Positions 1 through 64,000 of a stretch of 64,000 nt of DNA are shown one piece after another; the stretch's first letter is position 1, and every line of letters starts with the position of its first letter. The notes under the pieces were generated by a model that was given only the letters and a program-made list of their open reading frames with translations, ran no database searches and had not been told where the DNA came from. The stretch covers positions 85,889,936 through 85,953,935 of the forward strand of contig OZ023274.1 of the NCBI GenBank assembly GCA_964007475.1. Direction: 5' to 3'. Made by a program: the position numbers and the translations under genes. The stretch is from Hybos culiciformis. Its lineage: Eukaryota > Arthropoda > Insecta > Diptera > Hybotidae.

Positions 1-3000
1 CAACAGCATGTTTGCTTCAATGCAAGTTCATAGTAGTATTTTTATATTTTTTGTTATAAATTATTTTTTAGTTTTCCATTTATTTCTAAAATTTATGTAA
101 AACTCAACTATAATAAAAAAAAATTAAATTATATTATAACCACTAAATCATTTTTATTTTCATTCGCTTCATTTTTCATATACATAAGTATATACTGCAA
201 AAACGAACTATATTATATAGCTTCTATACATAATTTCTATGTAACAACAAAATAATTTGAAGGATTTTAGAATTTAAAATAGTATATACAGTATATACAC
301 ATGTATATAATTTTGATGTAATTTCTAGAAGCACCTTATAATATTGATTCCTGATCGAACAAATAATTAAGGACTTCCCTATCGAATGAAATGTTTCGGA
401 ATATTCAAAATACATAATAATATTAAATTAAATTCTAAATAAATAAATAAAAAAAAATTCAATATGCATCACAAAATTTACATAGTTTTCCAGTATACTT
501 TTTTAATATACTTTATATTATAATTATATTATAATTTAATTATTCTATGTTATCTGAAAATATAATATTTGATAATAATTAGTGTTTATAAAAGTGCTCA
601 TTATTGTGATGAAAAAAGCACAGTTTGTAGAGCAAATGTTGCTTCAATTAAAAATTGTCTGTAAAATTTTTCTTTAGAAGATAGTAAAAGGGTAGAATAA
701 GTTTTTAATTCTTAAAATAATAACTAAATGTAATAAAAACCTTATTCCTTAAATTTGAAAATTTTTGATTTTTGAAATTATGTACAAACAAGATACTTAT
801 CTCAAATTATTCTGAAAAGAATTAATTCTTATACAGTTAGAAGAATCAAGTTCACCTACTTAAATAGTTATAGTTATGCTTCTTTCAATTTCATTGTAGT
901 GAGCCTTATGAGAAAACAGACAATCAAGCTGCATCCCAAATCAAATCCATAAGCGAAAACTGTATCTCAATAAACTATTGAATTTCTCGATACTGGTTAT
1001 ACAAGAAAATTCATTACAGTTTTAACCGATACACGCATTTCATGGCTCTATTATTCGATAGTACAGTATATCATACTATAGGTACTATGAAAACAAAACA
1101 AAAAAAAAATTATTATCTATTTCTTATTTTTCATCGCATAATTAAAACTAATTATGATTGAGGAAAAACAACACAAAAAAAAAAAAAAAATTCCCTTAAT
1201 AATAATTTTTGTTATTGGATAATTTTTTGACGTGGTATAATTATTTTGAATGGAAATCCCTTATTATTATGTATTAAAAATTATAGCGAATTTCGAAAGG
1301 GATTCGCAATTGAGAATTTATAATTAGCTGTCAATTAGTATTAGCATTAAAATTATTTAAAGTCATGATTATTAATTATAGTAACAAATTATGATTATTA
1401 TTATTAGAAAATTTCAAAACAAATTTCCTGTATTCATGATATTAAAAAAAAAAAAAAAAGAGGAAACTCATACAAAAATAATAATAATAATAAAATAGAA
1501 TAATGGTTCAATTATAAATTATATAGAATTTAATTAATTTTTTTTTTTTTTTGCTATTTTGAAATTATTTTGAACTTGAATAATAGATAGAGATATTGTG
1601 AAAATTAAAATAATGTGTGTTTTATGGTGTAGATTTTTTGGAATTATGACATGAACAAGAAACATCAATCAAAACACACTTCAATTCAGACAGAAATTAT
1701 AGATATAACGTAAATCAATCAAATTTCCATTGAATCAAACTTTTTTGCAAGGACATGATTAGTTTCCACCACGAATTAATATCGTTCCTCTTTTAGAATA
1801 CCAAGCTTCGATCTTTTGAAAAAACAATTTTGATAGCTTTAAAACAATAAAACAGTTTAAAATAAAAATAAGGGACACAACGTATTATTTCCATTTTTAA
1901 TGTAATATGTTAATATTAGAAACTAAGAAAAATTCATAAAATAATAATAACTTTAATTCTCATTTTCTATATTATTGAAAACTATAAAATTTACCAAAAT
2001 CACTGAACCCTTAAAATAAAAATATTAATAAATTGAAAAAAAAAAGAAAACAATTTATTTTTAGTCCGTAGATAGGAATGAATATGTATATATAATATTT
2101 TTAAAGTTATGTAAATTTAATAAAAAAAAAAATATATATACCAGGAATTTCTATAAAAATAGCGTGACAATAAACTGTCCAAAAAAAATCAAATTCTCTT
2201 GTTGCAGATTTATGTTTAATTTAGTGTTAAAAATTAATTTAATATTTATTTTTGGTACATACCAATTATTTAGGTGCCATGAATATTTATTCATTGAATT
2301 TTCTCTAAACCCTCATAGGGTTATTACATAATTTCAATCCATATTGTGGTTAAAATATATAAATTTAATACATTTTCGCAAATCTATGCAAAAAAGAATT
2401 TTTATGCTTACAAATAAATAAATTAGAAAATGTGGAAAATTCAATTTAACCATAAATAAAATAAAATATGATAATATTTCATTTCATAAAATTTATATAT
2501 TTAAATTTTTTTTTTTTTTGAATTTTTGGCATAAAAAGAAGAAATTTTAATTACTCAGATTCTGTCAACTAAAAATTAAAATTAATTGAAAATATTTTGT
2601 ATTAACATTCTTTTGTATTATATATTATAAATATTTTTATCCGAACAACATTATAAAAAGTTTTTGAATTCTTTTTTTGTTTTCTTCTTTTTTTTCAATA
2701 AGATAATAACAAACAAAAAAATAGAAACTATAGTAATAAAATCAAATTAAAAGATACATAATGTACCTACACATATAATATCAAATACACGTAATACATG
2801 TATGTAAAAATATTTACAAAATCAATCTTTCCCAGTTTCCCTTCAATTAGAATAATTACCTAAAAATTACTCAATCAAACTTAATTTGAAAATAAAACAA
2901 ATTAAAACTTAATTCGACTGATTCGAAATCAAATCAATAGACTTAATTAGATAAATAATATTATATGATTGTGAACGAATAAGATAAATATGCTTATAGA

Positions 3001-6000
3001 ATGTTTTTATATTAGTTTTATTAATTAATACATTTCTTTATAAAATTAAAAATTTTCCATTATCACTTTTCATGTTGTGCTTAGAGATGTTAAAGTCAAA
3101 ATGAAAGATAATATAAAAATTTAGTAACATTATGTATTGTCAGCATCCTTATAATTTAAATATGCATAATATTAAATTTGACTTATACTTGTTAAATTTT
3201 TAAACTTTCGAAATCTTAATCTTTTTGATAGTTTAATGATAAAAATAATAATTATAATAAATTCATATATCTATGATATATTTCCAAGCTAAAATTGAAT
3301 CTTCCTTTTTCACTATCTTTATAGTAAAAGACCTAGTTCAACTGTTTACAGAAAAAACTATTAATAAGAACTACATAACTAATACTAATAATGTTGGAAA
3401 AAGAAACTTCTAATATTTATCTTCATATTAGACGGTAAAAATAATTAAGCTGGATTTTCAGAATTTACAAATAAATGTTGTCCTAATCCGTAAATACTTT
3501 TCAATTTACTTAACAGAATTTTTTTTTCCAATTTGCTAACTCTACATTTATATATCATTCATTTACTTATTCATTTAATTCAGGATATCTCTGAAATATA
3601 ATTAAAATAGATTAGGTACATAAAAATTAAATAAATATTAGAAAATCCAATAAGATTATTATAGTTCAATAACATTAAAGCATATGTTACGTTTAAGTTA
3701 GATATTATTTTTTGGTTTAAAAATGTAAAAATAAGAGTCTATCTATAAATTAAGTCGTTTTTTTTTTTGTAATAAATTATATACATATATACAAACGATT
3801 GATATACTTAATGCAAAATAACTGCGAAATAACTGATAGTTGTTTTCTTATTTTTAGTTTTAGCTGACCGACAATTTTATGTCCTGCTTAACAACAGTTT
3901 ATTAACGTACGGTGATATGAATTGTCTAACGAAAAGAAAGTTTACAAAGCTACGATTTTGTACAAATTTTATCAGGCGGAATAGAAAATAAAATTATTAT
4001 TTGTAAATATTTAATTTAATTTTGTTTTTAAGTTTAACTTGATCTATATAACCATAAATTATCCACCTGAATTGAATCTGTACCTATACTGCACAAAACT
4101 TATCTAACAACTTTTGAGAATTAATAAGGACAAACGTTTTTTTTTTCAATTTCAATTTACGAAACATTAAAAGGTACACCAATTTTTTTTTAAATCAATC
4201 TAGTAATATTAGCATACTAAATTTGATTATATTTAGTAAATTAAATGAAACTTTTCTTAACAATTCTGTAAATTAATCCCATTTTTTATTCCTATTTTAT
4301 TAACCAAAGAAAACCTAATTCATTTATTAAATTCAGTTTATTACATAATTAATATTATAATTTTAAGGAAAAAATCGACTGCATTCAATAAAATTTTACT
4401 TTAGCACTTTTTTAAAAATTAAATTTTCTATTTTTCAGAAAGTATTTTCATACAAAATATGTTTGTTACGAGTTTTTTATTTATACAAGACGGCTTGAAA
4501 TTTATGTCGCTCGGCACTGATAGTATTAACTTAATTATACGAATAAATAATAAAAGAACTTTTATTTTAGGATTGAAATGAAAAAAAGAAAATTAATTCC
4601 CAGAAAAACAATTTCTAGAAATTCTCTGAAAAAATTTAATATTCAATTTTTAATACAAATTAAATACTTGGAATAATATAATTTTACAGAGATTAATTTG
4701 TATTTTTTTGTTCAAGAATCGAAAAACCTTTCCTGAAAGTTTTGATGATTTTTCTCGGAATGTTTTCCGAATTGTATATTTAGAAAATTCTGTGAATTGT
4801 TTTTCTGAGAATTGCTCGTTGGGAATTGCAATTTCAATCATGATACAATTTCAATTATGGTTTTTTATGGCCGAAGGAATATGAAATTTCAAAAAAAAAA
4901 AATTATATGCAATATTAAATATATCTGAGCAAACATGCTTTTAAGTATAATTTTTCTTGAGTTGAAATTTTTTTGAAAAAAAAAATCAATAAAAATGAAT
5001 TCATCACTTCATTAATAACGAAAACAAATATTGTTTATTTGAATAAATAAAAAAAAAATCAAATTAACTACATCAAAGCTAGTTAATTAAGATTTGTGTG
5101 TATGTACAATAATAATGCTTGCAATCAATTTATTAATTGAATAACGATGTATGTTACATAAATATTTTACAATAATTGTACTGTAAACATTCTAGAAATT
5201 ATTTCCAAAAAAAGTTTATTGAAAAAATAACTTAGAAAGTTCTTGCAAAATATCCGTAGTATTACAAGTTAATAAGTATCACTAACTTTAATATTTTTGC
5301 CTTTTCACAATCTGAAATTTAGAAAACGTAAAATTAGAAAAAAAAATCATCACTTGTCACATTGATTTATTTTAAGAAAAAACAAAGTTAAAAAAAATGC
5401 AAAAGTGATTACTATAGATACTATATATTCAAACCCTTGTTAACGCTTTTCAGGTAAATTAATTACTTGCATTCCTTACTAAAATAACCCATTTCTTTTA
5501 CTAGGACTCGAAACAAAACTTAAAAAATTTAATAAAAATGATTGTTAAATTCGAAATTTATGACGAAAAACAAAAAATTTAAATAAAATCAGATAAATTT
5601 TAATGAATTATATTTTTCTCAATAATAAAGCATTTTCTGTATATCGTATAATAATAAATATTTTAATATTAATTGTAGATTATACACACATACAATAATA
5701 TTAGATCTACAATAGTAAAACACAATATAATGTTAATATTAATAATAAATATTTTAATATGAACTCTATATTATATAATACTTACAGGCTGCAATAATAG
5801 TAGATCTAATATCTAACATACATATTGTCTATTTTGATCAGAACTATTTCAAATAACTTCATTCTCCTAAATTTTACGCAATCAATACGTTTCATTTAAC
5901 ATCTATAAACTGTTTGACGTAATATGAACATTATTTTTTATCTATATTCTACATCATATGAAAACTGATATGTTAAAATCAAATACATACTCTATTCAAG

Positions 6001-9000
6001 TTAACATATATAGATTCTTATATAACGTTTATAAAGTTAAAATAAAAATATGATAAATCAGAACCTATTTTTCAATAAGAGAATAATGATAGTCTGAAAT
6101 AAACAGAAATGTTGTTTTCTTAAAAAGATTATATTTTATGTGTTTCCTGTTGACTATATGTATATGTGTATATCTTTGTTTCAATCTCTCTATACTACAA
6201 TTTTCTTTTCTTTTTTTTTCTGTTTTCAAAGCCTCAAGAATTACTAATTAGGTGTAATTCTTTTTCTTAAAAAGTCAATTTAATGTAAATGATGATGATG
6301 TGTTTTTTTTTTTAGATAATAATTGGTTAAATGGACAAGAAATCAATAATGGTTAAATAATAATAATCCTTATTAATTATGCGAAATCCTTTTTCCTCAA
6401 AACAAAGATTATATTATATTCAAAGTTATTATGTAAGGACATTAGTTATTCATTATATTATTGTCTAAATCGTTACACTACCAATAAACTGTACAAATAA
6501 GTATATATTGTTTGAATTCATGTGCATGGAATCAAATCTTGCCTAATTGTTTAATACTCCAGAGAAAACAAATAATTTATCATTACTAATCGAAAAATTA
6601 AAAATTTACTACAAATAAATACCTATTATTATGATAGTTTGTACTGTACATGTACAAGAGCGTTCTAGACGTTTTGATATTTCTTTCTTCAGGTATCTTT
6701 TTTTCTTTTTGACTGTGAACGAAGATGTTATGTTTTTTTTATGTTAAAAAACTTTAAAAAGAAGCCAATGTTAATCGGAGTAATTGAAAAAGATAAATAA
6801 ATAAATTCTAAAACTCAACAGTCAATTTAAACTTCAAATTTTGAAAAAGTTTTAATACTTCTGTGTATTTTTAGTTTTGCAATATTGTGTTTCTTGATTC
6901 TGCAGTCAATGTTGCCAAAATCGAACATGCCATTTGAGACATCACACCGTGAACTTACACACATGTGAAAAATGTTTGAACTATTAATAATTGCCTAATT
7001 ACAAAGAAATGTCTATTATTATTTCTAAATTATTTTTAATTTAATGTTAATTTATTATTTGCCTTCAATCTAAAATAAAATGTATTGCCTGTCAAATTTT
7101 TAAATAATTTAATCAATAATATTAAAGTAGATATTCACTATTCAGTATTCCGTTCAAATTAAAACTGTATTAAAATAGTACCAAAATGTATCTAAAAGCG
7201 TACACAACAAACATTAATATGTTATAAAAATTATAAATTTGATCTAATTAAAAAATCATTATATAATTTAAAATTTATTAATGTAAAAAAAAATTATACG
7301 ATAATGAAAAATTATTAATAATTAAAAGTTTCATTAAACTTAATACTATATCTAACTAGAGCCCGCAATATCTTAGATTCTGCCCAACATAATCAGAATA
7401 ATAGAGTATTATAATTATTACATAGCTCTCTACTTACCTTATCTATAATATGTACATATACTTCAATAATTAAAATTTATCCAAATAATCTCAAAAATCT
7501 ATAAATTAAAATTAAATTTAAAAATAATAATAAACATAAAAAAAAAAAAAATTTTAAGGAATTTCTTTATAATACATTCTTTATTAAAAATTATGTAAAA
7601 TTATTTGCATATAATTTAATAAAAATTATTTAATGATAATACTTTTTTGTTGGGAATTTGGCGCCAGAAACCATTTATTCCCTTTTCAACTTTTATTTAA
7701 ATCTGTAGATGATTGTTGCTATAGTAACTTTGTTGGTGAAAAAAAAATATTGTACGGACAGAACCATCAACAACAAACCATACTAATAAAAGTAATTCTA
7801 AAAACAAAGTTAATAGTCTCGTCATCATTTTAATGCTTCTTGGGGTTTTTTTCTTCCTCTCTCTCTATACAGATTATTATCAGTAAAATCTGGAACAGAA
7901 AAATAATAAAATTTTCATTTTATAATCTAAAATTACTTAAATTATTATTAAAGAATACTCAGATTTCGTGGGAATAATTAAAGAATACAAAAGAAAGATA
8001 GAAATAGGAATTCGTGCTTAATTTGATTAAATTAAAGAAAATATTATATCAGGTAGGGATATAAGAACTTATTTTGAAGTTACTAAAGAAAGTGATAACT
8101 GTTCTAAATTATGTAATATAATCATTCAATCCACAAAATCGGAAAAAGTCGTCTTAATAGCACGAAAGACAAACTCAAACAATAATATATCAATCATAGT
8201 TTCTTGTTTCTTAAAATCATCATTATAATAAGTACATAAACGGAGTCACTACAAAAAAGTTCATACAACATTTATGTGTGTGTGTACATTATAAATTTAT
8301 GTAATTAGTATAAACATTTATTACATAATGTCATCATAGGAGCTCATTAATTGTTTTGAGAACGAAAGGACTTCCGGTATAAAACGATTACGTTCGTCAA
8401 TTTATCTTGTTTATTACAGGAATACCATATTACAAAAGGTTACCCTAAGATAATCTTGTAATAAATTAGAAATTTTCATTATAGTCAAAAACAAGAAGTT
8501 AACAGAATGCGAGTAGATAAATAAATTTTACCAAGCAATAAAAAAGTAAAATAACGATTTCAAAATATAAAGTCTTCATAAAATCTAATATAATTTTTTT
8601 AAATTTAATTTTCAAAGATAATAAAATCTTTAATCTCAATAAACTCAAATTAGTACAATGATAAATTTTTTAAATTAACTCAAATATATATAAAAAAAAA
8701 AATTAATAAAAAATTAGGGAATTTCTTGAAATTCTGTGTTATCTTATTTTATTACATTTTTTTTTTACTGGCAATATTGTCCTTTCCAAGGATAATATTA
8801 CTTAAAAATTTCAATTTAATCTTAGGGATTTTTAAATTTTTGGAAAATAAAAAATTTAGATGTCGCAAAGTTTAATCTTAATAGTTTGTTTAACAGCAGT
8901 TGTTTTGATTCCTTTTTCTACTGCTTTTTAATCTATTAAATTACATTTTTCTACACTTTGCAAATCAGAAGGATAGAAAAAATTTGGATATATTTAAGTA

Positions 9001-12000
9001 CTGAATAGTAGAATGTTGAAGAAAAAAATTTCGTAGAATTAAAATTAAATTTTTTAAATTTAAATTTTTCTTTATTAACATTATTTCACTTTTCTTCACA
9101 CTTTTTGCTTATAATTGACTAGTAAATTGTAATGTAGTTTGTCAGGTTTAGCTAAGATAAAATTGTTCTGCTTATCAGCTCGCAAAAAATTAAGAATTAA
9201 AGTTTGCATTATGTTATCAAAATACTGAATATAGTTTTATTTTATTTGAAAACATGATTAACAAATCAATATTATTAACAATACATACCTAATTATTAGA
9301 AAATAAATAAAAAAAAAGTGGGAATTGAAATACAAAGTCAATAATAGAAAAGTTTCAGTCCAATCGTCTGAAAAATAATAGATCCATCCTTTCATTAAAT
9401 ACTTAAATCTCAACTGGTTCACCAGTATTCGGTTATTTTAGACATCATCGCTTTGATTATGTTAATAAAAGAAAATGATTCTTTTTTGTTTTTTATGACT
9501 ATCAGGCCAACATCTTTTCATTCTATGAATAAAAATAATTTTTCATTACATCTCACTCATTAAAGTCTCATTAATAAATACTTTATTTCCATGTTCCAGA
9601 TTTTTTCAAATTTAAACAGGTTTATTTGTTATGCACCAGGCATGAAAAACGAAAATTGAAGAAAAAATAATTTAAGAGTTTTTCAATTTTAAACATTTTC
9701 ATCTTTACTATTTTCCTCACAAAGCAGATACTGTATTTTTAGATGATCATATATTGGTTAGTACTATTATATAAATCTTATTGCAGACCATACTTGTTAT
9801 ATTAATTTGTTATGTTAATTTTCTAGTTAAGATATTTTTTTTTATTTTTTTTTTCTCCACTTTTTGACAGCAGATTACACTTTTCACCTCAAAAATTAAA
9901 ACAAGCATAATTTATTGAGATGAAAATTTATCACTAAAAATTCTAATTATGAGCAGAACATATAGCACCATCATTAATCTTAAATCATAAAATAATTTTT
10001 TTTTCATCAGAAATGGACATTGAATAATTTTAATTTTCTTTAAAAGAAAATGTTCAACAACATAGTCTTTAAGTACATAAAATCTGTCATTATTGAAAAA
10101 CCTTATAGCTATGCAGACATTAAAAATGTTATTACTACAGAGAGGGATTAAATGTAAATTTTTATTTTTTCTCCACATAATCATAAGTTAAATTAAATTT
10201 ATGATTATCTAAAGTGGTACATTATATACTACGTTAAAGTCACAAGGAAATAATATTTTCGGTTATTACAAAATTAATAAAATTATATGATTTTTTATTA
10301 TACCGCATACGTAATATGAACACTCTATACATTCTGTAATTACTCTATAAGTTGTGTATTATAGTTCTTACCCAAATATACCCGTAATACAAAAAAGGAC
10401 TATTAAAAAATATATGCGATCATTATTAATTTTTATTATAGTGTTCCTTAACCATATTTAGATAACAGAGATTCAATTCAAAAAGCATCATTACTTACAT
10501 ATATATAGTCTACAACAGTTCTAAGGGATAGCATGTCACACTTTCTGGCAAATGAATAATGCAACTTTTTGAATTGATTACATAAATTTAATGCCATAAT
10601 TATATTTTAGAAAAAAAAATTTTATTATAGGATTTATAGGTTCTAAATACATGGGTTGTTCTATGATTATAATGGGATAATAGTGAGATTATTAAAACTT
10701 GTTCATTAAGGTAAAATTGAATTTTATGAGGAATTGACCTCCATCATAGGTCCCAAAAGTAGAGAATCGGACATCAACATTCAACAAGCACTTATCGGGC
10801 TTCTTTCCTTAACTCTCCTCACTGCAACCCAATTTTCAATATTAATATTTATCGCAAATATATTTGTCAAAAAAAAAAAAAGATTTCAATAATTTTGTAC
10901 TTCGCCTATGGGATATATTTCATTATAATGAAACAAATTTTTCTTTTATTAATTTTCTTGGCGCAAAGTAAACTTGAGTGAAAAAACGTTTTATAAATTG
11001 AAGAAGATTCTGATCTTAATACTTTTTTATTTAATATTTTTTATTTCTTATATAAATTTTATTAATATCATAAGAAAATGCATTTATACAGGACTTTTTA
11101 TTATAAAAATTTTAAACTTTAATGGTAGAGAACAAAAAATTTATATTTATATCTCTTAAAATTTATTACTTCAATGGGAAAATTTCTTTATTAAGATTTA
11201 ATTTTTTTTTTTCTTAACTTTTACAAGAAAACGATGATAGTACAACAAGTACTGTTTTAATCCCAACAATATTCTACAGTGCAGTTTATTATATTTAATG
11301 AAACAAACCACTAAAGAGTTCTCTAAAAATTAAATTCACTTATAAATGAAACAAGTTTTTTGATAGTAATAATTATTATTATTAATAAAATGTTATCTTT
11401 AAAGAAAATTACTGTTTTTTTACTACACTTCTTGACCTTTTCTGATGAGATTTCCGTGGTATATAAGTAATGATTATTTCTTACGACAATAATTTTTGAA
11501 TCAAAATCGTTATATTTTAAGTAAAAATAATTTATTTATTGATTAATAATTCACTTTTATTTAAATTTTTGTGATATGTACAGAACAAGTAGCTTTTTGT
11601 TTAGATTTAATTGGATATTGAGTTTAACTTTGTGTGAAACAAAACGTTGAAATCTTAATTGCACATTAAGCCGGTGTAATTTTTTATTAAAAAAATGTAG
11701 AAAGTTCTTTACGAATAATCATATTTTCGAATCCTTGGTCTAAAAATAGAGGGTTAAATATGTTTTTTTGGGTTAATATTCACTTATTTACATAAAAATT
11801 TACTTACATTTTGAATAAACGATAATTATAAAATTTTGTACTTCTTAAAATTAGGACTCTTACGACAGACGGAAAAACGAACAATTGAACGGACGAAAAA
11901 ACGGAAAGAGATATACCGAATGAAAACATATTTATGCGATACTATTATTCGAAGCTCTCAAATCCACTATTGATAATTTTAAGAAAAATATACATAAAAC

Positions 12001-13230
12001 TTCTATGTAATTTATAATTTAAATGTGATTTTGTTCTTTTTTCGCATAAATTTTATTAAAAAGTGGATTTTGAGAATTTTGAAAACGGCCTAAAAACATA
12101 TTACAAGATCGCAGTTGAAGGCTTAAACTTTCTTAAATTTATATAGTTAAAATCATACAGAATACTACGGATTAACGAAGCACCCATCCTATAGTTAAGT
12201 GTACTTAACTAAAATTTAATTAATATATAACATATTTATGTCACTTACATACTATTTTTTGTCTTGTGAGTTTTTCTTCTTTTTGTTTCTGCAAGACATT
12301 AATATTGAATTACGAAAAAAAAAACAACAAAAAATTTATAATATTTTTTTATGGTAACCAATAAAATATCATAATTGGTAATAAATTTTATTTCTGCAAT
12401 AAAAAATCTTTTGTTAAACAGACTAGAAAATATTATACAAGGTTCTATTTTTATTTTTATTTTTTTTTTTATTTTAATTTTTCCAAATAGAAAACCATAG
12501 AGATTTCTTTTTTATTAAAAGCATGAACGAAAAAAAAAAAAAAATCAGGAAAATTAAAAAAAAAAAAAAGGATTTGCGGAAGTTCTATATTTATTATATA
12601 CGTATACAACATATATATGTATACATAATGTGAAGAATTACAAGAGAGAGGAATGGAAAAAAAAAAACACAAATTTATTACCAAAGGTTAAGATTGGTGT
12701 TAAAATTATTACCAATTTCGATTTTTTTTATGGTATCAGGGGTACTAAAAAATATATATTTTTTACTTTTTTTTACTTCTTTTCAATATTTATTGAAAAT
12801 ACTTTTCCACATTATTTATATTTATTGAATTCTAAAGTAACTTAAACGAAAAAAAAACAGTAAGTAATTCAATAAAAAAAAAAATTACAATTTACAAAAA
12901 TAAATTGCTTGATAATAATTTCTTTTTTTTTAATTTTCAAATTACATATTTGATCTATGTGAATGGGTAAGGGTAATAGTATATTAGAACGAAAAAAAAA
13001 CCTTTGGCATAAATTAAGTCATTTTTTTATGTTTAATCAAAGCAGTTATCCTGGAGAAAATTTTAAAAGCTTCAAGTTAATGGATTAAAATTTTTATTTT
13101 AAGGTTTAACTGTAGTTAGACATAATAGTTGATACTTCTATACTAACTTTTCTATTAATGATTTTAAAAATTTAACGAACTTAGGGTTAAAAAAATTTAG
13201 AATGTATTATTTTTCACTTGAATTTTAAGA
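1..13230. other. Non-coding AT-rich stretch, left part
   Basis: I see no gene. The sequence is very AT-rich with many A and T runs, and the few open frames are short and low in complexity. It is probably RyR first-intron or 5'-flanking DNA, because the first RyR exon found (25061) opens on an acceptor. I looked for the short conserved first RyR exon by eye and did not find it, but so short an exon could be missed. Confidence 0.6.
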
Positions 13231-13234
13231 AGTC

Positions 13235-13310
13235 GGCCGTCATGGTGTAGTGGTATTGCCCTTATCCTACAGCGTGTTCGGTAGTGGGTTCGATTCCCAC
13301 CTGGGACTGG
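13235..13310 (+). repeat. tRNA-like sequence, probable SINE head or tRNA pseudogene
   Basis: It carries a good RNA polymerase III A box (TGGTGTAGTGG) and a perfect B box (GGTTCGATTCC). The T-arm pairs perfectly (GTGGG against CCCAC). The sequence where the acceptor stem should lie (GGCCGTC against CTGGGAC) does not pair, and no convincing anticodon arm forms. I therefore call a tRNA-derived SINE head or pseudogene rather than a working tRNA. It shares the GGCC opening with the SINE copies near 20300. Confidence 0.6.
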
Positions 13311-14428
13311 AATTTATATCAAATTTTCAATTTGTTCACTTGAATTAAGTGTTTGTGCTGTTTTTGAAAAAAAAAAAAAAAACTTTAAGCCATATGAAAC
13401 GTATATCAATAAAATATATTTTAATATATCTTTTAATTGAAGAAATTTTACGATATAGTTTAATGCTTTAAGATTTTTTTTTTTTTTAAATTCAATCCTC
13501 ATCATAATGAACAGATTTATATTACGATAATATTTATTATTATAAAAAAAAAAAAAAAAAATTATCACAAGGACAAATTTTTTTTTTTATCACTAGACCA
13601 TAAATATATTTTAATTCTATAATAACCCAAAAAAAAAACAAAAAAAAAAAAAACAAATGCTTAAAACAATATTTTCTCATTTTCTGATATTATGTGTTTA
13701 CTTCATAAAATATATATAGCTCATATTTACAATATACATAATAAAATGAATATATGTACTAAAGTATGTATATAAATAAATAGTGTTATATGACCCTTTA
13801 AAAATGAATTCATTTTCATTCTTTTTAATTAATTCGTACGCAAATAACATCTAATCATAATTTATAAAAATCTTGTTATATTTTACTTACTTGCAAAACT
13901 ATCTTATAGTTATGTAATAAAAACTTGAACACATATAAATTAAAGACTAAATTTGACTTCAACAAGGAAAAAATATGTCTGTCATTCAAATAATTTTATT
14001 TTTATGCTTTTTATATTTCCAAACTTGTTTTAATACGATAATTTGAATCATATCATGTAGCTATAAAATTCGAGCCTGGTTTTTTAAAGACTACAGAAAT
14101 ATTATAATGTCCTCAGATCAAGAGTTATTTTTTATGCTAAATATATTTATTCCTTCAAAAAATATCAATTCTTTATGATAAAACGAAAAATATGCATCTA
14201 CTTGTTAACTTCAATCGTGGTTTTTGATCTTCAATTTAAATAAAAATGGAATTTGGCGTATAATTATTTGCTTAAACAAGTTTTTTTAAAACAATTTGAA
14301 TGAAATCATAAAATAACTCAAAATACAAAATAAAATTTAGGTTTTGTAAATAAGCTAAACGCATAAAATTTTTCTTTTAACATGAAATAACTATAAGGCA
14401 TGATACTATAATTATTATTTTTCTTTAG

Positions 14429-14502
14429 TCATACATATACGTAAATATATATATGTATATATATTTATATATATTCATACATATACGTAAATATATATAT
14501 GT
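14429..14502 (+). repeat. Direct repeat, about 28 bp, 46-bp period
   Basis: A 28-bp stretch starting TCATACATATACG occurs at 14429-14456 and again at 14475-14502, separated by TA-rich sequence. It looks like a local tandem duplication in a microsatellite-rich tract. Confidence 0.75.
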
Positions 14503-17500
14503 TTATAATATTTAGTAAATATATATATATATTTAGATATAAATGTTTTAATATATCTTTTTTGATATTTTACGAATATAAATTGGATTTATAAAGCATA
14601 AAAAAAGACAATAACTCATAATCTACACAGTACCATATATATATATTTTATATAACTCATTTTTAGAGCGAAAAATAAAAATATTTATCCTTTTTTGCCT
14701 TCTCATTGTATAAATTCATAACATAAGTTAAATTCTGCAAGGACATATGAATTAAACGTAAATAGGTTGATCTATGATGTATATTATGTACAATATTATA
14801 TGGAATCGCGTTGAACAAACATGAATTTTATTCCTTCAAAAAATATAATAATGAAATTAAATTCGTTAGAAACATTAAACAGATTTATTGTAATTCAAAA
14901 TTATGACAAAATTACATAAGTTTTATGTTAACCCAAAAAAAAAGTATGTTGCCATAATAGCGATCTGAATCGTAACTATGTTTAACTTTACTTTATTTTT
15001 AAAATAATTCTACCTACAATATTGAGTCACAAAAGTTAAAGGACACAACTCTCTGCTTTTGATAAATAAAATTGTACTCGCTATTATTGTTCAAATCAAC
15101 GATGTCAAAAGACTTTCCCATCTCATTAAAAAAAAACCTTCGTCATTTATACATTTGTAAATTTGTAATTAATTTCCCATACTGAATCAAACAGCAATCT
15201 GATACAAACATACACATAAACTTTTAAATTTTCATAACGCCCTAAAGAGATGAGTTGAGTAAAATGGCAAGCATTTTTGACAAATTTATACCGGAAAATA
15301 TTTAATAATCTAAGAAAAATTAAATTATTTTTTTCTCATAACCTCCTGCGAAAAGCGAAATACAAGATACTCATTTTCTGTAAATTCTAACTAAACATAT
15401 AGAAAAAATAAAACAATTTCTTTTTTTTTTTAATAAATAAAAAATTTTCTGTAATTTAATTTTAAAAGCTTAAATGCCCCTAATACCTAAAAATTTAACT
15501 ATATCAGAAATATCTAACAAGCTTGATGAACCGTGAATTTTTTCAGTCATTTCATAATGTTGTTAGTAACAAGCAACACTAAAATCATGATATTATCTCA
15601 ATGATATTTGTACAATGATTCCATTGTCATCCCTTGAGGGCGTTGAGGAAATATAAAAAGGATAAAAGATCCAACAAATTTTTGTTTGCAAGTTTGTATC
15701 TTCTGTTTATGTAAATATCTGTATATATTGTTTGATATTCTTCTATGAATTAATATCTATCTATATATGTTATATTTACAACAAAATGTACTTATTATTA
15801 CATTTTAATATGTAGATAGAGCAAAAATAAGAAATAAATAAAAAGAATTCAATAAAGAAAAAAATTTACATATAATTTTATAATTTTGTATAATAAAAAT
15901 TAAAAAAAAAAAAATACAGGAAAAAGTAATTCTTTGGCTAAAGAATTGCACATGTTTGCCATATAATATATATATACATATAGTTAAAGTGAATAATTCC
16001 TAAACTTTTGAATATCTATATCAAAGATTTTTATAAATTTTTGTATTCTTTCTAACTACATTAACTATATTTATATGGTTTTAATAATACATACATGTAT
16101 ATGTATACTTGAAAACATTAATTTGCTTTCAAATTAATGTTGAGCCGCCTTGAATTAAGTTCTGTATTAAAATTTCTTTCTAAGCTTATTATTCAAAAAA
16201 AAATTTCAAAATATTTTCAATATAAGTAAAAAATATATTCAATCAAAATAAAGTGACGGAATTTGAACCTTGACATAATCCCATATTTAATGCATAACTT
16301 TATATTAATAATATTATATAGAATGTAGATATCTAAATTAGGTCGATTCTTTTGATTTAGTATCTTACATTGATTTTATATATATGTACTTATACTTATG
16401 TGTATGTATATCATATGTTCTTCGTATTGTTTAAATATGTTTCCTTTTTTTTTGTAAACCAAAAAAAGGCGCCTTATTTCCCATAAAAAGGAATATTTTT
16501 TCTTTTCTGAAATTCTCTAAAGTTTTCGTTGTATGTATGTACATATATAATTTTTCATTACAAAATACACAACCTATTAAAACTTTATTTAGCTGATGGT
16601 ATTATTTTTATTATTATTTCTGTGAAACAAAATGTATCCAAAAAAAAAAAAAAAAAACATCAGAATGGATGAAGATGAGAACAAAAAAAAAAAACACAAA
16701 TTTATTAATGTGAAATTATAATGTTAACCAGAGAAATTTCACAGAACAATGTACATTCTATAAATTGTAAACATTAATCTATTTTGTAATAATAATATAC
16801 TCTGTAGAATTTCCCCAAACAAAAAAAAAACCAATACAAAAATCACCAATGTAGCCAAATCTTGAAATAATTCTCTCGCTATTTTTTTTTTATTTTATGT
16901 AGATTCAATGATTATTTTTCAATAAAAAATTTGTATTACGTAGCCTTTTGGCGGCAAACCGCAAGTTAAATTTAGAACCAGAATCGAATGTTTAAATTTT
17001 AGTAATAAATTCTATTTGAGTTAGAATGTTATGAAAAAAGTAAAAAAAAAAAAAAGGGAAAGTAAAATTGTTAACATAAAAATAAATAAGTTTTTTCAAA
17101 AACGTTTCTAAAAATATTTATAGAATATTTAAAACATAAAAATATAAGAGGAAACTAAGCTTTGAAAGATTCGCTGGCCGCTCAATTTGATGAAGTGTCA
17201 ATGAAGTCATGTTTGAACTTTATCTGAAAATTCATTACCTTTTTACGTATATTCTAATACGAACATATACATTCGCATTCAAAACAGATAACATATTCAT
17301 ATTCATTACATAAGTGTTATTTTAAAATAAATGAAACCAAAAACCATAAAAAGAAAAATCCTTTTATGTACAATATATTTATTATAAAATAATTTATGTA
17401 CGTACATCGACCTAATAAATGAAGAATTGGGAAAACATATTATATATACGATATTGTATATATATGTATAAATATATACAAAAATTTTCTAGGCTAGAAA

Positions 17501-19114
17501 AATTTATAAATATATCTTATATATGAATATTATAATACACATATGTGTATTTATTTTTCTTTTATATATATATATATATATTTAACTAAAAAATTATTAT
17601 AACAAATGATTACAAATGATTACTTTTGGGACTTAATATCCTTTTCAAATAATCTTTCAATATATATATATATATAATACTAAACCAACATATGTACAAA
17701 AACTTTATATAACTAATATGAATTGGAAAATTAATAAAATTCATTCTTACTTTTTGATTATTAGATTCTTTATATTTATATCCATTTTTTTTTTTTTTCG
17801 TAAAAGATATAATATCAAATTTAAGGAAACCCCCCGTTCCTAATTTTGTTGTTGTTTTTTTTTTTTTTTTAAGATTATTTCATTATTAAAATCCTGTAGT
17901 CGTATTTTATTAGTATAGAGAGAAGTCCATTATATTTTATACAAAAAAAATTATATATAAGATCATTATAATGTTAGGGAAATTTAAAGAAAATAAAACA
18001 GCAAAATATAATATACATAACTAAGTTTATGTATGTATAATTTTGTATAAAGAATAAAGAAATTTTAAATTAAAATAAAAAAATATATTTTATTTTTTTA
18101 CCTAAGGGAATTTGTTTATTATATATTTTTGATTTAAATATTGGTAGAATTTTTTTTTTCTTTGAAATCACACAAGAATTATAGAAATACATTATTATTT
18201 TTTTCTTCTTATTTATATCATTATAATAAAAGAAATGAAAAAAGGGAATTAAAAATTTTCAAATTTAATAAATTTTCTTTAATTAACTTGGTATCCAAGT
18301 TAAGGTTATTTGAAATATTTTGAAATTATTTATTTTGTTTTTTTTTTTTTTCTAAAATATAATATTATATATAGAGTTTAATTTAAATATGTGTAAATTC
18401 ATATATTTTTAGAAATAATTTTTATTATTATAATTCCTTATTAATTCTTAATAAAAAGTTTCACCGAAATAGATTTAACAAAAAAGAAAGTTTTATTTTC
18501 ATAACCTTTGGTTTTTAATGGGCTGGTCCTCCTTATTTAGGTATCTGAATACAAGGCACCGTAATTGATTTTCTATTAACTCAATTAATTTTAATAAAAT
18601 TTTCAAAATAGCTAAAACCAAGGCATATAAATTTAGTTTCGTTATCGCTAAGACGTATAGGCAAAAATATCAAATTGTCTACAAAACTATGTTTGTGGTA
18701 CAAATAAGGGATATGCGGGCTTCCCGGAATAAATAAATCTGCTGACAATTTTGATTGTAAAAACTTTAAAAATTAAATTAAAAACAAAAATATTTTTCAA
18801 ACAAATATTCTTCTTTATAATTTTAAGCTACGCAGAATTAATTTTATTAAAGATAATGGTATTTATATTTTATTTTTTTTGGAAAATTTATTATGAGAAA
18901 ATTTTCAGTAAAAACTGATTGGATATAGTTTTAATGGAGAAAGAAGGATTCTTTAAATTCTCTTTTAAAGTGAAAAAAAAAAAAGAAAATATTTTTGATG
19001 ATGTCTTAATTCTGTTATTTTCTTCATGTTTTTTTTTTTTTATTTTTATTTTAATTTAAAGTTCAAAGAAATGACATTATCAGAAAACCATCACCAAAAT
19101 GTTTTTGGTAAGAT

Positions 19115-19159
19115 GTTTTTTTTTTTTTTGTTTTTTTTTTTTTTGTTTTTTTTTTTTTT
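19115..19159 (+). repeat. Three tandem units of G followed by fourteen T
   Basis: Three exact 15-bp units (G plus 14 T) stand in tandem, ending before a C at 19160. The regularity points to slippage or duplication of a whole unit rather than random T richness. Confidence 0.8.
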
Positions 19160-20189
19160 CTTATTTCTACAAAACTTAATTTATCCTTAAATTAATTTCA
19201 AACTTAATTTTTCTTATTTTTTTTGTGAACAAAAAACAAAAAAAAAAAAGATTAAGAAAACAGCAAGTAACCGAAATAACCCGCTGTGAATAAAATTTAT
19301 TAATCGTATTTGAAGTCATTATTATATTTTCATCATAAACTTTGTTATTTTTTTTTTTTTATTTATTTTTTCTTTTTTCATTTGGAAATTCACAGAGTTT
19401 GTTGCAGTTTTTCTTGGAAAATGTTTGTAAAATATATTTTTTGAAAATTCTTAAGAGTTATGTATGATATACCTATACCTACTACCGTATATATAAAATG
19501 TGCATGATATGAGTATGTATATTAATTTTATTTAAAATGATTTAAATATCTTATAATTACAAAAATATATTTTAAATTAAGTTTATGATCTGAAGATAAA
19601 GATCTTATTGAAGTACTAAATTATATATATACATATATATTTATATTTTAGTTTAATCAATGAATTATCGAACTCATAATTTGTTCATATTTAGAAAATA
19701 AAAGATAATATTTATTATTACTATAAAGTTGTTGTTATTTATGTGTTTTTTTTCTCTCATAATAAGGTGTATTTATAATTAAAATAAAAATTTAATATTG
19801 AAATAATCGAAACATTATTGATAAAGACATAACTATTTACATAAACCCGATTATTTTATTGCAGATAACATATATTTTAATAAGTTTTTAGTCAGTTAGA
19901 GTAGTTTTTATTGTGTCCTAAATTAAGCCGCGAAAAAATTAATACCGCGAATTAACTAATTTCATTTTGAAAGGCACTCTTTAAATTTTTATTTAGAGCT
20001 GAAATTTAGATGGACGCATGTAGAGCCAAAAAATGCGTACTAAATTTTAGGACTTTTGGCATTACATCATGTTCTAGTATTTTTGTACACAAAACAACAA
20101 CAAATACAATTTTTTTATAAAAAAAAAACAATATTTAAGTTCTTTCGGTATCATATCAAGTACAAACTGCTCTAAAATTGTAAAATTAA

Positions 20190-20231
20190 TGCTCAGAGGC
20201 ATAATTTTTATGCCCAGAGGCATAATTTTTA
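20190..20231 (+). repeat. 21-bp tandem duplication
   Basis: Two adjacent 21-bp units containing CAGAGGCATAATTTTTA differ at one base (TGCTC against TGCCC). They lie about 50 bp before the tandem SINE copies. Confidence 0.8.
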
Positions 20232-20280
20232 GTACCAAGAGAATTAATGTTATTCCAAAAATTCTTGAATTAAAATATTT

Positions 20281-20370
20281 GAATAATTTTAATACTATGG
20301 CCGAATGATAGAGTGGTTGAATGAAATGCTAAAGACCGAGGTTCGATTCCCGACAAAAGCATAAGAAAAA
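20281..20370 (+). repeat. tRNA-derived SINE, copy 1 of a tandem pair
   Basis: It starts with GAATAATTTTAATACTATGG, followed by an A-box-like GAATGATAGAGTGG and a perfect B box, GGTTCGATTCC. It ends in an ATAAGAAAAA tail. The block AAAGACCGAGGTTCGA is shared with the next copy, 126 bp downstream. The open frames seen on the other strand here are shadows of this repeat. Confidence 0.75.
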
Positions 20371-20406
20371 TGTATACGATATTTATATTTTCTATTTTGT
20401 GCACAT

Positions 20407-20500
20407 GAATAATTTTATTACTACGGCCTAATGGTAGAGTGGTCGGTTGAAATGCTAAAGACCGAGGTTCGAATCCCGAAGAGGGTATAAGAGAAATAAA
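20407..20500 (+). repeat. tRNA-derived SINE, copy 2 of a tandem pair
   Basis: This is the same family as the copy at 20281: GAATAATTTTATTACTACGG, then TAATGGTAGAGTGG (A-box-like) and GGTTCGAATCC (perfect B box). Its tail ATAAGAGAAATAAA is directly followed by the MITE at 20507. Confidence 0.75.
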
Positions 20501-20506
20501 ATAATA

Positions 20507-20896
20507 CCTTGTTCGCACTTCAATATTTTTCCGGATATTACGATTTTTTCGGAAACTTTGTGGATATTATCATACAAACATTTTTTCCGGATATTTTAAT
20601 TTCCAGTTCTTTTTTCCACTTAGCTAGTTCCTTTTAGCTACTTTTTGCTAGTTTTGGTACGGTTGGCACCGTTTATTTTGTGTCAAAATGTCAAAAAAAT
20701 GAAAACCAACAAAAAAAAGTGAAATTTAATTTTAAAATTTTAAAATTTTTTTAAAGTAACACAAAGTTGTTTGCTTTTTTATTTATGTTTTTTCTAGAAT
20801 TGTCAAATTTTTTCCACTTCTCAAGTGCGAACGGTAGTTTCAGAAAGTGGAACTTTCCACTTATTTATCCGGATAAATGTTGAAGTGCGAACAAGG
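20507..20896. mobile_element. Non-autonomous DNA element (MITE) with TA target duplication
   Basis: The 390-bp element has terminal inverted repeats of about 31 bp. The left end reads CCTTGTTCGCACTTCAATAT. The right end, reverse-complemented, reads CCTTGTTCGCACTTCAACAT, and both continue to a TCCGGATA motif. Each side is flanked by TA (20505-20506 and 20897-20898), as for Tc1/mariner-like elements. No transposase frame is present. It sits in the tail of the second SINE copy, so it inserted after that SINE. Confidence 0.85.
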
Positions 20897-22018
20897 TATA
20901 AGAAATTAGAAATAAAAAAAATTAAAGAAAATAAAAATTAAGAAAAAAAACATTTTAATCCCAAAAGACATTGATTTCAGTAAAACCGTCATTGGAAGGT
21001 TTTTGTTGCGGAAAATACATGATTTTATCCATTTTTACATGATTTTAGCACGTTTTTTATCTCAGCGCATATATCTACCTACAAAACCCGATAGCGATAG
21101 AAACTACACAAATCTTTGTATATATATAAATAACATAATATATAGATGATTTTAATTTAACACAATAATAAATAATTTTCATAATTCTTTTTCACCAATT
21201 TTATTTGTGTTTATCATATAATCCTTGTTTTTGACAGTTAATTGTTATTAGAAGAAGCAAAAGACTATTAAAAAGTTTCCAAAAATGAATATACGGTATA
21301 TAGAGGTATTATTTATGTATATAAATAAACTATATAATGTAAAAAATATTTTCTTGTGCATAAAATAATAAAATAAAGAAAAGTTTTCCAACAATATAAA
21401 ATAAGTTAAGTTTTTCTATATCTCTTTTCATCAGTTTTTTTTTTTTTTTTTTTACATACTATTTAAAAGACAAGAGACTTTTATTCTTGATAAAAGTGAC
21501 ATTTTCTGGATAGAAAATTAATTGCGGTTACACACACAGATTTATTATATTGTTTTTGTTTCTATATTTATTTTATTTATAATATATATCTGTATATATT
21601 TTTTTAACTTATTCCGGAGATAGCACAAACTTAAGACAATAGACTGTGGTAAAAGCCTCAAAAGGAAAATTTTATTTTTTTTTGTTTTTTTTTTTTTAAA
21701 TTCAAAGTTACTAAACTTAATATTTTAACTATATAGTAATTATTATTTTGAATTATTTTATTTCCGAAACTATTTATTAAATTATTTTGAGATAAAAGTT
21801 AAGAGATTTCCAAGAGAAATATATGCAATTTAATTTGGTGGAATTATTTTGGTGAAAATCTATTGGAGAATTTATGTTTATGTTGAATTATGTTTTCTCT
21901 ATGCAATCAAATAATTTGTTTTTTTTTCATAATTTCACATTACCTATTATGCGAAAATTATTTTTCAAATTTCATGTTCGGCTTTTTAATGCACTATCGA
22001 AAAACGTATACTATATAT

Positions 22019-22578
22019 CATACTTGGCCAAACTGCGGCTCGCGAACCGCATGCGGCTCTCGTTCTTCTTCACTGCGGCTCTAGCCACGTTTGAAAAAAT
22101 ATTGTTAAAAATTGTTTTTAAAAAATACTATTTAAAAAAACCGTTTTCTTATGTAATGTATTGGTTGTCATTATAATTTTTCTTTATAAATAAACATACA
22201 TGGGATTTTTTTTAAATAAATTTTGAATGAAAATAAAGATAAATGAAAATGGCAATAAAGACAGTTTACATATCGTCGGTCTCGTTTTCTTCTTATATTG
22301 TAGAAAAATTATAAAAAACTAAAATTTTAATATGTTCAAAGTTAGAAGTCGAAAGCTCATAAATTATCCGCAAGACTATTTCTATTTCCCCGAAAGTACC
22401 AAAACGTACTAAAAAAAAAAAAAAAAATTCAAATTCAACTTTCTCAAAACTATGTTTTTGCAGTTTCGTGATTTTTGCATGAGACCGACGATATTTAAAA
22501 CAATTTCTAATTGCGGCTCTCGACAATTCTGATTTTTTTAATTTCGGCTCCTGTTGGGATAAAGTCTGGCCACCCCTG
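22019..22578. mobile_element. hAT-type MITE with 8-bp target duplication CTATATAT
   Basis: The element is 560 bp. Its right end, reverse-complemented, reads CAGGGGTGGCCAGACT, a typical hAT-like terminus. The left end, CATACTTGGCCAAACT, is a decayed match. The perfect 8-bp repeat CTATATAT flanks it (22011-22018 and 22579-22586), which is the hAT signature. Sub-terminal GCGGCTC motifs occur near both ends. It has no transposase. An internal 14-bp inverted repeat (22270-22283 and 22481-22494) may mark a nested element. Confidence 0.88.
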
Positions 22579-22586
22579 CTATATAT

Positions 22587-25060
22587 AGTCTTTTATTGCG
22601 TTAATAATTATTGAATCAAGTTTAATAAGAAAGACTACAAGCTATCGCCCAATATTTGTGAACTGTATATTTTTCAATATTCCTTAAAGTTTTTTTTTTT
22701 TCAATACTTTTTCTAATTTCGTGAATGATATTAAAAAGAGATTAAGTTAAAACTTTTAATCAAGATAAAATGCATGGCAATAGAAAAAAATTAAAATTTA
22801 ATCAATTTATTATATTATCATTCTCTAATTGAATTTTTCCAATTAGAATTTTTGTTTGGTTATATTGCTTTCTGAAACATAAAAAATTAACATTCATTGA
22901 AGGAAAAAGTTTTCCTATTAATTTCCCAATATGTTTGCTATTAAATCTAAGTAATTTATTTATTCTATATACGTGTATACTTAAAGGAAGAAAAGCAAAT
23001 TATTAGAACATTTTTATTATTAACAACAATAACTGCGGCTATATACGATTCAGTATAGTTAAGATTAGCCATAAAATCTAGAAATAAGTTCAAAAGCTTT
23101 CTCAATTTTTAGTTAATTAGTTTGAGGCTTTAATGAATATATTTTTTAACTCCAAGAATGGTCACTAAAACTTATTCTTACCAATAAACGTATATTATAA
23201 CTTAACTATGTATGTAATTATAATGCAATTTTGCTATGAAAACTGGAATTCTTCAATCAATAATGAGTTGAAATTAACGATTTTTTTTTTTATTCAATTT
23301 TATAATATATGTATTATGAATTTTTAATGATAAAATCAATTGTGATTTCCAATTATAATGAAATTAATGTATATATTATTACCCTTCTATATTTAACTCA
23401 ATTTAAATTGTGGTTAAAAATAAATATAACCATTGACCGCTTCGAATAGCAAATAGAGCGAAAGAATGCAGTGAAAATTTTCCATTAAACTATAAAATCA
23501 AAAAAAAAAAGAAAAAATTAACAATAAATTATAACTAGCTAATTAGCCGACAATGAGTGCGGTCTCTAAATATCGTAAATTATATTTGCTTTATTTTCAA
23601 ATTGGCATGATAAATACACAGAAATTAAATAAAACCTCTAATTAATAAAAATTATAGTGTAAAAATAAACAACTATTTGAGTCAATCAGCATTCATTAAA
23701 TTTTTTAACTTTATATAGGTATATAATACAATAATTTTAAAAAAATAATTTACGAAAGAAGTAAAAATAAATTATCCCTAGGGAAACTGATCTCAAAAAA
23801 TAGCACAATATGGTCTTGTTTCTGGAACTCATATTTACATACTTAAGTTTAAAATTGTATGGACAACAAGATATGGGTGTAAAGTTTAAAGCTTAACACA
23901 TTTTTTTAGGGTATTGATTTTTTAAGCAGAAGTAATGTGGATTTTTTCAGCACATCCATAATATTATTATGGTAAAGTTATTAATAATAATGTTGTGAGA
24001 GAAATATTCGCATATAGGTACCTACCTATATAAAAATTTTCTAAATAATACATATGATGTATTTATTTAATTTAAATAAACTACGGAACATCAACAAACA
24101 CAATTTATTTTTAATTTATTAAAATAACCATGCAATAGTTATTTATAAAATGAGTAAAATTGAATATAATATTCTTAAATGATTATATGATTATATTAAA
24201 AGCATTAAGTGATTATTTGAACTAAATTTTATATTATGTGGATTTTATGTATATCTATGTATTTTTATATAACCTTAAAATCTGAATAAACTCATTTGCT
24301 CAATTCAATGAAAAATTATATGAAATAATTCAAATATATATTTTCATAAAATCTATATTAAAAAGTTTTAGAAAATATAATAATTTGTTGATTTTTAACT
24401 TTATTGAGCGCTCCAATCACAATTTGTTGTTTTTTTTTTAGTGCCAGAAAAGTGCGTTTTGAAGTGGTCAACTAAACGAATTAAAAATTTCATATAGTCA
24501 ACTATGTAGATTTAATGCAGAATGAACGTAAACATAATTATTTAATATTTAATTATATAGCTTTACCTCTTGACCTTAATTGAATCCATAAATTCGTATT
24601 TTAATTAATGTGAATAAAGAATTTCATTTATTTCTATTTATTTCATTAATTTTTGAATAAAAAGTGAGATTTTCTCAAAGTTATATAATATAGTGTAGCC
24701 GTGTAGCGAAACATAAATTTAAAATCTACTGTTGGAATGCTCTTTAATTTTTATGGTCCGTATAAATTTCAATTTTATTTCAAATAGACTTTATAATAAA
24801 TATGTAATCGAAAAATTGTGCATTAAATTTTATTACATTTTTTTGCCTAAAAACAACAATACCATACATTTGCATAATAATACGATTTTTAATTATTTAA
24901 TTAGCGTTATTTCTTTCATTTTTAAAATTTATGTTTGTACATAAAAAATATAACATGAAAATAGTCTAATATAATAAAATTATTAAAATTAGATATATTT
25001 TATATAATCGGATTCACTGATTTATTTGTTTTTCTTTTCTTTTTTTTTTTAACATTTCAG
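22587..25060. other. Non-coding AT-rich stretch before the first visible RyR exon
   Basis: I see no gene or recognisable repeat. The last 40 bases are T-rich and end in AACATTTCAG, the polypyrimidine tract and acceptor of the first visible RyR exon. Confidence 0.6.
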
Positions 25061-25264
25061 GAAGATATGGTATGTCTTTCGTGCACAGCAACAGGAGAAC
25101 GTGTTTGTTTAGCTGCCGAAGGTTTTGGTAATCGTCATTGCTTTCTTGAAAATATTGCCGATAAAAATGTACCACCTGATTTGGCACAATGTGTGTTTGT
25201 CATAGAACAAGCGTTATCAGTACGTGCCTTACAAGAACTGGTTACAGCAGCTGGATCAGAAACT
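25061..25264 (+). CDS. RyR: RyR exon 2: start of the N-terminal domain
   Basis: Residues 1-68. It opens [20 protein letters not shown] and runs through [20 protein letters not shown], the most conserved N-terminal block of RyR (IP3R/RyR N-terminal domain, first beta-trefoil, cytosolic cap). Acceptor TTTCAG, donor ACT|GTAAGC, phase 0 at both ends. Family knowledge says a short exon encoding about 20 residues precedes it. The internal ATG at 25067 should not be taken as the start. Confidence 0.97.
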
Positions 25265-28200
25265 GTAAGCATTCATACATAACAATATTTATTTATTTTA
25301 GTTAAATATTTAGGAACTTCCTTAGATTTAGATAATTTTCAATAGAAATTTTAATTTTATTCGACTAAAACAATGATCGTAACTGATATTTCATATAAAA
25401 TAATATCATCCCGAATATAAAACTTCAAAAAATTTTCTACATCATAATTTGTTTAAATTTATTATATAGTAAAAAAAAAAAATTAAACCTACGGATATAA
25501 AAATATTTGAATATCTGAAAGTTAAAATATGATAATTATGGCAGTATTTGTTTTACTATGCCGTTTTGACGTTTCACGTTATATTTTCTAATAATACAGT
25601 AAGTTAATCAACAACATCAAAAAAAAATTGTCTTAATTTAAACTTAAAGCTCTCTTGAATTTTTTAAATGTAATTTAAGTCTTTTTCTTTTTTTAATATC
25701 GAAAAAGAAAGTAAAATAAAATTTATTTGATGCAATACCTATATTAATTTCCTTCCTTTAAAGGTTCAATTTTTTTTTTTTATTTAAAATTAATTAAAAA
25801 TGAAAAATTATTCAATTAATAATAATAAATTTTTGTTTTTTTTTTTTTTTAATTATTTTTAAATAAAAGAAATGAATTTTAATGATAAATAAATATGAAT
25901 AATTTTAGTTTCCTTTTTTTTTTTTTTTTGTAAATTATGTGAAACGAATTTAATATTCAACTTTTTTATTTATTTATTAATTTTTTTTTTTTTGATATAT
26001 TATTAAATATTTTTTTTTTTATTATTATTTATTTTAAAAACAAAAATTTTAACTTTTGAATATTATAAAAAAAAAAAAAAAATCCAATTTTTTATTACTT
26101 TTCATTATTTGTAATATATAAAAAAATCAGAGTACCTACATTATGAATATGAAAAATACAGGATTGTAGCATTTCATCAATATACCTACAGAGTGTTTTT
26201 TAACAAAGGAAAATTATATAGAACAGTATCTCAGAAATGAAATATGGAGCCCGTTTTCAATATTTCAATTTAAAAAATTTCCTGCACATACGATATACTT
26301 ATTTTCGGACAGACAGAAAATAAAACATATTTAAATTTAATAGAATTTGTATATCGTAATCGAAATGATTCCAAATGTATATTTTGAAAAAATTAAGACA
26401 TAAGAAACTTTAATTCCAAATAAGCGAATCCTCATTCGCACCAAAAGCAAGTTCTCAAAGATCAAACAAATTGTGATGTTGATTTACTTATCGGAAATCT
26501 AAATAATATTAATTTAAAAACGATACAAAGTTTTTACAAAAACAACAAATCCAAGAACCTATAATTTTGAAAATGAATTAGCTAAACTGAAGAAAATTAT
26601 CCTGATTCGATTCAATTTGTATCTTCACTCTGTATGTCAACAATATTTTTTTTTATAGCCCTGATATAATATGATTCTTTATATATTTATGATAAAATAA
26701 AATTTATTTTTTGTTTACTTTATTCTCTATATATTATTTATATATTTATGTTTATTTATTTTTTTTTATTTTTATATATTTTCCGGCGCTTTTTATGTTT
26801 CCATATAAAATACACTTCTGTTCGCCTCATACACACGCACACTATCAAAAAAAAAAAAAAATTATATTTTATATGTTGGATGCTTGTATGTGTTTGTGAT
26901 GTCCTTTTTAATAAACATCATTAAAATCGCGCCAAAAATATAATAAATTAAAAATTATAATATACCCGAACAAAAAAAAAAACATTATAATCAATAAAAA
27001 AAAAAAAAAATATTAAAATAATTATGCACGAATTGGAAAAAAATGAATCTTCATGTATATTTTGAAATGAAAAAAAAAAAAAATTTACCATTATGTGTTT
27101 TTTTTTTAATTTTTTTTTTTTTTTTTTGCGGCATAAATATGCAAAAATCAGGATAAAGAGGTTGTAAGTATTATCGAAAAACTTTTATACGTAAAAAGGA
27201 TAATAAGCGAATAAAAAAAAAAATTATTTTTTTTAAATGCAATAACATTTAACCCTTAATAAAATTTATTTTAATTTTTGCTTATTTAATTTCTTTTGTT
27301 TCGATTTCATGTTGGTATACGCTTTAAATTAAATTTATATTTATTAACATAATAATGTTAAATTCGGTGTGATAAAGCTTTCAATGGAATAATATTTTAA
27401 TATATACTACGATTTTCAAGGACACGTTAAGTGTTCTTATCTTTCAGTCCTCAAGAAAATTATGTTTTTTGTGAAAACATAATATTTTATTCGATATTTT
27501 ATATTTCATCCAATTTGAAAATTTTAAATGATATTTTATTTTTGCGCAAAAAAAAAATTTATATCATGAAAAATTTTTCTTTATTTTTTTTCTATATATT
27601 CTTAAATTTTAAAAGATTATTCTAAATAATTTAATTTAAACATTAATAATTATTTAATTCATTTATGTTCGAAATTTCAAATCAGCAATATCATTACGTT
27701 ATACAAATTAATTAAATAACTTTAACATTTTAAGTCAAAGCAATTCATTCAATAATATCTAGTTATATATCCTAATTTGGAAAAACCAGGAAAAATTCAT
27801 CATGACTCTGATTGTGAAATTTTTATAAATTTTAGGTATAGTAAAATCTATCACATTTAAATTTACTATAGTAATCGGTCGCATTCAAAATACATATATT
27901 TTTTAATTCCACTATGTATTTCTGGTTGTAAAGTTTAAAAGTGGCATTCAGATGATTTAAATGTGAAAAACTCCTCAATCGAAAATCTTATAAAAATGGT
28001 GGAAACAAAATTATGATTATTACCTTGATTTAAAAAAAAAAAAAATCTATCAGAATCGGTCCACAAATTTGGTCTGTAGAGTTTTTTATCGATAGAAAAA
28101 TAACAGATTTTAATATGATAAACATTAAAAATAAACATTCCCTTCCCACCCATTAAATCAAATAATTCCATTATAAAATTCCAAAATCTAATCGATTTAA

Positions 28201-31200
28201 TATTTTTGACTATTACACATAAATTGAAATAAGTGATTGTAATGTGATAAGTGTAAAATAATGACAACGAAAACTCAAGAATTGATCATAAAAATTTCCG
28301 CTAACAAAACTTCCAGACTGAACAGAAAAATTTATTCTCAAAAGTATTTAAACATAAACTTCAAATAGTCAGTATAGAATTATTTACGGACATAAACGCA
28401 AATGTCGGAATTCGAAATTAGTCGCTATCTTGGAGAATAAATATTTTTATATTGCTACTTATTCGCAAGAAAAATTAATTTTTCCTAAAAAATATAACTT
28501 GTAGACAATAATTGTAACGTAGGTAATTAGTCAAATTTATTTGTGAATTAAATTTATTATCCTGGAAAACTAGATATAGACTTATAAAGTGAATTTATAT
28601 TTTATATTTTATAAATATTCATAATTTCAATACTATAGCTCACTGATATATTGCAATGCATAAGATGGAGGTTCGATACTCGAATAAAGGCTTAAGAAAA
28701 ATAAAAATAGAAATAAAAAAATTGTTAAAAAAAATAATAAAAAAAAATAAATTAAAAAAAATTATTAAAATAAAAATTTAAAAAAAAAAAGAAAAAATAT
28801 ATAAATTTTTTTTCTCAATAAAATTTGGAATTTTATTTCCAAAAAGAAATCCCTATTTTTAAGAATTTATTATGAGCTAGCCTTAATAATAGTTTAATTT
28901 TCGAATAAAATATAATTATTTCCAATAATATAGGCTCACATGACTGCTATCTTAAATAAAATTCGAATCTCCACTTACATGATATTTCTCAATAAATCGA
29001 AAAATTCTTTTTATATACGATAATCCAATTAAAATTAAAAATATTTTTAATAAGAATTAAGAGTTAAATTTCTTTGTATAATATTGAATTTTAAACATCT
29101 ACCTTCTAAAATTCTGTTTAAATATTTACGTAATATTATCCTTTGTTATAATTGCATATTAGTATAAGAATATGCATAATTATCTGCTCTATAAACTATA
29201 AACCAATTTATTTCATTTATAATATCCGTCATCCTTTTTTTCAAATATTTTCTAATGTCTGAGGTTAAAACACAGGTATACTTTTACATAATTACTCTTT
29301 TGAGTTTTTAAAGAAATTTATTTTTAAATCAATGATTTTTTTGTCTTTTGAAGCTTATCATTTTGAAAAACACAAATTATTCATTTTTTGTAATACATAG
29401 TTTTTTAATGTTTTATTTACTTAATGTTTTTAATTTGTTGTTCGTTAATATTCTTTAACAATGTTTCATTTTACATTTTTATCAACAAAAAAAAATTCTT
29501 TGAATAAAAATTTGTTTGTACTTTTTAAGCAAATAAAACTTTGTTAATGCAAATATTATGCAAGAAAGGTATGAAAAATTTTAAGTTTGTTTTAAAAATC
29601 TGTAGAGAAAAGATTCAGACCGAAATAATCACCAAGTTCTCACAAGAATATTTTTTAATATGTTTAATTAAAGTTTTCATCCTTTTGAAATTTTTTGTTT
29701 TGTTCATAAGTTTTTAAGTTTTCATACGTTTCTGTCCTTGTTACATACTTCATCGAAAAAACTATATTTTAACGTCAAACTTTAAGTCAGTCCAAGATTA
29801 TTACTTATGAAAAGAAAAAGAAGAAAATTTTAAATATTCAAAATATTTAGATTAAATATAACTATAATGCATGCTAACTCAAAAAAGCCATCAGAAAACC
29901 ATTAAAACTAGGATTGTCGATACTGAATTTTGTCATTTAAGATTAATATTCTTTCGTCACTTTCAATTTAGTTTCGGTTGAAGATTGCGTTTATAAATTT
30001 CTGAATCGAATTCTGAGTTAGGATTGAGTAGTAGTGACATTACACTTTCAAATTTACGTTTGTTTTAAAAAATTGTATAATATTTGCATTATAAGTTTTA
30101 CTCGAAGATTGAAAACTTAAACTTTTAAACTTTATCAAACTTCATATACCTTTAATTAATGAATTATGAATTTAAATATGTTTATCTGACAGGGCAAAGG
30201 AACTGGATCCGGTCACAGAACACTTTTATATGGTAATGCAATATTGTTGCGACATCATAATAGTGATATGGTAAAATTCTGACTTTAATTTCTTTAATTC
30301 AACTAAATAAAAACATTTTTTATGTTTCCAGTACTTAGCGTGCCTTTCGACTTCATCTTCTAATGATAAACTTTCATTTGATGTTGGTTTGCAAGAGCAA
30401 AGTCAAGGAGAGGCATGCTGGTGGACAGTACATCCGGCAAGCAAACAAAGATCTGAGGGTGAAAAAGTTCGTGTCGGTGATGATTTAATTTTAGTTTCTG
30501 TAGCTACTGAACGTTATTTGCATACCACTAAAGAAAATGAGCAATCAATTGTAAACGCTAGTTTTCATGTTACACATTGGTCTGTTCAACCGTATGGCAC
30601 AGGTATTTCTAGGATGAAATATGTTGGTTTTGTATTTGGTGGAGATGTATTACGTTTTTTTCATGGTGGTGATGAATGCCTTACAATACCAAGTACCTGG
30701 ACTCGTGAGCCTGGCTCAAAGTAAAAATTTATTACTGTTTTTTTTTTAATAAAAATTATGACTTTATTCATTTGTTTTTTAGCATTGTTGTCTACGAAGG
30801 AGGATCAGTAATGTCACAAGCTCGCTCATTATGGCGTTTAGAGTTAGCTAGAACAAAATGGACTGGAGGTTTTATTAATTGGTCACATCCAATGCGAATT
30901 CGACACATTACGACAGGACGATATTTGGGTGTAAACGAAAATAACGAACTAGTGTTGGTAATTATTAACAAATTTCCAAAAGCATTGTGTTGCATACTGT
31001 AGTATTGTTATTTTTTCAGTCTAAACGAGAAGAAGCTTCGATTGCAGCTTCAACGTTTTGTCTGCGTCAAGAAAAAGATGATCAAAAAATTGTACTTGAA
31101 GATAAAGATTTAGAAGTCATTGGATCACCTATAATTAAGTACGGTGATACCACAGTTATAGTGCAACATTGCGAATCAAGCTTATGGCTCAGTTACAAGT

Positions 31201-34200
31201 CTTTTGAACGAAAAATGAAAGGTGTTGGTAAAGTTGAAGAAAAACAAGCCATGCTACACGAAGAAGGTAAAATGGATGATTGTTTAGATTTCTCACGCTC
31301 GCAAGAAGAAGAGTCAAAAACAGCTCGAGTTATCCGAAAATGTAGTAGTTTATTTAATCAATTTATACAGTAAGATTTAATTTTAAAAAAATTAAAACAT
31401 TCTCATTTCATTAAATATATTTTTCTAGTGGCCTTGAAACTTTGCAGTCAAATCGTCGTCATTCTATGTTCTTCCACACTGTAAACTTAAGTGAAATGGT
31501 CATGTGTCTTGAGGATTTAATAAATTATTTTGCCCAACCTGAAGATGACATGGGTAAGATAATTGATAGTTAAAGCTTTAATTTTTATATTTATATAAGA
31601 ATTAAAAAGCATCTACAAAGTTTTGACTTTACCTTTAATAATTTAATTCCATATTATTAGAATTAGAATCAGCCAATCTTCTTCAGCGGTTTTTTAAAAT
31701 CGATAAACAGCAAACAGCGCCAACTGAAATACGAACACGGAATTAAATAATTAGAGATTTAAATACAAAGTTAAAATAACAAGCAGAAACAATTACCTAC
31801 TAATTATGTTTTTTTTATTTCAAATTTCTAGAGCATGAAGAAAGACAAAATCGATTGCGTGCACTTCGTAATCGACAAGATCTTTTCCAAGAAGAAGGTG
31901 TTTTAAATTTAATTCTTGAAGCTATTGACAAAATTACAGTTATTACATCACAAGGGTTTCTGGCTAGCTTTTTAGCTGGTGATGATACTGGTCAGAATTG
32001 GGAACTTATCAATACATATTTATATCAATTATTAGCTGCCATTATTAAGGGAAATCACACAAATTGTGCTCAATTCGCCAACAGCAATAGATTAAACTGG
32101 CTCTTCTCAAGATTAGGATCTCAAGCTTCAAGTGAAGGATCAGGGATGTTAGATGTATTACATTGTGTTTTAATTGATTCTCCAGAAGCTTTAAATATGA
32201 TGCGAGATGAACATATCAAAGTAATTATTTCATTACTGGAGAAACATGGACGTGATCCAAAAGTTTTAGATGTATTGTGTTCACTTTGTGTAGGTAACGG
32301 TGTTGCCGTTCGTTCGTCACAAAATAATATTTGTGACTATTTGCTGCCCGGTAAAAATCTGTTATTACAAACTTTATTGGTTGACCATGTGTCTAGCATC
32401 CGACCAAATATATTTGTTGGGAGAGTAGAAGGTTCATCAATGTATCTAAAATGGTACTTTGAAATAACAATGGATCACATCGAGCAAACAACACACATGA
32501 TGCCGCACTTGAGAATTGGTTGGGCCAATACTTGCGGGTATAATAATAATGCTACTTTTGAATAAACTTTTTTGAACAACCGTCTTTTTTAATTCCAGTT
32601 ATGTTCCATTTCCTGGTGGAGGTAGAAAATGGGGTGGAAATGGTGTTGGCGATGACTTATATTCATTTGGCTTCGACGGCGCATATCTCTGGACTGGTGG
32701 TCGAAAAACTCCGGTGATGGAACAAATTCCCGAAGAACCTTTCATTAGAAAGGGCGATGTTGTTGGAGTTGCATTAGATTTATCAGTACCAATAGTTACA
32801 TTTACATTCAATGGAGAAAAAGTGCATGGTAGTTTTAGGGATTTTAATTTAGACGGAATGTTTTTTCCTGTAATGAGTTGTTCTTCTAAGTTGAGTTGTC
32901 GTTTTTTGTTTGGCGGTGATCACGGTCGTTTAAAATTCGCTCCACCAATAGGATTTTCGCCATTAGTACAGTGCCTTATGCCTCATCAAATTTTAAGCTT
33001 AGACCCATGTTTCTATTTTGGAAATTTGAACAAAAATGTGTTAGCCGGACCCTGGCTAGTTGAAGATGATTCTGCCTTTGTACCAAAACCAGTTGATACA
33101 TCAGCAGTTAGTTTGCCATCGTCTGTTGATCAAATAAAAGAAAAACTTGCTGAAAATATTCATGAAATGTGGGCTTTAAATAAAATTGAAGCTGGTTGGT
33201 CATGGGGAGATCAACGGGATGATTTGCACAGAATACATCCATGTTTAACACAATTTGAGCATTTACCAGCTGCTGAAAAACGATACGACAGTCAATTAGC
33301 AGTTCAAACTTTAAAGACTATTCTTTCACTTGGTTACTATATAACCATGGATAAACCACCAGCAAGAATTCGACCAATTCGTCTTCCTAATGATCCATTT
33401 ATGCAAGGTAATGGCTACAAACCAGCACCTTTAGATTTGAGTGCAGTAACACTTTCACCAAAACTTGAAGAGCTTGTGGATCAATTAGCTGAAAATACCC
33501 ACAATTTATGGGCTAGGGAAAGAATTCAACAAGGTTGGACTTACGGTCTGAGTGAAGATTCTGATAACCACAGAAGTCCGCATTTAGTTCCATACGCCAA
33601 AGTTGATGAAGCCATAAAGAAAGCAAATCGTGATACTGCTTCAGAAACTGTACGAACTTTACTAGTGTATGGCTATAATTTAGATCCTCCAACGGGAGAA
33701 GGTAACGAAGCTCTATTAGCTGAAGCTTTAAGATTAAAATTTGCAGCTTTTCGTACATATCGAGTGGAAAAAAATTACGCTGTAACTGCGGGGAAATGGT
33801 ATTTCGAATTTGAAGTTTTAACTGCTGGCCCAATGAGAGTTGGTTGGGCAAGAGCAGATTGTCCACCAGGTCGGATGTTGGGCAGTGATGATGCAAGTTG
33901 GGCATTTGATGGTTATAATGTAAGTATGTATAGTGCATGAGAATTTCTACAAAATTTTCAACATTAAAGATAAGCTTGTTCAAAATCTATAATTTCTGAG
34001 AGTAATTCATCACCGAAATGGTTTATTAAATATCCTTCCTTTTCATATAAACTTTAAATTGTGACATTACATACAGGTAGCGAAATATCATGCTGGCATA
34101 GAAGATCATTTCGGCGTTGGTTATGAAGCTGGTGATATTATCGGTTGTTTTATTGATGTGAAAGATCAAACTATAAGTAAGATTCTAAGTTGTTTAATTC

Positions 34201-37200
34201 GCACATAATTAAAGCTTTTCAGCAGTGTTGTTATTAAGTTAGTTGTAGAGAGTTAATGCTTCATATAAAGACACAATTAAATTTACACAATGTTTAATAT
34301 TTTTTGTTTATTATTTTCAATAATATTAAAAGTGTTAATAAGCCTTCAAGTCGTTTTTATATGTATATGTCGACCGAAATCAAACATAGTAAATATTCTT
34401 AATTATTAGCATTCACCGACCTAATATCAAATTCTTCAAAAATAGTCTTCGTTAATTAAAATAAAATATAATCACAGTGGACGACATTGGAAACGAGCCA
34501 TCACAAAACAACGATGGTTGATTGATTTTTATTGATTTACAATATTTCTCGATTTCGTAAATCAAAAAATTTTCCAAAATGACATAAGATAACAATATAA
34601 TTCATTCAAAAAATATATACATATAGTATATTTAATTTATAGGAAGAAAAAGTTTCTGGTGGGGCAACTGAATCATTTGGCAAACAACAGGTTCCAGGTG
34701 ATATTGTGGGTGTTTTTCTTGATCTCGCCGATCATACAATCAGTAAGATGGATTAAAAGTCTTAAAATTAGGAAAACAAAAATGAAATAATTCTTCAGTA
34801 TTTTCCTTTTTTAAAGTTTTCACTGTTTTGTTATATAAATTGTTTTATTATCCCTAAATTGTACAGAATTATTTTATAACTATTATAAAAACTTGCAAAT
34901 CCTGAATGCAATTCAATTGAAATTCTAGAGACATAATTTATATTGAATTCTATATAATTACAATTTTAAAATGTTGTTAAATATTTCATCTTCCAGATAT
35001 CCTTAAGCAAACTTTTTATGGCTTTTTACTTATTTTTATTGTACATTAAGCTATTGGCTTCAAGGCACATCTAATTAAAAAATGTTCACTTTCATTTTAT
35101 GTTATTGCAATATTAATTTCTTATTGAAGTTTTTTTTGATAGAAAAATGTAGAATCTACAGAAAATAACACAGAATTAAAATGATGAAGGATAAGATATT
35201 GATTTTGTGATGACTGTCTCTTTTAATTGATATTTTTGAGTAGTACCATGATTTTTAAAGTTATATTCCTACCAATTTTTTTATGTACCTATTTAAAACA
35301 TACATATTTAATGTATATTTTGTTCATGTAATTATGTATTTTATGTGTCATTGTAATCACATTTCTTCTAAAATACATATACTTTAAGTATTAAAAATGT
35401 TTCAAATCTAAAAAAAAAATTATCACCTTTTTAAATTAATTTATGAAAAATATATGTATTCCACTACATATGAAATACCGAAAGACTCTACATTTTTCAT
35501 AATATATTTAACTGTTTTACTTTGCATGCGTCTTTTTTATATATATTCCTAAAATTAATCTGAAATATGTATAATCTGGACAACATAATTAATTTAAAAA
35601 AAATAACAACTTTCTTTATAACATTAAATTGTAATATGCGACTTATAGAATAATATTGTTCATATACTGCAAATTCTTTTACATTTACACAGTATATATT
35701 AACTTTGTTGAATTTTGTTTAGTAACTTTGGTTTTCTTCATTTTAAAAATAAAAGAAATTGAAGAATGTCACGTAAACAAAAATTAATTTGGAAGTACGA
35801 AGACGGACATATACTGAAATTATTATTTTTCAAATTTTAATTTTACCATTCAAAATAATCTCATTTTATTTTCTAGTTTTAGTTTGACCCAAAAACCACA
35901 ACCAATCGAAACTAAAATGTCAAATCATTAATTTGATTGTACGTTGAGTGCTGCTATTATTTCCTTTTCTCTCTCCCAAATGTATAACTATTTATTGCTT
36001 TAATTATTTTTGAATGTTTAATTAATACTTTTTATTCGAAAAATAAATTCTAAGTTCAGTTAATGCACTTTAAGCTGTTTTTATAATTCTGGAAAACCTG
36101 CAAAGGGTATTATACAAGTTTCCTATGAATTTTGAATGGTGTTTGTGTTTTACAAACTATAATAAAGCTATGTGTTCACATTAATTTTATCAATTATTGT
36201 ACATTAAAACTTTTATTTTTAATTTTTTATCTCGAATTATTCAAGGTTTTTCATTGAACGGTGAACTTTTGATGGATGCACTTGGTGGTGAAACAACATT
36301 CGCAGATGTTCAAGCAGATGGAGTTGGTTTTGTACCGGCTTGTACATTAGGAGTAAGTAGAATTTTTTACTCTAAGCGAGAAACAAATATATTATGTTAA
36401 CAAATATACATAATACATAATCGTTATTCACACTCTAGAAGATAATATAAAAAAAAATTCTACCGCTATTATCTTATTATCTTTTTCGAATGCTAGGTTG
36501 GTCAAAAAGCTCGTATAGTTTATGGACAAGATGTTGATTCATTGAAGTATTTTACAGTTTGTGGTCTGCAAGAAGGTTACGAACCATTCTGTGTGTAAGT
36601 GAAAATCAGCAAAAGTTATGTTGATATACTTTTAATTGAAATTATTTCTTTATTTTATAATAAAATCACTTTTTAAATTTTAGTAATATGCGTCGACCAG
36701 TAACACATTGGTATACAAAAGATCAGCCAATATTTGAAAATACTGAAGAAATGGCAGACTGCCCAATCGATGTTACTAGAATACCAAGTGGTGCTGATAC
36801 TCCACCGTGCCTAAAAATTTCTCACAATACATTTGAGACAATGGAAAAAGCTAATTGGGAATTCTTACGCTTATCATTGCCAGTAACATGCGCCAATTCA
36901 TTTATCGAGTAAGACTAAACTTTATTATAATAATAACAATAAAATAAAAATTGGCTAAAAATTGGCCGAAAAAACCTAATTTATACAAAAAACAAAAATA
37001 TTTTTTGTCATCACTAATATTTTGTATCACTAATTTGAATTAATTTGCTTTTAGTGAGCGTGAAAAACATCGTCGTTGGGAACAAATTAAATTACGTCAA
37101 TATCGTTTGATGGCTGAAAATATGGCTTTTCAGCAAGAAGGTTTACCTCAAACACCTCAACAACAAGCAGCCCATCTCGATCATATAATGAAGAGTGGCT

Positions 37201-40200
37201 TCACAATGAATGATATAAAGGGCTTAAATCGTAATTACGATGATACAGCTGAAGCAGAAGAAAGTATGTTAAGGGTACCTACACCGAATCGTCCACCACG
37301 AAAAGGTTCTCTAACAAGAAATATAACATTTGAAGAAAATTTAAATGACATGAAAAGGTCAACTTCATTCCTTGATATGAATGGCCTGGAACCACCAGAA
37401 GATGAAAAAAAGAAACGTGGTCGAAGTCCTTTCAGATTTTTTTCAAAAAAATCTCGCGATCAAAGTAAAGATAAAATAAATGGTAGGGCTCCTGAAGTAC
37501 CATTAGAAAGACGTAATACCGTTGGTAAGTCACAATTAAATTGTTACAGTACTTTGTCAAATATTTATTTACAAAGTACTAAATCAATTTGATGTCGTGA
37601 TTACTTAGAAAAAACATACATAAAACATAAAAACCTTAATAAAATTGGCTGACTTTTACTTGGAAAAAAATTTCATAAGTCTTCCTTACAAAAAAATAAC
37701 TAACCATGTTACATTCTTATTATAATATTGTAATTAAATTACTAAAAAATTTTTTGTAGTTAATACGAAAACATTGTTAATAAATAATAATTGCACAAAC
37801 TTTAACTCCTTATTTCAAAAAGCAATCATAACGTAAAAATTATAGGTCGACAACTTCAGACAATCTCAACATTTTGATAAAAAAAATACCCATAATTATT
37901 GTATGTTAAAAGAGCACATACCTTAATACGCAGAACTCTCTACAAATCCACACAAATTGAATTGAGTCATATTTTTTTTGTTCCTAAAAATTAATTGTTA
38001 AATGAGTTCAATTCAAGAAGCTCATCATTTTAAAAAAAATGCAACATTTTTATAATTAAAAAGAATTAAATTAAATCAAAATTGTCTAAGAATAAATTTC
38101 CTTTCCAAAAAATCTATTCCAGAAAATCATTAAAACTAAAAATTAGAAAATACCGTCAATTGTTTGAAGACCAAAAATAAACATGTCTACAGAAAATAAA
38201 CTTCATTTTTTAATATAAAAGATTCAAGCTTCAGTTTCTTAGTTAAAATCATTAATTTCGAACATGCTCAATAATTTATTCATAACTAAATAACTAACGA
38301 TAATCTTCCAGATCCTTTAAAAAAAATTAATTTCCAATAATTTCATACAATAATACAACTTAAAACGAAAATTATTGACTATACAGTCTACATTTACATC
38401 ATATTCTTAAATTCTTCATGTTTCACAATAAACACATCATTTTCCATAAAATCTCCGAGGGTTTTAAATCTTTTTTAATGGTAATCTTAAAAGAATTATT
38501 CCAAAAAATCTTGGGCAAAATTTATAATAATTTTGCACAATATTTTCTTGGTGACTACGGAGCCGAAAATAATATAAATCGACTGGTTCCAGTAAAGTCA
38601 GTTGATTCGATTAAGCAAAATGAAATAGGGAATTCAAATAAATATTATTGTTTTTAATTATAGTTTCTTTTTATCTTTTTATACGTAATTAATGGTAACT
38701 ATTAAATTAAATTAAGTAAACTATGTTTTTTTTTTATATTTAATTTTCAAGTATGTAGAATTGATTTCATTTCAGCCCAAGAATAATAATTATTATTGAA
38801 TTTTCGTTTCATTCACAGCTCATGGACGTAATGTTATCCAATCGCAAATGACAACTCGAGTAGGCCAACAATTACCAACCGTAAGGATTACAAATGTAAA
38901 TAGCTACTAACATTATGCTTAAGTAATTTTTTCTTGTGTGTTCATCTCTTTTAATTTTAGACTGATAATCGAATACAGCCACCCCAAATACCTGACCGCC
39001 CTAAACAATCCCAAAATAATTTAACTAGCACTGGTGGCATTGAATCTTCTGGAAATGAAATGTTTGATGCTGATTGCCTTAAATTAATTAACGAATATTT
39101 TTACGGTGTCCGAATATTTCCCGGTCAAGATCCAACTCATGTTTACATTGGTTGGGTCACCACTCAATATCATTTACATAGCAAAGAATTCAATAAAGAT
39201 AAAGTCAGATGTGCTTCTGTGGTTCTCGAAGACGATTACGGTGATATGTTGGGAAAAATTGATCGCCAAAGTTGTTATATGGTTCGTGCTGATGAGTTAT
39301 TTAATGAAGTTACACAAGATGCTTCCGGTAAAGGAGCATCTCAAGGAATGTTTGTAGGTTGCTTCGTAGATACAGCTACAGGTACTATCCGCTTCACTTG
39401 TGAAGGCAAGGAAACTTCACATCGTTGGTTAATGGAACCGGATTCAAAACTTTTCCCAGCAATCTTTGTGGAAGCGACTAGTAAAGAAATTTTACAAATT
39501 GAACTGGGTAGGACAGCAACAACATTACCATTATCAGCTGCTGTCTTGCCAACAAGTGACAAACATGTCAATCCACAGTTTCCTCCACGTCTGAAAGTAC
39601 AGTGTTTGAAACCTTATCAATGGGCACGAGTGCCAAATCAAGCACTGCAAGTTCATGCTCTAAAGCTTTCAGACATTCGTGGTTGGTCGATGTTATGCGA
39701 AGATCCGGTTTCAATGTTGGCCTTACATATACCAGAAGAAGACCGTTGCATTGATATTTTAGAACTAATTGAAATGGAGAAACTATTATCATTCCATTCA
39801 CACACTTTGACCCTATATGCCGCGTTATGTTTCCAATCTAATTACAGAGCAGCGCATGCTCTCTGCTTACATGTTGATCAAAAGCAACTTCTATACGCGA
39901 TTAAATCCGAATATATGAGTGGAGCCTTACGCAAGGGCTTCTACGATTTACTTATATCTCTACATTTAGAATCACATGCGATAACCATGGAAGTTTGTAA
40001 AAACGAATACATTATACCGTTGGGACTAGAACTTCGAGAGTTATATTATGATGAAGAAATGTGCCATTCATTAAGGTCATTACAAACAGAATCAGTTCAA
40101 CCACAACTAAAAATGACAGAAATAGCGTAAGTACAAACCTCACCCTTGTACCTTATGCCTCGAACTAATTCTATATAGATTCCCTGAAACTTTTATGTGC

Positions 40201-43200
40201 TTGTAGATTCTCTAATATTTTTAGTAGACCACCTTTATAAAGTCCTGTAGCCTTGCTTGATAGACTTGAAAACTTATTAATACATATTGTATGTATAGTA
40301 TGTATGTAGTATATATTCCTAATACCGCTTCTAAAATCAATAAAGCGAATATTATTAATTCACTAATTACAAGTGCAGAAATGATATTTTGCTATACACA
40401 AAAACACGATTCACACTATTTGCCCACGCGATAATGAGCAAATCTTAAAAAAATAGAGTTAACTCATCAGTGTAAATAGGACTTATAAATAGAAGTGAAA
40501 AAGAAGTGAAGTTCAAAATTTTTATATTACTTAAGCTTTCAAATTGACACGATTAGGAACATAAATTTCATAATCATATCAAAGGAAACTTAATTATTTG
40601 TAACAATGAGCTTCTAATTATACTTATGAAACAATAATTTTCATTTTTAACCTAAAATTCGTTTACAATATTCTTATAATATACACAAATATCGGATTTG
40701 ATCATAAAAATGGTTCTTGACATTAAAATTAACTTCTTTTTATCCTTAAACGACATCAGTTCTCTATTGTTTGAACCAGGGCTGTGGAGTCGGTCTACAA
40801 AATTACCGACTCCAACTCCGACTCCGACTCTTCATTTTTTTCTTTGGCGACTCCGACTCCGACTCCGACTCCGACTCCTACTTTGACTACTTTGACTCTC
40901 TGTCTGATACCAATATACTATACTTTCTGTACCCGCACCAGCAATTATAAAAAATAGTATTTCCCGAAATTGCCATAAATTTTAATATGAACATAAAATG
41001 GTATTTGCCGTAATTTTTCCAGTAAGCCAAAAATCGTGATAATATATTTTTATTGGATTTCTGTGCCAGACACTTGGTTGTTGCTTTGTTAAATTTAATT
41101 ATAAAAATATAATTATAAAAAAGTTTTATTTAATTTAATAAGTTTTGATCGAGTATACTAAATTTAATAGTTTTGGAGTCGGAGTCGGAGTCGGCTTTAT
41201 TTTGTCGACTCCGACTCCGACTCTTAACAAGCAAAAATTACTACCGACTCCGACTCCGACTCCACGACTCCGACTCCGACTCCGCAGCCCTGGTTTGAAC
41301 GACACTTATTGCTTCGAAAATATAAAAACAAAAACAAAAACGATAGATAGAAACTATTTTACACAAATATAAGATACAATTAGAATTTTACTTTTCCCCA
41401 TTTGTTAATATTATACAATATACATACCTACTTTAAATCGATCAATATTAATAATATAATATATTACAATTTTAACTATGAAAGAAGTAAAACTCTACCA
41501 GGCATGTCAAACTTGTGGTCTTTTCGTTAAAATTCTGCAGCGCGCCAATCCTATAATCTAAATAGGGATTATAGGCCCAGAAAGCAAAAAAAAAGTACCA
41601 ATAAAATAAATGATTTGAAGAATGATAATATAAGGTCCAAAGCGTAGTTGTCGGAAATGGAAAATGCCTTTTTATTTTTACAACAATTTTATTCAATTAT
41701 AGGAAAAATTATTCTACTTTCAGAACATTTTCTTCCAATTAAGCTTAAAAATTTTCAAAATTAAGTGGTTTTAATTTCAAATTAAAGTAGTTTTCTTATA
41801 AATTTGATGAATTTGCAAATCATTGTCCGATTTTTAGGTTGATTTCGAATTTGTTTGAAACGTAATAAGAATTTTTCCTTAATTTAACAGCAAATTTTAT
41901 TAATATGAAAAATTTTTGTTCGTCTCATTATTACGAATATATTTCTATTTAAATTAAATTTTGATATTTTTAATGCAAAAAAAGTTCTGCCTTTATGCCA
42001 AATTTGGTATAAAAAAAACAAGATTTCAAATATTAGGAAATAATTGTAATGATAAAATCTTTGATTCATATCAAAATTTACAAATGGTCTTGCTTGTGAG
42101 TTATGGCTCACCAAATTTTTATTGTTAATATTTTGGCCCAAATAGCATTTTGAGTTTGACACGCCTGTTGTACATCATCGTAATTTTACACACCATTCAT
42201 ACTTATAATGTACCTTTTTACATCCAATATAAACCCAAATCTAACTAAATTAATCTCTTTTTTTTTCTAATATTTTTTTTAATGCACCGCTGACATAATT
42301 ACATAATGCACAACATACTTGGAATATCATTACCATTCCCCAATTACCTTTTTTCTTGTTAAATTTTGCAAAAACTTCCTATATAAATGATATTTATGTT
42401 TAATTACTTCTATGTTATGAATTTTTTTCGACAATTTAACATTATTTATTTTATAAAATTGTATTAATTCAAAAATAAAAAAATAAAATAAAATTAAACT
42501 CTAATTTTGTGTAAATGTTAAATGTTGTTCATTCATTAATATTTGTTATGTTAAAAAAAATGTGTTATCGTAATCCCATCCCAATAAAAAAGTACCCCAT
42601 CCCAACCCCAAACAAATGTAGTTCAATCAGTAGTTCCAAGTGCTTCCAGTGAACCAATTCCAACAATTGATCAACTTTATTCGCCTAAATTTTCATTGGA
42701 AATTGTCCGAGAATTTGTTATGGAAGCTCTTCATGAAGCTGTGGAAGTTAATCAGGTTCATAATCGAGATCCTATTGGATGGTCAAATGAAAACTTATTC
42801 TTGTAAGTATAGTCACATTTTAAATTTAAATCGAATCAAATTGGAATAATAATGTTTTTATTATTTATAAGATATTTTGAATTTCAATTATAAAAATATT
42901 CATCTAAAACTCGATATTCAAAATAATTTTTTTTTTATATGTTTCTTCTGTATGAGGCCGTAAATTCTACGTTTTCCAAAAAAAATTTTTTTTCTTAGTT
43001 ATAGTATATATACATAAAGGTGAAACTAGTGGTCTAGTACAAAATTCACTATGGACAAAATTCAATAGATTTCTTTTTCTTACCTGTAAATAAAATAATT
43101 TTTTTTAATTTAAAGGATTTATGTAAATAATAAACTATCTGTATCCGTATTTTATTGATAATATAACTTTATTTTAAGACCTTTAATTAAGCTAACTGAT

Positions 43201-46200
43201 CGATTGCTATTGGTCGGAGTTATAAAAGATGAGGATGTCAAAAAATTGCTAATAATGGTTGATCCAGAAACTTGGGATGAAACATTCAACAAAGGTACAA
43301 TTTTTAATTTTGCTTGAATCGAATCAGGATTTATTTATTTATATACAAATAAATATTTTAAAATTTTTAGAAGGCAAAGATGAACACAGAAAAGGACTCC
43401 TAACTATGAAAATGGCAGAAGGAGCAAAACTGCAAATGTGTTATCTGCTTCAACATTTATATGATATTCAGTTACGGCATAGAGTTGAAGCAATTATTGC
43501 TTTCTCACATGATTTCGTTGGAGATTTACAATCTGATCAACTGAGAAGATATACGGAAATTAAACAATCTGATCTACCAAGTGCAGTAGCTGCCAAAAAA
43601 ACTAGAGAGTTCCGATGTCCACCAAGAGAGCAAATGAATGTTATATTAAATTTTAAAAATCTTGAAGCCGACGATCAGGAAAACTGCACATGCGGTACAG
43701 AACTACGAGGTTCCTTATATGATTTCCATGATAGTCTAATGAAAAAGGTTTCATTGAATGCATTACAAGAACCTGAATCACCAGACGCTGCGGCCGAAGA
43801 GAAAACTTCTCGAGGGCCTATCACAAAATTATATAATTTTATTGCTGCTGTTAAAGAACTGGAAGAAGGACCCAAAGAAGAACCAGAACCTGAAAAGAAA
43901 ACCCCCGAAGAAGTATTTCGAAAAGTTTTGATCAAAACAATTGTAAGTTGGGCAGAATCATCACAAATTGAGGATCCAAAACTGGTAAGAGAGATGTTTA
44001 GTTTATTAGTTCGACAATATGATACAGTTGGCGAGTTGATCAGAGCTTTAGAGAAATGTTACATCATTAATAGTAAAACTAAGAATGATGTCGCTGAAAT
44101 GTGGGTGGGTCTTAGTCAGATTCGCGCCCTTCTTCCAGTTCAAATGAGTCAGGAAGAAGAAGAACTGATGCGAAAAAGATTATGGAAATTAGTAAATAAT
44201 CATACCTTCTTCCAACATCCAGATTTGATTCGAATTTTACGTGTCCACGAGAACGTTATGAAAGTTATGATAAATACATTGGGAAGACGTGCCCAGGCTC
44301 AGAGTGATGCACCTGCTCAAGGTGAGGAAGGAGCACCTGCAAAAGAAAAAGACACATCTCATGAAATGGTTGTGGCTTGCTGTCGTTTCTTATGTTACTT
44401 TTGTCGAACAAGTCGTCAGAACCAGAAAGCAATGTTTGATCATTTTGATTTTCTATTAGACAACTCAAATATTTTATTATCAAGACCCAGTTTAAGAGGC
44501 TCAACTCCACTAGATGTTGCTTATTCAAGTTTAATGGAAAACACAGAATTGGCACTTGCCCTGCGAGAACACTATTTAGAAAAAATCGCTGTTTACCTAT
44601 CACGTTGTGGATTGCAAAGTAATTCCGAATTAGTTGAAAAAGGTTATCCAGATTTAGGATGGGATCCAGTTGAAGGTGAACGTTATTTGGATTTCCTACG
44701 TTTTTGTGTTTGGGTGAATGGCGAAAGTGTTGATGAAAACGCTAACCTTGTCATTCGTCTTCTTATCCGACGTCCAGAATGTTTGGGACCCGCTCTAAGA
44801 GGAGAAGGAGAAGGTCTTTTCAGGGCAATCGTTGATGCCAATAAAATGTCTGAGCGTATTGCTGACAGACGTAAGTTACAGGATGAAGCTGAAGGTACCA
44901 TTGCCGGATTGAATTTCACACATCCCTTACCAGAAAGTGAGGATGATGAAGATTACATAGATACTGGAGCAGCTATCCTAAATTTCTACTGTACATTAGT
45001 CGATTTATTAGGACGTTGTGCTCCAGATACATCCGTCATTGAACAAGGAAAAAATGAAAGTCTTAGAGCTAGGGCTATCTTGAGATCATTAGTTCCTTTG
45101 GAGGACCTTCAAGGAGTCCTGAGCTTACGTTTTACTTTACTTCAAACGGCTCCTGGCGAAGAAAAGCCAAAATCAGATATGCCTTCAGGTTTAGTTCCAG
45201 GTAATAAGCAAAGTATTGTTCTTTTTCTGGAGCGTGTTTACGGAATTGAAACACAGGATTTGTTTTACAAGTTATTAGAAGAAGCTTTCCTACCAGATTT
45301 GCGTACAGCAACCATGTTAGATAAAAGTGACGGATCAGAAAGTGATATGGCTTTATCAATGAATCGTTATATGGGTAATTCGATATTACCACTTTTAATA
45401 AGTCATTCTAAATTTTACAATGAAGCTGAAAATTATGCAAGCTTATTAGATGCAACTTTACATACAGTTTATCGTTTATCTAAAAATCGGATGCTAACTA
45501 AAGGTCAAAGAGAAGCAGTATCAGATTTCCTGGTTACTCTGACAGGAAGTATGCAGCCTGCCATGTTGTTGAAGCTTTTACGTAAGCTAACAGTTGATGT
45601 TTCAAAACTTTCAGAGTATACTACTGTAGCGTTAAGAGTAAGTACACTTTTTTTAATTTCAAAGTTAAGTATAGGAAATTTATTCTTTCCAGCACCACTT
45701 TTTATCAATTCTTATAAAGTACTAGGTGCTTACACAAAAACTAAATAGGGATTTATAATATACATGAATATACATACACATAAGTTTGATTCAAATAATT
45801 AAAATAATTGCTTGGTTCACTTTATAAAAGAGAAATAATTATAATTTTCACATTTTTATTTCTACACTAAACTTTTAGCTGTTAACACTACATTATGATC
45901 GTTGTGCTAAATATTATGGATCAAGTCAAGGTCAAGGTGTTTATGGAGCTTCATCAGATGAAGAAAAAAGGCTTACAATGATGTTGTTTTCTAATATTTT
46001 CGATTCCCTTAGTAACATGGACTACGATTCGGAGCTTTTCGGTAAAGCATTGCCATGCTTGATTGCAATTGGATGTGCATTGCCCCCGGATTATAGTTTA
46101 ACAAAGAATTCCGATGAAGATTTTTACGGAAGAGCTCCAGGAGATCCAGAACAATCTCAATATAATCCATTACCTATAGACACAACTTCTGTGCAATTAG

Positions 46201-49200
46201 ATAATGATTTGCATCAAATTGTTCAAAAGTTCAGTGAACATTATCATGATGCTTGGGCGAGTCGTAAGCTAGAAGGAGGTTGGGCCCATGGTGAATCTTG
46301 GTCGGATGTTCAGAAATGCCATCCAAGATTGAAACCGTACAATACTCTTAATGATTATGTAATTTACTTAATTTTAATCATAAAAACGAAATTTTAATCA
46401 AACTAAGGTCATTGTTTCAGGAACGTGAAAGATATAAAGAGCCCGTTCGTGAAAGCTTGAAAGCTCTCTTAGCAATAGGATGGACGATCGAACATCAAGA
46501 CATGGATCAACCATTGTCGCATCGTGGCTCAACCAGAAGGCAATCGAAGCCTCAGATTGTACGTATGATTTAGTACTAACTATTATCCCAAAATCGAACT
46601 GTAGCCCAAAATTGGCATTGTGATAAATTATTTGAAATTATTTGGAAATTTTTTAAATTATTCAAAAGTGAAAAGTTTGGAAACTCTTGTTACTTAACAT
46701 TTAATATACCACGTAGTGTTTAAGCAGTACAATATTACATTTGATTTGAAACCATCACAAACATTTAATTCAAGTGGACAATTTGTATACCCTTGCTTCG
46801 CCACAGTAAATGTTTACTAATTTTTTCAGAATATGTCATAACATTGAAACAGTAAAAAAACAGCAAAAAAACAAAAAAAACTGCTCTTTATTAATAGTAT
46901 ATGCTTATGATAGAAGATATGTAGATTAACTGCAGTCAAATTCAAAAAAATAGTTAAAATCAAAAGGCAACAGTTTGAGTCAAACCACAGTTCATTTTAA
47001 TTTCGACATTTTTGTAAATATTATATTCAATCATATTACTAATCATCATTAATGTTATAAATTAATATCTGCACATTTAATTTTCTTCATTTAATATCCT
47101 GAATTCCTATATAATTATTTCCCTCCAAAATATTACTATCCGCATGAAACCTATCCCTCTGTGTTACCCGTTTTCGATTGGGAAAAACTTTTCCTAAAGT
47201 GCAGAATGAATTACAGAGTGACAGCAATGCTTTTAACTACAATCCACATCCAGTAGATATGTCTAATTTGACATTAAGCAGAGAAATGCAAAACATGGCA
47301 GAACGTCTAGCAGAAAATTCTCATGACATTTGGGCCAAAAAGAAAAAAGATGAATTAAATACGTGTGGCGGTGTAGTATCTCCGCAATTAGTTCCATATG
47401 ATCTACTCACTGACAAAGAGAAACGTAAAGACCGTGAGAGATCCCAAGAGTTTTTGAAATACTTACAATACCAAGGATATAAATTGCACAAGTAGGTTAA
47501 AATTAATTTTTATAATGGTCTTAATTAATACAAATTTGAGAATAAAAAAATTAAATTAACTTATAATGTCCGTTTAGAAAATTTCTACTTATTACTTATT
47601 AATTACTTATTAATTTATTTAATTTTAAATTAGTATTTAACATTGTTTCAAGACTTAAGATATATAAGCCTTGATATATATTTTGAATTCGAATATCTTC
47701 CAACAAACATTTTTTTTTTACTCTTTATATAGTTAAGAGGTGCAGCACAAAATACTTGTATTATTTTGTGGTTACACTTCACGATAATATTTGATTTAAA
47801 AATTGTTAGTTAAAATACCTGTACTTAAACGGCCATCACTGCTTAAGATTATTATGAAAAGAAAAGAACGTCCCAAATACTATAATAAATCAAGTTAAAA
47901 AAATTATTTAATAACTAATGAAAAAAATTTACAGACCTTCAAAAGGTGGTACAACTGAAGCTGAGGGTGGAACAACTCAAGCACCACCAGAATTACGGTT
48001 TTCATATCAGCTGCTAGAAAAACTTATCGCTTATTTGGATAGAGCAACAATTAATATGAAATTGTTGAAACCATCAGCAACATTCAGTAGAAGAACTTCA
48101 TTCAAAACTGCTTCCCGAGACATTAAATTCTTTTCAAAGGTCGTTCTACCTTTAATGGAAAAATATTTTTCTACACATCGTAACTACTTTATTGCTGTTG
48201 CTACTGCCACGAATAATGTTGGTGCAGCTTCTTTAAAAGAGAAGGAAATGGTTGCGGCACTATTCTGTAAACTAGCATCTTTGCTACGTAGTCGCTTAGC
48301 TGCTTTTGGTCCTGACATTCGAATCACCGTAAGATGTTTACAAGTTTTAGTGAAAGGTATTGATGCCAAATCTTTAGTCAAAAATTGTCCTGAATTTATT
48401 CGAACATCAATGCTAACATTTTTCAATAATACTGCCGATGACTTAATGAATACTATAGGAAATTTACAGGATGGAAAATACAGTCATTTACGTGGCACTC
48501 ATCTTAAAACTTCAACTTCTTTAGGATATGTTAATATGGTAATTCTACCAGTTTTAACGGCAATGTTTGACCATTTAGCATCCTGTGATTATGGTAGTGA
48601 TCTTTTACGTAAGTTGTCTCAAATCTTTTATTTCATATTTAATTCATATATATACGTACATACAATACACATGACATTACAGACATACATTTGTAGTTAT
48701 TATTATATTTGTAGTTTTTATTATATAGTTATAACACTAATCAGACTAGTTTATTAAAGATTAATAATAATTCATCAAAAATTTTTTAGTTGATGAAATT
48801 CAAGTAGCATCCTATAAAATTTTGGCCGCTTTATATCAACTAGGTGTTGACCATAGTTTACATCATGAACGAAAATATCTAAAAACTGAGATCGAACGAC
48901 ACAAGCCGGTAAATATTTTAAATAAATTTCATATTATTTTGCAAATCTCAATATATTTTTTTAATACTAGAATTTGGGATCATGTTTGGGAGCTTTCAGT
49001 GCTTGTTTCCCAGTTGCTTACCTTGAACCACATCTCAATAAGCATAATCAGTTTTCACTTTTAAATCGCATCGCTGATCATTCGCTAGAAGCTCAAGATA
49101 TAATGGTTAAAATGGAGACAGCTATGCCAAACTTAGAAACTATTTTGGGTGAAGTTGATGCTTTCACCGAATCTGATAAAACTTATGTAGAAGGATCCCA

Positions 49201-52200
49201 CATAATTGATGTAATTCTACCTTTACTTTGTTCTTATTTACCATTTTGGTGGGCACAAGGACCAGATAATGTTAGTCCGACAAGTGGGAACCATGTAACT
49301 ATGGTTACCGCTGACCATATGAATGGTCTGCTAAAGAATGTTTTAAAAATGATTAAGAAAAATATTGGTAATGATAATGCAGCATGGATGACGAGAATTG
49401 CAGCATACACTCAACAAATTATCATAAACAGTTCCGAAGAATTATTAGTGGATCCATTCCTCCCATTGGCAGAACGAGTAAAGAAACGGACCGAGAACAT
49501 GTCCCACAAAGAAGAAAGTATGCGAGGTTTTTTGAAATCAGCCACCGATGATACTTCCCAAGTTGAAGCACAATTACAAGAAGACTGGAATCTTTTAGTT
49601 CGTGATATTTATTCATTCTATCCATTACTTATAAAATATGTTGATCTTCAACGCAGTCATTGGCTAAAAGATAATGTTCCCGAAGCAGAGGAACTTTATA
49701 ATTATATAGCTGAAATATTTAATATTTGGTCCAAATCTCAATATTTCCTCAAAGAGGAACAGAATTTCATTTCGGCCAATGAAATTGATAATATGGCTCT
49801 AATAATGCCAACCGCAACACGGCGATCCGCTAACATCTCAGAAGGTGCACCAGCAGCTGGTGGTAAAGTTAAAAAGAAAAAGAAAAATCGTGATAAAAAG
49901 CGTGATAAGGATAAAGAAATTCAAGCTAGCTTAATGGTGGCATGTCTTAAACGTCTACTACCTGTAGGTTTAAATTTATTTGCTGGCCGTGAGCAAGAAT
50001 TAGTTCAGCACTGCAAAGATCGTTATCTTAAGAAAATGCCAGAATATGATGTTATTGAATTTGCTAGAAACCAATTAACACTGCCAGATAAATTAGATCC
50101 ATCTGACGAAATGTCGTGGCAACATTATTTATATTCCAAATTGGGTAAGAAAGAAGAAATAATAGAAGAAGCTTTAGTTGAAAAGAGTCCAAATACTAAT
50201 GAGAAAAAAGATAAAACTGAAGAAAAAGTTGATCGAATTGTAGCAATGGCAAAAGTATTATTCGGTTTGCACATGGTAAGGGTCTAGCATGTAATAATGA
50301 TTTTTATTATTTATAGTTAATTAGATATTAGATTTATTTCATATTTTTTTATGAGTTTTTATAAAGTTTAACTAGACTAGACTTTCTAAATCACTACTCA
50401 GCAACTTAATGTTTAAACTCAGACATTCTTCAATTTTTAATTTCAATGTTGTGCAGGATAAGATTTTCTTGAAGTTGGAGCTATAGTTAAGCGTTGAAAA
50501 TAAATTCCAAAACTAAAATTGAAATTATTTTAAATTCAATAATAAATTTATCAACAAGTATATGAAAATGAAGTTAACTTTTATTACTTACGGCTCTTAC
50601 CGTTGAAACAGCTCTTACCATTATAATTTCTCGTGTAAGTATGCTAGTACCGCAGCTCTTATCGCATCTCCTTGATAATAGAAAATTAAATTTTTTTTAT
50701 CTATATTTTGACATAATGATCCTGTGATTTTGTTAGTTTTATGTAAAAGATATTTATCTTATTTACTTTCTTTAAATTAGAATAAAAGTAATTTACCATA
50801 ATTACAGTTTTATGAAAAAAATTAATTTACGTGTCTGGAATTATTATATTATAATAAAAAGTTAGTTAATTCTTTTTTTTAATTTTTTGGTTTTATTTTT
50901 TTGCCACTTTAGATTGATCATCCACAACACCAAAGTAGAAATGTTTATAAAAGTTGTGTCTCTATTCAAAGAAAACGTGCTGTAATTGCTTGTTTCAGAC
51001 AAGTGTCTCTTCACTCACTTCCAAGGTTTTAATTTTTTACTATTATTATTTTGTTTCAATTAATTCAATTAATTATAATTTCCAATTAATTTGGATGGCT
51101 TAATTTATTTATTTTAATACAATTCATAACCATTTAACCAACATCAATACGTGTATTAATATTTATCCTACTAATCAATTTAATATGTCTTTTTTCATAT
51201 CACTAATAAGGCCACACGTCCAAAACAAAAAAGAAGTAACTGGAGTCATGTTCTAACAATGGCTAGAAAGCAAGCCGCTATGAATTGCTTAAGAGCTAAA
51301 CACCTTTATAGATTCAGCAGGTTATTAATCAAATACCTAAATAATCATGAAAACTATAAAGTGGTGCTGTTTCTATAAAACTTAAAATAAAATTAATATT
51401 GATTAAGTTTATTTGCGAAAAAATTTCTCAACGCAATTAAATTAATTATAGAAAACAAAAAAAGAATGCTACAACGCCACTTTAGTTTTTATAATATTGT
51501 TCTAACAATTTTAAGCTTTCTCCTTAATAACTTTACCGAAATAATATTCAGAAATAAATAATCTAAAATAATTTATTTTCTTTCTTAAAAAATAATTAAA
51601 AAAAAAAAAAAATTATAGACATCGCGCTTGTAACATCTTTGCCCGTTCCTACTATGAATTATGGTTGCAAGAAGAAAATGTTGGACAAGAAATTATGATT
51701 GAGGATTTAACTCAATCATTTGAAGATTCTGAAAAATCTAAGAAAGATGAAGAAGAAGTTGAAGGTAAACCAGATCCGCTAACACAATTGGTAACAACTT
51801 TTTGTCGTGGCGCCATGACAGAAAGAAGTGGAGCATTACAAGAAGATCCTTTGTATATGTCATATGCTCAAATTGCTGCCAAGTCGTGTGGTGAAGAAGA
51901 GGAAGAGGGCGGAGATGAAGAAGGCGGCGGTGGCGAGGAAGGTGAAAGTAATATTCATGTAAGCATAAAAAATAAGAAATATATTTACAAATAATATATT
52001 TTGTTTTGTTAAGATTTAATTTTAATGTTGTAGGACCAAATCCTATCAATATAAAAAATTAATCTTTTAAAACATTTTTTTTTTTGTATATAACTCAAAC
52101 TAATTTTAATAAGCTTAGCTTAAATTCTATTTAACACATAATATATATGAACTACTACATAATATTTTTAATAAATATTTTTATCTTATTTTATTGTGCT

Positions 52201-55200
52201 AATAATTAAGAAAAATATAAGTATGGAAAAATTAATGGTAAGAGGTTTTTTGATTGCCAAAAAAAATGTAATTTAAATATTTTTTTGATATTAAAAACTG
52301 TGTTAAAATTTTAATTTTATAAATTTATAGCTAATAATTTTGTTTCTGTAAGTAAATAATTTTATGTTTTGATATTTTAATTTATTTTTTTTGAATTTTT
52401 ATTTTGTATATAAAATGATCTAGTATCTAAAAATTATTTCAAATACAAGTATCGATTAATCGAAGTTCCTTTTTCGATATGGTCGATTGATTTCCTTAAT
52501 AATTTTACCATCGTAAAATAAAATTTATTATATAATTCAAGACTGTCATTTAGGGATCAAATTATTTACAAATGAAAATTTAAAATTTCCTAATCATTTT
52601 TTAACTATACAGACTATTTTCTGTCTTAATTTCTTATAATTTTTTTTTTTTTATACGAAAAAAAAATCAAAATCAAAAAAATTATTAATGTTTATTTGAA
52701 ACATTCAATTTTCGTTTAGGAACAAGAAATGGAAAAACAAAAATTACTCTTCCATCAAGCTCGTTTATCAAATCGTGGAGTCGCTGAAATGGTTTTACTT
52801 CATATATCGGCATCAAAAGGTGTTCCTTCGGAAATGGTTATGACCACATTAAATTTAGGTATTTCTATATTACGTGGTGGTAATATTGAAATCCAACATG
52901 GTATGTTAAATCATTTAAAAGAAAAAAAAGATGTTGGATTCTTTACATCAATTGCTGGTTTAATGAATTCGTGCAGTGTTTTGGATTTAGATGCATTCGA
53001 ACGTAACACAAAAGCAGAAGGTTAGATTAATAATTGTTGAATATATTTAATGTTTTAAAGTGATTTGTATTATATCTAAACCATCCAAATTATATCCTAT
53101 TTCCAGAAAATCTTTATTCCTTTGTATGTCCTTATGTTGTTGCAACGATCATTAATCGAAAAACAAAAAAAAGTATTTTTTTTTTTTTATATGTTATTTA
53201 TTCTATTTATTTAGTTAGTATGACTATTGGTTGAATTTTCAAAATTTTCTTATCTTTTAACTACATATATATGTAATATGTATATCTGTGATTGCAACTA
53301 TTTTATTCGTTAGGAAAAATTAATAAATTCTTAACGAATATGGTTAACTAAATTTTCAAAGTGACGCAACTATTTATAAAAAGAATTTAGTGTGCTTGAT
53401 TGAAATAATTTTTTTTAATTAAAAAACCGAAATTAAATTTTTTTTATATAGAAATTATTTGTTTTGAACTGATCGGAAACTTTAATTTTTTGAATCAAGA
53501 GTTGCAATTGTACACTATAAAATAATAAAATAAGAAATCTCTAGTTTTAAATTTAAAATAATTTAATAAATTTTCTCAGTTGAAAATCAAACATTTCAAT
53601 TAAAAAAATATTCAAAGCAAGAGCTCGGAGAGAAAAAAATTCAATTTCATTTAACAGAAGAAAATATAGTAAATTTTCACATATTCCACTATGTTATGAA
53701 AAAATCGAACAAATATCGGCAATTAAAAAAATTCTTTGTTGAATCCAAATCAAGGACAGAAATTCTTTTTTTGTAGTAAGGCGTGAATAATATTTTTTAC
53801 CATCCATTTATTAACTTTTAGCCCATTAATATTCCGAATATATGACACTATTAATAAATATTTAGCTCTATGTATTTCAGAATCTATAAACTAGAGGCTT
53901 TTGATGAGATGAATTAGGTATAGAAAACAACATTGCGATAAATTTTTTTAATAATATGTAATTGAATTCGAAACAATATTTTTCAGTATTTAATTTTTTT
54001 TTCACCAAACTTATTTTACAATTTCTCATTCTTTACAAAATTCTACTTTTAATTTTAATGACGTATATGTAAGTTTCCGGAGATGCAGCAATGAATGAAA
54101 GACAAAAATGTGTATAGAATATGCAGATAATTTCGTCAATTTAATTAGGAAAGTGGAAAATTTCTGCAAAAGGAATTCAAAATTAAAAAACTTAAGAAAA
54201 GCTTTAGAAATTTAGAATATTGGAATTTTGTCTCCAATTATTTCACTATTATTTTAATTGTAACTACACTGTATTGTAATGGTCTATTTTAAAGTAAAAA
54301 AAAAAAAAAGGCTTTATGTAAAATTTGTAAAATACTAACATTTTTGGTATCGTACACTTAACCGATTAATGTAAGTAGAAGTCATTTATTTTTCCAATTT
54401 TTCATGAAAATCCTAACTTATTATTTTATTTTATGTTTATTTTTTCATGTTATCTACAACGACCTAAACACATTTTATACAAAAATAATACATTTCCTTC
54501 TCAAAATTATAACATTTCCATAATCAAAATTCAAACATAAAACACAATCAAAACAAATAAATATTTATTTAAAAATTATAAACTTTTTCTATTGGCATGA
54601 ATATATGAATGTTAAATAAAAATGAAATGTATATTTTTATTTGTTTTACAATTTGTGTTAATGTTTCTGTAATTAACTTTTAATCATTTCCAAAAATTTC
54701 CTCCTTTTCCTTGAACAAAACCCATGGTTTGATTTAATACTTTTTTTTGGAAAACTTGAAAAACAAGAATTCATTCCTGCGGTCCTAATAGGTTTAGGCG
54801 TTGGATCAGAAGGTGCTGCCGGTGAGAAGAATATGCACGATGCCGAGTTCACATGTGCTTTATTCCGTTTTATTCAATTGACTTGTGAAGGTCACAATTT
54901 AGGTAAGAAATAGTTTATAAGTTAAGAAAAAAACTTTCTTTTTTTTTTTTCATAAAATTTAAGAACTCCAGATTTATAACAAACACCTAAGTATAAAAAA
55001 AAACATTTTTTAAATTGAGAATGAAAAATTTATCTGAAGATTTGTGTTAAATATTTTTAAAGACCTCAGAAGATATAAACGATATAATTTTTCTCCCCGG
55101 TGTCAAGTTTTTTTAAAAACTGGGTTATTCCATACATAAACATAAATCACTATGAAGTGTAACAGCTATACTATACTGTTTTTAATTTATCTTTTGCATC

Positions 55201-58200
55201 TTAGTTAAATTTGATCTCAAAGTGAAAATCCCCCAAAAATAATTAAATTAAATTATAAATAAAACGAGTATTTTTCTTTAGAATGGCAAAATTATTTGAG
55301 AACACAAGCTGGTAATACAACAACTGTAAACGTAGTAATTTGTACAGTCGATTATTTGTTGCGATTACAAGAATCAATTATGGATTTCTATTGGCATTAT
55401 TCAAGCAAGGTTTGATTAATTTAAACTTAATACCTATACTAAGAAACTTTTATTATCAAATTTATTTTTTTCTTTACAAAAATTACATTTATAGGAAATT
55501 ATTGATCCAGCTGGAAAAGCAAATTTCTTCAAAGCTATTGGTGTGGCAAGTCAGGTATTCAACACCTTGACTGAAGTAATTCAAGGTCCTTGTATTCAAA
55601 ATCAGCAAGCATTAGCACATTCGAGATTGTGGGATGCTGTTGGAGGTTTTTTGTTTTTATTCTCACACATGCAAGAAAAACTCTCAAAACATGCAAGCCA
55701 AGTCGACTTACTAAAGGAATTATTAAATCTACAAAAAGACATGATTACAATGATGTTATCAATGCTGGAAGGCAATATTGTAAATGGTAAGAATCCATAA
55801 GTATCTAACATATATCAAAAAACGATCGAATCTAGGCCAACCGAAGGGCTCCAGGCAATGGCTTGAGTTGCAAGTCTTTTATACCGTCTCTGTAATTTAA
55901 TCATTTATCAAAATTTACAACACTCTATTTTAGGTACGATCGGTAAGCAGATGGTAGACACGCTGGTTGAATCGGCTGGAAATGTAGAACTAATTCTCAA
56001 ATATTTCGATCAATTTTTGAAATTGAAAGTTTTAATTGACTCTCCAGGTTTCCAAGAAATTGATCCTAATAACGAAGGCTGGGTCACACCGAAAGATTTC
56101 CGAGATAAAATGGAACAGCAAAAGACTTATACAATGTAAGAATTTGCTCAAATAATCATAATTATACAATCAATCACACTATTTTTTTTTTCTTACAGAG
56201 AAGAGATGGATTTCCTCTTAGCCTGCTGTGAACGCAATCATGAAGGTAAAATTGATTATGCAACATTTGTGGATCAATTCCATGAGCCCTCTAAAGAAAT
56301 CGGTTTTAATTTGGCTGTTCTGTTAACAAATTTAAGTGAACATATGCCTAGTGAGCCAAGGCTAGCACGTTTCTTAGAAACAGCAACTTCTGTATTGGAT
56401 TATTTCGCTCCATTTTTAGGGCGTATTGAAATTTTAGGTAGTTCAAAAAGAATTGAACGTGTCTATTTTGAAATCAAAGAATCAAACATTGAACAATGGG
56501 AAAAACCTCAGATTAAAGAATCTAAACGGGCATTCTTCTACTCAATAGTTACAGAGGGCGACAAAGAGAAATTAGAAGCATTCGTCAATTTTTGTGAAGA
56601 TGCTATTTTTGAAATGCAACATGCTTCTGCTTTAATGTCAACAGATGAAGATGGTGGAAATGTGAAACGTGACGCAACTTATAGTTCTTATATAAGTGAA
56701 GAAGAGGAAGAACGTGCCGCCAAAGATCCGATTCGCCGAACTATTAAAGGAGTCAAAGATGGGCTTAAGTACTTTATTGTAATGTTGAGTCCAGCCAATT
56801 TAAAACATCAAATTAACGTTATGCAAACTAAAACTTTTCCTGAGTTAATAATTGGATTTTTCAAAATGATATTTTATGCATTTTATTATACTGGTTACGG
56901 AAATGCAATGGTTGTGAAATATTTGTTGGGTATTTTATTAAATTTAATGCGAGGACCCGCACAGGAAGAAGCTGAAGAAGTTGTTATTGAAGAAGAAAAA
57001 GTAATGACCAGAGCACTGCCAGCTCTACCACAAGAAGAACCTCCTGGAACCGTCCAAGCATTTGGTATGGATATCAGTAAAGAAGAAAATGGTCAATATA
57101 AGGTGGCAATACATGAATCACCAGGATTGAGCCCAACATCTTCTGTTGAAGAAACTGGCGAAAGCTCTCCTGAAGAAGGCATTGCCGCACAGGCGATGGA
57201 TGGAACCGTTTTAGAAGGAATAGAGGGTCAAGAACAACCTATGACTTTGGTAGATTTACTTGGCGGTGATGTTGCCAAACGTCAAGCCCAAGAGCGGCAA
57301 GAAGCTCAGAAGGTTCAAGAAGCTGCAATGGCATCCATCGAAGCCGAAGCAAAACGTTCTTCAACAACAACGACGGAACCTTCAGCTGTTAGTCAAATTG
57401 ACTTTTCTGGCTATTCGAAAAAAGCAGTTAGCTTCTTAGCTCGTAACTTCTACACTCTTAAATGGATTGCGTTAATTCTAGCTTTTAGCATCAATTTCAT
57501 GCTTCTCTTCTATAAAGTTACAACGCTTGGAGAAGACGAAGATGCTGATGATGAGGCCGACATTATTTTAGGTGGCTCTGGATCAGGTGCTGGGTTGGGC
57601 GGTTCAGGATTCGGTTCTGGTGAAGGATCTGGTGAAGGTGAAGAAGATGAAGAATCTCAAGAAACGGTAGAAGTTGGCGAAGACTACTTTTATATAGAAC
57701 ACGCTTTAAGGATATCAGCAATTCTGCACAGTATAGCTTCATTAGCAATGTTAATAGCATATTATCATCTAAAAGTTCCATTGGCTATATTCAAAAGAGA
57801 AAAGGAAATTGCCCGACGACTTGAGTTTGATGGATTATTTATTGCGGAACAACCGGAAGATGATGACTTTAAATCACATTGGGACAAACTGGTAATATCA
57901 GCGAAATCCTTTCCGGTAAACTATTGGGATAAATTTGTTAAAAAAAAAGTACGTCAAAAATATAGTGAAACATATGATTTCGATTCCATATCAAACCTTT
58001 TGGGTATGGAAAAAAGTGCATTTACTGCTCACGAAGAAGATTCAGAGAGTGGTGGCATAGTTAAATTTATTTTGAACATTGATTGGAGATATCAAATTTG
58101 GAAAGCTGGAGTTACCATTACTGATAATGCTTTTCTTTATTCACTTTGGTATTTTATATTTTCCGTTATGGGAAATTTCAACAATTTTTTCTTTGCTGCT

Positions 58201-58899
58201 CATTTACTAGATGTTGCTGTTGGTTTCAAAACTCTACGAACAATTTTACAATCCGTTACACATAATGGAAAACAATTGGTTTTGACGGTAATGTTACTGA
58301 CCATCATTGTATACATTTACACTGTTATTGCTTTCAACTTTTTCCGTAAATTCTACGTTCAAGAAGAAGACGACGAAGTCGATAAAAAATGTCATGATAT
58401 GGGGACATGCTTTATTTTCCACTTATATAAAGGTGTTAGAGCTGGTGGAGGTATAGGTGACGAAATCGGTGATCCTGTAGGTGATGAATATGAAACATAC
58501 CGCATTATTTTCGATATAACATTTTTCTTTTTTGTTATTGTTATCTTATTGGCCATCATTCAAGGTTTGATCATTGACGCATTTGGTGAATTGCGTGATC
58601 AACTTGAAAGCGTTAAAGACAATATGGAATCAACGTGCTTCATATGCGGTATAACCAAAGACTATCTGGATAAAGTTCCACATGGGTTTGATACTCATGT
58701 TATTCAAGAGCACAATTTAGCAAATTATATGTTCTTTATGATGCATTTGATTAACAAACCTGATACAGAATATACGGGTCAAGAAACTTATGTTTGGAAT
58801 ATGTATCAGCAGAGAAGTTGGGACTTTTTCCCTGTGGGTGATTGTTTCCGTAAACAATATGAAGAAGAATTAGGTTTAGGAGGTGGTGGAGGCGGTTAA
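25061..58899 (+). CDS. RyR: Ryanodine receptor gene, nearly complete coding region (spliced)
   Basis: This is the whole RyR coding region visible here, as 32 joined exons with one member of each alternative pair. RyR is a homotetrameric Ca2+-release channel of the endo/sarcoplasmic reticulum, needed for excitation-contraction coupling. Every junction is GT-AG and phase-consistent, and the exons total 15,303 nt (5,100 codons plus stop), the usual insect RyR size less a short N-terminal exon. The domain order is complete: N-terminal IP3R/RyR, MIR, RIH, SPRY1, RyR repeats 1-2, SPRY2, SPRY3, RIH, RyR repeats 3-4, calmodulin site, RIH-associated, EF-hands, pore. No start codon is assigned because the first visible exon opens in frame with Glu-Asp after an acceptor. 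The only uncertain junction is the acceptor of exon 17. No frameshift or stop was seen, so the gene looks intact. Confidence 0.97.
25265..30192 (+). other. RyR intron 2 (4.9 kb)
   Basis: This is the largest intron inside the visible gene. It contains A/T homopolymers and a decayed SINE copy near 28621-28700 followed by an A-rich tract. I see no alternative exon in it. Confidence 0.85.
28621..28700 (+). repeat. Decayed tRNA-derived SINE copy
   Basis: It resembles the SINE pair near 20300: ATAATTTCAATACTATAGCT at the start, a degenerate B box (GGTTCGATACTC) and the tail CTTAAGAAAAATAAAAATAG. A roughly 100-bp A-rich tract follows, consistent with an expanded SINE tail. Confidence 0.55.
30193..30270 (+). 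CDS. RyR: RyR exon 3: N-terminal beta-trefoil
   Basis: Residues 69-94, [20 protein letters not shown] then HHNSDM. It continues the IP3R/RyR N-terminal domain that forms the ring around the channel's four-fold axis. Acceptor CTGACAG, donor ATG|GTAAAA, phase 0 at both ends; 78 nt, so skipping would keep frame. Confidence 0.96.
30332..30720 (+). CDS. RyR: RyR exon 4: N-terminal domain into MIR
   Basis: Residues 95-224. Conserved blocks are [40 protein letters not shown] and the MIR-domain start with [20 protein letters not shown]. In vertebrate RyRs this N-terminal region is a hot spot for disease mutations. Only 61 bp separate it from exon 3. Donor AAA|GTAAAA; the exon ends after two bases of an Asn codon. 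Confidence 0.97.
30783..30957 (+). CDS. RyR: RyR exon 5: MIR domain
   Basis: Residues 224-282. It contains [38 protein letters not shown] and [16 protein letters not shown], the repeated MIR beta-trefoil pattern. The first base completes Asn from exon 4. Donor TTG|GTAATT, phase 0. Confidence 0.96.
31020..31369 (+). CDS. RyR: RyR exon 6: MIR domain into first RIH domain
   Basis: Residues 283-399. Blocks include [40 protein letters not shown] (end of MIR) and [17 protein letters not shown], which begins the helical RIH solenoid. It ends with two bases of a codon at donor ACA|GTAAGA. Confidence 0.97.
31429..31553 (+). CDS. RyR: RyR exon 7: first RIH domain
   Basis: Residues 399-441, [20 protein letters not shown] then [20 protein letters not shown], part of the RIH helical solenoid. 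Acceptor TTTCTAG, donor ATGG|GTAAGA. The exon starts in phase 2 and ends in phase 1. Confidence 0.95.
31832..32537 (+). CDS. RyR: RyR exon 8: RIH domain and start of SPRY1
   Basis: Residues 441-676. The RIH core includes [40 protein letters not shown] and [24 protein letters not shown]1 begins near residue 632 ([15 protein letters not shown], then YLKWYFEIT and [10 protein letters not shown]). SPRY domains are beta-sandwich protein-interaction modules in the cytosolic assembly. Donor GCGG|GTATAA, phase 2. Confidence 0.98.
32599..33919 (+). CDS. RyR: RyR exon 9: SPRY1, RyR repeats 1 and 2, start of SPRY2
   Basis: Residues 676-1116. It finishes SPRY1 ([42 protein letters not shown]). Two RyR repeats follow, near 837-925 ([20 protein letters not shown]) and 950-1043 ([20 protein letters not shown]). 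It ends in SPRY2 ([27 protein letters not shown]). The paired repeats each show the Glu-Asn-x-His-x-x-Trp-Ala core. Donor AAT|GTAAGT, phase 0, leads into a choice of two alternative exons. Confidence 0.98.
34077..34176 (+). CDS. RyR: RyR exon 10a: mutually exclusive exon, SPRY2
   Basis: Residues 1117-1150, [20 protein letters not shown] then [13 protein letters not shown]. It is 100 nt, phase 0 in and phase 1 out, the same as exon 10b at 34643. Both encode the SPRY2 strand ending in GD(I)xG-x-F-x-D and T-I-S; 14 of 34 residues agree. Joined to exon 11 it reads [13 protein letters not shown], matching the vertebrate block HTMMFTLNGE. Acceptor ACATACAG, strong donor GTAAGA. Use of 10a or 10b is likely regulated by tissue or stage. 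Confidence 0.94.
34643..34742 (+). CDS. RyR: RyR exon 10b: mutually exclusive exon, SPRY2
   Basis: Alternative to exon 10a: [20 protein letters not shown] then [13 protein letters not shown]. It is also 100 nt with the same phases. It sits 466 bp downstream of 10a and 1.5 kb before exon 11. The segment SFGKQ resembles the vertebrate SPRY2 GRSWQ-type segment more than 10a does, so 10b may be the ancestral form; that is inference. Acceptor TTTATAG, strong donor GTAAGA. Confidence 0.94.
34743..36245 (+). other. RyR intron 10 (1.5 kb)
   Basis: No third copy of the SPRY2 exon and no mobile element was recognised. It lies next to the mutually exclusive pair and may hold splicing control sequences, but I cannot identify any. 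Confidence 0.7.
36246..36352 (+). CDS. RyR: RyR exon 11: SPRY2
   Basis: Residues 1150-1185, [20 protein letters not shown] then [15 protein letters not shown]. It continues SPRY2 after either alternative exon; the first two bases complete Ser with the last base of 10a or 10b. Acceptor TTCAAG is purine-rich at -3 but gives the only conserved frame. Donor GGA|GTAAGT, phase 0. Confidence 0.95.
36497..36594 (+). CDS. RyR: RyR exon 12: end of SPRY2
   Basis: Residues 1186-1218, [20 protein letters not shown] then [13 protein letters not shown], matching the conserved [15 protein letters not shown] block that closes SPRY2. Acceptor TGCTAG, donor TGT|GTAAGT, phase 2. Confidence 0.96.
36684..36908 (+). 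CDS. RyR: RyR exon 13: SPRY2-SPRY3 linker
   Basis: Residues 1218-1293. Blocks are [40 protein letters not shown] and [16 protein letters not shown]. This is the known linker between SPRY2 and SPRY3. Donor CGA|GTAAGA, phase 2. Confidence 0.95.
37055..37524 (+). CDS. RyR: RyR exon 14: basic linker
   Basis: Residues 1293-1450. It begins [20 protein letters not shown] and carries [40 protein letters not shown], and [25 protein letters not shown] and KRSTS fit basophilic kinase sites (R/K-x-x-S or R-x-S), so phosphorylation here is plausible but inferred. The basic, Ser-rich character is typical of a flexible linker. Donor GTTG|GTAAGT, phase 1. Confidence 0.95.
37525..38818 (+). other. RyR intron 14 (1.3 kb)
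   Basis: I see no exon, repeat family or gene. An 80-codon open frame near 38418 has neither suitable splice sites nor RyR similarity and is taken as noise. Confidence 0.75.
38819..38880 (+). CDS. RyR: RyR exon 15: small linker exon
   Basis: Residues 1450-1470, [20 protein letters not shown] then T. It is 62 nt, too short to stand out as an open frame, and was located by the phase requirement between exons 14 and 16. Acceptor TTCACAG, donor ACC|GTAAGG, phase 0. Only 80 bp separate it from exon 16. Confidence 0.9.
38961..40126 (+). CDS. RyR: RyR exon 16: SPRY3 and following helices
   Basis: Residues 1471-1859. After a Pro-rich start ([12 protein letters not shown]) comes SPRY3, about 1500-1660: [80 protein letters not shown]. 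Helical sequence follows ([20 protein letters not shown]). It ends LKMTEIA at donor ATAGC|GTAAGT, phase 2. Confidence 0.97.
40777..41292. mobile_element. hAT-type MITE with GACTCC arrays and 8-bp target duplication
   Basis: The 516-bp element begins CAGGGCTGTGGAGTCGG. Its right end, reverse-complemented, reads CAGGGCTGCGGAGTCGG, 16 of 17 identical. The perfect 8-bp duplication GTTTGAAC flanks it (40769-40776 and 41293-41300), diagnostic of hAT insertion. Inside are arrays of the hexamer GACTCC or its complement near both ends and near 41155-41270. Repeating Thr-Pro and Gly-Val open frames here are by-products of the hexamer. No transposase. Confidence 0.92.
41499..42167. mobile_element. Probable hAT-type MITE
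   Basis: About 669 bp. The left end is CAGGCATGTCAAACT and the right end, reverse-complemented, is CAGGCGTGTCAAACT, 14 of 15 identical, of the hAT-like CAG-xx-TG-x-CAAACT type. Flanks (AACTCTAC left, TTGTACAT right) do not give a clean 8-bp duplication, so the call rests on the inverted repeats. It lies about 200 bp from the element ending at 41292. No transposase. Confidence 0.7.
42650..42802 (+). CDS. RyR: RyR exon 17: start of the central helical domain (acceptor uncertain)
   Basis: Residues 1859-1910: [50 protein letters not shown]. The 3' end and body are secure. Exon 16 ends in phase 2, so an acceptor at CTTCCAG (start 42650) or at TTCCAAG (start 42641, three extra residues) keeps frame. 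The tempting ATGTAG acceptor (start 42622) gives a stop after ten codons unless an unseen microexon changes the phase. I chose 42650. Donor CTT|GTAAGT. Confidence 0.85.
43179..43294 (+). CDS. RyR: RyR exon 18
   Basis: Residues 1910-1949: [20 protein letters not shown] then [18 protein letters not shown], the conserved helical stretch before the [10 protein letters not shown] block. Acceptor ATTTTAAG; donor AAAG|GTACAA, phase 1. It is short and lacks its own long open frame. Confidence 0.93.
43371..45637 (+). CDS. RyR: RyR exon 19: central helical solenoid with second RIH domain
   Basis: Residues 1949-2704; at 2,267 nt it is the second largest exon. It starts [20 protein letters not shown] and includes [15 protein letters not shown], an acidic stretch ([24 protein letters not shown], near 43855-43915), and RIH-type helices ([40 protein letters not shown]). 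Later blocks are [20 protein letters not shown] and [20 protein letters not shown]. The central solenoid passes cytosolic signals to the pore. Donor AGA|GTAAGT, phase 0. Confidence 0.98.
45879..46358 (+). CDS. RyR: RyR exon 20: solenoid and RyR repeat 3
   Basis: Residues 2705-2864. It opens [14 protein letters not shown] and continues [20 protein letters not shown] and [20 protein letters not shown]. RyR repeat 3 starts near residue 2799 ([15 protein letters not shown]) with core [20 protein letters not shown]. In vertebrates repeats 3-4 hold the main PKA/CaMKII phosphorylation hot spot. Donor TAT|GTAATT, phase 0. Confidence 0.97.
46421..46558 (+). CDS. RyR: RyR exon 21: end of repeat 3 and phosphorylation-loop region
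   Basis: Residues 2865-2910: [54 protein letters not shown] between repeats 3 and 4 has the R-x-S and R-R-x-S basophilic kinase pattern at the place where vertebrate RyRs carry their regulatory phosphoserine; a functional match is inferred. 138 nt, phase 0 at both ends, so it could be skipped in frame. Confidence 0.95.
46559..47204 (+). other. RyR intron 21 (0.65 kb)
   Basis: No gene or mobile element. Family knowledge suggests some insects carry optional exons between repeats 3 and 4, but I see no conserved open segment with good splice sites here. Confidence 0.7.
47205..47491 (+). CDS. RyR: RyR exon 22: RyR repeat 4
   Basis: Residues 2911-3006. It begins [20 protein letters not shown] and carries the repeat core [17 protein letters not shown], then [20 protein letters not shown] and [13 protein letters not shown]. 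The acceptor GTGCAG at 47204 is the in-frame phase-0 choice; CTAAAG six bases upstream would break the frame. Donor CAA|GTAGGT is slightly off consensus, phase 2. Confidence 0.95.
47935..48608 (+). CDS. RyR: RyR exon 23: helical solenoid
   Basis: Residues 3006-3231. After a Gly/Thr-rich start ([18 protein letters not shown]) come [60 protein letters not shown] and [16 protein letters not shown] sequence. The vertebrate equivalent is part of the bridging solenoid. Acceptor TTTACAG, donor TTAC|GTAAGT, phase 1. The open frame beyond the donor is intronic. Confidence 0.96.
48790..48908 (+). CDS. RyR: RyR exon 24: helical solenoid
   Basis: Residues 3231-3270: [39 protein letters not shown]. The RHKP end joins the next exon's [20 protein letters not shown]. 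Acceptor TTTTTTAG, donor CCG|GTAAAT, phase 0. Confidence 0.95.
48971..50275 (+). CDS. RyR: RyR exon 25: solenoid with Lys-rich segment
   Basis: Residues 3271-3705. Blocks: [60 protein letters not shown], then the Lys-rich [20 protein letters not shown] and [20 protein letters not shown], matching the vertebrate segment ahead of the calmodulin site. It ends [11 protein letters not shown] at donor ATG|GTAAGG, phase 0, feeding either exon 26a or 26b. Confidence 0.97.
50276..50912 (+). other. RyR intron 25 (0.64 kb), upstream of the second alternative pair
   Basis: No gene. Around 50587-50655 the motif CGGCTCTTACC or CAGCTCTTA recurs three times (50591, 50609, 50655) within about 70 bp. Lying just before an alternative exon pair, these could be splicing-control motifs; that is speculative. 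Confidence 0.5.
50913..51025 (+). CDS. RyR: RyR exon 26a: calmodulin-binding segment, version with Phe anchor
   Basis: Residues 3706-3743: [38 protein letters not shown]. It aligns with the mammalian RyR1 calmodulin site (about 3614-3643), keeping the basic QRKRAV, the reactive Cys (RyR1 C3635) and the following Phe. At the RyR1 W3620 position it has Tyr. Acceptor CACTTTAG; weak donor AAG|GTTTTA. 113 nt, phase 0 in and phase 2 out. Mutually exclusive with 51211-51320. Confidence 0.95.
51211..51320 (+). CDS. RyR: RyR exon 26b: alternative calmodulin-binding segment, version with Trp anchor
   Basis: It encodes [20 protein letters not shown] then [17 protein letters not shown]: 110 nt, phase 0 in and phase 2 out, like exon 26a, and joined to exon 27 it reads straight into HRACNIF. 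Counting back from the shared Cys, its Trp falls exactly 15 residues upstream, as in mammalian RyR1 (W3620 and C3635); the residue after Cys is Leu instead of Phe. Acceptor CACTAATAAG, weak donor CAG|GTTATT. No stop, and codon use is like the neighbours. The phase match and homology make a real alternative exon much more likely than intron noise. Confidence 0.87.
51619..51958 (+). CDS. RyR: RyR exon 27: acidic stretch after the calmodulin site
   Basis: Residues 3743-3856: [80 protein letters not shown] and [17 protein letters not shown] and the MAYA-type block match vertebrate RyR. The Glu/Gly-rich tail is a flexible acidic loop. Acceptor AATTATAG after an A-run with almost no pyrimidine tract; donor CAT|GTAAGC, phase 0. 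Confidence 0.96.
51959..52719 (+). other. RyR intron 27 (0.76 kb)
   Basis: No gene or repeat family recognised. Confidence 0.75.
52720..53020 (+). CDS. RyR: RyR exon 28: core solenoid
   Basis: Residues 3857-3957: [76 protein letters not shown]. This is one of the most conserved RyR segments, the core solenoid near the channel's Ca2+ activation site. Acceptor CGTTTAG; donor AAG|GTTAGA is off consensus, phase 1. Confidence 0.97.
53021..54791 (+). other. RyR intron 28 (1.8 kb)
   Basis: I see no exon, gene or mobile element. In mammals a short alternatively spliced segment lies near here, but no equivalent is visible. Confidence 0.7.
54792..54902 (+). CDS. RyR: RyR exon 29: RIH-associated domain
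   Basis: Residues 3957-3994: [20 protein letters not shown] then [16 protein letters not shown], opening the RIH-associated domain (LFRFLQLLCEGHN in vertebrates). Acceptor CTAATAG with a mixed tract, donor TTAG|GTAAGA, phase 1. It is 111 nt and too short to form its own open-frame signal. Confidence 0.94.
55282..55409 (+). CDS. RyR: RyR exon 30: RIH-associated domain
   Basis: Residues 3994-4036: [20 protein letters not shown] then [22 protein letters not shown], nearly invariant between insects and vertebrates. Acceptor TTCTTTAG, donor AAG|GTTTGA (weak), phase 0. Confidence 0.96.
55495..55786 (+). CDS. RyR: RyR exon 31: RIH-associated domain and core solenoid
   Basis: Residues 4037-4134: [73 protein letters not shown]. 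It matches the vertebrate [20 protein letters not shown] block. The core solenoid supplies acidic residues to the activating Ca2+ site. Donor AATG|GTAAGA, phase 1. Confidence 0.97.
55934..56135 (+). CDS. RyR: RyR exon 32: core solenoid and first EF-hand
   Basis: Residues 4134-4201: [40 protein letters not shown], then the EF-hand-like loop [12 protein letters not shown] and [12 protein letters not shown]. The loop has Asp at position 1 and Gly at 6, but Asp rather than Glu at 12, so affinity is hard to predict. Donor AAT|GTAAGA, phase 2. Confidence 0.97.
56199..58899 (+). CDS. RyR: RyR exon 33: second EF-hand, membrane domain, pore and C-terminus
   Basis: Residues 4201-5100 in one uninterrupted exon. 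In order: second EF-hand ([18 protein letters not shown]), core solenoid end ([20 protein letters not shown]), [11 protein letters not shown], an auxiliary helix ([14 protein letters not shown]), an acidic/Pro cytosolic loop, S1 ([18 protein letters not shown]), a Gly/Ser/Glu-rich loop, S2 ([20 protein letters not shown]), S3 ([16 protein letters not shown]), S4 with the S4-S5 linker ([11 protein letters not shown]), S5 ([19 protein letters not shown]), the pore filter GGGIGDE (58444-58464), S6 ([20 protein letters not shown]) and the Cys/His zinc site (CFICG, then HGFDTH). The tail is GLGGGGGG then TAA. Confidence 0.99.
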
Positions 58900-59138
58900 A
58901 ATTTAAGATGATACTTATCATTTGAAAAAAAAAAAAAGCTAAATTGACTGCAAAATTGATCTCATAATCAAAAAGTTGAGACAAAAAATATATTTTATAA
59001 GTATTAAAGATTCAATTTTTAGACCTCAGTTGTTATGAGAAATAATTTTGCAATCGAAAATTTCAAAATTTTTTGTTACATTTAAAATTTAGTTAAATTT
59101 TTTTTTTGTTTGTAATGTTAATTTATTGTTTGTTTTAA

Positions 59139-59144
59139 AATAAA
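59139..59144 (+). promoter_or_regulatory. Candidate polyadenylation signal AATAAA (proximal)
   Basis: AATAAA lies 240 bp after the RyR stop codon. AT-rich sequence produces chance matches, so this is a candidate only. Confidence 0.4.
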
Positions 59145-59196
59145 ATATTTATTTAATATAATTTATTTATTATTTTTTTTAATTTATTTTAATACA

Positions 59197-59202
59197 AATA
59201 AA
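59197..59202 (+). promoter_or_regulatory. Candidate polyadenylation signal AATAAA (distal)
   Basis: A second AATAAA about 300 bp after the RyR stop. Choosing between this and the proximal one needs transcript 3' ends. Confidence 0.45.
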
Positions 59203-62200
59203 GCATAAAAGTATAGAGAAAATATTACATCCGACTCAATTTAATTTCCAAATAAAAATATAAAAAATTCGACGAAAAAAATCGAAAGATAAATTTAATA
59301 TAAAAAATGATGCGTTTAATTTGAATATCAAGCAACAAGAATTGAACAATAAAAAAATCAAGATTCCTGAAAATTTATTATTACTATTCATTCATATTGC
59401 ATCTATATTTAAAATTTTTAATTTGAAAGCGCGATATGCATGAGTTAATGCCTATATACGCACGAATTTTAAAATGTTATATGCACATTATAAATTTTAA
59501 CTTAAAAATAAAGTATTTTATTGTGTGACAGACATTTAGACTATATCGACTGCATACTAACTAATTATATATGTAAATAATTTCATTTCAATTTGCATTA
59601 AAAAATAAACTTCTCTTCAATAGTCATGCAATTCATAAAATGTACCACATTACTAATATTAGTATGTAAAAGACAAATCATATTTTTTTCTGTAATGTTT
59701 ATAATTCAGGAATTCAAGACTCAAATTGTAAAATATTCGGATTTGAGAGTGGTGTCATTATTAAAATGCACTGCATTTACTTAAGAAATGTTTGACAAAA
59801 AAAATAATATTTATATATGTACTCATTGTACAAAAGTTATAGTTTTATCAAAAAGCTTACGATTTTATCAAATTTACCCAAGTCTGCACCGCGGTTTATA
59901 ACAATAATTTTTTTTTTAATAATAACTTTTTTCAACAGATAACTAGATAATAATAATAAAAGATAATGTTTATAATATAAAAATGAAAGGTGATTTGAAA
60001 GAGATCTACATAAATGTGGATCAAGTATCTAAGTTATTGATGATTAAATCTAAAATAGATTGGATAGGACGAGAGAAATATTAAAGGTTATCCATTCAAG
60101 AAGCTCTAGTTATTTTTAACTAAGGGATTAACATGAGGTTTATTTTTTATGTAAACAAACATAATGTTAACAGAAAACGACACTTGTTTTTATCGCACTT
60201 GTGGAATCTTTTTACTAAAAGAAATTTTTCAGAAACAGAAAATTGCAGAACAATTAATTGATTACTAAAGTTAACTTATTTATTTCTAATAAAAAAACGT
60301 AGGAATAGATATAAAAAAAATTCAATATTTAATTTATATGTATTAACTTTTATAACTCTCTTTTGTAAAAAGTTTAATTAAAACTATTTTAAGAAATACA
60401 TTTTTTTTATTCTCGTATACATATTTTATAGGAATATCTAAATTATTTATTTCTGTAAAAATCGTCAGAGAAAATATTAATAAATTTTTTGGGTACAATA
60501 GAACAAAAATAGTGCATTTTTTCGATCAGCCTCTGAAACTGAATTTCATAATCTAAAGTTAGAACACATAATCATTGCCAAACCGGACAATCAGTAATTT
60601 TTGGACTTTTTTTTCTATTCTTAAATAGTCGGTGTTGTGGCACGGAACCCTTCAAATATTATACATTCATAACTCTTAGGCTGATCTTAATTAAAATACT
60701 GTTCTAAAAACATTGCTATATGTATGAAAATATTTCCCCATACATACAAACTTAATTAATTTGTGAACCAATTAATATTTTGGGTTCACAATATTAATTT
60801 AAGTACATAATAATTATGTATGTATGTTATATAAATATTATATTAAAATTAGAACTTCAACGAAAATTTCAGGAACATTTAATATTAGTAGAAACATGAT
60901 TTATTGGTAAATATTAAGCATTATTAATTGTGACAACTAATTAAAAGTTATTATATTTTTCTTCTTTGTATTTTTTTAACATATATAAATACAAAAAAAA
61001 AAAACATTTTTAGGGAAATTTTATAAAAACATAAAATGAAATATAAAAATTTTTATCATAGAAAAATACAAAATATTTTTAAAATTAGTAAAAAAATTTA
61101 TTTCGCACTAAAATTTCAAATATTTACAATAAAATGCACCAAAAATTTTATATAACTATTCAACTAATTTAATGAATTTAATAGTCAAGTTTTTTATTAT
61201 ATTAAAATAAAATAAAAAAAAATTAATAAAATAACAAAATAAATTAATTTTGAAAATTATTGCAAACTAATAATGAATAGCAATTATATTTAAAAAATAT
61301 CATATGGTATCAAATTTACATTACACACTAAAGTTTCTTCTTCAAAAAAAAAACATCTTAAAAAACAGACTGTTAGAATGCATTTAATTCTGAAAACTTT
61401 TTTATTAATAAAATCTTTCAAGTTCGATAAATAATATAATGAAGAAAATAAACATGGAAGTTGTTCGTATCATCTATTTTTCAATATTTTTATTTGGGAA
61501 ATCTCTGTCCAGTTTCAGAGTGTGGAACGAAAGAATGGTTTAAAATAAAATAAATATTACACAAGAGAGATATAAGTGCGATCAGTTTATAACTTTTGAG
61601 TGCCTTGGCTTAAAATTTACTTACTCAAACTAAGTTAATAAAAAAAAATGAAAAATTTATTCAAGAAAATCCTTTTCTCAAAATTTATTAGGTAGGTACA
61701 ACATTTTAAAAATACTTTCTAATTCTAAAAATTTTTAAATGTTGGGTTACTGAGGTCTTTCAAATTTTGGTATTCAAAACAATAATTCTATGTTGAACAA
61801 CTAAAGTGAAACTCCTTCTAAAACTTCAACTTTAACATCTATTATTAAACTTTAGTTACAACTAAGTTAAAAGAAATTAACGCAAAAATTTTAGAGAAAT
61901 CAATTTTTTATCTTCTATTTTAGATGAAAAAATGTTTTTTTAAACAATCGCTTTTAACATTTAATTTAAAAATTAAAGTTATCAAATAAAATTAATTAAA
62001 AGTAAAATCAAGAAAAAAAATTTTTTAAATAAGATAATATAGCTTCAAACAAAAGCTTTTAAAGGACTTTGCGAAATTTTTATTTTAGAAATTTATAAAT
62101 TTAAAAAAAAAGTATAATTAGATATTTTCGTAACCTTAGATTAGTAATTTATATAAAATTTTCGAGTCCTTTTCTATTTTCCTCCGTCCTTTGAAATTTG

Positions 62201-63502
62201 AAAAATAAAAATACCTAATTTATTTTGTTGTTTACTACAAAAAAAAAATATCAGAAAATTGTATAAGAATAAGATGATTTAAATATTTAGATACTAAAAT
62301 TATTAAATTTTTACAATTGAAAATTTGACTTCTTAAGTCCCAATCTTATTTGGTCTAAAATTAAATATTTAACTTATTTATTTTTCTTTTATAAATATCA
62401 AGTTTGTCATTACAAAAAGAAATTAAAATCTTTTCTCCTCTAAAGCTGAGCTTACAAATGACAATTATTAATATTATTAATTTAATTTGTACCTTCAAAT
62501 CTGAATTAATAAAATTTTATATTTTTTAATTGTTATCTGAGCTTAAGAACTTTTATGTAAATAAAAAATAATTGATGCAGCAAATAAAATAAATCATAAT
62601 ATAATCATGATTATTCAGATTAATGAGAAATTGTTAAAAATTTTAGAAAAAAAATTAAAATATTGTGAATTAAATGTTATTTTTCACTTATTAAATTTTT
62701 TTTAAATAATCTACGAAGCATACGTTTTTATATGAACAGTGAAAAAAATTAAAGTTATAAATATCTCGAAAGACCAAAAAAATTTCACTGAAACTTTTTT
62801 TGTATTCAATTACCTCTTGTACAAGTATAAATTTAAAAAACCGAAATTATCTAAAAAAAAAAAAATATATAATTTTAATTTTATCTCATAAAATATAAAA
62901 ATTCTATTTCAAATTTAAAATTTTAAAATTACAAACTATATCTATTATAAAATTTGTTGAAATTTTTTTTAAATAATATCAATTGTTATAAATTTGCAAA
63001 TCATTTATTTTCCTTTCGTACAAAAAACAAAATAAATGGAATAAAATTTTATTATCTTTAGTAAAGAAAAAATCGTTTTACTTAAATCTTAACCACATTT
63101 AACATCCTTAAAATTCTAATTTACAGGTTGCGTTATAATCATTAAAAATATGAAATTAGTTTTTCAGAATAATATGAAGATTTGAATATTATTGCTTATT
63201 TTGAAAATTTTAATTAAATCGCATCTTTATTTTTAATTTACTTGATTGACGATTCTTATAGTCTTCGGCCAAATAAATAAGATTATTGGTTTATTAATTT
63301 CAGTAGCTAATTCAAGCATAAACATTAAATGCTGACTATAATTTTAAATATGGTCAATCTGTTTCTTCATATATTGTTACACATTGTTGTTCACTATTGA
63401 AGTCAAGAGTTTAGAAATACATATATTATTATATAAAAAAAATCTCCTATCAGCCTTATTATTTTTATTGAAAAAATGTTTTTTCTACAAATTAATTTAT
63501 TG
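59203..63502. other. Intergenic stretch between two convergent genes
   Basis: No coding sequence, RNA gene or repeat family is recognised. It is very AT-rich with scattered homopolymers. It should contain the 3' UTR of the zinc-finger gene at its right end; several TTTATT motifs (AATAAA on the - strand), for example 63464-63469, could serve as that gene's signal. Confidence 0.65.
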
Positions 63503-64000
63503 CTATAATGTATCATATCTATTTCCTGGTAATTCACCATTATCACCAATTTCATCAAAAATAATTTCATTAAATATTATTTCTTCATTCCCACTACCGT
63601 TCTCTTCGGTTATAACTGCAGATCCCAATAAATTGACATCCATTATAGTTTGTTTTGTTGTTATGCCATTAGTTGTTTCAGATTTTACATACTGGTTCAC
63701 AATTATTGAACTATTCAAATGTTTCTCTTTTTGCATATGTTTAAGAAGTGATTGTTTTCTTGTGAAACCTAGATTACAAGTAAAGCATTCATATGGTTTG
63801 CGATCATTATGGATAAGCCGGTGTGTATTTTTGTTTGATAGTGAAAAAAATGCTTTACCACAAACCTCGCAAACAAATGATTTGGTACCAGAATGTGTTT
63901 TCAAATGTTTTTTATAATGTTCAGGATAAATAAAATCTGCTGGACATAATTTGCATTTAATAGGTCTTTGATTTTTATGAACACTAAGATGATAATCAAG
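63503..64000 (-). CDS. C2H2 zinc-finger protein, 3' end (cut by the window edge)
   Basis: The frame stays open from the window edge at 64000 down to the TAG at 63503-63505, so this is a partial gene whose start lies to the right. It shows the end of one finger (LDYHLSVH) and three complete C2H2 fingers: CKLC...HLKTH, CEVCGKAF...HRLIH and CFTCNLGF...HMQKEKH. All have 12 residues between the second Cys and first His; the last has a five-residue His spacing. Linkers (KNQRPIK, SGTKSFV, NDRKPYE) are TGEKP-like but degenerate. After the fingers comes an acidic tail (ENGSGNEEIIFNEIIFDEIG) ending NRYDTL. It is probably a nuclear DNA-binding regulator; no orthologue can be named. It is convergent with RyR. 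Confidence 0.9.
   Translation of the reverse strand, partial: LDYHLSVHKNQRPIKCKLCPADFIYPEHYKKHLKTHSGTKSFVCEVCGKAFFSLSNKNTHRLIHNDRKPYECFTCNLGFTRKQSLLKHMQKEKHLNSSIIVNQYVKSETTNGITTKQTIMDVNLLGSAVITEENGSGNEEIIFNEIIFDEIGDNGELPGNRYDTL

Follow-up and report, generated by a model that had tools for sequence, protein, structure and literature searches.

The ryanodine receptor (RyR) gene in the window, a 64,000-nucleotide stretch of Hybos culiciformis DNA, raises the question of whether two neighbouring exons offer alternative versions of the calmodulin-binding segment, and what the choice between them would change in the channel. An exon-chain model of the gene encoded 5,166 amino acids over 25.07–58.90 kb and contained several very long exons. 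Five long exons were tested against Pfam. Four of them gave RyR, SPRY, RYDR_Jsol, RIH, RR_TM4-6 and Ion_trans domains, and the remaining one, exon 25, gave no Pfam family on its own. According to the available part of a comparative study, Diptera have the fewest RyR introns (PMC6026295). The gene also contains a mutually exclusive exon pair in SPRY2. Its two exons are equal in length, enter in phase 0 and leave in phase 1, and a transcript with both or neither runs into a stop. The coordinates of all these features are collected in Table 1.

Two other stretches of the window were noted. A simple-repeat-like stretch at 40810–41293, reading TPTPTP in one frame, lies between modelled exons and misled the gene model. 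At 63506–63943, a minus-strand open frame has, by eye, C2H2 zinc-finger-like spacing (CEVCGKAF...H) and probably belongs to a neighbouring gene.

Table 1. Positions of the RyR gene and of the exons discussed in the text (numbering of the window; exon numbers follow the preliminary description)
Feature	Positions	Strand	Remarks
Ryanodine receptor gene	25067..58899 (approximate coding extent)	+	Draft exon-chain model, some exons certainly wrong
SPRY2 mutually exclusive pair, first exon	34077..34176	+	100 nt
SPRY2 mutually exclusive pair, second exon	34643..34742	+	100 nt
Exon 25	48971..50275	+	Ends in FGLHM, phase 0
Exon 26a, alternative, RyR1-like calmodulin segment	50913..51025	+	37-residue peptide; RyR1 match
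Exon 26b, alternative, divergent calmodulin segment	51211..51320	+	36-residue peptide; RyR1 match
Exon 27	51619..51958	+	First base completes an Arg codon

Exons 26a and 26b form a frame-enforced pair

The borders of the two exons were read at base level. The exon 25 donor is ATG/GTAAGG at 50275 (the slash marks the splice site). Exon 26a lies between the acceptor CTTTAG/ATTG and the donor AAG/GTTTTA, exon 26b lies between AATAAG/GCCA and CAG/GTTATT, and exon 27 follows the acceptor TTATAG/ACAT at 51619. The introns across exons 25-26a-26b-27 are 637, 185 and 298 nt long. With 113 nt (37 codons plus 2 nt) in 26a and 110 nt (36 codons plus 2 nt) in 26b, both exons have an entry phase of 0 and an exit phase of 2, and either one links GLHM to RHRACN. 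The coordinates, borders, phases and GLHM and HRACN joins given in the preliminary description were all confirmed.

With these splice sites, the spliced frames 25-26a-27 and 25-26b-27 are both open. If both exons are skipped (25-27), exon 27 runs into a stop after a few codons; if both are included (25-26a-26b-27), the stop lies within 26b. Given these sites, single inclusion is therefore the sole full-length reading. The two exons are tandem and homologous and share their entry and exit phases, as is the case for mutually exclusive pairs. The SPRY2 pair, with the same frame logic in the same gene, also counts for the exclusive-pair reading of 26a and 26b.

The gene finder misplaced the donors of both exons. 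It used other sites to chain shortened pieces of 26a and 26b (50913–51002, 51211–51235, then 51672), with the frame staying open. Because conserved residues were dropped, HRACN and the end of 26a among them, we took this chain to be an artefact. In terms of the model, other, less plausible splice sites could join parts of both exons in frame. The mutually exclusive reading is well supported by the frame logic of the sites listed above, together with the homology of both copies to the calmodulin region of RyR1. As far as the sequence can tell, 26a and 26b are a real, open and frame-enforced exclusive exon pair, which the preliminary description had read rightly.

Both exons are homologous to the calmodulin region of RyR1

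The exon peptides with their flanks were compared with PDB sequences using HMMER. For 26a, the best stretch scored 62.9 bits (chain 9pwo, residues 3589–3677), with a best E value of 7.1e-17; in PDB chains numbered 3593–3681 the score was 62.0 bits. For 26b, the best stretch scored 43.0 bits (residues 3593–3681), with a best E value of 1.4e-10. Both peptides matched RyR1, RyR2 and RyR3 chains over the calmodulin region, and the last residues of exon 25 aligned with the part of RyR1 that precedes the calmodulin segment. With flanks included, both exons are thus homologous to RyR1 3614–3643 (CaMBD2), and the proposed alignment with the mammalian RyR1 calmodulin site was borne out. Exon 26a also matched PDB entries for isolated RyR1 and RyR2 calmodulin-binding peptides, with E values from 0.013 to 0.36 (2bcx, 0.013; 6y4o, 0.02). 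No isolated calmodulin-binding peptide was matched by 26b at E 1 in the PDB sequence search, indicating that much of the 26b score rests on the flanks.

The exon peptides alone were then scored against a 36-residue RyR1 segment. The scores were 88 for 26a and 55 for 26b. None of 5000 shuffles reached either score; for 26b this was narrow, the best shuffle scoring 54. We also scanned both strands of the window for cassettes of 90–140 nt bounded by AG and GT, open in phase 0 and leaving in phase 2. Among the 331 such cassettes, the 26a and 26b loci ranked at the top: 26a was followed by a shorter version of itself and by 26b, and next came an unrelated locus at 37.

Overall, 26a is the closer of the two to RyR1, with 16 of 35 aligned residues identical, against 10 of 29 for 26b. 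Between 26a and 26b, 9 of 32 aligned residues are identical, and 3 of 5000 shuffles scored as well. Such a degree of similarity suggests that the duplication is old. A six-frame search (open stretches of at least 12 residues) of the three introns that separate exons 25 to 27 revealed no third copy, the best score being 26. Two scans, covering viral and prokaryote contigs, turned up no relative. The codon-usage score of 26b was 9.2, a value that many antisense stretches also reached, and 26a fell under the cut-off of 8.

Calmodulin anchors and charge of the two versions

In the register of the HMMER alignment, the places of RyR1 W3620, C3635 and F3636 are taken by Tyr, Cys and Phe in 26a and by Trp, Cys and Leu in 26b. 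Each exon has one of the two hydrophobic anchors exactly and a hydrophobic or aromatic replacement for the other. The Cys is common to both, and its neighbours differ (CFR vs CLR). The anchors around the shared Cys are those claimed earlier, and the trade of Trp against Phe stands as it was described. The description is incomplete at one more residue: the position matching RyR2 L3591 carries Leu in 26b but Val in 26a. Counting the three residues mutagenised in RyR2 (W3587, L3591 and F3603), 26b keeps two and 26a one.

A change in the basic charge pattern had also been proposed. The change is found in the placement of basic residues, with Lys and Arg numbering 7 in 26a, 10 in 26b and 9 in RyR1 over the whole peptides. 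It is not found in the net charge of the 24-residue core, which is +6 in both exons and +8 in RyR1.

The hydrophobic anchor in calmodulin targets can be Leu and, less often, Tyr. A graded change is therefore likelier than a loss. In the accessible parts of two papers on the mammalian channels, Ca2+-calmodulin touches W3620 of RyR1 with its C-lobe and F3636 with its N-lobe (PMC9168041), and the RyR2 triple mutant W3587A/L3591D/F3603A loses calmodulin inhibition, which L3591D alone loses at diastolic and keeps at systolic Ca2+ (PMC4122402).

Splice signals and the means of exclusion

Donors were scored with generic, home-made weights. The set of 33 comprised 30 model donors, six doubtful model rows having been dropped, and three corrected ones. 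On these weights the 26a donor (51023–51031) had the lowest score of the 33, in a comparison that is tilted against 26a since the model itself favours strong donors. The 26b donor was 13th lowest, within the range of the other exons. A weak 26a donor is consistent with a regulated exon and proves nothing.

Three means of enforcing the choice were considered and rejected. RNA pairing between introns was one of them: among the three introns, no pairing beyond that of shuffled sequences was found (z values 0.47, 0.88 and -1.62; 60 shuffles each). Minor-spliceosome incompatibility was another, every border being GT-AG when judged by eye. The third was steric exclusion. An intron of 185 nt seems long enough for ordinary splicing, and the one between 26a and 26b looks adequate in this respect, so frame plus decay, or regulators, would be likelier to enforce exclusivity.

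Proposed function and alternatives

We consider it probable that this tandem-duplicated exclusive pair encodes two versions of the CaMBD2 equivalent, that both are spliced into mRNA, and that the seating of calmodulin on the channel is tuned by which exon is chosen. The two exons would be used in different tissues or stages. The 26b version keeps the Trp, which in RyR1 meets the C-lobe, and also the Leu that follows, with Leu replacing the N-lobe Phe. The 26a version has Tyr and Val, but keeps the Phe and the adjoining basic-hydrophobic run. Both versions would be expected to bind Ca2+-calmodulin, differing in affinity and in the balance between its lobes, and neither would be dead. The different Ca2+/calmodulin regulation foreseen in the preliminary description is a plausible prediction, and one already proposed in general form. 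In the part of a Drosophila muscle study at hand, lowered calmodulin gave a phenotype like that of dRyR overexpression (PMC13171102), a result that agrees with control of an insect RyR by calmodulin. Against this explanation we counted the lowest donor score of 26a, the weak codon-usage support for both exons, the lack of an isolated-peptide match for 26b, and the misplaced donors in the gene model. The 2021 review cited next, and the M. persicae result and cDNA papers described further below, also weigh against it.

The splice switch could be real and have its main effect elsewhere. The segment may pack against the channel or carry a reactive Cys, in which case gating or redox sensing would be changed directly. 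The Cys is kept in both exons while its neighbours change, and a 2021 review, in the portion available, states that a direct effect of calmodulin on insect RyR was not demonstrated (PMC8301844). However, the changed positions include calmodulin contacts that are known in mammals from the accessible text of PMC9168041 and PMC4122402, and we think such a direct effect unlikely to be the main one. Alternatively, 26b could be a duplicate that has decayed and dropped out of splicing. Its low identity to 26a, its weak codon-usage score and its donor, without a +3 purine and a +5 G, would agree with decay. Yet the correct phase of 26b stays free of stops for 110 nt in DNA with a G+C content of 25.6%, its Trp, Leu and Cys and a number of basic residues are retained in register with RyR1, and its donor ranks among those of other exons. 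We regard decay as very improbable. Slightest of all is the chance that the region mainly sets the amount of channel, with skipping or including both exons giving frameshifted mRNA that is degraded. Both outcomes do meet stops soon past the junction, but this is expected wherever the exons of an exclusive pair have lengths not divisible by three, the SPRY2 pair here being an example.

Within the preferred reading, two versions of the segment that tune calmodulin on the channel, a switch between lobes is a tentative possibility that we rather doubt. Exon 26b would then hold calmodulin mainly by the C-lobe, its N-lobe anchor being weakened, and 26a would keep the N-lobe anchor. Splicing would tune the sign or the Ca2+ range of control, for which vertebrates use separate genes. 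A natural swap of known contact residues would be a ready-made test of lobe-specific calmodulin control. For modellers, the pair means that the calmodulin site of an insect RyR can come in two versions.

Relation to known RyR exons

The preliminary description was uncertain whether such a pair had been described in insects. It has been, as a prediction. In the available part of their paper, Troczka et al. (2015) predicted a second mutually exclusive pair, besides SPRY2, in Ceratitis capitata, Musca domestica and Apis mellifera; it spans M. persicae residues 3720–3756, over a calmodulin site, and they proposed that it may regulate calmodulin sensitivity (PMC4309888). Its likeness to 26a and 26b lies in the gene, the place, the two-exon choice and the proposed consequence. 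The stretch has 37 residues in M. persicae numbering, as many as the whole codons of 26a. The published pair comes from alignments of computationally predicted isoforms, and it is likened to ours by place, not by residue identity. The same part of that paper reports that an alternative exon at the calmodulin site was not found in M. persicae, and it does not spell out anchor residues or an anchor trade (PMC4309888). The accessible text of Troczka et al. (2018) describes the introns flanking the calmodulin site as the second most conserved pair, and the site as apparently alternatively spliced in some species (PMC6026295). Exons 26a and 26b are most likely a further case of this described feature and not new in kind. 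What is new is the residue-level reading of the calmodulin contacts kept by each exon.

The available portions of cDNA papers on B. dorsalis, O. furnacalis, G. molesta, T. castaneum, D. citri and C. medinalis report other splice sites and no calmodulin-site pair, and those of PMC7644089 (C. elegans) and PMC9815114 contain nothing on the site. The accessible part of PMC13171102 describes Drosophila exons 22 (isoforms A–G) and 23 (isoforms H–J) as a complementary alternative pair. These may be the equivalents of 26a and 26b, and we treat them as a lead.

The CaMBD2 of mammalian RyR1 and RyR2 is homologous to the 26a/26b segment, with the register of anchors and Cys kept. We know of no splice swap at this site in the mammalian channels. 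The SPRY2 exons a and b of insect RyRs share the gene and the splicing logic with 26a and 26b and lie in another domain. They are present in cDNA of several insects and, in the part of the survey available, in 21 of 26 species (PMC6026295).
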